64,000 nt of DNA from Desulfuromonas sp. CSMB_57 (GTDB taxonomy: Bacteria; Desulfobacterota; Desulfuromonadia; Desulfuromonadales; Syntrophotaleaceae): the NCBI RefSeq assembly GCF_020194955.2, contig NZ_JAFCIY020000001.1, forward strand, positions 62,001-126,000, in the 5' to 3' direction. Position 1 is the stretch's first letter. Each line of letters starts with the position of its first letter. Both the position numbers and the translations under genes were made by a program. Below are positions 1 through 64,000 of this stretch, one piece after another. The notes beneath the pieces are model-generated. The model saw nothing but the letters and a program-made list of their open reading frames with translations, was not told where the DNA came from and ran no database searches.

Positions 1-634
1 CGTAATGGTCGTCCAGAACCTTGAGACGGGTCGGGTCGATATCCAGGATGGTCACGTCGGCACCCATGCCGACGGCGATGCGCAGCGCATTGCTGCCGGC
101 GGTACCCGCGCCCAGGATGACCACATGGCCCGGACGGACACCGGGGGCGCCGGCCAGCAGCAACCCCTTGCCGCCGGCCTCCTTCTGCAGAAAATGGGCA
201 CCGATCTGAACCGCCATGCGGCCCGCCACCTCGCTCATGGGCTGCAGCAGGGGCAGATTGCCGTCCGCCAGCTGGACCGTTTCATAGGCCAGGGCGGTCA
301 CCTTCCGCTCCAGCAGGGTCCGGGTCAGTTCTGGCGCTGCGGCCAGATGCAGAAAGGTGAACAGAACCTGGTTTTCCCGCAACAGGGCGCACTCTTCCGG
401 CAGCGGTTCCTTGACCTTGACGATGAGTTCTCCGGCGGTGAAGATCTCTCGTGCCGTCGCCAACACCTGGGCGCCGGCTTTCCGGTACTGATGGTCGTCC
501 AGGCCGCTGCCCAGGCCGGCGCCGCTCTCCACCAGCACCACATGCCCATCCTCCACCAATGCTCGGGCGCCGTGAGGAGTCAATGCGACGCGGTATTCGC
601 GGGTTTTTCTCTCTTTGGGAACGCCGACGATCAT
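1..634 (-). CDS. ald: Alanine dehydrogenase, 5' part (continues beyond the window's left edge)
   Basis: NAD-dependent oxidative deamination of L-alanine to pyruvate and ammonium, in the cytosol. The visible ~211 residues start MIVGVPKE, the conserved family opening, and include the substrate-region motif KVKEPLPEE and the start of the Rossmann fold (VVILGAGTAGSNALRIA) followed by an aspartate-rich NAD-binding strand. The ATG at 634 is the natural family start. Only the C-terminal part is missing, because the window ends. The gene lies 75 bases downstream of serA on the same strand, so both may be co-transcribed as an amino-acid unit. Identification is secure from the N-terminal domain; symbol by family resemblance. 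Confidence 0.93.
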   Translation of the reverse strand, partial: MIVGVPKERKTREYRVALTPHGARALVEDGHVVLVESGAGLGSGLDDHQYRKAGAQVLATAREIFTAGELIVKVKEPLPEECALLRENQVLFTFLHLAAAPELTRTLLERKVTALAYETVQLADGNLPLLQPMSEVAGRMAVQIGAHFLQKEAGGKGLLLAGAPGVRPGHVVILGAGTAGSNALRIAVGMGADVTILDIDPTRLKVLDDHY

Positions 635-709
635 GACCGTTTCCGAATTTGGGATGAATGGCTGCGCCGGCCGGGGCCGCCGAGTCGGTCGACGGCCCCG
701 GCGGTCGGC

Positions 710-2317
710 CTACTGTTCGGCCCGGGCCTTGACCAGGTGCAGATACTTGACGAAGGACGATTCCACCATTTCGCCGATTTCCTTGACCACGTCCGCGGGC
801 ACGGCGGAATCCAGGGACAGGATGACCATGGCTTCGCCCCGTTTTTCTCGGCGGCCGAGGCTCATGGCGGCGATGTTGATGTCGTGTTCGCCCATGATGC
901 GGCCGATGCGGCCGATCATTCCGGGACGATCCTCATAAGTGATGACCATCATGTGTTCTTCCGGCGCGAAATCGACCTGGTAATCGCGCAACTGCACGAT
1001 GCGCGGTTTGCCCTCGAAGTGCGTGCCGGCTATGGAACGGCGGAAATTGGGTCCCTCGATGGTGATGACCACCGTGTTGGAAAAAGGGCCCGGCTCGGTG
1101 GTTTTCTTTTCCTCGATGCGGATGCCCATGTTCTCGGCGATCAGGGCGGCGTTGACCATGTTCACATCCTGCTCGACCTTGTTGTTGAGCATGGCCGCCA
1201 GGCCGCAGACGGTAATCGGCGTGCAGCAATAGTTGGCCACCTCGCCTTGGTAGGAAAAGGTGATCTTGTTGAAGTTGGAGTCGGCCAGTTGCGCCACGAA
1301 ATCGGCCATGATGTTCGCCAAGTGCAGGAAGGGCCGCATCTGGTCCATCAGGGAACTGTCGAAGCGCGGGATGTTGGCGGCATTCTCCAGAGGCTGTTCG
1401 TTGGCGTAGCGAACGATTTCCTTGGCCACGTCCACCGCCACGTTGATCTGGGCCTCGACGCTGGAGGCGCCGAGATGGGGCATGGAGAGCATGCGGGGGT
1501 GGGCGATGAGGTTTTTGATGACCTCGCTTTTGGGCGGTTCCTCACTCCAGACATCGACGCCGGCTCCGCCGACCTGGCCCTTTTCCAGGGCGTCGAGGAG
1601 CGCCGCTTCATTGATGACGCCGCCGCGGGCGGTATTCAGCAGAACGACGCCCGGTTTCATCGAGGCCAGTTGCTGGGCGTCGATGAGGTTGCGGGTTTCA
1701 TCGTTGAGAGGCACATGCAGGGTGATGATGTCGGCACAGCGCACCAGTTCTTCCAGGCAGACCAGGCGGACTCCCAGATCCTGCACCCTTTTTTCGGAAA
1801 CGTAGGGGTCGCAGCCGAGCACTTCGCAGCCGAAGCTTTTCAGCAGGGTGGCGACGCCGCCGCCGATCTTGTTGAGCCCGATGACCCCGGCCACCTTGCC
1901 CTTCAGTTCCGACGCCTTGAAGGTCGATCGATCCCAGCGTCCGGCCTTGAGGCTGGCATCGGCCGGAACCAGCTTGCGGCAGATGGCCAATAGCAGCGCC
2001 AGGGTATGTTCGATGACGCTATTGATGTTGCCGAAGGGCGCATTGCAGACGATGATGCCCAATTCGCTGGCCCGCTTGACGTCCACATTGTCCAGGCCGA
2101 CACCGGCCCGGCCGACGATTTTGAGCTTCTTGCCGGCATCGAGCAGTTCGCGGTCGGCCTTGGTGGCGCTGCGGATCAGCAGGGCATCGTAATCGCCGAT
2201 GACGTTCAGGAGTTCTTCCCGGGGCAGGTCGATTTTGATGTCCAGTTCCAGCCGCGGGTCATTTTCCAGAATCGAAAGACCTTCCTTGGCAATTTTCTCC
2301 GTCACCAGAATCTTCAT
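710..2317 (-). CDS. serA: D-3-phosphoglycerate dehydrogenase, long form with ASB and ACT domains
   Basis: First step of serine synthesis: oxidises 3-phosphoglycerate with NAD+. The 535 residues match the long SerA type (about 525-540 aa): substrate-binding domain, NAD-binding domain (about 95-290), intervening ASB domain, and a C-terminal ACT domain with EDRPGMIGRIG. The catalytic segments NTARGGVI, EEPP and the MPHLGAS histidine are present. Start at 2317 is chosen because AAGGAG lies 6 bases upstream; a 14-residue upstream extension has no such site. Oddity: the Rossmann fingerprint reads GLNKIGG, with Asn where the second glycine of GxGxxG is expected. Ald follows 75 bases downstream. Confidence 0.95.
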   Translation of the reverse strand: MKILVTEKIAKEGLSILENDPRLELDIKIDLPREELLNVIGDYDALLIRSATKADRELLDAGKKLKIVGRAGVGLDNVDVKRASELGIIVCNAPFGNINSVIEHTLALLLAICRKLVPADASLKAGRWDRSTFKASELKGKVAGVIGLNKIGGGVATLLKSFGCEVLGCDPYVSEKRVQDLGVRLVCLEELVRCADIITLHVPLNDETRNLIDAQQLASMKPGVVLLNTARGGVINEAALLDALEKGQVGGAGVDVWSEEPPKSEVIKNLIAHPRMLSMPHLGASSVEAQINVAVDVAKEIVRYANEQPLENAANIPRFDSSLMDQMRPFLHLANIMADFVAQLADSNFNKITFSYQGEVANYCCTPITVCGLAAMLNNKVEQDVNMVNAALIAENMGIRIEEKKTTEPGPFSNTVVITIEGPNFRRSIAGTHFEGKPRIVQLRDYQVDFAPEEHMMVITYEDRPGMIGRIGRIMGEHDINIAAMSLGRREKRGEAMVILSLDSAVPADVVKEIGEMVESSFVKYLHLVKARAEQ

Positions 2318-2551
2318 TGTCGCTCCTTCTGCTTGGAAAAAGGCATTTAACCGGTTCAATATTCAGCGGTCAGCATATAGAAAAAGTCGATGGGTCGGAC
2401 TTCGTCTGCCTGAGCAGACCGGCGGCGATGAACGTCCTGCAGGATGAAGGATCGGTAAACAGGAGCAAGCCGGCCGGATATGAAAAAACGCCCTTATCAT
2501 AAAAGAGGGGCGTCGATTTTGCCAGTAAATTTGTCAAAGCAGAAGGGCGCA

Positions 2552-2965
2552 CTAGGGCCCGACGTCCGTGAGCACATCCAGGATCAGACGACTGTCCTCG
2601 TGGAACAGCACGACATCCGTCCCGAAGCGCAGGCGCAGATAACCGCGTGGCAGGCGCGACAGGCGTCTTTCAAGATCGACGGGCAAGCGATGGCCGGCCA
2701 GGCCGGGGGGCAGTTCTCCCCAGCGCACCAGGTGCTTTCGCAATCCGGGCGGCAGGCGCTCCCGTTTTGCCAGGCCGGGGGGCAGAACATAGCCATAATA
2801 ATCATAGATGATGGCCCGATCGCGGGCGGAAAAAACCAGATCGACCCGCGCATCCCGGCCATGCAGAACCACCCGTCCATAGTCGGGCGAGGGTTGACAA
2901 CCTGCCGCCGGGACAATCATGGCCAGGAAAATGACCTGAAGGACGTTAAGACGAAATCGCAGCAT
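2552..2965 (-). CDS. RcnB/CigR-like small lipoprotein
   Basis: A 137-residue exported protein. The N-terminus has a signal peptide ending in a lipobox-like AAGC, so it is probably a lipoprotein. The rest contains LPPGLAKR, LPPGL and LPRGYLRLRFGTDVVL, the repeated PPGL pattern and C-terminal strand typical of the RcnB/CigR family (periplasmic, linked to nickel/cobalt homeostasis or of unknown role). The ATG at 2965 is preferred because AGGAG is 9 bases upstream; a GTG two codons earlier sits too close to it. Monocistronic between serA and a divergent membrane-protein gene. The family is recognised from composition and repeat pattern; the role here is unknown. Confidence 0.75.
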   Translation of the reverse strand: MLRFRLNVLQVIFLAMIVPAAGCQPSPDYGRVVLHGRDARVDLVFSARDRAIIYDYYGYVLPPGLAKRERLPPGLRKHLVRWGELPPGLAGHRLPVDLERRLSRLPRGYLRLRFGTDVVLFHEDSRLILDVLTDVGP

Positions 2966-3261
2966 GGTCACTTGCTCCTTTCTGCAGGGCGATGGGAAAA
3001 CGGAGATGCCATAGCCGTGCCAAGGGAAGCCTGAAGCAGAGAAGGTCGAAACGCGGCAGCAGTCCGTGCGTTTTCTGGCACCGGCAGTGGCAGCCGGACG
3101 AACCTCTTCGTATTTTAGCAGAGATTGCCCGCTCCGCTTGCCTGGGGAAACCCGCTGTTCTGCGGCATCACGAAGTAATTGGTTGTATAATCATACTTGG
3201 ACAGACGGCGCTGGCATGAATGAGGCGTATCAGGAAGGCGAAAGGGAAGAAGGAGACACAC

Positions 3262-3891
3262 ATGAAGGATGAGCAGAACCACCGAAAACCTTTCGAGGCT
3301 TTGCTGCAGGAACGCACCGTCGATTCGCAGTCCGCAACGCCACCTGGTTTTGGCGTGATTTTTCAATCCGCGACGGGTCTGTGGAAGGGCAATCTGATTG
3401 ACCTCGCCGTGCTTAGTCTGGCGCTTTGTTTTCTGATCTGGATTCCGATTTTGCAGGTCGCTTTTCTGGCCGGCTACCTGCGTGCCCTGCTCAAAGTGAT
3501 TCGGGGACGGAAAGTCGAAATCGGGGAACTGTTCTCCGCCTGGGATTGTTTCGGCGGCCTGTTGGTGTATCTGCTGCTGGTGACGTTGGTGGTTTTTGTC
3601 CTCGGCCGGATTCCGGTCCTGGGAGGCTTGGCCGGCCTGGCGGTTTCGGTGGCCGCGACCCCCGGTATGTATGCCATCGTTGACCGCGGGTCTGCCCCCC
3701 TGGTGGCCGCAGGGTGGAGTTGGAAGGTATTTCGCGCCGACATGCTTACTTGGACGATGGTGGTGGTCCTTGGCGGTTTGTTGTCGGGGCTTGGCGTGCT
3801 TGCCCTGGGGATCGGCATCATCGTCACCCTGGCCTGGGGGAGCTTGATGAGTGCCCTGTTGTATGAGCAGCAAACAAATCCGTCCTCTTGA
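3262..3891 (+). CDS. Uncharacterised multi-pass inner-membrane protein
   Basis: About 209 residues with a ~35-residue hydrophilic N-terminus, then hydrophobic segments consistent with four to five membrane passes (blocks near LAVLSLALCFLIWIP, LLVYLLLVTLVVFVLG, LAGLAVSVAAT and a long glycine-rich C-terminal pair). The pattern resembles small integral membrane proteins of the DUF4013 type, but I cannot assign a family firmly. ATG 3262 follows AAGGAG by 6 bases; an upstream in-frame start is possible but unneeded. It is the first gene of a plus-strand run leading into msrAB 86 bases later. No function is claimed. Confidence 0.75.
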   Translation: MKDEQNHRKPFEALLQERTVDSQSATPPGFGVIFQSATGLWKGNLIDLAVLSLALCFLIWIPILQVAFLAGYLRALLKVIRGRKVEIGELFSAWDCFGGLLVYLLLVTLVVFVLGRIPVLGGLAGLAVSVAATPGMYAIVDRGSAPLVAAGWSWKVFRADMLTWTMVVVLGGLLSGLGVLALGIGIIVTLAWGSLMSALLYEQQTNPSS

Positions 3892-3977
3892 CGACCTGTC
3901 GGCCAGGAGCAAGCCGCCGGATGGCTCCGCCCGAATCGGGGCGCCGTCAAAGGGACTCAACCTGACGAGGATGGCCC

Positions 3978-5096
3978 ATGAAAACGGTGCTGATTGCGGT
4001 TGTGGTAGTCGGCGTAATTTGCGGGATGTTCTGGCACCAAGGCTGGAGGAAAAACCTGACTGGTGGAGGAGAAGGAGTCGTCATGACCCATAATCCGGAA
4101 GATTTGCGCAAGGCCACCTTTGCCGGCGGCTGTTTCTGGTGTGTTGAGGCGGATTTCGAAAAGCTGGACGGCGTTGTCGAAGTTGTTTCGGGATATACCG
4201 GGGGGCGGCGGCCCAATCCGACCTATGAAGAGGTCAGTTCTGGTGGAACCGGCCATGTGGAAGCGGTGCAGGTGGTCTATGATCCGCGCCGCATCTCCTA
4301 CATCCAACTGTTGAACCATTTCTGGCGCCACATCGATCCGACGGATGCCGGAGGCCAGTTTGTCGATCGCGGGGCGCAGTATCGCAGCGCAATCTTCTAT
4401 CACGATGAAGAGCAGCGCCGGTTGGCGGAACAATCCCGGCAGGCTCTGGCCGAGTCGGGTCGTTTCAAGGCGCCCGTCGTCACGGTCATCGAACCCCTGC
4501 GGGAGTTTTATCCGGCGGAGGATTATCATCAGGACTACCATAAAGAGCACGCCGTCAAATATCTCTATTACCGCCGCGGTTCGGGGCGGGACCAGTTTCT
4601 GCGACAGACCTGGGCCGATACGGGTGCACAGCCCGCCAACCCTCCGGGGACCCCTTACGGCAAGCCGGATGATGCCACCCTGCGCCGTATCCTGACCCCC
4701 CTGCAGTATCGGGTCACCCAGCAGGGTGCCACGGAACGGCCTTTCGACAATGCCTGGTGGGACAATAAAAGGGCAGGCATCTATGTGGATATCGTCTCCG
4801 GCGAGCCGCTGTTCAGTTCCCGGGACAAGTATGATTCCGGTACCGGTTGGCCCAGCTTTACCCGCCCCCTGGTGGCGGCGAACATCGTCGAACGCGAGGA
4901 TCGGAAACTATTTCGGACGCGCACCGAGGTTCGCAGCCGGTACGGCGATTCCCACTTGGGGCACGTCTTCAAGGATGGACCGCCGCCCACGGGCCTGCGC
5001 TACTGTATCAATTCGGCAGCCCTGCGGTTTGTTCCGAAGGAACAGCTTGAGGCAGCCGGATACGGCGAATTTCTGCCTCATTTTCGTGCCCCCTGA
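3978..5096 (+). CDS. msrAB: Bifunctional peptide methionine sulfoxide reductase MsrA-MsrB
   Basis: Repairs both S- and R-methionine sulfoxide in proteins. The first domain carries the MsrA catalytic GGCFWCVE (residues ~50-57); the C-terminal domain is MsrB with [12 protein letters not shown] and the catalytic [11 protein letters not shown]. The MsrB part has no CxxC zinc pairs, as usual in fused forms. Residues 1-20 are a hydrophobic signal anchor, so the 372-residue form should be exported or membrane-tethered. A second in-frame ATG (codon 36, position 4083) has a much better ribosome-binding site (AAGGAG, 5 bases upstream) and would give a cytosolic enzyme. The annotated start is the longest form; both may be used. 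Confidence 0.95.
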
Positions 5097-5131
5097 TGAT
5101 TGGGCTGAATGGCGACAGAAAGGATTGGAAC

Positions 5132-5746
5132 ATGGCTGAGCCGGTGCGCATCGTCGGCATTCTTGGTACTTATCGCAGCGACGGGGTGGTGGAACGGGCG
5201 CTGGATGAGGTTCTGGAAGGCGCTCGGCTGGCAGGCGCCGAGGTGGCAAAAATCGATCTGCGCAAGCGGCATGTCGAGTTCTGCACCAATTGCCGCCATT
5301 GTACCCAGGAACCGGGCGAAACTCGCGGGGATTGCCCGCGGCAGGACGATATGGCGGAGATGCTGGATCAGATGGAGCGGGCGGACGGTCTGGTGTTGGC
5401 GTCGCCGGTCAACTTTTTCACCGTTACGGCTCTGATGAAGCGCTTCATCGAGCGGCAGGTCTGCTATGCCTGGTGGCCCTGGGGCAACCTGGCACCCAAG
5501 CGCCGCCGGCCGTCCACCGGGCAGCGGGCCGTGGTGGTGACTGCCTGCGCCATGCCGGCGCCGCTGGCGCGCCTGTTTACCAATGCGCCGCGCCTGTTGC
5601 GAACCGCCGCGGAACTGCCCGGGGCGCGCACCATCGGCACTCTGATCGTCGGTCAGGCCGCAAAGCGGGAGCATCTGCCGCTGCCGCCCGGAATCCGGCG
5701 CCGTGCTCGCCGGCTCGGGCGGCAACTGGCCCTTGGGCGGCGCTGA
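5132..5746 (+). CDS. NADPH-dependent FMN reductase / iron-sulfur flavoprotein family protein
   Basis: About 204 residues of flavodoxin-like fold. The N-terminus (VRIVGILGTYRSDGVVE) is the FMN-phosphate loop strand, and ASPVNFFTVTALMKRFIER is the second flavin-binding loop of the NADPH-dependent FMN reductase family. Between them lies a compact cysteine cluster, FCTNCRHC followed ten residues later by another Cys, as in iron-sulfur flavoproteins that hold a [4Fe-4S] cluster. ATG 5132 is preceded by AAAGGAT. It follows msrAB by 35 bases, suggesting a shared redox-stress transcript. Exact electron partners cannot be told from sequence. Confidence 0.85.
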   Translation: MAEPVRIVGILGTYRSDGVVERALDEVLEGARLAGAEVAKIDLRKRHVEFCTNCRHCTQEPGETRGDCPRQDDMAEMLDQMERADGLVLASPVNFFTVTALMKRFIERQVCYAWWPWGNLAPKRRRPSTGQRAVVVTACAMPAPLARLFTNAPRLLRTAAELPGARTIGTLIVGQAAKREHLPLPPGIRRRARRLGRQLALGRR

Positions 5747-5776
5747 GGGGTTTCGTTGTGCCGGGAGGTAATTGTG

Positions 5777-5803
5777 TTGACAATATATGATATTCCATAT
5801 AAT
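5777..5803 (+). promoter_or_regulatory. Sigma-70-type promoter for the polyferredoxin gene
   Basis: Perfect -35 TTGACA (5777-5782) and perfect -10 TATAAT (5798-5803), 15 bases apart, in an AT-rich patch that stands out from its GC-rich surroundings. ATATG (5785-5789) and CATAT (5796-5800) form an inverted repeat across the spacer and -10, so a repressor site is possible. The ATG of the next gene is 30 bases downstream. Confidence 0.65.
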
Positions 5804-5832
5804 TTAATATAAAAATTTATGGAGGTTGAATC

Positions 5833-6504
5833 ATGGTCGCCAAAAATCTCTCGGGTCGTTTCAAACCAGCCGGTTACAAATGGTATCTGGGGTTGGTGGT
5901 GGTACTGGTTCTGGCCTTGGGATGGGCCTACCCCCTGCTGGGTTTTGTGGTGCCCCTGGTCATGCTGACGGCGATGGTAACCGGCGTGTTTCGCGGTCGG
6001 CACTTTTGCGGCCACCATTGCCCGCGGGGCAGTTTTTTCGATACCTGGCTGGCCTTGGCCGGCCGCCGGCGAGCCATTCCTTTCTGGCTGCGCGACCTAC
6101 GCTGGCGCCTTGTTCTGCTCATCGGCACCATGTCCTTCATGGTCTGGCGGCTCAGCGCCAACCCGACGGATCCCCTCCATTGGGGACGGGTATTCTGGCA
6201 GATGTGTGTCCTGACTACGGTGGTCGGCGTGCCCCTCGGGCTCTATTTTAGGCCTCGGGCCTGGTGCGCCATGTGTCCCATGGGAACCATGCAGTTGGCC
6301 CTCGGCGGTCATCGCCGGCGCTGGCATCTGGATGCGGAGCGCTGCGTATCCTGCGGCGCCTGCCAAAAGGTGTGTCCCCTGTCCCTGCCCGTCACCGCAG
6401 CGAAGGAAGCAGGCCATATCGGCAGTCCGGACTGTCTGAAATGCGGTCTTTGCGCGCAGGTCTGTCCCCGGGGGGCAATTCAACCGCCCGGCTCGGCAGT
6501 CTAG
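5833..6504 (+). CDS. Membrane-bound 4Fe-4S polyferredoxin, NapH/MauN-like
   Basis: A 223-residue electron-transfer protein. The N-terminal two thirds contain about four membrane helices interspersed with the NapH-type cysteine motifs CGHHCPRG and CAMCPMG. The C-terminus has two classical [4Fe-4S] motifs, CVSCGACQKVCP and CLKCGLCAQVCP. Such proteins pass electrons between a quinone pool and soluble or periplasmic partners. Start at 5833 follows GGAGG by 7 bases and a strong promoter. No dedicated partner (NapG-like or cytochrome) is adjacent, so its electron donor and acceptor are unknown. Confidence 0.88.
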   Translation: MVAKNLSGRFKPAGYKWYLGLVVVLVLALGWAYPLLGFVVPLVMLTAMVTGVFRGRHFCGHHCPRGSFFDTWLALAGRRRAIPFWLRDLRWRLVLLIGTMSFMVWRLSANPTDPLHWGRVFWQMCVLTTVVGVPLGLYFRPRAWCAMCPMGTMQLALGGHRRRWHLDAERCVSCGACQKVCPLSLPVTAAKEAGHIGSPDCLKCGLCAQVCPRGAIQPPGSAV

Positions 6505-6531
6505 AAGCGCGCCTGCCGTCTCGGTTTCCGG

Positions 6532-7140
6532 TCACGGAAGATGCTTGGCCAGGGCTTCCGCCAAGCGTCGATAGCCGGCCATGTTGGGATGGATGGCATC
6601 GCTTTTCAGGCCGTTGTCATCCAGGATGTCGCGCAGGATGTTTCCTTCAAAGGGCACTTCGAGGCGGCGCGCCAGTTCCTCATAGAGCGGGGCGGTGCGC
6701 AGCCGCAGGCCAGGCTGGGGGACCCCGACCAGCAGCACCTGGGCGCCGTCGGCCCGAATCAGGTCGATCATTGCCGCGAGGTTGGCTGTCAGCCGTTCCG
6801 TCGGCTGGCGGCGCAGGAGATCGTTGCCGCCGTGACAGAGGATGACCAGGTCGGGACGGAATCGGCTCAATTCAGCGGGCAGCCGTTGCAGCCCCTCATC
6901 GCTGACCTCGCCGGAGATGCCCCGATTGACCACCCGGCGGCCCGTCAGTTGTTGCAGGACGGCGGGGTAGCTGTCTTCCTTGGCTGCGCCGTAGCCGGCC
7001 GTGAGACTGTCGCCGAAGGCCATAATCACGGCATCCGGTGGCAAAGGCTGCAGGCGCGGCAGGGAATCCCGGCAGCCGCTTAGTAGCAGAACCATCAACA
7101 GGGTGAAGAGGGCTTTTTGCACAAATTGTTGAACCAACAT
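6532..7140 (-). CDS. SGNH/GDSL-family esterase, TesA-like lipoprotein
   Basis: Hydrolase of the arylesterase / lysophospholipase L1 type. The 202 residues show block I FGDSLTAGYG (nucleophile Ser), the block III motif HGGNDLL and block V DAIHPN (catalytic Asp and His). A signal peptide ends in the lipobox LLSGC, so it is probably a periplasm-facing lipoprotein. Start at 7140 follows AAGGAAGG; an upstream 37-residue extension lacks signal character and was discarded. The gene is convergent with the polyferredoxin gene and divergent from uup. Substrate cannot be deduced. Confidence 0.88.
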   Translation of the reverse strand: MLVQQFVQKALFTLLMVLLLSGCRDSLPRLQPLPPDAVIMAFGDSLTAGYGAAKEDSYPAVLQQLTGRRVVNRGISGEVSDEGLQRLPAELSRFRPDLVILCHGGNDLLRRQPTERLTANLAAMIDLIRADGAQVLLVGVPQPGLRLRTAPLYEELARRLEVPFEGNILRDILDDNGLKSDAIHPNMAGYRRLAEALAKHLP

Positions 7141-7289
7141 GAAGGCCTTCCTTCCCGGGAAGCATAGAATACTAGTCATTGTTACCCATCCATGGGTCCT
7201 GTCAACCCCGACAGCCCCGGTTCCGGCCGCTCTTTTCTTTCCCGCCGACATCTGCCATAATCCAGCCCTGTTTGGAAAAAAAGTTTTTG

Positions 7290-7359
7290 CTTCAGCCTTC
7301 AGACCTCAGTCTTCGGACTGCTTTCTTCAGCCTTCAGCCTTCAGTCTTCGGACTGATTT
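7290..7359 (+). repeat. Two 35-bp direct repeats built of a CTTCAGC-type heptamer
   Basis: Positions 7290-7324 and 7325-7359 are near-identical 35-mers. Each is five 7-bp units: CTTCAGC, CTTCAGA/C, C(C/T)TCAGT, CTTCGGA and CTG(C/A)TTT. The array ends 19 bases before the uup start codon, just upstream of its ribosome-binding site. The unit is the reverse complement of the heptamer at 56138-56228. Confidence 0.85.
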
Positions 7360-7378
7360 TTTTCAAGGAATGAGCAAC

Positions 7379-9253
7379 ATGGCGCTGGTAAGCCTTCGTG
7401 GTGTGAGTCTCGCATTTGGGGGTCCGCCGCTTCTGGACGATGTCCATCTGCAGGTCGAGGAAGGAGAGCGCGTCTGCCTGTTGGGCCGCAACGGCAGTGG
7501 CAAAACGACTTTGTTGCGGCTCATCGGTGGAGAACTGCAACCCGACAGCGGTCAGGTCGATCGTCGGCAGGGGTTGCGGTCCGCCCTGCTGTCTCAGGAT
7601 GTGCCGCGGGACCTGGTCGGTTCGGTGACGGCAGCGGTCCTTTCCGGTATCGGACCCACCGGGGCACTGCTGTTGCGCTATCACCGCCTTATGCGGCAGG
7701 GCGGCGGCGCGGCGACGGACGCCGAAATGCTGGCCCTGCACGAACAGCTCGATACCCTGGACGGCTGGAAGCTGGAACAGCAGGTGGAACAGGTCCTGTC
7801 GCGTCTGCACCTGGACGGCGCCGCCGATGTGACGACCTTTTCCGGCGGCATCAAACGACGCATCCTGCTGGCCCGGGTCCTGGTGACCAAACCGGAACTT
7901 CTGCTGCTGGACGAGCCCACCAATCATCTGGACCTGGACTCCATTGCCTGGTTGGAGGATTTTCTGGTCAATTCCGGCCAGACCTTGCTGTTCGTCACCC
8001 ATGACCGATCCTTTTTGCGCGCCGTGGCCACGCGCATTGTGGAATTCGACCGCGGCCAGGTGCTGAGTTTTCCCGGCAACTACGAGTCCTATCTGCAGCG
8101 CCGCGAGGAGTGGCTCCAAGCCGAAGAGCGGCGCTGGCAGCGCTTCGACCAGAAGTTGGCCGAGGAGGAGGCCTGGATCCGTCAGGGGGTCAAGGCCCGA
8201 CGAACCCGCAACCAGGGCCGGCTGCGGGCGTTGCTGCAGTTGCGCGAAGAGCGTCGCCAGCGGCGCGAACGTACCGGTACGGCCCGGCTACAGGTTCAGG
8301 AGGCGGAGCGCAGCGGCAGGCTGGTGGCGGAACTGGAGGAGGTTTCCTTTGCCTACGGAGAACGGCCCGTGGTGCGTGACCTGTCCTTGACCGTGTTGCG
8401 TGGCGACCGCATAGGGATTATCGGACCCAACGGAGCCGGCAAAACCACTCTGTTAAGACTGCTGCTCGGCGAACTGACCCCGCAGCATGGCCGGGTGCGG
8501 CACGGCACCAATCTGCAGGTGGTGTATTTCGATCAGTTGCGCGATCAGCTCGATCCGGATCTGACCGTACAGCAGAATCTGTCGGGCGACCAGGATACGG
8601 TGCTGGTGGCCGGCCGACCGCGGCATGTGTACGGCTATCTGCAGGACTTCCTGTTTACTCCCGACCGGGCTCGAACGCCGGTTCGCATCCTGTCCGGCGG
8701 TGAGCGCAACCGGTTGCTGCTGGCCCGTCTGTTCACCCGCGAGGCCAATGTTCTGGTGTTGGACGAGCCCACCAACGATCTCGACCTGGAAACCCTGGAG
8801 TTGCTGGAAGAGTTGTTGGCCGGTTTCACCGGGACGATTTTTCTGGTCAGCCACGATCGCGCTTTCCTCGATCGGGTGGTGACCAGTACCCTGGTTTTTG
8901 AGGGTGATGGCCGCATTGCCGAATACGTCGGCGGTTATGAGGATTGGCTGCGGCAGCGACCGTCAGCGGCGGCGGAAGTCCCGCCGCCCAAGCCGGAAAG
9001 GTCCAGGCCGGAACGCCACCGACCGCGCAAGCTGAGTTTTGCCGAACGCCAGGAACTGATCGACTTGCCGGCACGGATCGAAACGCTGGAACAGCAGCAG
9101 GCCGAGCTGCACGAGCAGTTGGCGGATCCGGAATTCTATCGCAGCCAGGGCACTACCGTGTCCGAGGCCCGGCAGCGCTTGGAAGAGTTGGAGAGGGAAC
9201 TGGCATCCTGCTTCGGCCGTTGGGAGGAATTGGAGTCCTTGGCCGAGACCTGA
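7379..9253 (+). CDS. uup: ABC-F family ATPase, Uup-like
   Basis: A soluble 624-residue duplicated ABC ATPase without membrane domain. Such proteins act on ribosomes or branched DNA intermediates rather than as transporters. Domain 1 has Walker A GRNGSGKTT, signature SGGIKRR and LLLDEPTNHLDLDS. Domain 2 has GPNGAGKTT, LSGGERNR and LVLDEPTNDLDLETLELLEE, the Uup-specific version. The C-terminal ~90 residues are a charged, coiled-coil-like tail as in Uup. ATG 7379 is preferred because AAGGA lies 9 bases upstream; an in-frame ATG three codons earlier overlaps this site. A heptamer repeat array lies immediately upstream. Confidence 0.92.
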   Translation: MALVSLRGVSLAFGGPPLLDDVHLQVEEGERVCLLGRNGSGKTTLLRLIGGELQPDSGQVDRRQGLRSALLSQDVPRDLVGSVTAAVLSGIGPTGALLLRYHRLMRQGGGAATDAEMLALHEQLDTLDGWKLEQQVEQVLSRLHLDGAADVTTFSGGIKRRILLARVLVTKPELLLLDEPTNHLDLDSIAWLEDFLVNSGQTLLFVTHDRSFLRAVATRIVEFDRGQVLSFPGNYESYLQRREEWLQAEERRWQRFDQKLAEEEAWIRQGVKARRTRNQGRLRALLQLREERRQRRERTGTARLQVQEAERSGRLVAELEEVSFAYGERPVVRDLSLTVLRGDRIGIIGPNGAGKTTLLRLLLGELTPQHGRVRHGTNLQVVYFDQLRDQLDPDLTVQQNLSGDQDTVLVAGRPRHVYGYLQDFLFTPDRARTPVRILSGGERNRLLLARLFTREANVLVLDEPTNDLDLETLELLEELLAGFTGTIFLVSHDRAFLDRVVTSTLVFEGDGRIAEYVGGYEDWLRQRPSAAAEVPPPKPERSRPERHRPRKLSFAERQELIDLPARIETLEQQQAELHEQLADPEFYRSQGTTVSEARQRLEELERELASCFGRWEELESLAET

Positions 9254-9276
9254 GTCGCTACTGCCGCTTTTCGCTC

Positions 9277-9304
9277 TTGACAGGGACGCGGGATGGTGTA
9301 GATT
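9277..9304 (+). promoter_or_regulatory. Promoter upstream of the GNAT acetyltransferase
   Basis: TTGACA (9277-9282), a 16-base spacer and TAGATT (9299-9304), 33 bases before the start codon at 9338. Consensus match only. Confidence 0.5.
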
Positions 9305-9337
9305 GGGCGCGCTTTTTTACTTGCGGAAGGAGCCGCC

Positions 9338-9832
9338 ATGGATCTCTGTGCCCTGTCCCTGATTGCCGGGACCGAAGATTTGATCGTCGCCGAAAGGGAG
9401 AGTCCTGCTCGCTTTGCTGCCCTCCTTGGTGTCCCGGTGCCTGAAAACTGGACCTCGCCAGCGCCCCGGTCCTGCCCCGATGGAACGCGCGGCAAGGAGG
9501 AAGGATGGTGGTCCTGGTATGCCCTGGCGGACGGCCCGGTGCTGGTGGGCTGCATCCGCTTTCGCCATCTGGCCGGACCGGCCGGTCAGGTGGAAATCGA
9601 TTGTTCGGTTCTGCCCCGGTATCGCGGTCAGGGCGTGGCATCACGAATGATTGCTGCCCTGCTGGCTTGGGCTTTCAGCCAGGAGAAGGTTCAGCGGGTG
9701 GTGGCACGCCTTGCGGAGAACAACCTGGCGGCGGTACGCATGTTGCGAAAAAACGGCTTCACCCCCCAGGGGCGGGGAGGGTTTGACGAGCAGGTTTTTG
9801 AATTCCTGCGTCCACAACGGCGGGCCGCCTGA
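9338..9832 (+). CDS. GNAT-family N-acetyltransferase
   Basis: A 164-residue acyl-CoA-dependent acetyltransferase. The acetyl-CoA pyrophosphate loop appears as RYRGQGVASRM (Q/RxxGxG/A type), followed by ENNLAAVRMLRKNGF, the characteristic motif B helix and strand. The N-terminal half contains a GREAT-type GxIRFRHL strand. ATG 9338 has AAGGAG 6 bases upstream. The substrate (amino acid, antibiotic or protein) cannot be assigned from these motifs. It stands alone with its own likely promoter. Confidence 0.88.
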   Translation: MDLCALSLIAGTEDLIVAERESPARFAALLGVPVPENWTSPAPRSCPDGTRGKEEGWWSWYALADGPVLVGCIRFRHLAGPAGQVEIDCSVLPRYRGQGVASRMIAALLAWAFSQEKVQRVVARLAENNLAAVRMLRKNGFTPQGRGGFDEQVFEFLRPQRRAA

Positions 9833-9918
9833 CCGCTGGGTCATTTCGAGGGGCGTTCCGAGCACCCAAGGTTGTCCTCGCAGGTTGGGCTCCGTTTCAC
9901 CCCGCGCAGGAGTAATCC

Positions 9919-10329
9919 ATGCAGATCGATATCACCACCCCGGCGCTTCTGTTTCCGGCCATTTCTCTGTTGTTGCTGGCCTATACCAACCGGTTTCTGG
10001 CGCTGGCCAGTGTCATCCGGACCCTGGCCCAGCGCCTGGCGCAGAGTAACGATCCCAACGTTCGCCGTCAAATCCATAGCCTGCGCATGCGGATTCAACT
10101 GATCAAATGGATGCAGGGCGTGGGCATCATCAGCATGCTGCTGTGCATGGTGGCCATGATCAGCCTGTTTGCCGACCGGGAACCCTGGGGACGGGCCGCT
10201 TTCGGTTGGAGCCTGGTGCTGATGGTGGTATCCTTGGGTATCAGCTTCTGGGAAACGCTTCTCTCCGGAGAGGCTCTAAAGCATGAATTGCAACGCACCG
10301 AACGCCAGGTGCGGCAACAGATGAAATAG
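9919..10329 (+). CDS. DUF2721-family membrane protein
   Basis: A 136-residue protein with an N-terminal membrane helix (ALLFPAISLLLLAY), a cytosolic amphipathic stretch rich in Arg and Gln (RTLAQRLAQ), and two further hydrophobic helices (IISMLLCMVAMISLF and SLVLMVVSLGISFWETLLSGEAL). The order and the terminal WE..LSGEAL sequence match the DUF2721 family, whose function is unknown. AGGAG lies 7 bases before the ATG. It is spaced 86 bases from the next gene on the same strand. Confidence 0.82.
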   Translation: MQIDITTPALLFPAISLLLLAYTNRFLALASVIRTLAQRLAQSNDPNVRRQIHSLRMRIQLIKWMQGVGIISMLLCMVAMISLFADREPWGRAAFGWSLVLMVVSLGISFWETLLSGEALKHELQRTERQVRQQMK

Positions 10330-10414
10330 CCGGTCTTTCTGCCGAAGGAGGGTCGAAAGGAAGAAAGACGCCGTATTTTTTTCCTCATCGATCAGCCGTT
10401 CAAGGAGATGTGCC

Positions 10415-11002
10415 GTGTTTTCTTTTTTCGCCACAGCGGATGTCTTCGCTCTGGTGGCTCTGCCGTTGCTTGTTTTCGCAGCCCGGGTACTGGATGTCAC
10501 CATCGGCACCCTGCGGATAATTTTCGTCTCTCGCGGTTTCAAGGGAAAGGCCGCGCTGCTCGGTTTTTTCGAATCCCTGATCTGGGTGCTGGCCGTCAGC
10601 CAGGTCATCCAGAACCTGACCAATGTTCTGACCTATATCGCCTTTGCCCTGGGGTTTGCCGCCGGCAATTATGTGGGGATGCTGATCGAAGAGCGCATCG
10701 CCTTCGGCAACCTGATCGTCCGCATCATCACCCGCAAGGATGCCACCGAATTGCTCAAACAGCTCTGGCATGGAGGCTACGGCGTCACCAACATTCCCGG
10801 CCACGGTGAAAGCGGCCCGGTCCAGCTCATCTTTACCGTCTGTCGCCGCCGCGATCTGCCCACCGTCATTCAACTGGTCAAGCGTTTCAATCCCCGTGCC
10901 TTTTATACCATCGAGGATGTCCGTTTCGTGCAGGACAACCTTCCCTATGCTCCGGTCCGTCGCCGGTTGCTGCCGCGGCTGGCCTGGCGCAACCGCAAAT
11001 AA
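10415..11002 (+). CDS. UPF0316 / DUF2179-domain membrane protein
   Basis: 195 residues. Three N-terminal membrane helices (RVLDVTIGTLRIIFVSRGFKG marks the family) precede a cytosolic DUF2179 domain with the pattern LIVRIITRKDA, GYGVTNIPGHGESGPV and IEDVRF. The DUF2179 fold is often proposed to bind nucleotides, but its role is not established. Translation starts at a GTG, supported by AAGGAG 7 bases upstream (10402-10407). It probably forms a small transcript with the DUF2721 gene. Confidence 0.87.
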   Translation: MFSFFATADVFALVALPLLVFAARVLDVTIGTLRIIFVSRGFKGKAALLGFFESLIWVLAVSQVIQNLTNVLTYIAFALGFAAGNYVGMLIEERIAFGNLIVRIITRKDATELLKQLWHGGYGVTNIPGHGESGPVQLIFTVCRRRDLPTVIQLVKRFNPRAFYTIEDVRFVQDNLPYAPVRRRLLPRLAWRNRK

Positions 11003-11126
11003 GCGGAATACGCCGATTTCCGCTTTTTAGAAAGATGGCGGCCCTCTTGGTAAATCTTGTTCCCATGAATGGGGCTGATTTTATTTGTCTTTTCGGCATC
11101 CAGGCAAAGTTTGTGGCCTAAAGGGG

Positions 11127-11156
11127 TTGACAGTCAGGCCGGTTCACTCCAATAAT
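11127..11156 (+). promoter_or_regulatory. Promoter of the tetR-shc operon
   Basis: TTGACA (11127-11132), 18-base spacer, AATAAT (11151-11156). The predicted transcription start falls inside the palindrome at 11166-11180. Confidence 0.6.
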
Positions 11157-11165
11157 TCTCGGAAT

Positions 11166-11180
11166 GTTAACACTGTTAAC
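11166..11180. promoter_or_regulatory. Putative TetR operator overlapping the transcription start
   Basis: GTTAAC-ACT-GTTAAC is a nearly perfect 15-bp dyad, 10 bases downstream of the -10 element and 35 bases before the tetR ATG. Placement fits autorepression by the adjacent TetR protein. Confidence 0.6.
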
Positions 11181-11214
11181 CGGATTTTTTGACTATCGTT
11201 GAGGATTGAGGAAC

Positions 11215-11874
11215 ATGTCGCTTCTCAAGCTGCAGGAGCGTGGCAGCCTGCGCCAGCCCATTCTTCAGGCGGCCCGCAAGCTGTTTCTGGAGTTGGGCTA
11301 CGAACGCTTTTCCATGCGCCGCCTGGCCCGGGAGATCGGCTATTCGCCGACCACCATCTATATTTATTTTCGCGACAAACAGGCTCTGCTGCTGGCTCTG
11401 TGCGAGGAGATCGCCGAATTCTACCTGGCCCGGCTGCAGCTGTTGCAGCGGGAGGAACCGCATCCCGTGGAACGCGTGCGGCGCGCCTTCCTGCTCTGTG
11501 TGCAGTTCGGATTGGAGAGCCCTGACCATTATCGGGTGGCGTTCTTTACCCATCCCCGGGTGTATGGCGCGCCGGAAGATTTCATGCGCCAGGATACAGT
11601 GGCGCGCCGCACCTACTGCCTGCTGCTGAACATGGTCCGGCAATGCGTCGTGCAGGGTCATTTCCGGCCCCTCGATCCGGTGTTGGCCACCCAGTCATTG
11701 TGGACCGCCATGTACGGCGTCATCGCTCAGGCGTTGTTCACCCATGACTTTCCCCTCGCGCAGCCCGAGGTGCTGGCGGGTTCCCTGCTCGAAAGCCTGT
11801 TGGGCGATTATCAGACTGTTGCAAAACAGCCGGAAAAGCCAAAGGATGAAAGCGATGAAAAAATCCAATCATAA
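11215..11874 (+). CDS. TetR/AcrR-family transcriptional regulator
   Basis: A 219-residue repressor-type protein. The N-terminal helix-turn-helix reads AARKLFLELGYERFSMRRLAREIGYSPTTIYIYF, split here as helix 2-turn-helix 3 of the TetR fold (residues ~17-50). The C-terminal ligand domain has little recognisable sequence. ATG 11215 is preceded by GAGG; an alternative TTG three codons earlier was rejected. The 3' end overlaps the start of squalene-hopene cyclase by 20 bases, so the regulator and the hopanoid gene are translationally linked. A 15-bp dyad at the promoter is the likely operator. The ligand may be an isoprenoid or membrane stress signal, but this is inference from the neighbour. Confidence 0.9.
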   Translation: MSLLKLQERGSLRQPILQAARKLFLELGYERFSMRRLAREIGYSPTTIYIYFRDKQALLLALCEEIAEFYLARLQLLQREEPHPVERVRRAFLLCVQFGLESPDHYRVAFFTHPRVYGAPEDFMRQDTVARRTYCLLLNMVRQCVVQGHFRPLDPVLATQSLWTAMYGVIAQALFTHDFPLAQPEVLAGSLLESLLGDYQTVAKQPEKPKDESDEKIQS

Positions 11875-14080
11875 AAACCTGGTCCTGATTCAGGGCAAGA
11901 GGACCAGCCTGCGTGCTCAAGCTCCTGCCGATCCCGCCACGGCAGTGCGTCTCGACCGCAGCGTGCTGCAGCGGGCAGTGAACAAAACCTGCGATTATCT
12001 TTTGGAGCGCCAGGCGGAAGCCGGCAACTGGGTTTTTGCCCTGGAGGCCGATACCACCATCGCCTCCGAATATGTCATGCTGCAGCGCTTCCTGCAGCGG
12101 CCCCTGGCGCCGGAACTGCAGACCCGGTTGAGCAACTACCTGCTCAGCCGGCAGTCGCCGGACGGCAGTTGGGCCCTGTATGCCGAGGACGGTTTTGCCA
12201 ATATCAGCGCTTCCGTCAAAGCCTATTTCGCCCTCAAGCTGCTGGGGCACGATCCCCAGAACGAGTACATGGTGCGCGCCAGGCAGATGATTCTCAGCCT
12301 CGGCGGAGCGGAACGCAGCAATGTTTTCACCCGTATCAGCCTGTCCCTGTTCGGCCAACTTTCCTGGCAGGCGCCGCCTGCCATGCCGGTGGAAATCATG
12401 CTGCTGCCGCGCTGGTTCTATTTTCACCTGAGTAAAATTTCCTACTGGGCGCGCACCGTGGTGGTGCCGCTGCTGCTGCTGTACGGAACCAAGGCCGTCT
12501 GCCGGCTGGAACCCTGGGAAGGCATCAGCGAACTGTTCGTGACTCCGCCGGACAAATTGGGTCCTCTGGATCGCTGCCAGAGCGGCCAGTGGCGCAAGAA
12601 CCTCTTCATCCTGGTGGATCGTCTGGCCAAGCGCCTGATGCCCCTGGTGCCGGGCTCCATCCATCGCCTTGCCATGGCTCGCGCCGAAGCCTGGACCCGT
12701 GCCCATATGCAGGGAGCGGGCGGCATCGGCGCCATTTTCCCGGCCATGGCCAATGCCGTCATGGCCCTGCAGAGCCTGGGTTATGGCCCGGACGATGCCG
12801 ATTTTCAGCGCGGCGTCAAGGCCATCGACGATTTGCTCATGGATTGCAGTGCCGGCTCCCCGGAGCAGGACGACGTGCCCATTCTGCCCTGCGGCAGTTC
12901 CGGTGCCTCCACTGCTCCGGCTCTGCGCCTGGCGCCCCGCGCCGGGCATGCCGGTGGTGGCGAGCAACACCTGTGTCAGCCCTGTGTTTCGCCCATCTGG
13001 GATACCTGCCTGAACCTTTCCGCGCTGTTGGAAAGCGGCGTGCCCACGGAACATCCGGCCGTCGCCAGGGCGGTAAGTTGGCTGCTGGCCCAGCAGGTCG
13101 GCATCAAGGGTGACTGGGCGGACAAGGTGCCGGATTTGGAGCCTGGCGGCTGGGCCTTTCAGTTCGAGAACGAACTGTATCCGGATCTCGACGATACCAG
13201 CAAGGTGTTGATGGCCCTGATTCGGGCCGGGGTCATGGACGATCCGGAGCAGCGCCGCGAAATGTCCCGGGCCATCAACTGGGTCATCGGCATGCAGAGC
13301 TCCGACGGCGGCTGGGGTGCCTTCGATGTCGACAACAGCTACCTGTACCTGAACGACATCCCCTTTGCCGATCATGGCGCCCTGCTCGACCCGAGCACCG
13401 CCGATCTGACCGGCCGCTGCATCGAGATGCTGGCCAACGTCGGGTTTCCCGCCGACTTTCCGCCCATCGCCCGGGGCATCGAGTTTCTGCGCCGCAATCA
13501 GGAAGAGTTTGGCGGCTGGTATGGCCGTTGGGGCGTCAACTACCTGTATGGTACCTGGTCGGCGCTGTCGGGGCTGGCCATGGCCGGTGTCGATCCCCAC
13601 GAGCCGTTCATCCGCCAGGCCGTGCACTGGCTGGAATCGGTACAGAATGGGGACGGCGGCTGGGGCGAGACCTGCTACTCCTACGACGATCCGACCCTGG
13701 CCGGGCGCGGCGCCAGCACACCCTCGCAGACCGCCTGGGCGCTGTTGGGCCTGTTGGCGGTCGGGGAGGAAAACAGCCTGGCGGTGCGGCGTGGCGTTCA
13801 GTATCTGGTGGAACGCTGCCGCTCCCAGGGCGGCTGGCACGAGCGTCACTTCACCGGCACCGGTTTTCCGCGGGTCTTTTATCTGCGCTACCACGGGTAC
13901 AGCCAGTATTTTCCCCTCTGGGCCCTGGGGGTCTATCAGCGTCGTTGCAACGGCCAGCCGACCCGCCAGGAGGAAACCCTGCGTTGCAGTCCGCAAGGCC
14001 TGGAGTTGCCGATTCTCGGCCGGCGCCGGACGTTGCGCAAATGGTGCCGCCGCACGGGTTGGCCGGTTGGCACTCCGTAG
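11855..14080 (+). CDS. shc: Squalene-hopene cyclase
   Basis: Cyclises squalene to hopene, the pentacyclic core of hopanoid lipids, at the inner membrane. The ~741-residue protein has repeated QW motifs (QxxDGSW, GDGGWGE), the catalytic acid motif DLDDT after ELYP, and the LPRWFYFHLSKISYWART membrane-channel segment. It is somewhat longer than the usual 620-720 residues. Most of the excess is an Ala/Gly/Cys-rich stretch of about 40 residues (near residues 330-370) just before QPCVSPIWDT, where relatives run straight through. ATG 11855 has AAAGGA 8 bases upstream and overlaps the tetR stop region. No other hopanoid gene is adjacent. Confidence 0.92.
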   Translation: MKKSNHKNLVLIQGKRTSLRAQAPADPATAVRLDRSVLQRAVNKTCDYLLERQAEAGNWVFALEADTTIASEYVMLQRFLQRPLAPELQTRLSNYLLSRQSPDGSWALYAEDGFANISASVKAYFALKLLGHDPQNEYMVRARQMILSLGGAERSNVFTRISLSLFGQLSWQAPPAMPVEIMLLPRWFYFHLSKISYWARTVVVPLLLLYGTKAVCRLEPWEGISELFVTPPDKLGPLDRCQSGQWRKNLFILVDRLAKRLMPLVPGSIHRLAMARAEAWTRAHMQGAGGIGAIFPAMANAVMALQSLGYGPDDADFQRGVKAIDDLLMDCSAGSPEQDDVPILPCGSSGASTAPALRLAPRAGHAGGGEQHLCQPCVSPIWDTCLNLSALLESGVPTEHPAVARAVSWLLAQQVGIKGDWADKVPDLEPGGWAFQFENELYPDLDDTSKVLMALIRAGVMDDPEQRREMSRAINWVIGMQSSDGGWGAFDVDNSYLYLNDIPFADHGALLDPSTADLTGRCIEMLANVGFPADFPPIARGIEFLRRNQEEFGGWYGRWGVNYLYGTWSALSGLAMAGVDPHEPFIRQAVHWLESVQNGDGGWGETCYSYDDPTLAGRGASTPSQTAWALLGLLAVGEENSLAVRRGVQYLVERCRSQGGWHERHFTGTGFPRVFYLRYHGYSQYFPLWALGVYQRRCNGQPTRQEETLRCSPQGLELPILGRRRTLRKWCRRTGWPVGTP

Positions 14081-14135
14081 CTCGTTGCTGAAGACCGCCG
14101 GCGGAGTCCGGCGACGGGCTTTGACGACAACTTAG

Positions 14136-14164
14136 TTGACGCAGGGTCAAAGGCAGGGTATTTT
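14136..14164 (+). promoter_or_regulatory. Promoter of metE
   Basis: TTGACG (14136-14141), 17-base spacer, TATTTT (14159-14164), immediately upstream of the cobalamin aptamer. Confidence 0.55.
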
Positions 14165-14169
14165 CACTG

Positions 14170-14345
14170 CCGTTACATAGTATCGAGAGCAGGAAACGGA
14201 AGACGGTGAGAATCCGTCGCGGACGCGCCGCTGTAACCGGTTTCATTTGCTGCCCGGTCACTGGACCTCTTTCGGTCCGGGAAGGCCAGGGCATGGAAAC
14301 AATGCCGGAAGCCAGAAGACGCCCTGCCCTCGGGCCTGACAGCAC
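14170..14345 (+). ncRNA. Cobalamin riboswitch (metE leader)
   Basis: Conserved elements occur in the right order: GGTGAGAATCC (14205-14215), CGCCGCTGTAA (14226-14236), a GTCACTGG variant of the GCCACTG box (around 14257), and the B12 box GCCAGAAGACGCCCTGCC (14311-14328). A terminator hairpin follows at 14434-14457. Binding of adenosylcobalamin should switch off metE, the cobalamin-independent methionine synthase, when the vitamin is available. Boundaries are approximate. Confidence 0.92.
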
Positions 14346-14433
14346 CTCGCGACCCGGGTGCCGAGCAGGAGCGCGGTCCCACGGGCATGGCAGGCGCCGG
14401 CCGTCCCGCTGTGGATAGTGACTCTTTCTTGCA

Positions 14434-14469
14434 CCCATTCTCCCTTTGGAGAATGGGTTTTGCGTTTTT
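14434..14469 (+). terminator. Intrinsic terminator in the metE leader
   Basis: A perfect 10-bp stem, CCCATTCTCC / GGAGAATGGG, with a four-base loop, followed by TTTTGCGTTTTT. It lies between the B12 aptamer and the metE ribosome-binding site, so it is the expression platform of the riboswitch. Confidence 0.88.
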
Positions 14470-14515
14470 GCGCTGTCAGTGCCTTTGCGGTTTTCAACCA
14501 GAAAAGGAGCTGACC

Positions 14516-16795
14516 ATGTTGACCCACACCTTGGGATTTCCCCGCATCGGTTCTCGACGAGAACTGAAAAAAGCCCTCGAAGCCTACTGGAAACAGGAAC
14601 TCGACCTGTCGCAACTGCTTCAGGTCGGCCGTGATCTGCGCCGACGCCATTGGCTGCTGCAACACCAGACCGGGGTCGATCTGCTTCCCGTCGGCGATTT
14701 CTCCTTCTACGATCACATGCTGGATTTGACGGCAATGCTCGGTGCCGTACCGGAGCGCTTCGGTTGGCAGGGGGAAACCGTCGATCCCGACACCCGCTTC
14801 TTCATGGCCCGCGGCGTATGTGGGCAAAAAACCGCTCCGGCTATGGCCATGAACAAGTGGTTCGACAGCAACTATCATTATTTGGTGCCGGAATTCTGGC
14901 CGGGCCAGCAGTTCAGGCTGGCAACCACCGACCTGTTCGAGCAGTTGAGCGAGGTCCGGCAGGCCGGGTTGGCGGCCAAGCCGGTGCTGGTCGGACCCAT
15001 GACCTTTCTGGCCATGGGACGGGAAACCGATGCGCTCTTCGACCGCTGGGAGCATCTGCCGGCAGTGCTGGCCGTGTATGAGGAGATCCTGGTTCGTCTC
15101 TCCGACCGCTGCGACTGGATCCAGCTGGATGAGCCGATCCTGGCCACGGATCTGTCGGGTCCGGCGCGAGCCCATTTCCACGCCGCCTACCGTGGCCTGG
15201 CGGCGGCCGCCGGCCCGGCCCGGCTGTTGGTGGCCAGTTATTTCGGCGCCCTCGGCGACAATCTCGATCTGACCCTGAGTCTGCCGGTGGCGGCACTCCA
15301 CGTCGACCTGGTGCGGGCGCCGGAGCAGCTGACGCCGATTCTGGAAAGGGTGCCGGAAAGTCTGACCCTGTCCCTGGGCCTGGTGGATGGCCGCAACGTC
15401 TGGCGCACCGATATGGACCGGGCTCTGGCCGTGGCCCGGCAGGCTTGGGCCATGGTGGGTCCGGACCGCCTCATGCTGGCGCCGTCCTGCTCGCTGCTGC
15501 ACGTGCCGGTGGATCTTGAGCATGAAACCGAGTTGGACGAGGAAATCCGGCCCTGGCTCGCCTTTGCCGTGCAGAAGTGCCGGGAGACGGCCTTGCTGGG
15601 CATGGCCCTGGCCGGAAGAGGGGCGGCGGCGTTGGCGGAAAGCCGCGCGGCCTGCGCGGCGCGGCAGACCAGCCGCCGGGTGCGGCGCACTTCGGTTCGG
15701 CAACGGCTGGCGGCCCTGAAGCCGGACATGTACCAACGTTCAGCGTCGGCCCCCGAGCGGCGGCGGGTGCAGCAGGAGCGTTTCCGGCTGCCGCCCCTGC
15801 CGACCACCACCATCGGCTCCTTTCCCCAGACCGCCGAGATCCGTGCCCTGCGGCAACGTTACCGGCAGGGGCGTATCGGTGAGCAGGACTATCGGGCCGC
15901 CTTGCGCCATGTCATCGGCGAGGTAATCGCCTGCCAGGAGCAATTGGGGCTGGACGTTCTGGTGCACGGCGAGGCGGAACGCACCGACATGGTGGAATAT
16001 TTCGCAGAGCATCTGGACGGCTTCTGCTTCACCCGCAACGGCTGGGTGCAGAGCTACGGCAGCCGTTGCGTCAAGCCGCCCATCCTGTTCGGTGATGTCG
16101 AACGCGTCCGGCCCATGACCGTCGACTGGATCCGGTATGCCCAATCCCTCACCGAGCGCCCCGTCAAGGGAATGCTGACCGGCCCGGTCACTCTGTTGTG
16201 CTGGAGCTTTGTGCGCGACGACCAGCCCCGCGCCGAAACCTGCCGGCAGTTGGCCCTGGCAGTGCGCGACGAAGTCCTGGATCTGGAGCGGGCCGGAATC
16301 GGCATGATCCAGATCGACGAGGCGGCCCTGCGCGAGGGCTTGCCCCTGCGCCGGTCGGAATGGCAGGAATACCTGTCGTGGGCGGTGGACGCGTTTCGGC
16401 TGGCGACGGCGGTGGTGCGGGATGAAACCCAGATTCACAGCCACATGTGCTATAGCGAGTTCAACGAAATCGTGCCCTGGATCGCGCGTATGGATGCCGA
16501 TGTCATCAGCATCGAGGCGAGCCGCAGCGGCATGGAACTGCTGCGGGCCTTCGAGGAATTCGCCTTTCCCAACGACATCGGGCCGGGAATCTGGGACATC
16601 CACAGCCCCCGGGTACCGTCGCTGCCGGAACTGATCGAGCTGTTGCGCCGCGCCGCCCGGGTGGTGCCTCCAGAGCGGCTGTGGGTGAATCCGGACTGCG
16701 GCCTCAAAACCCGGGCCTGGCCGGAGACTCTGGAGGCGCTGCAGAATATGGTCAAAGCCGCCGGGGAACTGCGGTTTTTTCTGGAAGAGAAGTAG
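14516..16795 (+). CDS. metE: Cobalamin-independent methionine synthase
   Basis: Transfers the methyl group of 5-methyltetrahydropteroyl-glutamate to homocysteine using zinc. The 759 residues match full-length MetE: N-terminal domain opening with GFPRIGSRRELK, and a catalytic C-terminal domain starting at PTTTIGSFPQT. Zinc ligands are visible in HSHMCYSEF (His, Cys) and NPDCGLKTR (Cys), with the intervening glutamate region EASRSG. AAGGAG lies 6 bases upstream of ATG 14516. The preceding B12 riboswitch and terminator show that it is made only when cobalamin is scarce. This implies the cell also has a cobalamin-dependent synthase (MetH), not seen here. Confidence 0.97.
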   Translation: MLTHTLGFPRIGSRRELKKALEAYWKQELDLSQLLQVGRDLRRRHWLLQHQTGVDLLPVGDFSFYDHMLDLTAMLGAVPERFGWQGETVDPDTRFFMARGVCGQKTAPAMAMNKWFDSNYHYLVPEFWPGQQFRLATTDLFEQLSEVRQAGLAAKPVLVGPMTFLAMGRETDALFDRWEHLPAVLAVYEEILVRLSDRCDWIQLDEPILATDLSGPARAHFHAAYRGLAAAAGPARLLVASYFGALGDNLDLTLSLPVAALHVDLVRAPEQLTPILERVPESLTLSLGLVDGRNVWRTDMDRALAVARQAWAMVGPDRLMLAPSCSLLHVPVDLEHETELDEEIRPWLAFAVQKCRETALLGMALAGRGAAALAESRAACAARQTSRRVRRTSVRQRLAALKPDMYQRSASAPERRRVQQERFRLPPLPTTTIGSFPQTAEIRALRQRYRQGRIGEQDYRAALRHVIGEVIACQEQLGLDVLVHGEAERTDMVEYFAEHLDGFCFTRNGWVQSYGSRCVKPPILFGDVERVRPMTVDWIRYAQSLTERPVKGMLTGPVTLLCWSFVRDDQPRAETCRQLALAVRDEVLDLERAGIGMIQIDEAALREGLPLRRSEWQEYLSWAVDAFRLATAVVRDETQIHSHMCYSEFNEIVPWIARMDADVISIEASRSGMELLRAFEEFAFPNDIGPGIWDIHSPRVPSLPELIELLRRAARVVPPERLWVNPDCGLKTRAWPETLEALQNMVKAAGELRFFLEEK

Positions 16796-16823
16796 TTGGC
16801 GTCAATAAAGTCGTATCTTGTCG

Positions 16824-16863
16824 TTGTCGTTGTCGTCGAAGGGATCGATGACGACAACGACAA
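16824..16863. terminator. Hairpin of TTGTCG hexamer repeats between convergent metE and korB
   Basis: TTGTCGTTGTCGT (16824-16836) pairs with ACGACAACGACAA (16851-16863) around a 14-base loop. The left arm belongs to three tandem TTGTCG-like hexamers (16818-16836). There is no clear T-tract, so it is only a possible bidirectional terminator. Confidence 0.45.
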
Positions 16864-16922
16864 ACGTTTCGCGGTTGCTTCACGGACAACGAGGCAGCTT
16901 TTCCGCCCTTCTCCATCGAAGA

Positions 16923-17789
16923 TTACAGAGCACGTTTCCCCTGCAGCACCCTGGCCAGGGCCTCCAGATTCGGACGCCGGCTGTGCAGGGGGCGGCGGTC
17001 GCCGTCAAAGGGCGCCAGGTGGCCGATGTAGTCCGCACGCGCCGGATTACGGTAGAAGATACCCAGGGGCCAGGGATCGCTTTCGATGGCGCGTTGGAAG
17101 GCTTGAGCGCGATCTTCGGCATTGTGGTTGTCGCCGAGAAAATAGCTGTGTTCCTTGAACCACTGAAAGGTGTTGACGCGGTTGAAGGTGACGCAGGGCT
17201 GGAAGATGTCCACCAAGGCATAGCCCGGATGGGTCAGCGCCTGTTTGAAAATGGCCACCGACTCTTCGAAGGCACCGGCGAAGGTCCGGGCGACGAAGGA
17301 GGCGTTGAGGGCGATGGCGGCGGCCAGGGGATTGAACGGCTCCTGGAACACCCCTTCGGTTTGCAGCGGCGTGACAAAACCGGGCAGGCTGGTGGGTGAC
17401 GCCTGGCCCTTGGTCAGGCCGTACACCATGTTGTTGTGCACCAGGTGGGTCAGATCGGGATTGCGGCGGACGGTATGCAGAAAATGGTTGCCGCCCTCGC
17501 CGTACATGTCGCCGTCGCCGCCCTGGGCGATGACCAGCAGTTCCGGGTTGGCCGCCTTGATGCCGGTGGCCACGGGCAGGGCCCGGCCATGCAGGCCGTT
17601 GAACAGGTGGGTCTGAAAATAGTGGGGGGTTTTCGGCGCCTGGCCGATGCCGGACGCCACCACCAGCCGCTGAGGCGGGATGTCCAGTTCCGCCAGAGCC
17701 TGTTTGAGAATTTTCAGGATGGCGAAATTGCCGCAGCCCGGGCACCAGGCCATATCGACGCCGGGACGATCGTAATCAGTCGCATTCAT
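16923..17789 (-). CDS. korB: 2-oxoacid:ferredoxin oxidoreductase, beta (TPP-binding) subunit
   Basis: Catalytic half of an anaerobic 2-oxoacid (probably 2-oxoglutarate) decarboxylating oxidoreductase that makes acyl-CoA, CO2 and reduced ferredoxin. The 288 residues begin with the cluster motif WCPGCGNF, and the TPP/Mg motif runs [13 protein letters not shown] followed by [14 protein letters not shown], as in KorB. The start overlaps the end of korA by 14 bases, with GGAG upstream, so the two are translationally coupled. Related two-gene enzymes act on pyruvate, branched-chain or aromatic oxoacids, so the Kor assignment is by best family fit. Confidence 0.9.
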
Positions 17790-19527
17790 CGCAGCACTCC
17801 ATGGGATCGGGCCGGTAGCGGTCGAGCAGGCCGCGCAGGGTTTTGGTCAACTCTTCGACGGTGAAGGGCAGGCCGTCGTACTTCAGGATTCGGTGGTCCG
17901 CCCGGCGGCCGGTGTGGCGTTGCAGCAAACCGGCAAACTGGCCGGTGGCATTGTTTTCCACCACGATGAGATGGCGCGGTCTGGCCAGCAGGTCGCCGGT
18001 CTGCTTCGGCAGGGGATAAATCTGGGGAAAATGCAGCATGGCCAGGTCGTGTTCGTGCAGCCGGCGCAGGGCTTCCCGGACAATTTGGCAGGTCGAGCCC
18101 CAGGTCACCACCAGGGTATCGGCATGGGGATGGCCGTCCAGTTCCGGGGGCAGGGCCGCCTCTGTCATGGCAACCAGCTTGCGCAGCCGTTTGTCCACCA
18201 TGCGGATGCGCAGGGCCAGATCCTCGGAGATGTGGCCGTCCTCGTCGTGCTCATCGCTGTCGACACAGACCAGCCCTTGCCCCCGGCCGGGAATGCCGCG
18301 CGGCGAGATGCCGTCTTCGGCAATGGCGTAGCGGCGGTAGTCGGCGCCGGTTTCAATGGTGTAGCCGGTCACCGGCAGGGGTTCCAGGTCGAGGGCCGGC
18401 AGATTGGTCAGGGCATCGAGCAGATACTGGTCGGTGAGGACGATGACCGGCACCTGAAACCGATCCGCCAGATCGAAGGCCTGGCGGCTCAGGGCAAAGG
18501 CCTGTTCGTGGCTGCCGGGCGCCAGCAGGATGCGAGGATATTCGCCATGGCCGGAGTAAAGGGCCATTTCCAGGTCGCCCTGTTCGGTACGCGTCGGCAG
18601 TCCGGTGGCCGGCCCAGGCCGCTGGCCGAGGTGGATGACCAGGGGCGTTTCGGTCATGCCGGCCAGGCTGAGACTTTCCGTCATCAGGTCGAAACCTCCG
18701 CCGGAGGTGGTGACCAGGGCCCGGGCGCCGGCGTACCAGGCGCCGAGGGCCATGTTGCTGGCGGCGATCTCGTCTTCCGCCTGCTCCACCACGATGCCGC
18801 ATTCCCGGGCGTGCCGGGCCAGTACCAGCAGGGCGCCGGTGGCCGGCGACATGGGGTAGGAGCTGACGAAATTGCAGCCGCCGGCGATGGCGCCGTAGGC
18901 CACCGCCTCGCTGCCGGTCAGAAAAAGGTCGTTGGCAACCGCGGCCGTCGGCTGCAGGCACAATGCCAGACGGCCCTCTCCGACCAGGTTGCGCCCGGCT
19001 TCGAATCCGCTGCGGGCGGCCTTCAGGTTGGCGTCGATGACGGACCGATCCAGATCGGCGAATTGTTGTTCGAGGGCGGCGAGCAATGGCTCCAGACCCT
19101 GGCCGACCAAGCCGAGCAGAACGCCCACCGCCACCGTGTTGGCCGCCCGCCGCTCGCCGGCCTGTTCCGCCAGTTGGCCAAAGGGAATGTGGATAAGATC
19201 TTCCGCCCCGCTCAGCACTTCGGCATCGCCGAGAATCACCGATTCCGGTCGGAGGCCGGGACGCAGTCGTTCCAGGGCTTTCTGGTCGAGGGGCAGCAGC
19301 AGGTCGATGCGCCCCAGGCCGGCGGACACCGGGCGGGAGGCGATGCGGATTTGGGTGGAGTTGCTGCCGCCGCGGATACGCGACATGTATTCCTTGGTGG
19401 CGAAGATATGGTACCCGCTGAGTTTCAGGGCAATGGTCAACAGTTGCTCGACGGTCTGAATCCCTCGGCCGGCCTCGCCGCCGATGACCAGGGCGATGTC
19501 TTCCGAAAATTCCCGGATGGGTGGCAT
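17776..19527 (-). CDS. korA: 2-oxoacid:ferredoxin oxidoreductase, fused gamma-alpha subunit
   Basis: 583 residues. The N-terminal ~190 form the gamma domain ([29 protein letters not shown]). After a linker comes the alpha/pyrimidine-binding domain ([41 protein letters not shown]). This gamma-alpha fusion with a separate beta subunit is the KorAB architecture of anaerobes; it has no ferredoxin domain, so electrons go to free ferredoxin. Start 19527 (MPPIREF) is the only one near the gamma domain; AAGGAG lies about 12 bases upstream. With sdhCAB next door, this supplies the open or reverse TCA cycle. Confidence 0.9.
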
Positions 19528-19723
19528 GGCTGGGTTGGTCTCCTTGGTGCAGACGGACTGGAGCGTCTGCTGATGGTGGTGAGAGGCTGCAAGCGGATAA
19601 CCCGCATGTCCCAGCAATGATACCGTTATTTTCGCATCGAGCAAGCCGGCAAAGGATTCGTGCCGAGAATCGCCGACCCGCCGCCCTTGGCGGGGATGAA
19701 GTTCGGGAGGGAGGAAGGACTTG

Positions 19724-19765
19724 AAAAAAATGGCCCGAAGGAGACGACGGGCGTCCTTCGGGCCA
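19724..19765 (-). terminator. Intrinsic terminator of the sdhCAB operon
   Basis: Perfect 12-bp stem TGGCCCGAAGGA (19731-19742) / TCCTTCGGGCCA (19754-19765). On the minus strand it is followed at once by TTTTTTT (complement of 19724-19730). It lies 43 bases after the sdhB stop. Confidence 0.9.
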
Positions 19766-19808
19766 TGGCTTTTCCTCGATGCCGGGCGTATTTCCGGCGA
19801 CCGGAAAG

Positions 19809-20563
19809 CTACTTGCCCAGGATTTTTCCGGGCAGGGCCTTGAGATATTCGCGGTTGAGTTGGGCGATGAATTTGACGCTGATGCCCTTGGGGCAGGCAG
19901 CTTCACATTCATAGTGGTTGCCGCAGCCGCCGAAACCCTCCCGCTGCATGGCTTCGGTCATGGCACAGACGCGATGGGCCGCTTCCACCCGGCCCTGGGG
20001 CAGGCTGGCCAGATGACCGACCTTGGCGGCCACGAACAGCATGGCGGAACTGTTGGGGCAGGCCGCCACACAGGCCCCGCAGCCGATACATTCGGCGGCA
20101 TCCATGGCGGTTTCCGCATTTATTTTGGGAATCGGCACGGCATGGGCGTCCGGCACGCCGCCGGTGCTGACGGAGACATAGCCGTTGGCCTGGATCAGGC
20201 GGTCCAAAGCGCTGCGGTCCACCACCAGGTCCTTGAGCACCGGAAAGGCCCGGGCCCGCCAGGGTTCGATATAGATTTCGTCTCCGTCCCGGAATTGGCG
20301 CATGTGCAGTTGACAGACCGTGGAATTGGCCAGCGGACCATGGGCTTCGCCGTTGATGACCTGGGAACAGGTGCCGCAGATGCCTTCGCGGCAGTCGTGG
20401 TCGAAGGCGATGGGCTCCAGTCCTTGGGCAATCAGGCCTTCGTTGACCACATCCAGCATTTCCAAAAAGGACATTTCCGGTTCGATGTCTTCCGCCAGGT
20501 AGCGTTCCATCCGACCCGGTTCGTCGGCACTGCGCTGGCGCCAGACATGCAGTGTCAGATTCA

Positions 20564-20564
<1 letters not shown>
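19809..20564 (-). CDS. sdhB: Succinate dehydrogenase / fumarate reductase iron-sulfur subunit
   Basis: 251 residues carrying electrons between the flavoprotein and the membrane cytochrome. The N-terminal [2Fe-2S] domain shows CREGICGTC plus a distal Cys (STVCQLH). The C-terminal domain has [12 protein letters not shown] and a second set, [15 protein letters not shown], for the [4Fe-4S] and [3Fe-4S] clusters. The ATG overlaps the sdhA stop (TAATG). Last gene of sdhCAB, followed by a strong terminator. In Geobacter-type relatives the same enzyme works in both directions; the direction here is not visible in the sequence. Confidence 0.95.
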
Positions 20565-22473
<1,909 letters not shown>

Positions 22474-22477
<4 letters not shown>

Positions 22478-23166
22478 GCTGCACCCCCTTGGACTGTGAT
22501 GAAGCCGAAAAAAATCAGTGCCGGAATGGCGGCGAAACCCGCCGCCAGCAGAGCGGCAATCAACGAACTCAATAAGCCGAACCAAGGCAGGGTGCGGGCA
22601 TTGTTCAGCCCGAAGGTCTGCAGCATGCTGCCCAGGCCATGACTGAGATGAAAATAGAGCGCGCCCATACCGAGAATGTAAACCAGGACAAAACCGGCCA
22701 GGCGAAAATGGATCACCAACATGCTGAAAACGTCAGGGCGCTGCAGGGCATCCAGCCAAGGGGTTATCTCCGGGCCCAGAAGTCGCAAGGTGAAGTGCAG
22801 CAGGTGAAAGCCGGCGAAGGCAGCCAGGCACAGGCCGCTGTAGATCATGGTCCGGCCGGCGAGGGTGCTGCGTTGGGGCTTGTTGCGGTAATAGGCCATG
22901 GGCCGGGCGCGCCGGTTTTCCAGGGTCAGCAGAAGGCCAAAGGAGACATGAATGCCGGCCGCGGCCAACAGTCCGCCGCGGAATACCCATAGCAGGGGGC
23001 CGAGTTGCTTGAGGTGATGGGCATAGGCATTGATGCCGTTCGGACCGAGGAAAACGGTCAGGTTGCCCAACAGGTGGGCGACAATGAAGCCGGCCAGCAG
23101 CAGACCGCTGAAGGCCATCAGCAGCTTGCGCACAACGGGATTGCGAAACAGGGTCGGATGAAACAT
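22474..23166 (-). CDS. sdhC: Succinate dehydrogenase / fumarate reductase cytochrome b558 subunit
   Basis: 230-residue membrane anchor with five predicted helices. It fuses the roles of SdhC and SdhD. It should hold two hemes b; histidines suited as ligands lie in [30 protein letters not shown] and [10 protein letters not shown], one per helix as in the B-type family. It exchanges electrons with menaquinone. ATG 23166 was chosen because the family starts just before the first helix ([12 protein letters not shown]). First gene of the operon; a promoter and operator-like dyad lie ~180 bases upstream. Confidence 0.93.
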
Positions 23167-23323
23167 TGGGTCAAGTTCCTCAGTGAAAGGAATAAATAAA
23201 ACCCCGGCAACCGGAATGCGTCCCTGGGGTGACCAAGGTCTTGTGCGGCAGAGCGGGGTTGCGACGGGCTGGAACCGGTGGAATTTGAGTCGGGGCTTTC
23301 CGGGAACGGGCACCATTTTTCCT

Positions 23324-23342
23324 GACGTTGGCAGACAACGTC
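23324..23342. promoter_or_regulatory. Operator-like inverted repeat at the sdh transcription start
   Basis: GACGTTG-gcaga-CAACGTC: perfect 7-bp arms and 5-base spacer, 8 bases downstream of the -10 element on the minus strand. The position suits a repressor. The regulator is unknown. Confidence 0.55.
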
Positions 23343-23350
23343 GCGGCCAT

Positions 23351-23379
23351 ATACTAGTCCTGCCCCGGCGAAAATGCAA
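23351..23379 (-). promoter_or_regulatory. Promoter of sdhCAB
   Basis: On the minus strand: TTGCAT (23374-23379), 17-base spacer, TAGTAT (23351-23356). This predicts a leader of about 175 bases before sdhC. Confidence 0.55.
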
Positions 23380-23667
23380 AAAAAAAATCGGGTCTTTTCA
23401 TCGTTTGGTCGCTGGCTTGGAGCGTTTCCCGGCGCATTCTAAGACCAGGACGGTTCGAAAATCGTGTAATTTTTATAATGCCTGTGCTAGTATGGGGCCG
23501 TTTGATGTGGGTTGCACCCAGAATAGCGGAATTTTTCCCCCTGCCTGTTTTGCCGGCGGGGTTCGTGCTTTTTGAGGCGGCAATCAGTTTTTTTGCCGGT
23601 ATCCGGATGCGAGATGCGTTTCGCACCGGGTGCCGGAAGAGGCATCCATTGGAAGTTGGGGAGAAAT

Positions 23668-24477
23668 ATGGCCAGCATGACAGGAGCTCTCGGTAGCATG
23701 TTGCAGCGACTGGGCAGCGAGGCGCTGGGATATTTGCAACGGGCCGGGCGCATGGGGTGTTTTCTCTTTGCCTGCCTGGTCAGCATCGTGCGTCCGCCTT
23801 ACAAATTTCGACCGATCATCCGTCAGATCCATTTTGTCGGTTCCCGATCCATGTTCGTCATCCTCTTCACGGGGTCTTTTACCGGCATGGTCCTGGCTTT
23901 GCAGGGTTATTACACCCTGCGCCAGTTCGGCTCCGAAGGACTGCTCGGTTCGGCTGTGGCCCTGAGCCTGATCCGCGAACTGGGTCCGGTGGTGGCGGCG
24001 CTGATGGTGGTCGGTCGGGCCGGTTCGGCCATCTGCGCCGAGATCGGCATCATGCGCAACACCGAGCAGATCGATGCTTTGGAATGCATGGCCATCGACC
24101 CCTACAAGTATCTCATGGCCCCCAAGTTTGTCGCGGGAGTAGTGGCCATGCCGCTGTTGACGGCCATCTTCGATGTGGCCGGAATTCTCGGCGGCTATCT
24201 GGTCGGGGTGTCGTTGTTGGGCGTGAACGCCGGAGCCTATTTTCAGCAGATGTACTCCAGCGTCGTCTGGAACGACGTCGAAATGGGTCTGGTCAAGTCC
24301 CTCGTTTTCGGCTTGCTGATCATCTGGATCTGTGCGGTCAAGGGATACTATCTGCATCTGGAAAAAAGCGGGGGCTTCGGTGCCGAGGGGGTCAGTCGTA
24401 CCACCACCGACGCGGTGGTGCTGTCGTCGGTTTCCATTCTTGTATGGGACTACCTGATCAGCGCCATCATGTTGTAA
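23668..24477 (+). CDS. mlaE: Phospholipid ABC transporter permease MlaE
   Basis: Membrane subunit of the Mla system, which moves phospholipids between outer and inner membrane and keeps outer-leaflet asymmetry. About 269 residues with the family hallmarks [55 protein letters not shown] (read as two adjacent blocks) and around five membrane helices. ATG 23668 follows GGGGAG. First gene of mlaEFDAC plus a cNMP-binding gene. No MlaB (STAS) gene is present here; some lineages lack it. Confidence 0.93.
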   Translation: [269 protein letters not shown]

Positions 24478-24519
24478 GCTTTGCGCCGGCTCCGAGTTCT
24501 CGGCCACGGAATGAATGTC

Positions 24520-25320
24520 ATGAGTGAAACCAAGCAGAATATCGCCATCGAACTGGTGGACGTGGAACGCTCCTTCGGGCAGCAGAAGGTTTTGAACAAA
24601 ATCAACCTGGCGGTCCGCGAAGGCACGACCACGGTAATCGTCGGGCCCAGCGGCCAGGGCAAGAGCGTCGTCCTCAAGCATATGCTCGGCCTGTTGCAAC
24701 CCGACCGGGGTCGGGTTCTGGTCTACGGCAAGGACCTGGCCCGCATGCGCAAGTCGGAATTGAAGGCGGTGCGCCAGGATTTCGGGGTGCTTTTCCAGAA
24801 TGTGGCTCTGTTCGATTCCCTGAACATCTTCGACAATGTGGCCCTGCCGTTGCGTGAGCGGACCCAGGCCGGCGAGGATGAAATTCGGGACAACGTCCGC
24901 GAAAAGCTGGCGCTGATGGACCTGGACGGCGTCGAGGAAAAATTTCCCGCGCAGCTCAGCGGCGGCATGAAGAAGCGGGTCGGCCTGGCGCGGGCCTTGG
25001 TCATGAAACCGCGTATCGTTTTCTTCGATGAACCCACCACCGGCCTGGATGTCAGCAAAAGCAACGAAATTTACCGCCTGTTCTTTAAAACCCAGGCTCG
25101 TTTGAAATACACGGCGGTTATCGTCAGCCACGATGTGCCGAAAATTTTCAAGCTGGCCGATTATGTGGCCCTGATTCACGAGGGCCAAATATTGGGCAAT
25201 ATTCCCCCGGAGCAATTTCAACTTTCCGATAATCCGGTGATTCGCGCCTTCGTGGAAGAGACCATGGGCCCGATCTATTCCAGTGAAAGGGAGGAACGGT
25301 TTTTTTATGAAAAGGTATAA
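24520..25320 (+). CDS. mlaF: Phospholipid ABC transporter ATP-binding protein MlaF
   Basis: Cytosolic ATPase of the Mla transporter. Walker A GPSGQGKSVVLKHMLGL, signature LSGGMKKRVGLARAL and Walker B IVFFDEPTTGLD are all present. Ser follows the Walker lysine, as is typical for MlaF. ~266 residues. Two in-frame ATGs (24511 and 24520) lie close together; the second has GGA at a better distance, but the choice is weak. It overlaps the start of mlaD by 14 bases. Confidence 0.93.
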   Translation: MSETKQNIAIELVDVERSFGQQKVLNKINLAVREGTTTVIVGPSGQGKSVVLKHMLGLLQPDRGRVLVYGKDLARMRKSELKAVRQDFGVLFQNVALFDSLNIFDNVALPLRERTQAGEDEIRDNVREKLALMDLDGVEEKFPAQLSGGMKKRVGLARALVMKPRIVFFDEPTTGLDVSKSNEIYRLFFKTQARLKYTAVIVSHDVPKIFKLADYVALIHEGQILGNIPPEQFQLSDNPVIRAFVEETMGPIYSSEREERFFYEKV

Positions 25321-25753
25321 TGTCGAAATCGCCGTGGGCATCTTCCTGGTGGTCGGTTTTATCTGCTTCGCCTACCTGTCCATCAAACTCGGCAACCTGA
25401 ATCTCTTCGGCGACCGCTCCTATGCCGTTGTGGCCCGGTTCGGTTCCGTCTCCGGCCTCAAGCAGGGGGCCCTGGTGGAGATGGCCGGGGTCCGGGTCGG
25501 TACCGTCAGTCGCATCTCGCTTGATCCAGAAACCTATGAAGCGGTGCTGGTACTGTCCATCGACCAGGGCATTCGACTCCAGGAGGATACCATCGCATCC
25601 ATTCGGACTTCGGGAATCATTGGCGACAAGTTTGTCGATTTGTCGCCTGGCGGTCTGGATGAGTATCTGCAACCGGGCGACCGGATTGTCGAGACCCAAT
25701 CCGCGGTGAATCTGGAGCAGTTGGTCAGTAAATATATCTTCGAACAAAATTGA
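25307..25753 (+). CDS. mlaD: MlaD: MCE-domain phospholipid-binding protein
   Basis: 148 residues: a short cytosolic start, one N-terminal membrane helix (IAVGIFLVVGFICFAYL), then a single MCE domain (VSGLKQGALVEMAGVRVGTVSRI, GIIGDKFVDLSPGG). MlaD forms a hexameric ring on the periplasmic side of MlaFE, through which lipids pass. The start overlaps the end of mlaF. The family's usual C-terminal amphipathic helix is present as the NLEQLVSKYIFEQN tail. The length is shorter than E. coli MlaD (183) but typical for deltaproteobacteria. Confidence 0.92.
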   Translation: MKRYNVEIAVGIFLVVGFICFAYLSIKLGNLNLFGDRSYAVVARFGSVSGLKQGALVEMAGVRVGTVSRISLDPETYEAVLVLSIDQGIRLQEDTIASIRTSGIIGDKFVDLSPGGLDEYLQPGDRIVETQSAVNLEQLVSKYIFEQN

Positions 25754-25773
25754 TATCCAACCGTGGGAGAATC

Positions 25774-26739
25774 ATGATGAAATTTCACGTGTTGTTGGTT
25801 GCTTTTTGGTGCCTGGCAGTCGCGCGCCCCGGTTTTGCCTTGGCGGCTGGGGAAGGAGATGCCTCCGGGGAGCCGGCCCAGATCCTTCAGGCCGCCGAGT
25901 CCGACTTTCCTGCAAGAGAGATGGATTTGCCCCAGGACTGGTCGGCCGGCGGGAATGAATCCGAGGCGCCCGGCAAGGACGAAACGCAACCGGTGATGGC
26001 CTCCGAACCGGTTTCCAGTGAGGACTCTGATCAAACCCCGGACCTGGATCCGCGTGCCTACCACGATCTGGTCCGCGAAGACGATGCGGACTTCAACGAT
26101 GCCGAAGACTTCACCAACGGCGAGTTGGCGATGATCAAGGTGGCCGATCCCATCGAGCCTTTCAACCGGGCCATGTTCTGGGTCAACGACAAGCTCTATT
26201 TCTATCTGTTCAAGCCCATCGCCCGCAGCTATCGGGTGGTGCCGGAACCGGCCCGCCAATCCGTGTCAAACTTCTTTTCCAATCTGGGCACGCCGGTGCG
26301 ATTCATCAATTCGGTGCTGCAGTTGAAGTTCCAGGATGCCGGAACGGAGTTGGGCCGTCTGGTGGTCAATTCGACCGTCGGCATCGGCGGCTTGTTCGAC
26401 CCGGCAGAGAAATGGTTCGATTTGGAGCGCAAGCAGGAGGACTTCGGGCAGACCTTGGGCCACTATGGAGTGGGCTCGGGCTTTTACATTGTTTGGCCGA
26501 TCCTGGGTCCTTCCAATGCGCGCGATACGGTGGGCATGGCGGCTGATTTTTTCATGGATCCCCTGCTGTATTTCAAGATGAAGCCCCTGGAACGCGGCGG
26601 TCTCAGGGGGCTTGACAAAACTACCGATCTGTCCCTCGACAAGGACTCCTACGAGGGCCTCAAGCGGCAGTCCCTGGATCCCTATCTGGATATGCGGAAT
26701 TTCTATCACCAGTTCCGCGAGGGCAGGATTGAACAATAA
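25774..26739 (+). CDS. mlaA: MlaA/VacJ-family phospholipid removal protein
   Basis: Outer-membrane component that extracts misplaced phospholipids for MlaC. The core (~residues 120-321) has the VacJ signature DPIEPFNRAMFWVNDKLYFYLFKPIARSY, FFSNLGTPVRFINSVLQ and the FGQTLGHYGVGSGFYIVWPILGPSNARDT region (separate motifs). Unlike E. coli MlaA there is no lipobox; the signal peptide looks like a type I site near AFALAAG. An acidic, low-complexity ~85-residue linker precedes the core. Two adjacent ATGs exist; 25774 has GGGAG upstream. Confidence 0.9.
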   Translation: MMKFHVLLVAFWCLAVARPGFALAAGEGDASGEPAQILQAAESDFPAREMDLPQDWSAGGNESEAPGKDETQPVMASEPVSSEDSDQTPDLDPRAYHDLVREDDADFNDAEDFTNGELAMIKVADPIEPFNRAMFWVNDKLYFYLFKPIARSYRVVPEPARQSVSNFFSNLGTPVRFINSVLQLKFQDAGTELGRLVVNSTVGIGGLFDPAEKWFDLERKQEDFGQTLGHYGVGSGFYIVWPILGPSNARDTVGMAADFFMDPLLYFKMKPLERGGLRGLDKTTDLSLDKDSYEGLKRQSLDPYLDMRNFYHQFREGRIEQ

Positions 26740-26829
26740 TGGCTGGAATATGAGATTTTGGCAGGCCTGTCGGTCGTAGTCCGGCATTGGCCGTGCCATA
26801 GCAAATTGAAAAATTTCAGGAGTTGAACG

Positions 26830-27450
26830 ATGAAAAGCAGAATATGCCTCATTCTGGTGCTGGTGTCGATTTTCTGTGGTGTGGGCATGGCTGGAGCGGC
26901 GTTACCCGGCCCCACGGAACAATTGCGCGGCACCATCGACAGAATCATTGAAACCCTGCGTGACAGGAGCCTGCCTCGAGATGAAATGCTTTCCAGGGTC
27001 AGCGTCTTGGTGCGCAGCAAATTCGATTTCTGGGCCATGTCCCAGCGCACCCTGGCCGTCAACTGGAACCGGGCGACGCCTGAACAGCGGCAACGTTTTG
27101 TGGCCCTTTTTTCCCAGTTGCTGGAGGATACCTACCGGGAGCGCATCGGGTCCTACACCTATCAGAACGAATATGTCAAATACATCAGCGAAAAGGTGGA
27201 AGGGACTCGCGGCGAGGTCCATACCATCGTAGTAGCCAACAATGAAATTCCGGTGACCTACCGAGTGCGGCTGAAAGGGCAGGAGTGGCTGGTTTATGAC
27301 GTGGTGGTTGAAGAGGTCAGCCTCATCAGCAACTACCGCAGCACCTATAATGAAATTGTTCGGCGTGAAGGCATGGATGGTTTGCTCAAGCGCATGGAAC
27401 AAAGAATCCGGGAACTTCAGGCAGCCAACAAGAAAGGATCGGCGCAGTGA
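26830..27450 (+). CDS. mlaC: MlaC-family periplasmic phospholipid shuttle
   Basis: 206-residue exported protein that ferries phospholipid between MlaA and MlaFED. Signal peptide (ICLILVLVSIFCGVGMAGA) then the MlaC core: FDFWAMSQRTLAVNWNRATPEQRQRFVALF (two motifs) and the C-terminal YDVVVEEVSLISNYRSTYNEI, which is diagnostic. AGGAG lies 7 bases before the ATG. Located 90 bases after mlaA in the same transcript; its stop TGA overlaps the next ATG. Confidence 0.93.
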   Translation: MKSRICLILVLVSIFCGVGMAGAALPGPTEQLRGTIDRIIETLRDRSLPRDEMLSRVSVLVRSKFDFWAMSQRTLAVNWNRATPEQRQRFVALFSQLLEDTYRERIGSYTYQNEYVKYISEKVEGTRGEVHTIVVANNEIPVTYRVRLKGQEWLVYDVVVEEVSLISNYRSTYNEIVRREGMDGLLKRMEQRIRELQAANKKGSAQ

Positions 27451-27944
27451 TGATCGGCCCCTCCGACAACGGGCAAGTCGACCCTGCTCACCGGGACGCC
27501 AAGGCCGGAATGCTGGAGAAGCTGGGCGGGTTGGGATTCCTGGGAGAAGAGGAGCGGGCGGTCCTGGCCTCCTACCTCGATTATCGCCGCTTGGCTGAAG
27601 GCGAAGTTCTATGGGAGGAAAAACAACCGGCGCGCTACCTGGCTCTGTTGCTGGCCGGGCGCCTGGAGATCAAAAAGGACACGGAGTTTCCCGGCAAGCA
27701 GGTGGTGGTCGGCGTCTATGGTCCCGGAGCGGTGGTGGGGGAATTGTCCTTTTTCGACGGCGCTCCCCGCGCGGTAACCGTGGTCGCTCTTGAGCAGGCG
27801 GAACTGGCCACCCTCAGCCGTGAGCGGTTTTCTTCCTTGGAAGCGCAGCATCCCGACGTTGCTGCTGCGTTGAGTCGGGGAGTACTGCTGGCCCTGGCCA
27901 GCCGGCTCAAGCAAGCCTACGAGCGTTTGGCGGCGATTTTTTAG
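27450..27944 (+). CDS. Cyclic-nucleotide-binding-domain protein
   Basis: 164 residues consisting of one cNMP-binding (CAP N-terminal-like) domain: LEEGEVLWEEKQPARYLALLLAGRLEI-type strands (read in order), GPGAVVGELSFFDGAPRAVTVVA, the phosphate-binding cassette position, and a C-terminal helix. It has no helix-turn-helix, so it is probably not a transcription factor. The canonical cassette Arg is within APRAVT. Its ATG overlaps the mlaC stop (TGATG), so it belongs to the mla operon and may modulate lipid transport, but this link is by location only. Confidence 0.85.
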   Translation: MIGPSDNGQVDPAHRDAKAGMLEKLGGLGFLGEEERAVLASYLDYRRLAEGEVLWEEKQPARYLALLLAGRLEIKKDTEFPGKQVVVGVYGPGAVVGELSFFDGAPRAVTVVALEQAELATLSRERFSSLEAQHPDVAAALSRGVLLALASRLKQAYERLAAIF

Positions 27945-27997
27945 AGGGCTAAAAGGGCAAGGGTACTTCGTTTTTATCGCCTATGTTGACAAAATGA

Positions 27998-28035
27998 AAC
28001 CGCCGGTTTCGGGCTTGCCCGGAACCGGCGGTTTT
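27998..28035. terminator. Bidirectional intrinsic terminator between mla and tonB
   Basis: AAACCGCCGGTTTC (27998-28010 region) pairs with GGAACCGGCGGTTTT (28021-28034), giving a GC-rich stem flanked by A-run and T-run, so it can stop both the mla operon and the btuB-tonB transcript. Confidence 0.85.
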
Positions 28036-28054
28036 GTATAAGTTCCCCTTAGCT

Positions 28055-28936
28055 TTATAGACCGTTCTGCAGCTCGAACCGAACCGGCACCAGGACGGTA
28101 TCGGCAATCGGTTGGCCATTGCGGCGGGCCGGCCTGAAGATCCAAAGGGCCACTGCCTCACGAGCGGATTGGTCCAGCATGTCGTAGCCTGAGGACTTCT
28201 CAATCTGGATGGTGGCTACCGTACCATCGGCTGTTACCGCCACTTTGAGCAGGACTTCTCCTTGCCAGCCTCTGCGGCGCGCCGTCTTCGGATAAGGAAT
28301 CTGTGTAGCGCTACCATAGCCTAACGGGCTGGCACGGTACGAGCCACGGCCGTTTTCACCATGCCCGGTTTCAGTGCCGGGTTGGCCATTGCCGGAAATG
28401 CTGCTGGTGCCCGGGCCATCCCCAAGTGACGACAAGGGGGCGTTTGCCGACTCACTTGCAGGTGCGGTCCCGCCAGATACTTCGCCGGAGCCATCCATGG
28501 CCGGCCTGTACAAGGTGTCGGGCGCTTTCTGGTCGACGGCAGGTCCGGTTTTTCCCCTTGGCAATATGTCTTTTCGGTTCGAGACGGCTTCGGTTGTTCT
28601 CTTGCGGGGCACTGGTGGCTGGGAATGATTCTTTTCGGGGAGTGGGCGAGTTGACGGGGTCGGGGTGTCGGCTGGCGAACCCTCTCGCGCCTCGGGCTGG
28701 ATTCCAGCGCTTTCGCCCGGAGGATATAGCTCTACCATTAAAATGGTAGGCTTGCCTAACTCCCAGGGAGCAGGCAAGGGCCAGAAGGTCAACATGGCTA
28801 CGTGGATGCATACCGAAAGGAACATCCACAAGCTGAAAGCTATATGAGGGGTTGGCATGTCTCGGGTTGTGCCTTCATCCGGTAATCCAGCGCCTGAAAT
28901 GCCCTCCCGGCGGCCAATTCGCCGGAAGGGCAGCAT
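28055..28936 (-). CDS. tonB: TonB-family energy transducer
   Basis: 293 residues linking the proton motive force to outer-membrane receptors. An N-terminal cytosolic tail and one membrane helix (FSLWMFLSVCIHVAML, with the His typical of TonB) are followed by a Pro/Ser/Gly-rich periplasmic spacer and a TonB C-terminal domain (YPKTARRRGWQGEVLLKVAV, SGYDMLDQSAREAV, WIFRPARRNGQP). Start is uncertain: 28936 gives the long tail, 28858 (MPTPHIAF) a conventional short one; neither has a strong ribosome-binding site. It follows the BtuB-type receptor by 26 bases and so is probably dedicated to it. ExbB/ExbD are not in the window. Confidence 0.9.
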   Translation of the reverse strand: MLPFRRIGRREGISGAGLPDEGTTRDMPTPHIAFSLWMFLSVCIHVAMLTFWPLPAPWELGKPTILMVELYPPGESAGIQPEAREGSPADTPTPSTRPLPEKNHSQPPVPRKRTTEAVSNRKDILPRGKTGPAVDQKAPDTLYRPAMDGSGEVSGGTAPASESANAPLSSLGDGPGTSSISGNGQPGTETGHGENGRGSYRASPLGYGSATQIPYPKTARRRGWQGEVLLKVAVTADGTVATIQIEKSSGYDMLDQSAREAVALWIFRPARRNGQPIADTVLVPVRFELQNGL

Positions 28937-28962
28937 GTCATGCTCGTTCTTTCGGAACCATT

Positions 28963-30903
28963 TCAGAATGACAGCGTTGCTCCGACATACCCGGCGATAC
29001 CTGGAGTGCCGAAGCCATTGACTTCTTCGTAATCTTCATCAAAAAGATTCTCGACTCGACCATGGATGCGCAAATGTTTGGCGAGGTCATAGGCAATGGC
29101 CAGGTTGACCACCGTATAGGCGCCAAGGGTTTTGGTTTGATCCCAGATGAGGAGATCAATGTCATCTCGTTTGCCGACATAAAAAATATCCAGATTGACA
29201 TTGCCGCGATCCAGAAAACGGTAGTCGGCGTTAAGGTTATACTTGTGACGCGGTCTTCGCAACAGTTGATTGCCCGTTGCCCGATTTTCCGTATCCGTAT
29301 AAGTATAACTTGCCGAAAGGGTTAAATTGTCCATCGGTCGGACCGATGCGGTCAGCTCGACACCTTTTGACTCGGCCTTATCGATGTTCTCGTACTCATA
29401 TTTGAAGCTGCTAAAACTGAAAAATGTGTTGATAAGGTCTTCAAATCTATTTTCAAAATAGGTTGCAGAAAGGCTGATGCGGTCGTCCCAGAATTTCTGT
29501 TCAAGCCCGATATCCCAACCCCGACTCTTTTCTGGAGCAAGGTTAGGATTACCCAGCACCCAGGTCGAATTTTCGAAAAGTTGCGCCAAGGTTGGTGCTT
29601 TGAAGGCGGTACCAAATGTTCCCTTGATCCGGGTTCCGGTCGGGCGGAACAAATAGCTGCTGGTAATTCTGTAAGTCAAGCGCGCACCAAAGGTCTGGTG
29701 ATCATCGACACGCAGGCCGAAAGTCGTAATGAAATCATCCCAGAGTATAACCTGATCCTGAAGGAAGGCGCTGAATGTTTCTACGCTCTTTTTGGAGAAT
29801 GAATCGTCCGTATTCCAAAGAGGGTCTTCGTAAAAAAATTGGGATTTGCCCTTGGCTTCTTCCTTTTTATATTCGCCGCCAAGAGTGAAGACGTTCGCGC
29901 TGGTGAAATAGAGATTGTGCTGCCAGTCCATCTTGTAGAGACGGCTGTCGTAGGTTGTCCGGCTGCTGTCGAAAGGGTGGTCCGGGTCGGTCCGATCGAT
30001 ATTTTTGCGAGCGTAATCGGTCAGCGAAAGACCAAGTCTCTGCTCCCAGAGGTCATTCAGCAGCATCAATCTGCCCTGGATTCGGGCGTAGATGGATTCA
30101 GAGTGAAAAGTATTGTTGGGGTCGTCTCCACCGGGGCCGGCAAAGGTGTCAAGATCCGTATTGGATTTGATGTAACGCAGGAAAAAATCCACATCGACGT
30201 TGCCCAATGGTGTCAGGCCAAATCGGGTTGATACAGTGGTTCGGTCGAAACCGTCACGCTCCGTATTGCCGTATTTTTTTGCCGCCGCCGAAATGCCTTT
30301 GGTGTCGAAATAGGAAGCTGTCAAAGAGTAATTAATCAGATCGTTGCCCCCGGAGAGAGAGAGGCGTTCCTGATGCGTGTCGAAACTGCCTCCCTCGGCG
30401 CTGATGGCGACTTTGGGTTTACCGCTGCCCTTTCTGGTAATGATGTTGATCACGCCGCCGAGAGCATCTGAACCATAGAGGGTGCTGCCTGGTCCGCGCA
30501 CAATTTCAATGCGCTCGATATTGTCGACGGCCAGATTGGCAAAATCGAAGGACCTTCCTGGGTTGGACGGATCGTTGACTTCAACGCCGTCGACCAGAAC
30601 CAATGTGTGGGTCGAGTTGGCTCCTCGCAGGAAAATCGAGGTCTGCTGCCCGCTCCCGCCTTGGCGGACCACATCCAGGCCAGGTACGCTACGCAGCACA
30701 TCAATGACGTGGCTCGGTTGTTGGTTCTCAATGTCCTGGCGGCTTATGACGGTGACGGAACTTGCTACCTGGCTCAAAGGAGTTTCGAGACGGGTTGCCG
30801 TGACGACGACGGGATCAAGAGTGGTGGTTTCGGCCGCGAATGGCTGACCGGCATGCAACAGCACGCCGGCCAGGGCCAAAGGCAGAACTTTCTTCAGAAG
30901 CAT
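28963..30903 (-). CDS. btuB: BtuB-type TonB-dependent vitamin B12 receptor
   Basis: 646-residue outer-membrane receptor. Signal peptide to AFAAET; TonB box region LDPVVVTATR; plug domain with VLRSVPGLDVVRQGG, IFLRGANSTHTLVLVDGVEVND and ERIEIVRGPGSTLYGSDALGGVINI (separate motifs); 22-strand barrel; final Phe (GATLSF) as the BAM signal. The closest family pattern is BtuB/vitamin B12 transporter. This is strongly supported by the cobalamin riboswitch in its leader. Start 30903 follows AGAGGAG. tonB lies directly downstream. Confidence 0.93.
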   Translation of the reverse strand: MLLKKVLPLALAGVLLHAGQPFAAETTTLDPVVVTATRLETPLSQVASSVTVISRQDIENQQPSHVIDVLRSVPGLDVVRQGGSGQQTSIFLRGANSTHTLVLVDGVEVNDPSNPGRSFDFANLAVDNIERIEIVRGPGSTLYGSDALGGVINIITRKGSGKPKVAISAEGGSFDTHQERLSLSGGNDLINYSLTASYFDTKGISAAAKKYGNTERDGFDRTTVSTRFGLTPLGNVDVDFFLRYIKSNTDLDTFAGPGGDDPNNTFHSESIYARIQGRLMLLNDLWEQRLGLSLTDYARKNIDRTDPDHPFDSSRTTYDSRLYKMDWQHNLYFTSANVFTLGGEYKKEEAKGKSQFFYEDPLWNTDDSFSKKSVETFSAFLQDQVILWDDFITTFGLRVDDHQTFGARLTYRITSSYLFRPTGTRIKGTFGTAFKAPTLAQLFENSTWVLGNPNLAPEKSRGWDIGLEQKFWDDRISLSATYFENRFEDLINTFFSFSSFKYEYENIDKAESKGVELTASVRPMDNLTLSASYTYTDTENRATGNQLLRRPRHKYNLNADYRFLDRGNVNLDIFYVGKRDDIDLLIWDQTKTLGAYTVVNLAIAYDLAKHLRIHGRVENLFDEDYEEVNGFGTPGIAGYVGATLSF

Positions 30904-30956
30904 AAAAGAAAACTCCTCTTTGTGCCCAGGCAGAGGTGAGCACCAAGAGGAGCGCG

Positions 30957-30996
30957 AAAACCCGACCGGAAATGCCGTGTGCACGCCCGGGTCGGG
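30957..30996 (-). terminator. Candidate terminator in the btuB leader
   Basis: On the minus strand CCCGACC (30990-30996) pairs with GGTCGGG (30961-30967), followed by TTTT. It lies between the B12 aptamer and btuB, so it is a plausible riboswitch expression platform. Confidence 0.55.
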
Positions 30997-31039
30997 AAGA
31001 ACGTTCGCCTCAGCCCACCTTCCCATAAGCCCGGGGAAG

Positions 31040-31215
31040 ATGTTGTGGGACGTCCGTCCGGCAGGTCTTCTGGCTCGCGAATCATTCTCCGGGCCGCCTT
31101 CCCGATCTTTCCCGATCAGTGGCTTGCTGGCCCATCGTCCTCGCTTACAGTGGCGGGTCCGCGGGGGAGTTGCACCCCTCTTCCCTTTTCAGCCTTGCGG
31201 CACCGGTGGACAAAT
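31040..31215 (-). ncRNA. Cobalamin riboswitch (btuB leader)
   Basis: On the minus strand, in order: GGGTGCAACTCCC (31165-31177), CGCCACTGTAAGC (31143-31155), GCCACTG (31117-31123) and the B12 box GAGCCAGAAGACCTGCC (31060-31076). These are near-consensus elements of the AdoCbl aptamer. Adenosylcobalamin binding should lower expression of the receptor and TonB. Boundaries approximate. Confidence 0.95.
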
Positions 31216-31225
31216 CGACAGTAAA

Positions 31226-31254
31226 ATACTAGCCCCATGTTGGGGGCTTGTAAA
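31226..31254 (-). promoter_or_regulatory. Promoter of btuB
   Basis: Minus strand: TTTACA (31249-31254), 17-base spacer, TAGTAT (31226-31231), placed directly before the B12 aptamer. Confidence 0.6.
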
Positions 31255-31343
31255 GAGGCTGCAGGATTGTAATGGAACTGCCTGGAATGTCCTCCTGTTG
31301 GAGATGGTGGCAGGATTTCCCGGGCAGATCCTTGCTGGCGTAC

Positions 31344-31568
31344 TCAGCCCCCGCCGACTTTGGGGAACAGGGATACGGTGGCGCCATCCACCAAGGCGTC
31401 CGTCGGTACCACATGGCGTCCGTTGATGAGAGCAACGCCAAGCTCGGGTTCGGAGATGCCCAGCTCTTCCAGGATGGTGCCGATGGTGGCGTTGTCGGCA
31501 TATTCACGTTCCGCGACCTTGAACCGATTGTCACGGAACGTAGCAAAAAGCTTGAGGGTGATCTTCAT
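31344..31568 (-). CDS. MoaD/ThiS-like beta-grasp sulfur-carrier protein
   Basis: 74 residues of ubiquitin-like fold, starting MKITLKLFATFR and ending VSLFPKVGGG. MoaD proteins end in GG, whose terminus is thiocarboxylated to deliver sulfur for the dithiolene of molybdopterin; here there are three glycines, so activation might need trimming or use the last Gly. AGGAG lies 5 bases before ATG 31568. It follows aor by 125 bases with a hairpin between, a common pairing in anaerobes, and may supply sulfur for the tungsten-pterin cofactor. Confidence 0.85.
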   Translation of the reverse strand: MKITLKLFATFRDNRFKVAEREYADNATIGTILEELGISEPELGVALINGRHVVPTDALVDGATVSLFPKVGGG

Positions 31569-31640
31569 GTGGCTCCTGCCCAGTGAGCGGCCCGTCGTCG
31601 CCGTATTTCTACTTTGACAAAACGGGAAGGGTAGAAAGAA

Positions 31641-31669
31641 GAGTGGGCACCCGATAAGAGTGCCCACTC
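31641..31669 (-). terminator. Hairpin between aor and the moaD-like gene
   Basis: GAGTGGGCA / TGCCCACTC, 9-bp perfect stem (31641-31649 and 31661-31669). On the minus strand it is followed by TTCTTTCT. Probably a leaky terminator or 3'-end processing signal, since the small gene downstream has no obvious promoter. Confidence 0.6.
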
Positions 31670-31693
31670 GGTTTTCAGTGCTGTAAGACGGTC

Positions 31694-33424
31694 TTAGAAA
31701 TTCCAGACTTCGTCGATTTCAGCGCCGGTGAAGTCCCACAGAGCGTTGTGGGGGGCGACCGGCTCGTACTCGAAGAACTCGGGCAGACGGTCGTCTTCGT
31801 TGGTGAAGCCGGCAGCCGTGTTGAAGGCTTTTTCCTTCTTCAGGATGCTGGCGCCCATGCCCATGAATTCGTCCACGGTCAGGCTGGTGCCCTGGGTGGC
31901 GGCGATCATGTCGACCAGAGCGGGCAACACTTCCGGGATGTCCAGCGCCGGGAAGGCGATGAAGATGCACATGCCGGTGCTGTCGAAAGCGGTGGTGCCG
32001 ATCTGCAGGTTGCGGGACAGCTCAACCTGGCCTTCTTTGCTCAGAGGATCGACATAGCCGCCGACCTTGAGGATGTTGGTGGCGATGGTGTAGCCGGCGG
32101 TGTGGTCGGCACCCATGGTCGAAGTGGCATAGGTGATGCCGATACCCTTGACCGAGCGGGGGTCGTAAGCCGGGATGCCCTGGTTTTTGACCACCGGGAC
32201 GCGGGTCAGGCCGAAAGCCTGGCCGACGGAAGCGGTGCCGTTGCCGAGGATACGGCCAATCGGAGTGCACTTGCCGATTTCTTCGTTCATGACGCGCAGG
32301 GTTTCCTTGCCGTCACCCCAGGGAATCACGCCGGCTTCCATGGCCACGGCGATGAGCACGGCGCCTTCGATGGAGTCGATGCCGATGTCGTCCATGGCGT
32401 TGTCGATGCGGGCGCAGTCGTCCAGTTCCTTGATCATGCAGTTGATGCCCAGGCCCCAGACGGTTTCGTATTCGAAACCGGAGGTGATGTAAACACCGGC
32501 CTCATCCACATACTCCTGGGAGCACTGAATGATACAGCCGGCATGGCAGCCGTGCTTGGTTTTGCCGCCGCGCTTGGCGATGGTGTCGTGCATGGTTTCG
32601 CCGGATACCATGTCATGGTGTTCGCAGGCGCCGTACTTGAAGTTCTGGGTCGGCAGACCGCCGGCTTCGTTCAGGATGTTGATCAGAACGTTGGTGCCGT
32701 ACACGGGCAGGGCTTCGCCGGTAACCGGGTGATCCAGCATGCCTTTGGCGAAAATCTTGGCAGCGGCGCGGAACTTCTCGGGGTCGGCGATTTCAACCTT
32801 GCCGGCGCCGGTGTCGTCGATGGTGATGCACTTGACTTTCTTGGAGCCCATAACGGCGCCGAGGCCGCCACGGCCGTGGGAACGAATCTTCTGGTCCGGG
32901 TCCTTGACGGAGATGTTGGCGGCGGCCAGACGCTCTTCACCGGGGACGCCGATGGTGACAACGCCGATCTTCTTGCCGAATTTTTCGTTCATGGCATCGA
33001 TGACGGCGAAGTTCTGCTTGCCCTTCACGTCGGAGGCGTCTTCGAAGGTCACGCCGTCCTTGGTGACATGCAGGCGGTACCATTTGTCATCCTTGGGCTG
33101 GCCTTCGATGATCATGGCCTTGATGCCCATGCGGGCGAACTGCTGGGCGCTGGTGCCGCCGGCGCTGGATTCCTTGATGGTGCCGGTCAGGGGGCTCTTG
33201 GCGCCGGCGGACATGCGGCCGGAGTTGGCAGCCGGGGTGCCGGTCAGCATGCCGGGGGCGAAGACCAGCTTGTTGTTGGGGCCGAGGGGATGGCAGGTCG
33301 GCGGCACTTCGGCGGCGACGATGCTGGAGGTCATGGCACGACCGCCCAGGTTAGCCAGTTCGGCGGGAACATCTTCGACCTTGCAGGTCAGGTTCGTCAT
33401 GTTTACGCGAAAGATCTTGCCCAT
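31694..33424 (-). CDS. aor: Aldehyde:ferredoxin oxidoreductase (tungsten enzyme family)
   Basis: Interconverts aldehydes and carboxylic acids with ferredoxin in the cytosol, using a bis-pterin tungsten (or molybdenum) cofactor and a [4Fe-4S] cluster. The 576 residues open with MGKIFRVNMTN and carry GRMSAGAKSPLTG, the pterin-binding GRGGLGAVMGSKKVKCI, a cluster motif CHAGCIIQC, and a DSTGMC segment. The family is usually ~600 residues. Start at 33424 has GGAGG upstream. The leader has a Moco/Tuco-type riboswitch; a MoaD-like gene follows. Acetaldehyde is a plausible substrate given the ethanolamine lyase 11 kb away, but substrate range cannot be read from sequence. Confidence 0.92.
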   Translation of the reverse strand: MGKIFRVNMTNLTCKVEDVPAELANLGGRAMTSSIVAAEVPPTCHPLGPNNKLVFAPGMLTGTPAANSGRMSAGAKSPLTGTIKESSAGGTSAQQFARMGIKAMIIEGQPKDDKWYRLHVTKDGVTFEDASDVKGKQNFAVIDAMNEKFGKKIGVVTIGVPGEERLAAANISVKDPDQKIRSHGRGGLGAVMGSKKVKCITIDDTGAGKVEIADPEKFRAAAKIFAKGMLDHPVTGEALPVYGTNVLINILNEAGGLPTQNFKYGACEHHDMVSGETMHDTIAKRGGKTKHGCHAGCIIQCSQEYVDEAGVYITSGFEYETVWGLGINCMIKELDDCARIDNAMDDIGIDSIEGAVLIAVAMEAGVIPWGDGKETLRVMNEEIGKCTPIGRILGNGTASVGQAFGLTRVPVVKNQGIPAYDPRSVKGIGITYATSTMGADHTAGYTIATNILKVGGYVDPLSKEGQVELSRNLQIGTTAFDSTGMCIFIAFPALDIPEVLPALVDMIAATQGTSLTVDEFMGMGASILKKEKAFNTAAGFTNEDDRLPEFFEYEPVAPHNALWDFTGAEIDEVWNF

Positions 33425-33469
33425 TCTTTTCTTCCTCCCAGTGTTTGTGCCTTGGAACGGTTCCGGGTA

Positions 33470-33570
33470 GAATCTCCTTTCCACAATGGGAGGCGCCACT
33501 GTTTCCAGCGGAACCCGTCGGCCTGCTGCCGTGGGGACCTTCCCCGTAGGCGGCGAGGCTCGGAGATCTT
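33470..33570 (-). ncRNA. Molybdenum/tungsten cofactor (Moco/Tuco) riboswitch in the aor leader
   Basis: Read on the minus strand the segment has the Moco-RNA motif features in order: GATCTCCGAGCC, GCCTACGG, GGGTTCCGCTGG, ACAGTGGCGCCTCCCA and GGAAAGGAGATT. The outer ATCTCC / GGAGAT form closing stem P1. The central arm is short, as in variants proposed to sense tungsten cofactor rather than Moco, which suits a leader of a tungsten enzyme. Identified by motif memory, not by covariance search. Confidence 0.85.
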
Positions 33571-33631
33571 TTTCACAACCATCGACCCTTTGCCGAGGGG
33601 CGATGCCAGCTCTAGTGGTATGACTGCTGTC

Positions 33632-33660
33632 TTTATAGCAAAAATAAAACAAAAGTTCAA
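33632..33660 (-). promoter_or_regulatory. Promoter of aor
   Basis: Minus strand: TTGAAC (33655-33660), 17-base spacer, TATAAA (33632-33637). Predicted leader about 200 bases, containing the Moco/Tuco motif. Confidence 0.65.
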
Positions 33661-33700
33661 TATGGAAAAATCGTCCCCTCACCTAATTTCTCCGCACAAT

Positions 33701-33707
33701 GTATACG
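33701..33707. promoter_or_regulatory. GTATACG half-site upstream of the aor promoter
   Basis: Single GTATACG, ~40 bases upstream of the -35, followed by CATGTA rather than a full second arm. Same heptamer as in the dyads at 33816 and 61479. Confidence 0.4.
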
Positions 33708-33815
33708 CATGTAAAATCAGATGTTTATAAGCTTAAACTTTCTTGATGCACAATCAAATATTGTTAAAAAGCCGGGAAAAACCTGAAATGGGTGGGAATT
33801 TGCGGGAGGTTTTGT

Positions 33816-33835
33816 GTATACGTCATGGCGTATAC
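33816..33835. promoter_or_regulatory. GTATACG inverted repeat upstream of aor
   Basis: GTATACG, six-base spacer, CGTATAC: perfect 7-bp arms. It lies about 155 bases upstream of the aor -35, just after the end of the vWA operon. The rest of 33661-33815 is AT-rich and holds no gene. Confidence 0.55.
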
Positions 33836-33841
33836 GATGGA

Positions 33842-34861
33842 CTATAGCAACAGATATACCATATAGCCCAGCATACTGACCAACAACAACCATGGTGCCA
33901 GGTCCAGAAGTATTCGTTCTTTGTCGGGCATGCTGGTTGTAGCGACTCTTTGATTGACCTGTTCCAGAATCAGACGACTCAACAATTGTGGAGTATGATT
34001 TTCGGCAGCAAAGTATTGACCTCCCGTGATGTCGGCGATCTGTCGCAAAATCCGCTGATCACGTCGGGTTTTTAGGTAGTCGCCCCGATTGTCCTCATAA
34101 AATCCATCAATGCCGGTTTGGCCGGGCCGTCGGATGGGGATGAAAACCTCCGTGTCCCGGCCGGTGCCGACGGTAAATACGGGAATGGTCTTTTGCGCCA
34201 AAAGTTCGGCCCGGGCCAGCAGGGCGGAAGGCTCATTTTCCGTGTCTTCGCCATCGGATATGAGAATCACAATCCCGGCGGCATCCCCTCCGAGGGCTGC
34301 GGCCATGTCCTCGCCGATGTCCATGGCCGCGGCCAGATCGCTGCCTGATTCCGTCAGGTTGGCGAGTTCGGTTTGTTGGATCATGTAACGGAGGAAACCT
34401 TGGTCCCGGGTCGGCGGCACCACCTCGATGCCGTTACGGGCAAAAAAGAACAGACCGGCCTTTTCTCCTGCCAGGTTCTGAAACAATTCCGTCGCGACTT
34501 GCCGGCCCAGATTGAGCCGGTTGGCGATTTCGGAGCCGTTTTGAGACGACGGCAGGCGGCCGACATCCTCGGCCAGCATGGACTTGCTGACATCCAAGCC
34601 GACCGCCAAAATCGCATTGTGACGGGCATCGCCTCGCTGCCAGACCTGAATATGCCAACCTGCCAGGGACAATATCAGAGCGCCGCCGGTCAACAATGCG
34701 ACATTGCAGCGTCCCAGCCCCCGCCACAAGTCGCGCCGGGTTACCCGCCCGACCAGAGTGCGCCGAATATCCAGCAGTCGGAATTCGGTCCACAGACTCC
34801 AGAGCAGGCTCGGCAGCAGGATAGCCAGCAGGATCAGGACCCAGGGGTGGGAAAGTCGCAT
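33842..34861 (-). CDS. vWA-domain membrane protein (BatA/BatB-like), last gene of the MoxR operon
   Basis: 339 residues: two N-terminal membrane helices, a von Willebrand factor A domain facing the periplasm with the MIDAS metal motif GLDVSKSM and ISDGEDTEN, and a C-terminal helix (LAPWLLLVSMLGYMVYLLL). This layout matches the second Bat protein. Such proteins act with MoxR ATPases in assembly or quality control of envelope or metal-containing proteins. AAGGAC lies before ATG 34861. The preceding gene ends 13 bases away. Confidence 0.88.
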   Translation of the reverse strand: MRLSHPWVLILLAILLPSLLWSLWTEFRLLDIRRTLVGRVTRRDLWRGLGRCNVALLTGGALILSLAGWHIQVWQRGDARHNAILAVGLDVSKSMLAEDVGRLPSSQNGSEIANRLNLGRQVATELFQNLAGEKAGLFFFARNGIEVVPPTRDQGFLRYMIQQTELANLTESGSDLAAAMDIGEDMAAALGGDAAGIVILISDGEDTENEPSALLARAELLAQKTIPVFTVGTGRDTEVFIPIRRPGQTGIDGFYEDNRGDYLKTRRDQRILRQIADITGGQYFAAENHTPQLLSRLILEQVNQRVATTSMPDKERILLDLAPWLLLVSMLGYMVYLLL

Positions 34862-34874
34862 AAATTCGTCCTTC

Positions 34875-35690
34875 TTACTTTTCGACCCGCACTTCCAGAG
34901 GAATTCCGGGGGTGAATCCGGCTACATCAGGGATGTAGGCTTCCAGTTGTTCGCGCACGGTTTCCAGGTTTTCCTGCCGAATTTCCGCCAATCCGATGCG
35001 CTGGTATTCGCCAACGCCGACGATAAGTTCCAGATTCCAGCGCGGAATGGTCCGTTGCAAAGAACTGCCGCCGGCCCGATCCACCTGTTTGATGGCCGCC
35101 TTGAAATCCGTGAGGGCGTCGTTCAGGAACTTGGCCGCTTTGCGGCCGTCCTGTTCATAACTCAGCACGCTGTAGGCGAGCAACACCGAAACCCCGGCTT
35201 TCAAGTTCAAGATGGGCCAGGCTGCGGCGGGGGCAAGGTTGGGATGCTGTTGAAGGACTTCCTCGGTGTCCTCTCGCAGGGCCAGCAGACCTTCGTGAAA
35301 GCGTTGCAGCAGGTCCTGGCTGTGTTCGGCCAGATAGGGATTGTCCTGGGCGGCGGCGACCTGGTCGAAATCCTGCAGGGCCTGCCGCCAGCGGCCGTAA
35401 AGATAAAGATAAACGATATCCGGTCGAAAGGGTGCGGTGGCTCGCGTCTGGACTGCCAGTTGCCGAAGTTGTTCGGGATCCGGTGTTTCAATCTGCGAAG
35501 TCACCTTGCCAAGGTATAGATTCATCTGCCGCCAGGTTCTCTGCTGGAGGACGGCGGAGGCCCCCGCGATCATTCCCCAGACGAACAGCGTCAAGCCTGC
35601 CGCGGCCAAGGTCAGCAGCAGTTTCGACCGTATCCGTGGGGCAGCCAGAAAGTCCTGCCATCGATGCATCGGTTTTTTTATCTCTGTCAT
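34875..35690 (-). CDS. Uncharacterised single-pass membrane protein of the MoxR-vWA operon
   Basis: About 271 residues. A cytosolic start of ~25 residues and one membrane helix (LLLTLAAAGLTLFVWGMIAGASAVL) are followed by an all-helical, Gln- and Ala-rich periplasmic domain with a hint of TPR-like spacing (DIVYLYLYGRWRQALQDFDQV, LQRFHEGLLALREDTEE). I do not recognise the family. It sits between the two vWA genes, where Bat operons often place a TPR or scaffold protein, so it may play that part. Start 35690 is the first ATG; the upstream TTG has no advantage. Confidence 0.75.
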   Translation of the reverse strand: MTEIKKPMHRWQDFLAAPRIRSKLLLTLAAAGLTLFVWGMIAGASAVLQQRTWRQMNLYLGKVTSQIETPDPEQLRQLAVQTRATAPFRPDIVYLYLYGRWRQALQDFDQVAAAQDNPYLAEHSQDLLQRFHEGLLALREDTEEVLQQHPNLAPAAAWPILNLKAGVSVLLAYSVLSYEQDGRKAAKFLNDALTDFKAAIKQVDRAGGSSLQRTIPRWNLELIVGVGEYQRIGLAEIRQENLETVREQLEAYIPDVAGFTPGIPLEVRVEK

Positions 35691-35706
35691 GGGTACCCCC
35701 AAAAGG

Positions 35707-36819
35707 TTACAGGCGGCGATAGGCAGGCAGGCAGCGCATGGTCAGATGTGCCACCAGCAGCACCAGGCCCAAAAGGGAGAACCAGGGTCGCGTCCAACGT
35801 GGCTGGAACGTCACCCGGCTCAAGTTGCGGTTGGCTTCAAGAACATCGATTTCCTGGTAGACGGCTTCGATTTGATCCCGATCCAGGCTGCGCGAGGTGA
35901 CGAAGATCCGCCCGATGGGTTTCTCCCCGTAGGCCGGGGTCATGGCCTGCTCCACGGCATCGTCAATCTCTCCGCCAACGGCAATGATATAAAAATGAAC
36001 ACCGATGGCTTTCATGAGTGTGATGAGATTCACCAGGTTGGGCATCCGGCCGCTACGAATATGGGTACGCAGGGTCGGTTCGATGCGTCCGTCGGTAAAC
36101 AGGATGACTGCCATGCCGCGTCCCAGTCCGGCCTGGTGCAGTCGGCGCGGGATGTCCAGCAGGGTGCCGGGTTCGCTGAGCAGAAACTGCCGCAGTCCGG
36201 CGATCTGCTCCACGGTCAGCCGGCTATCCTCGGGCAGCATGGAAAAAAAGGCTGAAAGGGCCAGCCAGACTGCCTCCGAGGCGTTGGTGCCGCCTCCGGC
36301 CCCCAACTCCCGATAGATGCGGGACTGGTTTCGACTGCGGACCAGTTCCAGTTTGTTCTTCAGCAGTTGCTTGTCGAAGGTCAGGGGCGACAGCAGCCTG
36401 GCATAGCTGGAAAAGGCGACCAGGCCGATGTAATCGTCCGCCCGACGCAGGTCGATAAAGGATTCAAGACCATCCAAGGCCAGATCGCCAAGGGTTTCCG
36501 GACTTTCCGGCGAAACCAGCCGCTTCATGGAGCCGGACAGATCCAGGGCCAGGAAGATCCACTTGGATTCGATGAATTCCTCCACCGTGCGGCGGGAGTA
36601 GCCCGGATTGGCCAGAGCCAGGCAGAGACTGACAAAGGCCATGCTGAAAAGGATGGCTTCATAGTTGGCGCGCCAGAAGCCGGGCCGGAGCCCGGCCAAG
36701 TGGGGTCCCACCGCCGGGAAGGGGATTTTCTCCCGACGTTGCCGGCGCACCCGGAGCAGTATCGGGAGCAGTAACGGCAGCAGCAAGGCTGCGGGATATT
36801 GCAGTTCGAATGTCGCCAT
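35707..36819 (-). CDS. vWA-domain membrane protein (BatA-like)
   Basis: 370 residues: N-terminal helix with the BatA-type ALLLPLLLPILLRVRRQR, a second helix (ILFSMAFVSLCLALANPGYSRR), the vWA domain with MIDAS motif LDLSGSM, and a C-terminal helix. A threonine for MIDAS metal binding lies in GGGTNASEAV and the distal Asp in FTDGRIEP. It lies directly between two uncharacterised operon proteins; the vWA partner at 33842 completes the pair. Confidence 0.88.
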   Translation of the reverse strand: MATFELQYPAALLLPLLLPILLRVRRQRREKIPFPAVGPHLAGLRPGFWRANYEAILFSMAFVSLCLALANPGYSRRTVEEFIESKWIFLALDLSGSMKRLVSPESPETLGDLALDGLESFIDLRRADDYIGLVAFSSYARLLSPLTFDKQLLKNKLELVRSRNQSRIYRELGAGGGTNASEAVWLALSAFFSMLPEDSRLTVEQIAGLRQFLLSEPGTLLDIPRRLHQAGLGRGMAVILFTDGRIEPTLRTHIRSGRMPNLVNLITLMKAIGVHFYIIAVGGEIDDAVEQAMTPAYGEKPIGRIFVTSRSLDRDQIEAVYQEIDVLEANRNLSRVTFQPRWTRPWFSLLGLVLLVAHLTMRCLPAYRRL

Positions 36820-36906
36820 CGTCCAGCCGCTCTTTCCGGGACCCGGTTCCGCGGCGCCCGGGATGCTTCGGAACCGCGGTCCCGACGGGAGGTTGCTTGC
36901 AGGTGA

Positions 36907-38772
36907 TCAGTTTTCTGTCGCCGAGTTTCCACCTTCAGCCTGCTTTTCCAGGGACGGCCGCAGCCCCTCAAGCAGTTGACGCAAACGATCCTGGAGGCGG
37001 CTTATGGCCTCGGGTGTCACGGCGCCGGCAGCCAGCAACTTTTCGATACTCTGCAGAACCGCCTCCGCGTCGCCGCGGCAGTCGGCGGGCAACGCTTGGC
37101 CGACGGCCTGCATGAAGACACTCGCGCCGCCGCCGCGCCGGGTTGCCGGCAGGTTCGCCATTGTCGCCAGCAGTTCCCGGCAGGCGGTGCCCATGGCGGC
37201 CAAGTCGTCCATCCCCAGCGCTAGTGTCTCAGTCTGTAGCCAGGTTTGCAGCGTTTGCAAGCGGTGGTTGGCGGCGCGGCTGTCCGGTGCAGGTGCCGGG
37301 CCGTTGACCGGTTTTTGGCGCCGGCCCCAGGCGGCCAAACCCATGAGCGTCATCCCGATGATGGCCAGAGCCGCGCCGCGCAGCAGGCGACGCCGGGCAG
37401 CGCGATCCTTGAAGGGCGGTGGCACCCCGGGGGTGACCACCTTCAGCCCCAAGGCATCGGGAGCTTCGGGCAGCAGGGCGGCAATGCGCACGGCGGGGCC
37501 GGCCAGGGTGTGGCTGTGCAGTGCTTGTCCACCGTTGCGGGTGTCCGTGTAATAGATGGGAACGTCCGGCAGGCGGAACTCCCCTGGAGCGTACAGGGTA
37601 ATTTTACCCGTGAGCACGACGGGGCTGTGGGTCAGGTCGACGGCGCTCAGGGGATGATCGTAGCTGAGTTCCAACAGGGACTGGAAGATGCCGGGCGGTC
37701 GCAGGTTCAGGTTGGCGATGGTGGAGGATTCGATGCGAATACCTTCCAGAAAACGGATTTCGATACGGAAAGGGAGTGGCGTACCGAGGGTCGCGCCGCC
37801 GAGGTCCAGGGTGAAAAGTGCCGACAGCGGCGGCAACAGGGGCAAAAGTTGCGGCACGGCCTGCAACACATGCACATCCTCGGCCAGCAACACAGCTGCT
37901 TGCCAGATGGCCATCCGGCAGGGATCGATATGCACTGTTTCCCGGGTTGGGACCGGCCCGGGGGCAAAATCCACTGCGCCGATTTGGTCCAGCAGTCGCT
38001 GACGGACTTGGGCGTCGGCCGTGGTTTTCCAGGTAATATCGATGCGATCCAGTGGCGCAAAGCGCTGCCGGCCGATTTTCCAGGCCGGTTGCACCCAGAG
38101 CACGGCAGGATCGCGGGCCAGTCTCTCCAGCAAAGTCGTCAGATCGGCGGAGGCGGCTCCGGCCCGCAGGCGGTAGGCGGCCAGGCGCTGGCGCCCGTCG
38201 GGATCCAGCAGATAATAATCGAACACATCCCTGAACCGGAAATGGAAGTCATTCATAAGCTCTGCGGCGGTTTGGGCAGAGGGGTCGACGGTAGCCCATT
38301 CTGATGTCGGGTCTTCGCCGGGAGCCTCGAGGGTGGCTGCATCGGCGGGTAATGGGTCCCCCGCCGGCGTTGGTGCATCCAACTCCTCCGGTATCGCAGC
38401 TTGGAAATCGCTGCTGTCCTGCGCCGGTTCGCCAAGGAAGCCGCTTGGTTCCAGGGCCTGAGATGCCGTGGGCCGCGGCTGGAAAAAGACCACCAGCCAG
38501 GTTCGTTCGGGGGTCGGGATCACCCGCTGCCCCTTGCTATCCAGGTACCAGGGGTGAGCCTCGGCCTGTTGCCAGACCTGCTCGAAACAGCTGACGGCCG
38601 CGGGCGGCAGGGAAAGGTCCTGGCTGTCGGTCGTCCTGGCTTCGGTCCGGTCGGCAAGGGCGGAAGGTTGTTGGCTGTGCGCCGCGGGTTGCAGGATGGA
38701 CAGGACCAGCAGGGCCGCCGGCAGCGCCTGACGCCAGGGTCGAAGGTGCTCTATTGTGAAGAGGAATTTCAT
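36907..38772 (-). CDS. Large uncharacterised exported membrane protein of the MoxR-vWA operon
   Basis: About 621 residues: signal peptide (ALPAALLVLSILQPAAHS), a long periplasmic part with beta-rich segments (TLDLGGATLGTPLPFRIEI, LTGKITLYAPGEFRLPDVPI), one helix near residue ~465 (GAALAIIGMTLMGLAAWG) and a helical cytosolic tail. The position and beta-then-helix layout recall BatD, but I see no clear BatD sequence signature. The first ATG (38784) has no ribosome-binding site; 38772 is preceded by GGAAC. Role inferred only from the operon. Confidence 0.75.
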   Translation of the reverse strand: MKFLFTIEHLRPWRQALPAALLVLSILQPAAHSQQPSALADRTEARTTDSQDLSLPPAAVSCFEQVWQQAEAHPWYLDSKGQRVIPTPERTWLVVFFQPRPTASQALEPSGFLGEPAQDSSDFQAAIPEELDAPTPAGDPLPADAATLEAPGEDPTSEWATVDPSAQTAAELMNDFHFRFRDVFDYYLLDPDGRQRLAAYRLRAGAASADLTTLLERLARDPAVLWVQPAWKIGRQRFAPLDRIDITWKTTADAQVRQRLLDQIGAVDFAPGPVPTRETVHIDPCRMAIWQAAVLLAEDVHVLQAVPQLLPLLPPLSALFTLDLGGATLGTPLPFRIEIRFLEGIRIESSTIANLNLRPPGIFQSLLELSYDHPLSAVDLTHSPVVLTGKITLYAPGEFRLPDVPIYYTDTRNGGQALHSHTLAGPAVRIAALLPEAPDALGLKVVTPGVPPPFKDRAARRRLLRGAALAIIGMTLMGLAAWGRRQKPVNGPAPAPDSRAANHRLQTLQTWLQTETLALGMDDLAAMGTACRELLATMANLPATRRGGGASVFMQAVGQALPADCRGDAEAVLQSIEKLLAAGAVTPEAISRLQDRLRQLLEGLRPSLEKQAEGGNSATEN

Positions 38773-38796
38773 GGTCGGTTCCATTTCGGATGCGGG

Positions 38797-39663
38797 TCAA
38801 ACCCGGGCCGCCAGACGCCGGGCAAAAAAGGTGTTGACCTTTTCCTGGATCGCGGGGTCGGTAACCGTCAATAGGGCGGAATCGATGTCGGCCCGCGCCA
38901 ATTGGCGCACCAGGTGTTTCCGCCAGCGGCCCACCAGGGCGTTGTATTGCTGCCGGCGCGTCAGGTCGAGGGCCTGGGTGACACCGGTTTCGACATCCCG
39001 GATGTGGACCTGCACGTCCTGCATCTCCGGCAACCGGAATTCCACCTCTGCCAGGATGTGCAGGGCCACCAGTTCATGGGCCGGATAGCGGCCGCCGGCG
39101 GCCGCTTCGAGTTGGCCGCGCAGGTCGCCGATTTCGGCATTGAAATCGGACAGGATCACTCCCAGGCAGGCCGGCAGGCGTTTGAAGAGATAGGCCAGGG
39201 CCGGCTGCAGACGGGTTTGGCGGCAATCCGCCACACCGGCCCGATCCAGTGCCGTCAGCAGGCGCTGCAGTTGCTGCGGTGCGGCGCTGGGCGGAAGGTA
39301 GTCCAGCACCCGGTCGGCAAACAGCAGCAGACCACAAGGGTTGTTGGCATGCAGCGCCGTCCAGGCAAGACTTTCGACCAGATCCCTGACCAGCGCCAAT
39401 TTGCCGCCGCAGGTCATGGACGGACTCAGGTCGCAAATCAGCACCAGGTTGTAGGCGCTGTCCTTGAGAAATTCGCGGACATAGAGTTCGCCGCTGCGGG
39501 CTCGTGCCTTCCAGTCGATGTGCCGGAAACTGTCTCCCGCCAGGTACTTGCGCAACCCCCAGAATTCATAGCCGGTACCTTTGTCCAGACCCGCCCAGTC
39601 GCCGGCCATGGCATGGTGGGGGGGGTGCTTGGGCTGAATCTGAAAACGGAACCTCGGCGGCAT
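38797..39663 (-). CDS. DUF58-domain protein
   Basis: About 288 residues. The central motif DSFRHIDWKARARSGELYVREF marks DUF58, which has a degenerate vWA-like fold (LVLICDLSPSMTCG resembles a MIDAS). DUF58 genes almost always follow moxR. Start at 39663 (MPPRFRF) has GAGG 9 bases upstream and lies 10 bases after the moxR stop; longer in-frame starts would overlap moxR. Soluble or membrane-associated partner of MoxR by family context. Confidence 0.9.
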   Translation of the reverse strand: MPPRFRFQIQPKHPPHHAMAGDWAGLDKGTGYEFWGLRKYLAGDSFRHIDWKARARSGELYVREFLKDSAYNLVLICDLSPSMTCGGKLALVRDLVESLAWTALHANNPCGLLLFADRVLDYLPPSAAPQQLQRLLTALDRAGVADCRQTRLQPALAYLFKRLPACLGVILSDFNAEIGDLRGQLEAAAGGRYPAHELVALHILAEVEFRLPEMQDVQVHIRDVETGVTQALDLTRRQQYNALVGRWRKHLVRQLARADIDSALLTVTDPAIQEKVNTFFARRLAARV

Positions 39664-39673
39664 GGCCTTGACC

Positions 39674-40702
39674 TCATCGGCCCGCAGGCGCATAGGGAGA
39701 GATGCCGCGCAGGATATCCCCCAGCAGTTCGGCACTGTCGATGCCTTCCAGAATGGCCGCGTCGCTCAGGATCAAGCGGTGTCCCAGCACGGTGGCGGCG
39801 CTGTCATCCACATCGTCGAAAGTCACGTAATCGCGGCCGCGCAGAAACGCCAATCCCTTGCAAAAAGCGATGAGATGTTCTCCGCCGCGGGGCGAGGCGC
39901 CGACGGTGATGAATTGCCGGACCGCCGGCAGGGCATCCGGCCGGGAGGGCCGGGTCCGCAGACAGATCTCCAGAATATAGGCAATGACCGCCGGCGCCAC
40001 ACGAATCCGGCGGGCTACATGGTCCTGCATGGCCACCGCTTGGTCGGGTGCCAGCAGGCGGGGAACCGACTGCTGGATCAGGGCGAAATCCTCACTCTTT
40101 TTCTGCAGCAGTTCCGATTCCTTGTGACGAGGCGGATAGCCGATGGCCAACTTGGCGATAAAGCGGTCCAGTTGGGCTTCCGAAAGGGGGTAGGTACCCA
40201 GTTGTTCGACGGGATTCATGGTGGCCAGAACCATGAACAGGTCCGGCAGCCGGTACTGGTCGCGATCGATGCTGACGACCTTTTCCTGCATGGCTTCCAA
40301 CAGGGCGGACTGGACCTTGGGGGCCGCCCGGTTGATTTCATCGGCCAGCAGGATGTTGCAGAACACCGGTCCCTGCTGGAATGAAAAACTGCCCGTGGCC
40401 TGATTGTAGACCGTGGTCCCCGTGATGTCGCTCGGCAATTTGTCCGGAGTGAACTGGATACGCTTGAAATCGCCGCCGATGGTGCGGGCAAAGGTTGCCA
40501 CGGTCAGGCTTTTGGCCAGCCCCGGAACCCCCTCGAGCAGGATATGCCCCCGTGCCAGGAGGGTGCAGAGTATGGCTTCGATGAGCCGGTCCTGGCCGAT
40601 GATGACCTTGGCCATTTCCCGGCCGACGCGTTCCAATAATCGGCGATAGTCGGCGCCGTTTTCCGAATTTAGGGAGGTTCCCGTGATTTCCGCCTGCGGC
40701 AT
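39674..40702 (-). CDS. moxR: MoxR-family AAA+ ATPase
   Basis: 342-residue chaperone-type ATPase. Walker A GVPGLAKS, Walker B LLADEINRA, sensor 1 ATMNPVEQ and the arginine-finger region LDRF are visible; the C-terminal lid contains GASPRGGEHL typical of MoxR. First gene of a six-gene cluster (moxR, DUF58, exported protein, vWA, helical protein, vWA). AGGAGG lies upstream of the ATG. Such ATPases use vWA partners to reach substrates in or across the membrane. Which protein they mature here is unknown. Confidence 0.93.
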   Translation of the reverse strand: MPQAEITGTSLNSENGADYRRLLERVGREMAKVIIGQDRLIEAILCTLLARGHILLEGVPGLAKSLTVATFARTIGGDFKRIQFTPDKLPSDITGTTVYNQATGSFSFQQGPVFCNILLADEINRAAPKVQSALLEAMQEKVVSIDRDQYRLPDLFMVLATMNPVEQLGTYPLSEAQLDRFIAKLAIGYPPRHKESELLQKKSEDFALIQQSVPRLLAPDQAVAMQDHVARRIRVAPAVIAYILEICLRTRPSRPDALPAVRQFITVGASPRGGEHLIAFCKGLAFLRGRDYVTFDDVDDSAATVLGHRLILSDAAILEGIDSAELLGDILRGISPYAPAGR

Positions 40703-40780
40703 GCTCCCGCCTCCTGGTCAAAGCAGGTTGTTGAGAAAGCTCGGTCATGCTCCTGACCGGCGTTTGCCTGGGGTATCCGG

Positions 40781-41836
40781 TCAGAAAAAAACGAATTTGC
40801 GACGATCGCGAATGATCAGGTACAGGAAAAAGGGCCCGCCCAACAGGGCCGTCAGGACACCGATTCGCAATCCGCCTTCGCTCCAGAGCCTGACCGCGCA
40901 GTCGGAGTAGACCACCAGGGCGCCGCCCAGCAGGCCGGCCGCCGGGATCAGGAGCCGGTTGTCCGGCCCGACAAAGCTGCGCATCACATGGGGGGCGATG
41001 AGGCCCACAAAACCGATGGCGCCGGCCACCGCAATGGCCCCGCCGGTCAGCATGGAAGCGAAAAAGAGCAGCATGTTGCGCGAGCGGGCGACATTGACGC
41101 CGAGATTGGCGGCGACCTCCTCGTTAAGCATGATGATATTCAGATCCCGGGCATACAACATGGAGGCCAAAGTGCCGAACAGGGCGATGGCCAGGATGAT
41201 CTGCACATGGTCCCAGGAGCGATTGGTCAGATCGCCCATCAGCCAACCGATAATCTGCCGCGCCATTTCGAACTGATCCGTGGACAGCACGATGACCACT
41301 GCGGTCAGGGCGTTGAATATGGCGTTGAGAGCGATGCCGCCCAGTAACAAAGTATAGCGCGAAGTCAGGCCGCCGCTGGTGGCGATGCCCAGTACGATGA
41401 GCATGGACAGAAAGGCGAACAGGATGGCGAACAGCGGCACGGCGTGGACGCTGCCGGCGGCGAACCCCAGGTAGATGGCGGTCACGGCGCCGAGGGCGGC
41501 GCCGGCGCTGGTGCCGATGATGCCGGGTTCGGCCATGGGGTTCTTGAAGATGCCCTGCATGACGGTACCGGCCACGCCCAGGGCGAAGCCGACCAGGGCG
41601 CCGGTCAGGGTGCGGGGAATGCGGCCATACCAGATGATGGCCAGGGCGGCGGGATCCGTTTCGCCGGGTTGGCCGAAGATGCGGGTGACCACGATGCGGC
41701 CGATATCCGTCAGGCCGATCTGCCAGGGACCGAAGCTGATGGACAGGAACATGCCGGACAGCAGTACCCCCAGGGTCAGCAGCAGAAACACACCGGCCCG
41801 CGGGGTTATGCGCCGCGTCCCGCGTTTACTGGCCAT
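40781..41836 (-). CDS. btuC: FecCD/BtuC-family ABC transporter permease
   Basis: 351-residue inner-membrane permease with about ten helices. Family motifs: RIPRTLTGALVGFALGVAGTVMQGIFKNPMAEPGIIGTSAGAALGA (read as adjacent blocks) and the coupling-helix segment near GLIAPHVMRSFVGPDNRLL. It imports iron chelates, heme or cobalamin. The start overlaps the end of the binding-protein gene by 11 bases. Cobalamin is favoured because of the adjacent EutBC fusion and the B12 receptor elsewhere in the window, but no riboswitch precedes this set, so the substrate is open. Confidence 0.85.
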   Translation of the reverse strand: MASKRGTRRITPRAGVFLLLTLGVLLSGMFLSISFGPWQIGLTDIGRIVVTRIFGQPGETDPAALAIIWYGRIPRTLTGALVGFALGVAGTVMQGIFKNPMAEPGIIGTSAGAALGAVTAIYLGFAAGSVHAVPLFAILFAFLSMLIVLGIATSGGLTSRYTLLLGGIALNAIFNALTAVVIVLSTDQFEMARQIIGWLMGDLTNRSWDHVQIILAIALFGTLASMLYARDLNIIMLNEEVAANLGVNVARSRNMLLFFASMLTGGAIAVAGAIGFVGLIAPHVMRSFVGPDNRLLIPAAGLLGGALVVYSDCAVRLWSEGGLRIGVLTALLGGPFFLYLIIRDRRKFVFF

Positions 41837-42920
41837 ACAGCAAGCCTGCCAGATAGTTCACGCTGGCCACCAGGTACTGGGAAGCGCTCAACAGGTAGAC
41901 GCTGGGCATCTTGCGAATGTTGCGCTGCTGTACCGCCTTGGCCGTGGCCAGAATCGGCTGGTTGTACAATTGCTGATCGAAAGTACTCTCCTCGGGCACG
42001 ATGATGATATCCGGATTCCATTTCAACAGGGTTTCATAATCGATCTGCTTGAAATACTTCAGGCCCCGTTCCGCCGCCAGGTTGGTAACGCCGAGCAGCC
42101 GGCACATGGAATCGAAGGTCGTGCCGCTGCCGGCCACATAGCCCATGTTGTCGTAGAAGAGCACCGTCAAAGGGCGGCTGTCGGCCGGTTTCCGGGTCCG
42201 CACAAACGCCTGGATTTGACGCAGCTTGGCTTCCATGGTGTCGACCAGGCGCTTGGCACTGGGCTCTTCGCCGACCAGGCGGCCGATGAGCAGGATCTGT
42301 TCCTCGATGGCCTGCAGGTCGCCGAAAAAGCCCAGTCGCACGGCGGGGACCCGGGCGACCTGCAATTGACGCAGGAAGTTTTCGTTGGAATAGAAACTGG
42401 TCAGGACCAGATCCGGCTTGAAGCCGATGACGATTTCCGCGTCTTCCGTACCGTAGGTCGGCAACTTTGCCGGGAGGCTCTTGGCGATAAAGGAGAAGCG
42501 CGGATCCTTGCAGCTTTTGTGCACCGCGATGATGCGATCCCGCGGCATGATGGCCCAGACGATTTCGGTGATGCCGATGGCCTGGGGAATGACGCGCCGG
42601 GGTTGGCGGGCCAGGCGAACCGTCCGGGTCTCCTCGCCGATGCGGTCGGTGGCGAAATCGAAGGACTGGTAGCGATAACGGACGACCTTGGGATAGGCCT
42701 CCCGGCAGCAGGCGTCCGGTAGATGGGCATCCGTGAGGGCGCCCATCAGGGCATCCATCTCCAGGGGAAACTGCCGGATGCGGCGCTGCCCTTCCGCGGC
42801 CAGGCCGGTGCTGCCGAATAGCAGCAGGCACAGAATCGCCGGCAGCAGGCCGTAACACGGGTTAACGGTAAAACAACAGCGAAACGCCATGTTGCGTGGG
42901 AATCTCTTCAACGCCGACAT
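41826..42920 (-). CDS. btuF: Periplasmic substrate-binding protein of the BtuF/FecB family
   Basis: 364 residues. After a long signal region (hydrophobic core GLLPAILCLLLFGSTGLAA) come the two lobes typical of helical-backbone binding proteins: PRRVIPQAIGITEIVWAIMP, PTYGTEDAEIVIGFKPDLVL and WNPDIIIVPEE. Start 42920 has an excellent AAGGAGGT, 5 bases upstream, and lies 59 bases inside the 3' end of the ATPase gene. The length exceeds E. coli BtuF (266) by ~70 residues, mostly at the N-terminus (Cys-Cys near DACCREAYPK). It may bind cobalamin or another metal chelate. Confidence 0.85.
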   Translation of the reverse strand: MSALKRFPRNMAFRCCFTVNPCYGLLPAILCLLLFGSTGLAAEGQRRIRQFPLEMDALMGALTDAHLPDACCREAYPKVVRYRYQSFDFATDRIGEETRTVRLARQPRRVIPQAIGITEIVWAIMPRDRIIAVHKSCKDPRFSFIAKSLPAKLPTYGTEDAEIVIGFKPDLVLTSFYSNENFLRQLQVARVPAVRLGFFGDLQAIEEQILLIGRLVGEEPSAKRLVDTMEAKLRQIQAFVRTRKPADSRPLTVLFYDNMGYVAGSGTTFDSMCRLLGVTNLAAERGLKYFKQIDYETLLKWNPDIIIVPEESTFDQQLYNQPILATAKAVQQRNIRKMPSVYLLSASQYLVASVNYLAGLLYGQ

Positions 42921-43638
42921 GGAATACCTCCTTGATGCGCGGCTGGGCAAAAGCATCTTCCGGCGCGCCGTGAAAGACCAGACGGCCGGATGAAAGCAGA
43001 CTTACGGTGTCGCAGTAGCGACGGGCCAGATCCAGATCGTGAATGCTCATCAGCACGGTTTTGCCTTGCTTTGCCAGGTTTTCCAGCAACGCCATGATGT
43101 CCAGCTTGTGGCGGATATCCAGGGCGCTGGTCGGCTCATCCAGCAGGATGAGGGGAGCTTCCGTAGCCAGGGCGCGGGCCAGGCTGACGAGTTGACTTTC
43201 GCCGCCGGACAGTTCGTTGATGAAGCGCTCCCGCAGGGCGTGGCAACCGGTCACCTCCAGGGCCTGATCGATGATGTCGAAGTCCCGCTGGCGCAGCCAC
43301 TGCAGTCGCTTGAGGTGGGGATGTCGGCCCATGGCGACGAAATCGGCGACGCCGATGGAAAATTCCACCCGCGTATCCTGGGGAACCAGGGTCACCAACC
43401 GGCTCAGATGCTGGCGGGACAGGGTGCGGGCATCCTGTCCCGCTATCAGAATCCGGCCCCGTTGCGGCCGCCAGATGCGGCAGACGTTTTTCAGCAGGGT
43501 GCTTTTTCCGGAACCGTTGGGGCCGACCAGACCATGAATGCCGCCCTGCGGGAAGGCACAGCTGATGGAATGCAGAATGGTCTGCCCGCCGATTCCGAAA
43601 AACAGTTGGTCGAGTTGCAGAATGGCCGCGGCCGACAT
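42862..43638 (-). CDS. btuD: ABC transporter ATP-binding protein, BtuD/FepC-like
   Basis: 258-residue ATPase for the BtuC-type permease. Walker A GPNGSGKSTLL, Q-loop LVPQDTR, signature LSGGESQLVSLARAL and Walker B LILLDEPTSALD are intact. Start is uncertain: ATG 43638 (MSAAAILQL) fits the family; a GTG at 43698 would add 20 residues. The gene follows a membrane-protein gene by ~47-107 bases, so the transporter could be transcribed with the eutBC cluster. Confidence 0.88.
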   Translation of the reverse strand: MSAAAILQLDQLFFGIGGQTILHSISCAFPQGGIHGLVGPNGSGKSTLLKNVCRIWRPQRGRILIAGQDARTLSRQHLSRLVTLVPQDTRVEFSIGVADFVAMGRHPHLKRLQWLRQRDFDIIDQALEVTGCHALRERFINELSGGESQLVSLARALATEAPLILLDEPTSALDIRHKLDIMALLENLAKQGKTVLMSIHDLDLARRYCDTVSLLSSGRLVFHGAPEDAFAQPRIKEVFHVGVEEIPTQHGVSLLFYR

Positions 43639-43744
43639 GACAGTTTTTTCCGTCCTTGAAAAATCGGGTTGGGTTCGTCGCCAGTGTAACGTATTCACAT
43701 GGAACCGCCTAGGCCCATTCCAAAAACCGGAGGTGTTTATCTGC

Positions 43745-44566
43745 TCACCGGTTGTTGTCGTCGACCAGGCGGCAGCGCCAGGCCAGGGGCAGGCTGAACT
43801 TGGCGGCGGCGGTCAGCAGGGTGCCGGCAAGAACGATGGCCCACATGACGCCATGATCGAGGTGTGCCCTGAACAGCGAGGTGACCACCGTCGTACCCCA
43901 AAGCAGGGTCAGCCCCAAGAGGAGCTGAATATTCTGACTCATGGCATGGATGCCCCAGAAATTGTCTGAGATGCCGCTCAGGCGCCCGTGCCGCAGCTTG
44001 ATTTCGATGAGCTTGAACCAGACTCGTCCTTCGGCCACCTGGGCGGAACCGTCGCAGATGTGGTGCAGCAGGTAGAGACCGATGAGCAGGTATTTGCTTA
44101 GCGGCCAGCCGTTGAACAGGGTCGTGAAAAAGGGCGGATAGCAGAGCACCAGCATCACGGCCCCCACGGCCTGGCCGGAGGCGATCAATACCAGGGCGCG
44201 AATCATTTTTTGCAGCTGGAAGAAGGTATCGGGGATGCTCTCCAGGTAATCGACGAAGGACGAAACCTTGAGGCTGCTGATGAAGGTGATGCCGGGGTAA
44301 ACATAGCGGGTCAGAACGCCGAGTACCGCAGCGACCTGGTACTCGGTCTGGGCCATGGAAAACATGGTGTACAGCACGGCCCCTTCCAGGATGCTTTTAC
44401 CGGTGGTGTAGCTGATGTTACCGATTTCGCCGTAGCGGTAGAAGGGGGAGATGGACAGGGCGCGAAACCAGAGGCGGGATTTCCGCCAGACATCCACCAG
44501 CAGCCCTGCGCGGTAATCGGCTGGTTCCCCGCCGCTGGCATGGGGGTCCGTGGGCTGGTGGGGCAT
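43745..44566 (-). CDS. Uncharacterised multi-pass membrane protein next to eutBC
   Basis: 273 residues. A ~40-residue cytosolic start is followed by about five to six hydrophobic segments (EGAVLYTMFSMA, VAAVLGVLTRYVYPGITFI, MIRALVLIASGQAVGAVMLVL, YLLIGLYLLHHI, IQLLLGLTLLWGTTVV, VMWAIVLAGTLLTAAAKF). I recognise no family. ATG 44566 has AAGGA 7 bases upstream, better than a TTG two codons earlier. It lies 90 bases after eutBC, past a 14-bp hairpin, and just before btuDFC. It could be a transporter or an anchor for the lyase system; neither is shown. Confidence 0.75.
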   Translation of the reverse strand: MPHQPTDPHASGGEPADYRAGLLVDVWRKSRLWFRALSISPFYRYGEIGNISYTTGKSILEGAVLYTMFSMAQTEYQVAAVLGVLTRYVYPGITFISSLKVSSFVDYLESIPDTFFQLQKMIRALVLIASGQAVGAVMLVLCYPPFFTTLFNGWPLSKYLLIGLYLLHHICDGSAQVAEGRVWFKLIEIKLRHGRLSGISDNFWGIHAMSQNIQLLLGLTLLWGTTVVTSLFRAHLDHGVMWAIVLAGTLLTAAAKFSLPLAWRCRLVDDNNR

Positions 44567-44601
44567 GGGCAATCCTTTTGCGGATAAGGGAAGCGGACAA
44601 C

Positions 44602-44645
44602 CCGGGCCGGTTGTCCTCCCGACGTTGGGACGACAACCGGCCCGG
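44602..44645 (-). terminator. Strong hairpin between eutBC and the membrane-protein gene
   Basis: Perfect 14-bp stem, CCGGGCCGGTTGTC (44602-44615) and GACAACCGGCCCGG (44632-44645), loop 16. There is no T-tract on either strand, so it is more likely an mRNA-stabilising or processing hairpin than an efficient terminator. Confidence 0.55.
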
Positions 44646-44656
44646 CAATACAGAGG

Positions 44657-46924
44657 CTACATGCTCTTCAGCAGTTTAACCGTTTCCCGGGCCGCAAAGG
44701 CCGGGTCGACACCGGTGTCGGCGATACCGGAGATGACCTTGGTCACGTCATGATCGACGGTTCCGGCCTTGGCCCAGGTTGCCGGGGCAACCTTGGTGAT
44801 ATAGACCGAATAGGCCCGGTGCTCGGTGCCCGGCCGTTCGCCGATGATGTGGATGATGGCCTTGGGCCGTTGGGCGGGATCCTTGAACAGGATGTCACCG
44901 GCCCGGTAGCCGGCCCGTACGCGGCCGCCGATGACCACGATGTTTTCCCTGGCGGAGGTCATGCCGGCCTTCTTGAGTTCCGCCTGCAGTTCCTTCATGT
45001 ACGGCATGAGGTGGTCGGGGTCCATGATGGCGCGGGCGTTGAGGCCGTCGGAGATGAGAATCTGCACGTCCGGCGCCTTGCCGCCCCAGGCCGCGCGCAT
45101 CTTGTCCAGAGAGGCCACGGCCGCGTCGCTGAATTCCTCGCCGGCAGCCGGATTGGCGATGTAATCCTCCCGATCCCCGGCCTTGGTGCGCACCACCACC
45201 GCGTTGGGGATGGTGGCGATGAACTGCGGGGTCAGTTCCGCATAGAGGCTGACCTTGGCATCGTTGTACAGGTCATGGATACGCTTGTTGGTGACCGGTT
45301 CCAGATCCCAGATGTTCTTGCCGTGGCCGATGGCCAGATCGACGCCGCGGCCGCGTACCCGGCCAACGGCTTTCTGCCCTTCGGCATAGATGTCCTTCAT
45401 GGGTCGCTTGTCACCCTTGGCCAGGCGGTACTGGTAGTAGACCCAGATGGGATCGCCGAAATGCTTGGTGGGCCGGCCGTTGGCATCGATGACCTGGATT
45501 TTTTTGAAGAAGTTCCACATATCGTCGTTGACCTTCATGCCGAACTTTTCCCGGATGCGGACATGGTCCTGGTAACCGGTGGTCAGGTAGCTGAGCATGG
45601 GGTCGTTGCGGGTCGGCAGGGCCATGAGATAGGCCGGCATGGCCGGCGCGATCTGATCCTGGCACCATTCCAGGTCGTCGAGGGTGACGGGCATGTGCAG
45701 GGTGGAGCAGATATCCAGACCGAGGGTCAGGCCGTGCAGTTTGCCCATGACGATGTCTTCCAGGCAGACCCGCACCAGTTGCTCGCGGGTCTTGAACACT
45801 TCCGGACCGATGAAGCCGGCGACATCGTTGAGATGCAGCCAGACCTTGTCCACCGGGATGCCCTTGACCTTGGCGATTTCCTGCTTGAGGGCCCGGGCGA
45901 AACCGTACTTGCGGGACTCATGGACCATCATGTCGAAGCCGTGGCCATGACCGTTGGTGAAGTCGGCGCCCTGGCCGGTTTCAAAATACAGACCGTAAGG
46001 GCCGGTCCGCATGCGGGCGTACTTCATCATCTTGTCGATGCTGATATCGAAAGTCTGGTTGGCCGTATCCACCCCGGCCAGACTCTGGAACCAGATGGCC
46101 GTGGAGCCCGGTGTTTCCTTTTCGACCTCGGCCTGGACATCGATGTGTGCCAGTACGCACCAGGGGTTGTATTTGTCGACGGCGAAGGTCTGCATCACGT
46201 CCTTCAGAGCCAGTTGGATGGCCTTGACCATATGGGTCTGGCTGTCCACCGGGTTGGTGCCGACCACCAGATCGCCAACACCGAAGGCGTAGGCGTTGAA
46301 GACCTGCCAGACGATGTCCTCGGGGTTGTCCGTGGGCGAGTTGGGCTGGATGCGGGCGCTATGGTAGCCCTTGGCACCGATCTTGGAGTCGCCGAGGGGA
46401 TTGAAGATCTTCTGGCCGACCCGGGTCAGTTCGGCGTTGCTCATCAGCTTGACGACATTGGCGATGACGTCGCTGTGCAGGCCCGGCATGATGGCCTTGA
46501 TGTCCTTCTCCGGCTTGGTCAGGATGAAGGTTTTCAGTTCACCCAGGGTCCAATTGCGGATCTTGTTGTACTGGGCCTTGTCGGTGGTGTTGGTGATGAG
46601 CTTGAACTGGTTGTCGACGAACAGCGGCTTGTCGATCAGGTCGCGGATGCGGGTGTTGGCCAGCAGCCGTCGGGCATTCTCGCGGCTGGCCTCGTTGGCC
46701 GCCGCCACGCCGATGGTCTGATCCCCCTCTTTGAACACGGCGGCAGCGCCCACTACCTGGCGGTACAGGGTCTGGTCAAACTTGCCCTTGGTACGCTGGA
46801 CATACTTGAAGACGTCCTCACCGGGCCGGACATCGCGGATGGTGACCGCCCCGGCCAGACCGGACAGGAAGGTCATCGCCAGGCAGATGGCAACGCCCAG
46901 TAGCAATTTTCCCTTGTTTCGCAT
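44657..46924 (-). CDS. eutBC: Exported EutB-EutC fusion: ethanolamine ammonia-lyase, large and small subunits in one chain
   Basis: Ethanolamine ammonia-lyase splits ethanolamine into acetaldehyde and ammonia with adenosylcobalamin. Residues 1-26 are a Sec signal peptide (basic MRNKGK, hydrophobic core, AGA before Val27). Residues ~30-505 align with EutB; active-site positions known in E. coli are kept: Arg191 and Gln193 (RIQPN), Asn224 (GTNPV), Glu315 (LYFETGQG), Asp404 (LGLDIC). Residues ~520-755 align with EutC (VQILISDGL, IIGERPG), but its N-terminal GRAGxR region is reduced. Total 755 residues, near the sum of the separate subunits. ATG 46924 has GGAGG 7 bases upstream, so the signal peptide is not a start artefact. 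The fusion and export are unusual; no EutA or shell genes are in the window. Confidence 0.9.
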   Translation of the reverse strand: MRNKGKLLLGVAICLAMTFLSGLAGAVTIRDVRPGEDVFKYVQRTKGKFDQTLYRQVVGAAAVFKEGDQTIGVAAANEASRENARRLLANTRIRDLIDKPLFVDNQFKLITNTTDKAQYNKIRNWTLGELKTFILTKPEKDIKAIMPGLHSDVIANVVKLMSNAELTRVGQKIFNPLGDSKIGAKGYHSARIQPNSPTDNPEDIVWQVFNAYAFGVGDLVVGTNPVDSQTHMVKAIQLALKDVMQTFAVDKYNPWCVLAHIDVQAEVEKETPGSTAIWFQSLAGVDTANQTFDISIDKMMKYARMRTGPYGLYFETGQGADFTNGHGHGFDMMVHESRKYGFARALKQEIAKVKGIPVDKVWLHLNDVAGFIGPEVFKTREQLVRVCLEDIVMGKLHGLTLGLDICSTLHMPVTLDDLEWCQDQIAPAMPAYLMALPTRNDPMLSYLTTGYQDHVRIREKFGMKVNDDMWNFFKKIQVIDANGRPTKHFGDPIWVYYQYRLAKGDKRPMKDIYAEGQKAVGRVRGRGVDLAIGHGKNIWDLEPVTNKRIHDLYNDAKVSLYAELTPQFIATIPNAVVVRTKAGDREDYIANPAAGEEFSDAAVASLDKMRAAWGGKAPDVQILISDGLNARAIMDPDHLMPYMKELQAELKKAGMTSARENIVVIGGRVRAGYRAGDILFKDPAQRPKAIIHIIGERPGTEHRAYSVYITKVAPATWAKAGTVDHDVTKVISGIADTGVDPAFAARETVKLLKSM

Positions 46925-47067
46925 GTGGCACCTCCGTTGGTGGGTTGGAATGCTCGGAGCCTGCGCGACCTCGACAGATGCTGATGCCGACCGGGTTGGC
47001 CGCAACGTTTACAACGCTTTGCTTCTGGTTTATGAATCTTTCAGGGCCGTAATCTTTTCCGGCATCA

Positions 47068-48195
47068 TTACTGCCGGTGCTGCTTGGCTTCTTCCCACAT
47101 GCTGTTGAAGGCTTCTTCGGTTTCTTCGCTCATGACCCGCCACAGGGCGACGGTGCTGAAGTAATCGTTGTCGCCAACGTGGAAAGCGGCCTTTTGCTCG
47201 GCGCTGAGGCGGTCGCCGACATCGGCGATGGCCGGGGTGACGCCCTGGGCTTTGACCACGTCCGCCTGCTGGTCTTCGGAGAGCATGAAATTAATCCATT
47301 CTTCAGCCAGGATTTTGGTCATGCCCTGGGCGCCGGCCCCGATATACCAGGCGTCGATCCAGGCCGTGCCGCCCTCCTTGGGACTGGCCAGTTTCCATTT
47401 GCCGCCCTTGGCGTTGGCCTGGGCGGTGGCAAAGCCCCAATCCGTGGCCAGGGCCAGTTGCGGAAATTCGTCGGGATTGGCCGATCCGTCCCAGAGGCTT
47501 TTGGCGTTTTGGGCCAGGACATTGAGCTTCTCCTGGATTTTGGCCCGATCCAGGCGCTTGATGTCGAAAATGTCGTCATATTGGTATCCCAGGGCCAGGG
47601 CCGTTATCCAGACATTGACCTTCGGGAAGTTGTTGTTGATGGTGTATTTGCCGGCATACTGGGGATCCCAGAGGATGTTCCAACTGTCCGGTGCCGCGGC
47701 GACGACTTCCGTATTGTAGGACAGGCCGTAGGGCCCGCAGTTGTAGGGCACGCCGTAACGTTTGCCGTTATGGAAGGCAGTCTGGTCGTCGCGGAATACC
47801 GGCAGCAGTTTCTGCAGGTTGGGGATGTTGGCAACATCCACCGCCTGCACGAACTCGTTGCCGGCCGTAAAGCTGTAGAAACGGGGGGTCTGGGGCAGTT
47901 CGATGGGCGGTGAAATCAGGTCGGCGGTGTTGTTTTTGACGGCTTCGAAAAATTCATCCTGATCGGTGGGGTTGTGAATCTGGATATCCAGGTCCAGTTG
48001 GTACTTGTCTTTGACCAGTTGCTTGAAGGCATCCACATAGGGTTCGGCATAACCCTCCCAGCAGGTGATGCGCAGGGTGGCCTTGGCCAGCACCGGTTCT
48101 TCCTGTTTCTTCTTGCAGGCCGGGGTGAGAAGCAGGGCCAGAGCCGTCAGGGCGAACCCGGCGGATATGGCGGCGGTCTTGAGGAAACGCTTCAT
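47068..48195 (-). CDS. PotD/PotF-like solute-binding lipoprotein, no permease attached
   Basis: 375 residues. Signal peptide with a lipobox-like LTPAC at Cys27. The core is a type II periplasmic binding protein of the spermidine/putrescine class (LRITCWEGYAEPYVDAF, DLISPPIEL, YGVPYNCGPYGLSYNT, GTAWIDAWYIGAGA). Such proteins bind small cationic amines; ethanolamine is a chemically reasonable ligand. No PotBC-type permease or ATPase is adjacent, so it may hand its ligand to the exported EutBC instead of a transporter. GGAGG precedes ATG 48195. eutBC starts 143 bases later. Confidence 0.88.
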   Translation of the reverse strand: MKRFLKTAAISAGFALTALALLLTPACKKKQEEPVLAKATLRITCWEGYAEPYVDAFKQLVKDKYQLDLDIQIHNPTDQDEFFEAVKNNTADLISPPIELPQTPRFYSFTAGNEFVQAVDVANIPNLQKLLPVFRDDQTAFHNGKRYGVPYNCGPYGLSYNTEVVAAAPDSWNILWDPQYAGKYTINNNFPKVNVWITALALGYQYDDIFDIKRLDRAKIQEKLNVLAQNAKSLWDGSANPDEFPQLALATDWGFATAQANAKGGKWKLASPKEGGTAWIDAWYIGAGAQGMTKILAEEWINFMLSEDQQADVVKAQGVTPAIADVGDRLSAEQKAAFHVGDNDYFSTVALWRVMSEETEEAFNSMWEEAKQHRQ

Positions 48196-48321
48196 GATGT
48201 GCCTCCTGCCGGTTCGGCCCTGCAGCCGGCCCGGCGCTGATGGGGTGGTCCATGCAACCCGGGCCGAGGTCCGCTGCCGACGGAGGAAGGTCAGTTCGGC
48301 GGCTGCCGGCGGCAAAAATCC

Positions 48322-48352
48322 TCGCGGCGGGGGCGGAATACCCCCGCCGCGA
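48322..48352 (-). terminator. GC-rich hairpin with T-tract between the outer-membrane protein and the binding protein
   Basis: Perfect 12-bp stem TCGCGGCGGGGG (48322-48333) / CCCCCGCCGCGA (48341-48352), loop 7. On the minus strand it is followed by GGATTTTTG. Probably a partial terminator that sets a higher level of the porin than of downstream genes. Confidence 0.75.
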
Positions 48353-48405
48353 AGGTTTGTCGGGCCGGCAGCACCGTCGTCGGGCTGAACCAGCCGGGCT
48401 TTAGG

Positions 48406-49152
48406 CTAGAAGTTGAAGGTCAGGTTCAGGGCGCCCACGGTTTGCGTGTCGATGGCATCCTTGGCTGCACTGCTGATGCCCGAGGAGAAGATGAAGATCG
48501 GGCTCAGGGTCAACTGCTCGGTCATTTTGAAATCGAAGCTGGCGCTCAGTTCATAGTTGTGGAAGCCGGCATAGTCGCCGACGGCGTAGTCGGAATGCAT
48601 GTTATAGGAGACCAGCGCCCCCAGGTTGAGGGTGGTATTGCCCAGCCAGCGACTGAGATCGAAGCTGTGACTGATGTCGAAAGTGAAAAACAGACCGTCC
48701 TCATCGGCCTCGTCCCAATCCCACCAGGCCTTGATGGTCGGCGAGAGCAGGGTATTGAGGGTCAGATGAGCAAAAACTTCGTTGGTATCTTTGTCTCCGG
48801 GGGTGAAGTCAAGGCTATACCAGATGTTGCCGATAGTGAGTGTGGCCATGTCTCCAAGATTCATCGCATAGCTCAGAATGATATCCGTTTCATTCATCTC
48901 GCCGGAATCCAAGGTGGGACCCGACTTCAACTGCCAGTTGTGCCAGGTGCTGAGGGTCCAGCCGCCGGCGGTGAGGTCGATGCCGCCCTGGATGGTGGGA
49001 CGGCTTTCGCTCAGGTTGAAACCACGCCACAGATACTTGTCCCAGATACCGACATAGACATCCCCTTCGACCTCGATGGCAGCCTGGGCGGTCGGGACGA
49101 ATCCGACGGCCAACAGCAGAACAGCGGCCAACAAAACGCTCCACTTTTTCAT
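48406..49152 (-). CDS. Outer-membrane beta-barrel protein, TorF/gcw_chp-like putative porin
   Basis: 248 residues. Signal peptide to AQAAIE, then amphipathic beta-strands throughout and a C-terminal Phe (LNLTFNF) as expected for BAM substrates. The start of the barrel, YLWRGFNLSESRPTIQGGIDL, matches the family annotated as TorF/TIGR02001 putative porins. GGAGG precedes ATG 49152. It is the promoter-proximal gene of the eutBC cluster and may admit the amine; substrate is not shown. Confidence 0.8.
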   Translation of the reverse strand: MKKWSVLLAAVLLLAVGFVPTAQAAIEVEGDVYVGIWDKYLWRGFNLSESRPTIQGGIDLTAGGWTLSTWHNWQLKSGPTLDSGEMNETDIILSYAMNLGDMATLTIGNIWYSLDFTPGDKDTNEVFAHLTLNTLLSPTIKAWWDWDEADEDGLFFTFDISHSFDLSRWLGNTTLNLGALVSYNMHSDYAVGDYAGFHNYELSASFDFKMTEQLTLSPIFIFSSGISSAAKDAIDTQTVGALNLTFNF

Positions 49153-49383
49153 CGCTACACCTCCATAGGCAGGATTAAAAGCCGGTCCTCCCGGAAGCGC
49201 ATCTTCCGGATGGGCGGCTGGCGGGTGATCCGGCCGTACGAAAACCGTACCCGGAGCGGTTGCCGATGCCGGACCTGGTGCGGAGTTGCCGCTATCTCAT
49301 GGAGTAGAGGAGAAGTGAGCGCGGCAGCCCGCACTGCTTTGACTGTATCCCAAATCCGTTGAATTTAAAGGGGGCGCCGCAAA

Positions 49384-49411
49384 AATATATGCTCGCATCG
49401 AATTCGCGCAA
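49384..49411 (-). promoter_or_regulatory. Putative promoter of the porin-SBP-eutBC cluster
   Basis: Minus strand: TTGCGC (49406-49411), 16-base spacer, TATATT (49384-49389), in a local AT-rich patch. Confidence 0.5.
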
Positions 49412-49418
49412 TATTGCG
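49407..49418. promoter_or_regulatory. 12-bp perfect palindrome overlapping the -35 of the eutBC cluster
   Basis: CGCAATATTGCG is a perfect palindrome, positioned over the -35 element. Candidate operator; regulator unknown. Confidence 0.45.
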
Positions 49419-49480
49419 GCCCCCTGATTCAGGTAGGTGGTGGCCGGAAAGTCACCTGGCCGGCGAAAAAGGCGTGAATG

Positions 49481-51175
49481 TTACAATGAAATTTCCTCGA
49501 CTTCCAGACCGCGGCCGGGAGCGGACCGATAGAGGTAGAGACGCAAGCAGCGGCGGTTGGTTCCGGGCAGGTGGTCGAAGGCGAGGGTCAGGTGCTGCAG
49601 TTTTATCCCCCGGCCCCGAATGCGTTCCATTTCTTCCTGGATGCGGATTTTGCTCAGGGTCAATTCCTCCTCCCGGGAGGCCGGTTCAAGGAACTCCGGG
49701 GTCTGGTCGGCCGGGCAGCGTTCACACAGGGCGAAATCCCGGGCCAGGCAGGAACGCAGGGAAAGGCGGGCATCACCATCAAAGCCTGCAAGAACGAATT
49801 GCCATAGTTGCAGAAACAATTCCCGTTGGGACAACGAGCGGCGGTGCAGGTGCCGGTGGTTCCAGTAGTCCGCCAGGCGCTCCAGGGCCCGGGCCGGTGA
49901 TTGACAGAACTCCGCCAGTTGCTGGAAAAAGGTCCCCAGGCGGCCGGCGTTCCAGGTCAGATCCAGCATGCGTCCCATGCCGCGCAGGCGTTCGAGGTCG
50001 ATGAAGGGCAACTCCGGCGTGCCCAGGACGGTATAGGGCGGATGGGGATCGTGGCGCAGCCCGAACTGCGCCGCCTGTTGGCGCAAGGGCGAGCCCGGCA
50101 GCAGCTTCACCGGTTCCAGTTGCAGGTGGTGGGGACGCAGGTCCAGCAGGCGATCGATGGAAAGGCAGAAGTCATGGTAATTTTCGCCTGGCAATCCGGC
50201 AATGAGATCGAGATGCAGGGGGATGTTTTCGGCACGACGCAGGCGACGGATATTTTCGAACAGGACCTCCAGGTCCGTACTGCGGCGAATGGCCGCCAGG
50301 GTGTCGGCCCGGGTCGATTGCACGCCGATTTCGAACTGGAACAGTCCGGCGGGCGCTTCTTCAAGTAGTTGCAGGGTCGCATCGTCCAGCAGTTGGGCGC
50401 CGATTTCGAAATGGAACCGGCTGCGGCGATGGTGGCGCAGAATGAAGGAAAAGATGTGGCGGGCCCGCTCGGCATCGTAGTTGAAAGTCCGATCCACCAG
50501 CTTGATGCAGGGGACCTCCCGTTCCATGAGCAGCCTCAGATCGGCCTCGATGCGCGCCATGGAATAGGAGCGCACCCGCGGGTCGAGGGCACTCATGCAG
50601 AAGGCGCAGCGGAAGGGGCAGCCCCGGCTGGTCTCCAGATAGACCAGCCCCCGTGACAGATCGACCAGGTCCAAGGCAAAGGGCGAGGGGATTTCATCCA
50701 GGGAGGCCAGGGTTGGCCCGTCCGGGTTTTCCACTACCCGGTTCTCGCTGCGCCAGGTCAGACGCGGGACGTTGACCGGAGGTCGTTGCTCCTGCCAGGC
50801 CGTCAGCAAAGCCCGCAGCGGCAGCTCGCCTTCGCCCCGGATCAGGGCGTTCAGGCCGGGGTGCCTGTCAAACAGGTCGGGGCCGTCGAAGGAGACCTCC
50901 GGCCCGCCCACCACGATGCGCAGTGCCGGTTTGGCTACGGCCAGGGCATCGGCCAGTTCCAGACTTTCCCGGCGGTTCCAGATATAGACCGACAGGGCCA
51001 CCACATCCGGGTTTTCAGCCAGGATGGCGGCCAGCACCGCCTCCTTAGGTTCGTGTACGGTATACTCCCGGATCAGCAACTGCCGCTTTGGAGCTCGGCA
51101 AAAACCGGCCAACAGGGGCAAGGCCAGGCTGGCATGGACGAACTTGCTGTGCAGGGTGATCAATAGAACGCGCAT
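49481..51175 (-). CDS. B12-binding-domain radical SAM protein, DUF4080 type
   Basis: 564 residues. N-terminal Rossmann-like B12-binding domain (VLLITLHSKFVHASLALPLL, DVVALSVYIWNRRESLELA, IVVGGPEVSF), then a radical SAM domain with SRGCPFRCAFC (CxxxCxxC), and a C-terminal DUF4080 extension. The classic DxHxxG cobalamin motif is not obvious, so B12 binding is uncertain. Start 51175 (MRVLLIT) fits the first beta-strand. It lies divergent from another radical SAM gene. Reaction unknown. Confidence 0.88.
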   Translation of the reverse strand: MRVLLITLHSKFVHASLALPLLAGFCRAPKRQLLIREYTVHEPKEAVLAAILAENPDVVALSVYIWNRRESLELADALAVAKPALRIVVGGPEVSFDGPDLFDRHPGLNALIRGEGELPLRALLTAWQEQRPPVNVPRLTWRSENRVVENPDGPTLASLDEIPSPFALDLVDLSRGLVYLETSRGCPFRCAFCMSALDPRVRSYSMARIEADLRLLMEREVPCIKLVDRTFNYDAERARHIFSFILRHHRRSRFHFEIGAQLLDDATLQLLEEAPAGLFQFEIGVQSTRADTLAAIRRSTDLEVLFENIRRLRRAENIPLHLDLIAGLPGENYHDFCLSIDRLLDLRPHHLQLEPVKLLPGSPLRQQAAQFGLRHDPHPPYTVLGTPELPFIDLERLRGMGRMLDLTWNAGRLGTFFQQLAEFCQSPARALERLADYWNHRHLHRRSLSQRELFLQLWQFVLAGFDGDARLSLRSCLARDFALCERCPADQTPEFLEPASREEELTLSKIRIQEEMERIRGRGIKLQHLTLAFDHLPGTNRRCLRLYLYRSAPGRGLEVEEISL

Positions 51176-51312
51176 GGCGCCCAGCATAGCCGAGAGCTGC
51201 CCGGCAGCAAAGGGCAAATTGCACCCGGTCCCGGCGATGCTGGCTTCGGGGCGGCGGCTGTGCTATTGTCGGCGGTAGCGAAGAGGGATATTCTGCAAAA
51301 AGGATCTGTTCC

Positions 51313-52644
51313 ATGAAACCCAGCAAGACCATTCTGGCCGTGGTGGCCGATGCCGCCGGCGAGGTTTTTGAGCACCCGGATCTGTTGTTGGTGGGCATGA
51401 ACGGCACCCGGGTTAGGCCGCCCCGGGAGGACGAACTCATTCCCCTGCCGGCGGGCAGCAAATTGTTCACCATTCCCGCTACACCGCCCATGGGCCAGGA
51501 CCCGCGCCGCAACCGCCTCACGACCTTGCGACAGCTGCCCGCCCGCCTCGGCGGCGGACCGGCCCAGGCCGTATCGGCTTTTCTGACGCCGGGTTATACC
51601 CGTACCCTGTTGCCGGCCGCGGACTATGCGGCGCAGCGGCAGCAACTGCCCCTGTGGGCCTATACCGCCGTCGGCTGGTGCGTCGAAGAGGAACGCTTTT
51701 ATGCGGCGGCGGTGCGGGTCGATCGCAATCTGCAGTGGCAGCCGGAGCATTTCGACGACCGCCGGCTCGATCCCCTGGTGCGTCGGGTGTTGCGGGATTA
51801 TCCCGACAACCGCCTGCTGGTGCAGTTGGCCCGCTGTGCCCTGGATTACCACTGCTTTGCCGCCAAGAACCTGTTTTTTCGCCGCTGGGAAGCGCCGCTG
51901 CCAACGTCGCCGGTCTGCAACGCCCGCTGCCTGGGCTGCATTTCCCTGCAGGAGGCGCCGGAGTGTTGTCCCTCCAGCCAGGAGCGCATCACCTTCGTGC
52001 CCACCGTCGAGGAACTGTGCCAGGTGGCCGTGCCCCATCTGCAGCAGGCCGAGAACGCCATCGTTTCCTTCGGCCAAGGCTGCGAAGGCGACCCCATTCT
52101 GCAGGCGGAGGTCATCTGTGACGCCATCCGGGCCATGCGGCGCCAGACAACGCGGGGGACCATCAATTTTAATTCCAACGCTTCCGACCCGGATGCCGTC
52201 GAGCGGCTGGCCGATGCCGGGCTCGACTCCATCCGCGTGTCCATGAATTCGGTCTTGGAGGCGGATTATCAAGCCTATCACCGGCCCTGCGGGTATACTA
52301 TGGAACAGGTGCGCGAGTCCCTGCGGAGGGCCAAGGGGCGGGGCCTGTTCACCATGCTCAACTACCTGGTATTTCCGGGACTCAGCGATCGCCGGCAGGA
52401 AATCGAGGCTCTGGTGGGGTTGGTCGAGGAGACGGGCATTGATCTCATTCAGATGCGCAACCTCAGCATTGATCCGCAACTCTATGTGAACGCTCTGGAC
52501 ATTCGAGGTGAAGGCATCGGCATGGCCCGCATGCTGGCCGAGATCAAACAGCGGGTGCCGCGCATCCAATTCGGCTACTTCAACCGCACCCGCGACAACT
52601 TTTTCCCTGCCGGGTACCGGACCGACTGGCCTCTGCCGGCCTGA
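51313..52644 (+). CDS. Radical SAM protein of unknown function
   Basis: 443 residues. A ~190-residue N-terminal domain without recognised motifs precedes the radical SAM core, whose cluster motif is PVCNARCLGC (CxxxCxxC); further cysteines follow (PECCPSS). The SAM-side motifs FGQGCEGDPIL and INFNSNAS fit a TIM barrel. It is separated by 137 bases from the divergent DUF4080 gene and precedes the glrK-like kinase by 21 bases, so it might be co-transcribed with that regulatory trio. Substrate unknown. Confidence 0.85.
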   Translation: MKPSKTILAVVADAAGEVFEHPDLLLVGMNGTRVRPPREDELIPLPAGSKLFTIPATPPMGQDPRRNRLTTLRQLPARLGGGPAQAVSAFLTPGYTRTLLPAADYAAQRQQLPLWAYTAVGWCVEEERFYAAAVRVDRNLQWQPEHFDDRRLDPLVRRVLRDYPDNRLLVQLARCALDYHCFAAKNLFFRRWEAPLPTSPVCNARCLGCISLQEAPECCPSSQERITFVPTVEELCQVAVPHLQQAENAIVSFGQGCEGDPILQAEVICDAIRAMRRQTTRGTINFNSNASDPDAVERLADAGLDSIRVSMNSVLEADYQAYHRPCGYTMEQVRESLRRAKGRGLFTMLNYLVFPGLSDRRQEIEALVGLVEETGIDLIQMRNLSIDPQLYVNALDIRGEGIGMARMLAEIKQRVPRIQFGYFNRTRDNFFPAGYRTDWPLPA

Positions 52645-52665
52645 TCCGGACCACGAGTGACGGCC

Positions 52666-54087
52666 ATGCGCCTGTTCCGTCCCAAATCCTTTCTGGTGCT
52701 GGTGCTCATCGGCTTCGCCGTGGTCGCTCTGCCCCTGATTCTGGCTCTGATCAACGCCGAACTGTTCATGGAACGCCTGGCCCGGCGGGGCACCGCGGCC
52801 ATTTACCGCTCGGTGACCATAGTGCAGGAAACGCGAGGCCTGGCCGAGCAGTTGCTGGCTCTGGAACGCCGTGCTCGGCAGTACCAGGTGCTGCGAGACC
52901 CGGAATTGCTGCACGAGGTCGCCGAAAAACATCGGGAATTCGGCGCTTCACTGGGGCGTCTGCTGGACCTGCCGCTACGCGATGAGCAACGACAGCAACT
53001 GCAAGCTCTCAAGGAAGGTGAAACAGCCCTGTATTTGGCTTTGCAGGAGGAAGGCGTCGACCCGACGGAACTCGATCGGTTTGGTACCCTGCATGCCTTG
53101 GCGCGGGACATTCATGAACAGAGCCAGCGTCTGATTGTCAGCGAGGCCGCCGCCATTCAGGCATCCACCAGCGAAGCGCGACGTCTGCTGCTTTGGCTGT
53201 CCGTCGCCCTGGTGCCCCTGACGGCCGGGTTTGCCGCTTTTTTTATCGCCCTCATTGCCGGTCCGATTCAGCAGATCAACCGGGGTATCGCCCGCCTTGG
53301 CGCCGGTGATTTCGATACTCCCATCGAAGTGCGAGGACCGGACGATCTGCGGTTTCTGGGACAGCGTCTCGACTGGCTGCGGCAGCGCCTGGATGAGGCG
53401 CAGCGTGAGAAAACCAGGTTCGTTTCACACCTTTCCCACGAATTGAAAACTCCTCTGGCCAGCATTCGCGAGGGTGCCGACCTGCTGGTGGAGGAAGCCG
53501 TCGGACCGCTGTCCGCAGGGCAGCGGGAGGTGGCCGGGATTCTGCGCCGCAATGGGCTGCAGTTGCAGAAGCTCATCGACAATCTGCTGGGTTTCAGCCG
53601 GTTGCAGACTCAATCCCCGGCCTTCTCTCCGACCGCGGTCGATCTGTCTCATCTGGTGCAACAGGTGGTGACCGATCAGAAACCGGCGATTCGCAAAAAA
53701 GAATTGAACCTGCAGTTGACGCTCAATGCCGTTCAATTGACCGGGGATGCCGAGCGGTTGCGCATCATCGTCGACAACCTGTTGTCCAATGCCGTCAAAT
53801 TTGCACCTCTCCAAGGGACTGTTCGCATCTCTTCCGGCGCCGATCCGCAGCAGGTTTGGCTGCAGGTGGAGGATTCCGGACCGGGGATCGCCAGCGAGGA
53901 ACGCGATGAGGTTTTTCAGCCTTTTGTCCAGGGCAGTGCGCAAGCCATCGGACCGTTGCGAGGTACCGGGTTGGGGTTGTCCATTGTCCGGGAACTGGTG
54001 CAGGATCACGGCGGCCGTATTGAGGTTCGATCCAGCAAGCTGGGCGGCGCCTGCCTGCGGGTGTGGTTGCCGCGGAGCCAAGAGTAG
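52666..54087 (+). CDS. glrK: GlrK-like sensor histidine kinase
   Basis: About 473 residues. N-terminal membrane helix (FLVLVLIGFAVVALPLILALI), a ~150-residue periplasmic helical sensor, a second helix (LLLWLSVALVPLTAGFAAFFIALIAG, read as one segment), HAMP, then HisKA with SHLSHELKTPLASIREG (phospho-His) and HATPase with DNLLSNAVKFAP, DSGPGIA and GTGLGLSIV. The order kinase, QseG-like lipoprotein, sigma-54 response regulator is that of the GlrK-QseG-GlrR system, which in enterobacteria answers cell-envelope stress. A GTG 3 codons upstream is an alternative start. Confidence 0.88.
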   Translation: MRLFRPKSFLVLVLIGFAVVALPLILALINAELFMERLARRGTAAIYRSVTIVQETRGLAEQLLALERRARQYQVLRDPELLHEVAEKHREFGASLGRLLDLPLRDEQRQQLQALKEGETALYLALQEEGVDPTELDRFGTLHALARDIHEQSQRLIVSEAAAIQASTSEARRLLLWLSVALVPLTAGFAAFFIALIAGPIQQINRGIARLGAGDFDTPIEVRGPDDLRFLGQRLDWLRQRLDEAQREKTRFVSHLSHELKTPLASIREGADLLVEEAVGPLSAGQREVAGILRRNGLQLQKLIDNLLGFSRLQTQSPAFSPTAVDLSHLVQQVVTDQKPAIRKKELNLQLTLNAVQLTGDAERLRIIVDNLLSNAVKFAPLQGTVRISSGADPQQVWLQVEDSGPGIASEERDEVFQPFVQGSAQAIGPLRGTGLGLSIVRELVQDHGGRIEVRSSKLGGACLRVWLPRSQE

Positions 54088-54178
54088 CCATTCCAGAAAT
54101 TTTGGTGAAAGCATCAAGGTTGAATCGGGAACAAATCAGGTGGCGGCAACGGCCGGTACTCTCAAAACGGGGTAGAGT

Positions 54179-54748
54179 ATGAAAGGGATAAAAAATGCAA
54201 CGCGTCTGTTGCTTCCGGCGGGGTTGCTGGCCATCGGCCTCGGTTGCTCATTGGTCGGCTCCTGGGATAATGGTCTTGGTCCAGGCTTGAGCGAGCCCCC
54301 TGCGGCCGTGAAGGAAGTCCTGCAGGTGTGCCGCCAGGATCGGGAATTGACTGCCGGTGCTGCTGAGCGTACCTATCAGGCCTTGCGCCAGAGCTATCGC
54401 GCCACCCCCGATGAAGGCACTCTGCTGCGACTGGCCTGTCTGGCCGGTCACCCCCAATTGGCCCCCGAGCAGCGGCCGCCGGTGCTCGAGATGCTGAACG
54501 GCTATCGCGGCCGGGCCGCGGGGCGGGAGGAATTTCGATTATTCGCCGACCTTCAGAGCTTCACCCTGCGTGACCAGATCCGGCTTGAACGGCAGGTCGC
54601 CGGTGAACGGCAGCGGGCCGATGGGTTGGAGCGGAAAGCCGTGGAGGCGGAGCGGAAGCTGGCGGAAGTGGAACGGAAATTGGCGGAACTGGAAAAGATT
54701 GAAAAAATTATCCGGCAGCGCGAGCAGCCGGGCAATGGCCGTCCCTGA
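54179..54748 (+). CDS. QseG-like lipoprotein
   Basis: 189 residues: signal peptide with lipobox-like GLGC at Cys23, a helical domain, then a C-terminal coiled coil of repeated ERKLAEVERKLAELEKIE type. Between a GlrK-type kinase and a GlrR-type regulator this matches the place of QseG (YfhG), the outer-membrane lipoprotein that stimulates the kinase in E. coli. Sequence similarity to QseG is weak by eye, so the assignment rests on size, lipobox and synteny. Confidence 0.78.
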   Translation: MKGIKNATRLLLPAGLLAIGLGCSLVGSWDNGLGPGLSEPPAAVKEVLQVCRQDRELTAGAAERTYQALRQSYRATPDEGTLLRLACLAGHPQLAPEQRPPVLEMLNGYRGRAAGREEFRLFADLQSFTLRDQIRLERQVAGERQRADGLERKAVEAERKLAEVERKLAELEKIEKIIRQREQPGNGRP

Positions 54749-54769
54749 CGGCTGCATCATGAGGCGCAT

Positions 54770-56146
54770 ATGACAGAATTCCGGCAGCGTATCCTGCTGG
54801 TCGATGACGACACCGATCTGCTGCGACTATTGTCCATACGGCTGGCGGGCGCCGGCTTCGAGGTGGCCAGTGCTGAAAGTGGCGAGGAGGCGCTGGCCCA
54901 GTTGCCTGTGGTGCGGCCGAACCTGGTGATTACCGACTTGCGCATGTCCGGCATGGACGGCTTGGCCCTGTTCGAGGCCATCCGCAGTGCACAGAGTTCG
55001 CTGCCCGTCATTATTCTCACCGCCCACGGTTCCATCCCCGATGCCGTGGCCGCCACCCGCCGCGGCGTTTTCAGTTTTCTCACCAAGCCGGTGGACAGCA
55101 AGGAACTTTTGCGGGAGATTCAGCGCGCTCTGAGCGTCTCCGGCGGAGGTCAGGAGGCCGTCGGCGAAGAGCAGTTGTGGCGGGCGGAAATCATTACCCA
55201 AAGTCCGGCCATGGAGGATCTGCTCAGCAAGGCCCGCCTGGCGGCCGAGAGCGGTGCCGCGGTCATGATTCGGGGTGAAAGCGGCACCGGCAAGGAACTG
55301 CTGGCCCGCGCCATTCATTGCGCCAGCAATCGTGCCGAGCACCCCTTCGTCGCCGTCAACTGCGGGGCCATCCCGGATACCCTGCTGGAATCGGAACTGT
55401 TCGGCCATGCCAAAGGGGCGTTTACCGGGGCGTTGCGGGATTACCCGGGGTTGTTCCGTTCAGCTGAAGGGGGGACGCTGTTTCTGGATGAAATCGGCGA
55501 CATGCCCCTGCCGCTGCAAGTCAAACTGTTGCGTGTGCTGCAGGAAAAGCAGATGCGGCCGGTCGGTTCGGTGGCAACGATTCCCGTCGATGTGCGGATT
55601 ATCTCAGCGACCCACCGGCGCCTCGAAGACGAAGTCGCCGCCGGGCGTTTTCGAGAGGATCTCTACTATCGACTCAACGTCGTCTCCCTGGAATTGCCCG
55701 GACTGAACGACCGGCGCGAGGATATTCCGTTGCTGGCCAACCATTTTCTGCATAAGCTTGCCGGTCGCAGCGGCAAAAAAATCACCGGCTTTGCACCGGA
55801 AACCATGGAGGTGCTGCTGCAGGCCGCCTGGCCCGGCAATATCCGGCAGTTGATTAACGTAGTGGAGCAGGCGGTGGCCCTGTCCACCACCCCTCTGATT
55901 CATGCCGACCTGGTCAAGGATGCCATCCAGGAAAACAGCGAGAAAATTCCGACCTTCGGGGAAGCCCGTCGGCGTTTCGAGCAGGAGTATCTGGTACGGT
56001 TGATGACCATTACCCGCGGCAACGTCAGCCACGCCGCCCGCCTGGCCGGTCGCAACCGTACCGAGTTCTATAAGCTGTTGTCCCGGCACCATGTCGTACC
56101 GGCCCTGTTCAAGGATTCTTCAGGGATGAGGCAGGGGGAAGGCTGA
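54770..56146 (+). CDS. glrR: GlrR-like sigma-54-dependent response regulator
   Basis: 458 residues. Receiver domain with acidic pocket VDDD, phospho-acceptor in [11 protein letters not shown], and the segment [26 protein letters not shown] (as motifs), almost diagnostic for GlrR. The central AAA+ domain has [11 protein letters not shown], the sigma-54 contact GAFTGA and Walker [12 protein letters not shown]. The C-terminal Fis-type HTH is [19 protein letters not shown]. The stop codon lies in the first unit of a heptamer tandem array. Targets unknown; no sigma-54 site was found nearby. Confidence 0.92.
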
Positions 56147-56228
56147 AGGCTGAAGACTGAAGACTGAAGGGTGAAGGGTGAAGGGTGAAGGGTGAAGGGT
56201 GAAGGGTGAAGGGTGAAGGGTGAAGGGA
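56138..56228 (+). repeat. Tandem heptamer array, 13 units
   Basis: Two GAAGGCT, two GAAGACT, eight perfect GAAGGGT and one GAAGGGA unit, 91 bases. It contains the glrR stop codon at its left end and stops 22 bases before the start codon of the nitroreductase gene. Same family as the reverse-complement heptamers at 7290-7359. Confidence 0.95.
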
Positions 56229-56249
56229 TGCACCAAGAAGGGAGGAAAG

Positions 56250-57077
56250 ATGGTTTCATTTGTTGTTGATCGGGACATGTGTACCCGGTGCGGGGAGTGC
56301 GTGAAGGACTGTCCGGTGCAGATCATCAGCTTGGAAAGCGGTTGGCCGGCATTGGTGATGGAGCGCGCCGACCAGTGCCTTGAATGTCAGCATTGCCTGG
56401 CCGTTTGTCCCGCTGGTGCGGTCTCCGTACTGGGTCGAAACCCCGCAGCCAGCCAATCCCTGGCCGGCGCTCTGCCCGCCATGGAAGTTTTGGAAACCTT
56501 GGTGAAAGGGCGCCGCTCGGTGCGGCGCTTTCAGCCGGAAGCGGTGCCTTCGGAAACCATTCGTCGATTGCTGACGGTAACCGCCCATGCGCCGACGGGC
56601 AAGAACCACCGCGGCGTGCTGTTCACCGTGGTTGAGGATGGAGCGACCATGGAGCGCTTGCGTCAGGGTGTCATGGAGGCCATCCGCGAAGCCGTCGAAC
56701 AGGAGCGTTTGCCACCCCGCCTGGACTTTTTCGCCGGTATCCTCAAGGCCTGGGACAAGGGCCGGGATATTATTTTCCGTCGGGCACCGCATCTGCTCAT
56801 CGCCTCGGCTTCCCGCAACGCACCGACTCCGGTGGCGGACTGCCTGATTGCCCTGAGCACCTTCGATTTGCTGGCCACCAATGCCGGATTGGGCACCCTC
56901 TGGGTCGGTTTTGCCCATGCCGCCCTGGGTCATTGCGCTCCCCATCTGGTGCGGCAACTCGGCATACCGGACGACCATGAGTTGGCCTGCCCCTTGGTGT
57001 TCGGCGTTCCGGCGGTGCGGTTTCACCGGACCGTGCAGCGGGATGCCGACCTCAAACTGAACCGGGTAGTCTGGTGA
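56250..57077 (+). CDS. Ferredoxin-nitroreductase fusion
   Basis: 275 residues. N-terminal two-cluster ferredoxin domain: CTRCGECVKDCP and CLECQHCLAVCP (residues ~10-55). The remainder is an FMN-dependent nitroreductase fold with RRSVRRFQPEAVP, APTGKNHRGVLF and GTLWVGFAHAALG. Ferredoxin-type input and flavin output suggest an anaerobic oxidoreductase; family members have varied or unknown substrates. ATG 56250 is preceded by GGGAGG. The heptamer array ends just upstream, so copy-number change could alter its leader. Confidence 0.9.
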   Translation: MVSFVVDRDMCTRCGECVKDCPVQIISLESGWPALVMERADQCLECQHCLAVCPAGAVSVLGRNPAASQSLAGALPAMEVLETLVKGRRSVRRFQPEAVPSETIRRLLTVTAHAPTGKNHRGVLFTVVEDGATMERLRQGVMEAIREAVEQERLPPRLDFFAGILKAWDKGRDIIFRRAPHLLIASASRNAPTPVADCLIALSTFDLLATNAGLGTLWVGFAHAALGHCAPHLVRQLGIPDDHELACPLVFGVPAVRFHRTVQRDADLKLNRVVW

Positions 57078-57100
57078 ATGCAGCCAGGGGCAGGATAACT

Positions 57101-57121
57101 GCCGGGGTTAAAAACCCCGGC
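57101..57121. terminator. Hairpin between convergent nitroreductase and lemA genes
   Basis: GCCGGGGTT / AACCCCGGC, 9-bp stem with loop AAA. Flanks are only weakly T-rich, so termination strength is uncertain. Confidence 0.6.
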
Positions 57122-57142
57122 ATTGTATTAAAATGAGTTTCC

Positions 57143-57712
57143 TTAAATGTGCGAAAAGCCGACGGCTACATCCTGGCGATGGGCCGGATCGATGCGCCAC
57201 AGTTCGCGACCGCTGAAATTGAAAAACCGGGCCACCACCAGGTCGGGAAACTGCTCGATACGGATGTTGTAGATGTTGACCGCGTCGTTGTAGAACTCCC
57301 GCCGGTCTGCGATCTGGTCTTCGAGATCCGAAATGCGCTGACCGAGGTTGCGAAAAACGCTGTCGGCCTTGAGATCGGGGTAGCGTTCCACCACCATGAA
57401 CAAGGACCGCAGGGTATCCGTCAGGGCATTCTGGGCCTGCAGTTTTTCCCGATCGCCGCGGGCCTCGTTGACCATGGAGCGAGCCTTGACGACGGCTTCC
57501 AGGGTTTTTTGCTCATGTTGCATGTAGCCTTCACAGACCTTGATGAGTTTGGGCAGTTCGTCAAAGCGTTGTTTGAGGAGCACGTCGATGTTGCTCCAGG
57601 CCTTGTCGATGTCGTTTTTCAGGGTTACCAGGCCGTTGTAGATGACCATGATGTAGCCGAGGGTGCCAACCAGAATTGTCAGCAGGATAACCAGAAATAT
57701 CAAAGCGGACAT
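57143..57712 (-). CDS. lemA: LemA-family protein
   Basis: 189 residues. One N-terminal membrane helix (LIFLVILLTILVGTLGYIMVIYN) then the helical LemA domain: KAWSNIDVLLKQRFDELPKLI, YPDLKADSVFRNL and DAVNIYNIRIEQFPDLVVARFFNF (as motifs). GGAGGAAC precedes ATG 57712. LemA proteins are widespread and poorly understood. Immediately upstream is a GIDE-domain membrane protein, a recurrent partner. Confidence 0.92.
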   Translation of the reverse strand: MSALIFLVILLTILVGTLGYIMVIYNGLVTLKNDIDKAWSNIDVLLKQRFDELPKLIKVCEGYMQHEQKTLEAVVKARSMVNEARGDREKLQAQNALTDTLRSLFMVVERYPDLKADSVFRNLGQRISDLEDQIADRREFYNDAVNIYNIRIEQFPDLVVARFFNFSGRELWRIDPAHRQDVAVGFSHI

Positions 57713-57815
57713 GCGTTCCTCCATGGAAAATGGTCTGTCGGAATGACTATGGTAAATGCCAAATTCGTGCCGATAACGACTTCATATCGGCAACGATACG
57801 GAAATATCCAGAGAC

Positions 57816-59768
57816 TCAGCCCGTGCGCCCGCCAACTACCATGAATGTCCAGACCGCTGCCAGCAGCGCAGTCAGGAACAGAGGCAGGCAGTACAGTCCA
57901 TAACGCCGGGTGAGATGGGTTTCCGACGATGACTGAGCGATGACGAAGGGCAGGGAGCGTTGCCGGGGACGTCGGATGATGACCCGATCCTCAGGTGTTG
58001 CTGACGCCGCTTCGGCTTTAAGGCTCGCATGCAGCAGGCGCTCTTCCAGGTCGGCCCGAGCGTACGCCCATTCCTGTTCGCAGATGCGCCCGTCGCCGTT
58101 GGTGTCGTAACGGGACAGGGCGTCGGGATCGCGCTTCAGTTCCTGCAGAGCCGTCACCAGGCGTGTCCGCAAGGCAGGCCGCCGAAGGCCGAATTCCGTC
58201 GCCTCGCCCAGAACATACAGGGAGGTGCCTTCCGGGACCAGATCTTCGATCCATTTTTCGTCACCGCCGCCCGAACGACCGAACAGCATGTTGAACTGGC
58301 CGCCGTGACCTTCCTGGCGGGTACGGGTATTGACCGTCGCACGCCGCGGATCGACCTTCACCCGCCCGGTATCGTCCTCCAGGTAAAAGGGGACATGGCC
58401 GCTGTCGGAGGCGCTGCTCAAAACCCAGCGGTTGTTGCGATCACGGCGGTATTTGCGCAGTCGGTAATAGACGCAGGGCATCTGGGTCATGGGTGCCACC
58501 AGAGCGTACTTACGCACGGCACGGCCCTGGACTTCGACCAGGCCCATGGCCAGGGAGCGGGTTTTGCTGGTCGGGGTGTTTTCGATGCGCCGTTTCAGGC
58601 GCAGAAAATAGAAGCCGCTCCACAGGCAGGCCACCGCCAGGGAGGCAGGCAGCAGACCGGTACGCATGCCGAAAGTGATGACTCCACCCAGCAGTTGATG
58701 GCCGCCGGCGGCCAGCGACGCTCCCAGGCCGGCGGTGGCACCAAAGACCAAACCGAGCCAATGGCGCACTTCCCGCTCCCGGCCCGCAGTGGGCGGCGGC
58801 GGCAAACTGCCGGGTTGGGTGGCGGTCTCCGGCGCGGCGCTGCCGCCGGTTTGCGTCGTTGCTTCCTCCCGGACGATTTCCGTCAGTTCGGGAGCCAGTT
58901 CGCCCGCCAAAAAGCCTGTCGCATCGGCCGCTGCGGTGACCGTCTGGCCGGCGGCCAGGGCCACCAACAGCCAGCCATAACGGGTCAGGCTTTCCAGGTT
59001 GTCCTGTTGCCACCGCGGTCCGTCTTCGGCGTTTTTCAGGCGGCATCCAGGCAGATTGGCCAAGCCGAAATCCAGGGACAGGGTACAGCTTCCGGCATGG
59101 GACCGAGTCAGATCCAGTATCTGCTCCAGGTTTCCGGCACCGCTCAAGGTTGCCCGCGCCCCCAGCCCTGCCGGATCGAAGCCGCCGGGAAGAATCCGTA
59201 TGGCGCCTTGGATTCCGCCTTCTGCCGCCAACAGATACAGGTCCAGGACCGGTTCGGCTCGCAGGATGGCGCGCTGCAAAGCGGTGTCCGCCAGGGCGTC
59301 GGCCGCCCCGGCGCCCTGGTACAGTCGTTGCGCCATGAGGTGTTTCAGATTTTTTTCCGCTGCCCTGCCGGATGTGTCGGCCAGCACCGCGACCACAGGC
59401 ATGCCTCGTTCCAGGCGCAAGGGACCGCTGCCGGTGGTGAAATCGATGGCGTCTTCCGTGATGCGCAGGGACCGGAGCCTGGCCGGCGCAAAAAGCGGCG
59501 TCACCGGGTCGATCAGCCAGCAGCGCAATTTATGGTCTTCAAGCAGGACCGCCATCGGCACCAGTTCTCGGCGTTCGCCCTGGGCAAAGAGGCTGGGTCC
59601 CCGCCCGACCAGCCGCTGTCGTGCGGTGTAGGCATCCATCCAGCCCGTGCGAGCCACCTTTTCCAGCAAATCCGCAAGGCCCTCGGCCCGACTAGGTGGA
59701 AGGCTTTCGACGATGAGCAGGGTCTGGCGTTCCGGTTTCGACATGATGAAATAAACCCGTTTTTGCAT
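57816..59768 (-). CDS. Large membrane protein with GIDE domain and an EF-hand-like loop, LemA partner
   Basis: 650 residues. A ~330-residue N-terminal domain of unknown type, two central membrane helices (LGLVFGATAGLGASLAAGG, LLPASLAVACLWSGFYFL), then a GIDE-type domain (LVEVQGRAVRKYALVAPMTQMPCVYYRLRKY, as motifs) and a C-terminal helix. The loop DTNGDGRICEQE near residue 590 has calcium-binding EF-hand spacing. GIDE domains occur in eukaryotic E3 ligases and in bacterial proteins beside LemA. Start could also be 59744; neither has a strong ribosome-binding site. Confidence 0.82.
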   Translation of the reverse strand: MQKRVYFIMSKPERQTLLIVESLPPSRAEGLADLLEKVARTGWMDAYTARQRLVGRGPSLFAQGERRELVPMAVLLEDHKLRCWLIDPVTPLFAPARLRSLRITEDAIDFTTGSGPLRLERGMPVVAVLADTSGRAAEKNLKHLMAQRLYQGAGAADALADTALQRAILRAEPVLDLYLLAAEGGIQGAIRILPGGFDPAGLGARATLSGAGNLEQILDLTRSHAGSCTLSLDFGLANLPGCRLKNAEDGPRWQQDNLESLTRYGWLLVALAAGQTVTAAADATGFLAGELAPELTEIVREEATTQTGGSAAPETATQPGSLPPPPTAGREREVRHWLGLVFGATAGLGASLAAGGHQLLGGVITFGMRTGLLPASLAVACLWSGFYFLRLKRRIENTPTSKTRSLAMGLVEVQGRAVRKYALVAPMTQMPCVYYRLRKYRRDRNNRWVLSSASDSGHVPFYLEDDTGRVKVDPRRATVNTRTRQEGHGGQFNMLFGRSGGGDEKWIEDLVPEGTSLYVLGEATEFGLRRPALRTRLVTALQELKRDPDALSRYDTNGDGRICEQEWAYARADLEERLLHASLKAEAASATPEDRVIIRRPRQRSLPFVIAQSSSETHLTRRYGLYCLPLFLTALLAAVWTFMVVGGRTG

Positions 59769-59932
59769 GGTTGATATTGTTTTCCGTTATAACCTTTCAT
59801 GAATCCTGGGGCAAGCAATTTACCTCGGGGCGCCGCCATCGCTGCTTGCGGGTCATCAGAGAATTGCCAGTCCGTGGTTTTTCATGCTAGATTGCGATGT
59901 TTCATAATTATCTGCTGCAAGGGAGAACCGTT

Positions 59933-60499
59933 ATGCTGACTACCGCCGATCTGAAACGTGGATTGGTTATCCAGATCGACAATGCGCCCTGCCTGGTCAT
60001 GGACGTGACCACCCAATCACCGTCCGCGCGGGGGGGCAATACCCTGGTTAAGACCCGTTACCGCAATCTGCTGACCGGTCAGGTATTGGAAAAGGTCTAC
60101 AAGGGCGGCGACAAGGTCGATGAGGCCGACTTCGAGCGTCGCAAGGGACAATTTTTGTATGCATCCGGTGACGATCAGGGCGTCTTCATGGACCTGGTCA
60201 GTTTCGACCAGTATGACTTGGGCGGGGAGATGTATGACGCCGCCAAAGGTTACCTGCTGGAAGGGATGGATGTGCAACTGGGGGTTTTTCAGGGCCAGGT
60301 GGTCGGTATCGATCTGCCTCTGACCGTGGAATTGGTGGTGGTCGAGACCGCCCCGGCGCTGAAAAATGCCACGGCCACCGCCCAGACCAAGGAAGCGGTG
60401 CTGGAAACCGGTCTGCGACTGCAGGTTCCACCCTATCTGGAGTCGGGCGAGAAGATCAAGGTCGATACCCGGGAAGGCCGCTTTATTTCCAGAGCCTGA
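59933..60499 (+). CDS. efpL: Elongation factor P-like protein, EfpL/YeiP type
   Basis: 188 residues, three OB-like domains. The tip of domain I reads TQSPSARGGNTL: an unmodified Arg33 replaces the modifiable lysine of EF-P, as in YeiP/EfpL. EF-P paralogues relieve ribosomes stalled at polyproline and related motifs. ATG 59933 follows GGGAG. The C-terminal domain ends with VDTREGRFISRA, which fits both EF-P and YeiP. Monocistronic, ended by a strong terminator. A canonical efp gene is expected elsewhere. Confidence 0.92.
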   Translation: MLTTADLKRGLVIQIDNAPCLVMDVTTQSPSARGGNTLVKTRYRNLLTGQVLEKVYKGGDKVDEADFERRKGQFLYASGDDQGVFMDLVSFDQYDLGGEMYDAAKGYLLEGMDVQLGVFQGQVVGIDLPLTVELVVVETAPALKNATATAQTKEAVLETGLRLQVPPYLESGEKIKVDTREGRFISRA

Positions 60500-60554
60500 G
60501 CCGGTCTGAAAAGGGTCTGCACCCACCAGGCCCTGTTTGCTGCAGGATACAGAG

Positions 60555-60587
60555 AAAAAAGGCCGCCTAACCGGGCGGCCTTTTTTT
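60555..60587. terminator. Bidirectional intrinsic terminator between efpL and satP
   Basis: AAAAAA-GGCCGCC (60555-60567) and GGCGGCC-TTTTTTT (60574-60587): 7-bp GC stem flanked by A- and T-runs, functional on both strands. Confidence 0.92.
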
Positions 60588-60606
60588 GCCGGAGAAGGGC
60601 CATTCC

Positions 60607-61197
60607 TTAGAGGGGCAGCAGTTTTTTGCCGTATACCTCGTTGATGACCTGGGCCAGGCCGGTATAGATGGCCGAGAAACCACAGAAAATGCCTTCAAAC
60701 CCGGCGATGGTGCCGATGGTGTGGCGCAGGGGATTTGTCACCGGAATGGCGTGCTCGATGGCCAACAGGGCAAACAGGATGGTCAGGGTGAAAAAGACCA
60801 CCTGCAGGGCGCGGGTCAGCTTCAGGGTGCCGAAGAACAGTACCAGGGTAAACAGTCCCCACATGCCGAGGTAGGCGACCAGGGCGGCGTCGTCCGTGGG
60901 CGCCGCTTTGCCAAAGCCCATGTCCGGCAGGACCCAGAGACCGACCAGGGTCAGCCAGAACAAGCCGTAGGAGGTGAAGGCGGTAGTGGCAAAGGTGTTG
61001 CCTTTTTTCCATTCCATGCAGCCGGCGATGATCTGGGCCACCCCGCCATAGAAAATACCCATGGCCAGAATCATGGAACTGAGTCCGAAGATGCCGGCAT
61101 TGTGGAGATTGAGCAGTACGGTGGTCATGCCGAACCCCATGAGCCCGAGGGGGGCTGGGTTGGCGGTGGTGTCGAGAATCCTGGTTTGCTCTGCCAT
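60607..61197 (-). CDS. satP: Acetate transporter, GPR1/FUN34/YaaH (SatP) family
   Basis: 196 residues with six membrane helices. The family signature NPAPLGL is at residues 13-19, followed by [15 protein letters not shown] and the [13 protein letters not shown] segment lining the pore. SatP proteins carry acetate, and some succinate, as proton symport or channel-like hexamers. AAGGAGG precedes the ATG. Acetate uptake or release fits the anaerobic metabolism suggested by kor, sdh and aor. A GTATACG dyad like that upstream of aor lies ~280 bases upstream. Confidence 0.93.
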
Positions 61198-61478
61198 GTC
61201 TGTGGCCTCCTTGTTGAAGGATTACATTGAGAAAGGTGCTGCCCTCATGGCGAAAACGCTCCGGCGGCGTCACGCTCCAAATGGTCTTCTGGAAAGGACA
61301 GCTGGGAAATATTGGATTTCAAGCTCCTCGGGAAGGCGGAATGGTCAAACGAGACAAGGACCCGGCTCGTTGAAAGTGAATTTCTGGAAAGGCCTTCTTT
61401 TTAATGTGCTATTTAGCGCATCTGATGAAGAATAAAATTGATGATAAAAAACATCTACATGTTTTTTCCATTATGTTT

Positions 61479-61504
61479 GTATACGTTCTCTGGTTTACGT
61501 ATAC
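61479..61504. promoter_or_regulatory. GTATACG inverted repeat upstream of satP
   Basis: GTATACG (61479-61485), 12-base spacer, CGTATAC (61498-61504). Same 7-bp arms as the dyad upstream of aor, but spacing differs by six bases. Confidence 0.5.
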
Positions 61505-61661
61505 GAAAAATATAGTATTTGGCAATATTGCCGTGCTTAATCAAATCGAAGAGAATATACTTAATATAAAATTCAAGATCAACAAAAGTTTTAAGTATTT
61601 TTTCTGTATTTCAATCACCGTTTTTTAAACCGTGTTTTATTTGTCAGTGTTTTGAGGGCAA

Positions 61662-61691
61662 TTGACATCAGGGAATTTTCCTTGCTATCGT
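61662..61691 (+). promoter_or_regulatory. Promoter of uvrC
   Basis: TTGACA (61662-61667), 18-base spacer and an extended -10 TGC-TATCGT (TATCGT at 61686-61691). Its predicted start (~61698) lies after the ATG at 61693, which argues for a later start codon of uvrC. Confidence 0.5.
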
Positions 61692-61743
61692 CATGATCGG
61701 TCATGTGAACATGACGGAGCGCACGGTTGAGGCAGATCGGCGA

Positions 61744-63585
61744 ATGGAAGAAGTGGATCTGAAAAAATTTCCCGCGGCACCTGGTGTCTACCTGATGAAG
61801 GGGGGACAGGGCGAGGTTCTGTATGTCGGGAAGGCCAAAAACCTCCGCAACCGGTTGCGCAGCTACTTTTCCTCCCAGGGCGACGGCCGTCCCCATATCC
61901 GTTTTCTCCTCAAGCGGGTGGCTGCGGTCGAAACCATCGTGACCGATACGGAAAAAGAAGCACTGATTCTCGAAAACACTCTCATCAAGCAGCACCGACC
62001 CCGGTACAACATCACCCTGCGGGACGACAAGACCTACCTGTCCCTGCGCCTCGATCCGGCCGAGGAATTTCCGACCCTGCAACTGGTCCGCAAGGTCGTG
62101 CGGGACGGTGCCCGCTATTTCGGTCCCTATTCCTCTGCCGCCGCGGTGCGGGCCACATTGAAGGAAATCTTCCGGATTTTCCCCTTGCGCCGCCATCCGT
62201 TGGAAGCCTGCCGGCGTCGCAGCCGTCCCTGTCTGTATTTTCAGCTTGGTCAGTGCAGCGGTCCCTGCCATGGTGCCATCAGCCCTGAAGACTATGGGCA
62301 GATGGTGGCCGGCGCCCTGGCGCTGCTGTCCGGCCGGGAAAGCGAGGTAATGACCCTGCTGCGGCAGCGCATGGCGGAAGCGGCCGGACGCCTGGCCTAT
62401 GAGGAGGCCGCTCGCTGCCGGGATCAGATTCGCGCCATCGAGCAGACCATTGAACGGCAGAAGGTGGTGGAGGCCGGGGCCGGTGATCAGGACGTGGTGG
62501 GATTGTTCCGGCAGGGCGGGGAGGTGGAGGTGGCTTTGTTGTGCGTGCGCGAGGGCAAGCTCATCGATCGGCGCAGTTTCGTTCTGGAATGGCGCCTGGC
62601 CGAGGAGGAACTATTGTCCTCCTTTTTGCAGCAGTTCTATGGTCGGGAGGTGTTCATTCCCGATCGTCTGCTGTTGCCCCTGCTGCCGGAGGATGCCCCT
62701 GCCCTGGCGGAATGGCTGACGGAGTCGAAGGGCAGAAAGGTCGAGATCCTGGCCCCGCGGCGCGGTGTGCGGCGGTCGCTGGTCGAGATGGCGGCCCGCA
62801 ATGCAGAAGAAAGTTTCCGCGAACGCGGCTCCCGCCAGGAGGCGCGGGAAGGGGTGTTGCGGGATATTTCCGAACGCCTGCAGCTGCATCGTCTGCCCCG
62901 GCGCATGGAGTGTTTCGATATTTCCAACGTCCAGGGGCGTTTCAGTGTCGGAAGCATGGCGGTGCTGATCGACGGCGAGGCGGACAAGAGCGCCTATCGG
63001 CATTACCGTATCCGCACCGTGTCCGGCAGCGATGATTATGCCGCTCTTTATGAAGTTTTGCGCCGCCGACTGCGACGCGGGCTGCAGGAGCAATCGCTGC
63101 CCGATTTCATTCTCATCGACGGCGGCAAGGGACAGCTCGGTGTACTGCAGGCGGTTCTTGAGGAACTGCGGCTGGCGGACCGCATCGACGCGGCCGGTAT
63201 TGCCAAGAGCCGGGTGGTGGCCAATGTGCGGGGCAAGGCGGTGGAGCGCAGCGAGGAGCGTTTTTTCCTGCCCGGCCGCAAAAACCCGGTGATTCTGCCC
63301 CAGGGGTCGCCGGCTCTGTTCATGCTCCAGGGCCTCAGGGACGAGGCCCATCGTTTTGCCATCACCCGGCACCGCAAACTGCGCCGTCGCAGCACCCTGA
63401 CCTCCGTGCTGGAGGAGATTCCGGGGATCGGGCCGCGTCGCCGCCAGGCACTTCTGCGGCACTTCGGCAGTGTCAAACAGATTCAGGCTGCCGGGTTGGA
63501 AGACTTGCGGGCCATGCCGGGTTTGCCGGCCGAACTGGCAGAGCGTATTTTTTACGCCCTGCATGGTTCCCAGACCTCGGAATGA
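61744..63585 (+). CDS. uvrC: UvrABC system protein C (excinuclease subunit)
   Basis: Makes both incisions in nucleotide excision repair. 613 residues, the usual size. GIY-YIG domain for the 3' cut (APGVYLMKGGQGEVLYVGKAKNLRNRL as motifs), a Cys-rich linker (CRRRSRPCLYFQLGQCSGPC), UVR domain (AAGRLAYEEAARCRDQIRAIE), RNase H-like endonuclease for the 5' cut (CFDISNVQG, FILIDGGKGQL) and C-terminal HhH motifs (IPGIGPRRRQALLRHFGSV). ATG 61744 gives the conventional N-terminus and lies downstream of the promoter; ATGs at 61693 and 61711 would add 17 or 11 residues. Confidence 0.95.
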   Translation: MEEVDLKKFPAAPGVYLMKGGQGEVLYVGKAKNLRNRLRSYFSSQGDGRPHIRFLLKRVAAVETIVTDTEKEALILENTLIKQHRPRYNITLRDDKTYLSLRLDPAEEFPTLQLVRKVVRDGARYFGPYSSAAAVRATLKEIFRIFPLRRHPLEACRRRSRPCLYFQLGQCSGPCHGAISPEDYGQMVAGALALLSGRESEVMTLLRQRMAEAAGRLAYEEAARCRDQIRAIEQTIERQKVVEAGAGDQDVVGLFRQGGEVEVALLCVREGKLIDRRSFVLEWRLAEEELLSSFLQQFYGREVFIPDRLLLPLLPEDAPALAEWLTESKGRKVEILAPRRGVRRSLVEMAARNAEESFRERGSRQEAREGVLRDISERLQLHRLPRRMECFDISNVQGRFSVGSMAVLIDGEADKSAYRHYRIRTVSGSDDYAALYEVLRRRLRRGLQEQSLPDFILIDGGKGQLGVLQAVLEELRLADRIDAAGIAKSRVVANVRGKAVERSEERFFLPGRKNPVILPQGSPALFMLQGLRDEAHRFAITRHRKLRRRSTLTSVLEEIPGIGPRRRQALLRHFGSVKQIQAAGLEDLRAMPGLPAELAERIFYALHGSQTSE

Positions 63586-63594
63586 GGTATTTCC

Positions 63595-63759
63595 CTAGTG
63601 TCCCGTGCGGTTAGTCCTGTCTTCAAATTCCGGCCCTTTTGGGCGCCGGCTGCGTTCCGCCTTCTCGGCTTAACTCTGGCTAGGCCTGCGTCGGCGCGCC
63701 TTGCCGGCAACCAAAAGCTCTCAGAATTTCTTGACACGGCTAACCGCACGGGACACTAG
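63595..63759. mobile_element. MITE-like element with 27-bp terminal inverted repeats
   Basis: Left end CTAGTGTCCCGTGCGGTTAG (63595-63614) is matched exactly by the reverse complement of the right end (63740-63759); five of the next seven bases also match. The 165-bp interior is itself an imperfect palindrome (AAATTC, CTTTTGG and GCCGGC pairs), so the whole may fold into one long hairpin. No transposase. It sits between convergent uvrC and malQ. A MITE fits best; a REP-like structural element is the alternative. Confidence 0.75.
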
Positions 63760-64000
63760 CCGGGGGTTTTCCCCGGGCCGCGGCCGTAACGCCAGGTGAG
63801 ATCGGCCAGTTGGCTTTGCAGGTCGAGGGTCAGGGCCTCCTCGGCCAGCCGCCAGCTCCAGTTGGCCGAGGGGCGCCCGGGAACGTTCATGCGCGCGCTG
63901 CTGCCGAGGCCGAGCAGATCCTGCAGGGGCAGCACCGCCAAACGGGCTACGCTGGCCTGGGCCATGCGGATCAGATCCCAGGGCATTTCCGGTGGATTTT
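63756..64000 (-). CDS. malQ: 4-alpha-glucanotransferase, C-terminal end (continues beyond the window's right edge)
   Basis: Cytosolic amylomaltase that transfers maltodextrin segments. Only the last ~81 residues are visible: IRMAQASVARLAVLPLQDLLGLGSSARMNVPG and NWSWRL (as motifs) are the highly conserved family C-terminus. The stop codon TAG is the complement of CTA at 63756-63758, inside the terminal repeat of the MITE-like element, so the last few codons (GPGKTPG) probably run up to the insertion. The first methionine seen at 63986 is internal. Confidence 0.9.
   Translation of the reverse strand, partial: NPPEMPWDLIRMAQASVARLAVLPLQDLLGLGSSARMNVPGRPSANWSWRLAEEALTLDLQSQLADLTWRYGRGPGKTPG

Follow-up and report, generated by a model that had tools for sequence, protein, structure and literature searches.

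A fused ethanolamine ammonia-lyase with a signal peptide

The window, by which we mean the whole 64,000-nucleotide stretch of Desulfuromonas sp. CSMB_57 DNA analyzed here, carries a long series of minus-strand genes that includes a fused ethanolamine ammonia-lyase gene (Table 1). In minus-strand order, a TorF-like porin, a PotD-like binding protein, the EutB-EutC fusion (EutBC), the membrane protein TM1, and BtuD-, BtuF-, and BtuC-like proteins are followed by the MoxR, DUF58, P625, VWA, 275-residue, and second VWA proteins, then by an aldehyde:ferredoxin oxidoreductase and a BtuB-like receptor, each preceded by a riboswitch, and by TonB. The eutBC reading frame runs from ATG 46924 to the stop codon at 44659-44657.

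Table 1. Features of the eutBC locus, in minus-strand order (window coordinates)
Feature	Coordinates	Strand	Basis
TorF-like outer-membrane porin (gcw_chp, slightly below its NCBIfam cut-off); the group begins with this gene	48406..49152	-	
Lipoprotein-type solute-binding protein (SBP_bac_6, PotD-like); no permease of its own nearby	47068..48195	-	
GGAGG ribosome-binding site, 6 nt 5' of the EutBC ATG	46931..46935	-	
EutB-EutC fusion (ethanolamine ammonia-lyase), predicted exported, 755 aa	44657..46924	-	ORF, domain profiles, fold
Sec-type signal peptide, residues 1-26 (MRNKGKLLLGVAICLAMTFLSGLAGA)	46847..46924	-	sequence, hydrophobicity, homologue conservation
EutB domain, residues 54-487	45464..46765	-	Pfam, fold
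EutC domain, residues 555-755	44660..45262	-	Pfam, fold
TM1, membrane protein with a half-MFS fold, immediately downstream of EutBC	43745..44572	-	
BtuD-like ABC ATPase; best NCBIfam match corrinoid transporter ATPase, below cut-off	42862..43698	-	
BtuF/iron-complex type substrate-binding protein	41826..42956	-	
BtuC-like permease (FecCD family)	40781..41836	-	
MoxR-type AAA+ ATPase	39674..40702	-	
DUF58 protein with VWA MIDAS motif (DLSPS)	38797..39735	-	
P625: large predicted periplasmic domain, one C-proximal TM anchor	36907..38784	-	
Membrane VWA protein (MIDAS DLSGS); charge pattern predicts a periplasmic VWA domain	35707..36819	-	
Single-TM anchored protein, 275 aa, no family assigned, conserved in the cassette	34875..35702	-	
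Second membrane VWA protein (MIDAS DVSKS)	33842..34861	-	
Molybdenum/tungsten cofactor riboswitch, 5' of aldehyde oxidoreductase	33458..33577	-	
Aldehyde:ferredoxin oxidoreductase, no signal peptide (cytosolic)	31694..33424	-	
Cobalamin riboswitch, 5' of BtuB-like receptor	31043..31222	-	
BtuB-like TonB-dependent receptor	28963..31026	-	
TonB protein	28055..28936	-	

The Pfam profiles for EutB (479.7 bits, cut-off 25; E = 1.1e-143) and EutC (103.5 bits, cut-off 25.8; E = 1.4e-29) match the 755-residue chain one after the other, in agreement with the sequence-only reading, which had described a single chain with EutB followed by EutC. The NCBIfam EutB subfamily model is also passed (633 bits versus a cut-off of 554); the NCBIfam EutC equivalog model gives 80.9 on the window protein, below its cut-off of 230. 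The same reading had called a clear signal peptide behind a strong GGAGG start, and both are present: the N-terminus is laid out as MRNKGK, a hydrophobic core, and LAGA/VT, and its best 12-residue mean hydrophobicity is 2.57, versus 1.13 in the N-terminus of E. coli EutB. Besides ATG 46924, the in-frame starts are codon 7 and ATG codon 17, both within the signal peptide, and then GTG at codon 58, with none between codons 17 and 58. Initiation at codon 58, the first start past the hydrophobic core, would drop E36, D37, F39, G47, F49, D50, and Y54, all of which precede it and are invariant in the first alignment (18 relatives); a cytosolic form is thus not available, and the concern that translation might begin downstream of the signal finds no signal-free version of the protein.

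Active site and fold

The substrate-binding residues R160, Q162, N193, E287, and D362 of E. coli EutB correspond to R191, Q193, N224, E315, and D404 of the window protein, exactly as had been proposed, and each is conserved in 81 of the 81 members of the exported EutBC family (the window protein and 80 relatives), as are V326 and F329. The mature chain was modeled with AlphaFold from an alignment of 71 sequences; the model, which covers neither the hexamer nor the bound cofactor, has a mean pLDDT of 91 and a pTM of 0.87. Comparison with E. coli EutBC indicates that both subunit folds are kept (EutB, 3abo_A: Z 41.7, 432 aligned, rmsd 2.6; EutC: Z 23, 232 aligned), the next-best fold matches being diol and glycerol dehydratases (Z 19). 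Although the canonical E. coli enzyme (PDB 3abo) shares these folds and the five substrate residues, it consists of two chains, lacks an export signal, is found in a microcompartment, and is only ~32% identical in EutB. The modeled fold and the invariant active site argue for a working ethanolamine ammonia-lyase.

Conservation of export signals across the family

A homologue search with one genome per species yielded 80 fused relatives (58-79% identity) from Desulfobacterota, Bacteroidota, rhizobia, and one Myxococcus, nearly all of full length (L073 and L102 are truncated at contig ends). Judged by motif, hydrophobicity, and conservation, all 80 homologues carry an export signal, which is less clear in L070 (contig end) and L056 (unusual start), and the combination of fusion and signal peptide described for the window protein is therefore common to the family. 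With the window protein included, 45 signals are of the Sec type and 36 of the Tat or Tat-lipoprotein type. The Sec-type signals belong to Desulfobacterota and their relatives, and a Shine-Dalgarno sequence precedes the signal-bearing start at 41 of 44 Sec-type loci. The Tat signals read S-R-R-x-[FL]-L in rhizobia and Syntrophaceae and R-[RK]-x-F-L in Bacteroidota, where the motif is often followed by a lipobox cysteine, also found in a Myxococcus. The signals diverge strongly in sequence while export is retained, and signals of this kind are absent from canonical EutB of the same phylum.

On the tree, the Sec and Tat labels are clustered, and the Sec label requires 3 changes, 2 of them forced by well-supported branches. 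The export route thus appears to have switched at least twice with export retained, which would be hard to explain unless export itself were under selection. In a wider tree, the exported proteins form one fully supported clade apart from canonical EutB. Just outside this clade branches a fused EutBC of 38% identity with no signal (G077:C277:6143-8170, L115), from an 8.9-Mb assembly that also has an exported copy; the fusion may therefore be older than export.

The current picture of adenosylcobalamin (AdoCbl) eliminases places them in the cytosol, often inside microcompartments that confine their toxic aldehyde products, and this would suit an N-terminal helix that holds EutBC on the cytoplasmic side of the membrane, with catalysis in the cytosol. 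The ethanolamine ammonia-lyase of Acinetobacter baumannii, for example, is membrane-associated without any signal and has not been reported as exported (PMC9426561). For the window protein, however, we consider such anchoring very improbable: the positively charged MRNKGK before the core orients the chain outward, an AGA/V cleavage site follows the core, and the twin-arginine signals and Tat-lipoprotein cysteines of the homologues would be useless as cytosolic anchors. The proposal that an AdoCbl enzyme works outside the cytoplasm is instead strongly supported at the sequence level by the signals in 80/80 relatives, the lack of a downstream start, and the folds. As far as sequences can tell, EutBC proteins of this clade are a real and widespread exported variant of ethanolamine ammonia-lyase, and a clade exporting them by either route would put AdoCbl radical chemistry outside the cytoplasm. 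A close relative, called simply eutB in databases, occurs in Sinorhizobium meliloti, which makes the prediction testable now.

The fused enzyme of the S. meliloti megaplasmids (plasmid matches H39-H54) has 58% identity and is annotated as plain EutB or has no gene listed.

Gene neighborhood

In Sec-type genomes, eutBC is often the first gene of an operon with TM1, a BtuCDF-like transporter, and a MoxR/DUF58/VWA cassette, and homologous loci retain the TorF-like porin ahead of EutBC. In raw counts that ignore kinship, TM1 follows EutBC at 22 of the 32 Sec-type loci whose flanking sequence is long enough, versus 0 of 35 Tat-type loci, and MoxR lies near EutBC at 16 of 27 versus 0 of 31. In several cases, a Sec-type locus lacking the cassette is one of two copies in its genome, and the cassette sits by the other. 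P625 was found in 7 Sec-type genomes of those tested, in 0/4 Tat-type genomes, and in 0/16 canonical-EutBC genomes; neither it nor the 275-residue protein matches a Pfam or NCBIfam model above cut-off. TM1 belongs to no Pfam or NCBIfam family and has no significant Foldseek match; VIA-align assigns it a half-MFS transporter fold (Z near 16). TM1, present behind most exported EutBC genes of the Sec type, has invariant GExG, LHH, and EGRxWFK motifs.

Much of this arrangement was described in the 2012 genome paper on Pelobacter carbinolicus, which reports two fused genes, eutBC1 and eutBC2 (Pcar_0491 and Pcar_0467), no eutA, and most of the same neighbors: a solute-binding protein, a multi-TM protein, a corrinoid-type ABC transporter, VWA proteins, an ATPase, and a cobalamin outer-membrane channel (PMC3543383). 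The section of that paper on eutBC mentions neither a signal peptide nor export and suggests that the neighbors serve substrate uptake (PMC3543383). The fusion, the operon, and the missing EutA are thus already known; we found no report of an exported ethanolamine ammonia-lyase among open-licence papers.

Pelobacter-like genomes have two exported EutBC copies (L034/L038 on contig JASKKK010000006.1, L032/L035, L033/L036, and L048/L052). One copy is followed by TM1, with corrin biosynthesis genes in L032 to L034 and a cobalamin riboswitch ahead of the set in L032; the other is followed by BtuCDF-like and MoxR/VWA genes. The window genome has a single copy.

The pairs L032/L035, L033/L036, and L034/L038 bear on the physiological substrate, which might be choline or another amino alcohol instead of free ethanolamine: the part of the P. 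carbinolicus paper that deals with these genes suggests that one copy may be for choline (PMC3543383), and the adjoining PotD-like binding protein belongs to a polyamine family. Such a substrate seems unlikely, given that the five ethanolamine-binding residues of E. coli EutB are invariant, also in both paralogues, and a quaternary ammonium group would be expected to alter some of them.

EutBC shares its operon with BtuCDF-like genes and lies near a cobalamin riboswitch and BtuB, as might a protein that had lost catalysis and was exported to bind or scavenge cobamides. We find this hardly credible, since binding alone would not require the substrate residues, which are also kept in Tat-type relatives whose neighborhoods hold no cobalamin transport genes, and since acetaldehyde-handling genes are among the neighbors of EutBC. 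An aldehyde oxidoreductase adjoins EutBC in several loci, the genes for acetate kinase and phosphate acetyltransferase line up with a Tat-type EutBC (L117 6944-12639, G276), and an alcohol dehydrogenase and a phosphoketolase lie near the rhizobial genes, all of which fits an acetaldehyde-making enzyme.

Three candidate features of these neighborhoods were rejected. No cobalamin riboswitch directly controlling EutBC was found in the window or at 7 Sec-type or 6 Tat-type loci, the one in the window preceding the BtuB-like gene. The aldehyde oxidoreductase is not periplasmic: its true start is MGKIFRV, with no signal, and the 86 codons upstream lie outside the protein. The rhizobial neighbors, guessed from their length to be cobalamin genes, are in fact an alcohol dehydrogenase, a phosphoketolase, a GH94 protein, and a glucoamylase.

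EutA, EutH, and microcompartments

We compared 19 genomes with exported EutBC with 16 genomes of the same phylum with ordinary EutBC. Microcompartment shell genes (PF00936) are absent from the window genome and from all 19 exported-EutBC genomes, versus 5 of the 16 canonical genomes with such genes. Full-length EutA is missing from 18/19 genomes with the exported enzyme and from 14/16 with the canonical one; the window genome has only a 44-residue match in a 427-aa ORF. The sole full-length EutA of the exported set (G253:C175:13779-15173) occurs in a genome with no shell proteins. The loss of EutA therefore does not set the exported enzyme apart, and that of the EutH permease, found in 0/35 genomes, is uninformative.

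The sequence-only reading had pointed to a paradox, in that the known reactivase, EutA, needs ATP and AdoCbl is made inside the cell. The first part is softened by the canonical genomes without EutA and by the A. baumannii enzyme, which resembles exported EutBC in having neither metabolosome nor EutA, supports growth all the same, and differs in its separate EutB and EutC genes, with no signal predicted on EutC (PMC9426561); missing EutA is thus not remarkable by itself. On the second part, a CobA-type adenosyltransferase was found, and AdoCbl synthesis is expected in the cytosol. Export would raise the questions of how the periplasm is supplied with AdoCbl or keeps it, and by what means the enzyme regains activity when cytosolic ATP is out of reach.

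Proposed mechanism

Taken together, the sequences and the model make it probable that EutBC is a competent fused AdoCbl ethanolamine ammonia-lyase, exported by Sec here and by Tat elsewhere, that splits ethanolamine in the periplasm, the acetaldehyde being oxidized inside. Ethanolamine would pass the outer membrane through the porin, periplasmic EutBC would split it into acetaldehyde and ammonia, and acetaldehyde would diffuse into the cytosol, where the tungsten-type aldehyde:ferredoxin oxidoreductase encoded nearby would oxidize it. A reaction outside the cytosol may stand in for the microcompartment that contains acetaldehyde in other bacteria, which raises the further question of the periplasm as a containment space.

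The fold of the reductive dehalogenase PceA is unrelated to that of EutBC, and PceA uses neither AdoCbl nor an adenosyl radical. PceA likewise depends on a cobamide, carries a Tat signal peptide, and is bound to the membrane, so that exported cobamide enzymes have a precedent with different chemistry (PMC5500849). Tat export could bring AdoCbl-loaded EutBC out, whereas export by Sec would deliver an unfolded chain without cofactor, which, AdoCbl being made in the cytosol, would need a periplasmic AdoCbl supply and loading outside.

Among the loci seen, the MoxR/VWA cassette occurs only with the Sec type, and our best guess, a tentative one by analogy, is that it serves the loading or reactivation of Sec-exported EutBC. 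At the window locus, a MoxR AAA+ ATPase, DUF58, and membrane VWA partners lie in one operon of the mxa type, and the cassette resembles, in gene content and order only, the mxaRSACKL genes of periplasmic methanol dehydrogenase, in what we take to be their detailed order: MoxR, DUF58, an anchored periplasmic protein, VWA, an anchored protein, and VWA. The client there is methanol dehydrogenase, whose activation requires MoxR (PMC3893208, PMC13300288); here it would be EutBC. In other systems, MoxR proteins act with VWA partners to insert a cofactor or restore activity to an enzyme (PMC11432383, PMC3893208). That the MoxR/DUF58/P625/VWA cassette is specifically a trans-membrane reactivase of periplasmic EutBC is possible, if on balance doubtful. 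A cytosolic MoxR ring would then hydrolyze ATP and, through the membrane VWA proteins, remodel EutBC so that spent cobalamin is expelled or AdoCbl is inserted, and the BtuCDF-like proteins would recycle the corrinoid; Tat-type relatives, leaving the cytosol folded and loaded, would not need the cassette. If so, the task of EutA would have been solved a second time, by unrelated means and across a membrane.

Two further loci of the window relate to cobalamin. Just upstream of the porin gene lies a radical-SAM protein with B12-binding and DUF4080 domains (49481-51217, minus strand), and a cobalamin riboswitch (14139-14340, plus strand) precedes a cobalamin-independent methionine synthase gene (14387-16795, plus strand), an ordinary arrangement.
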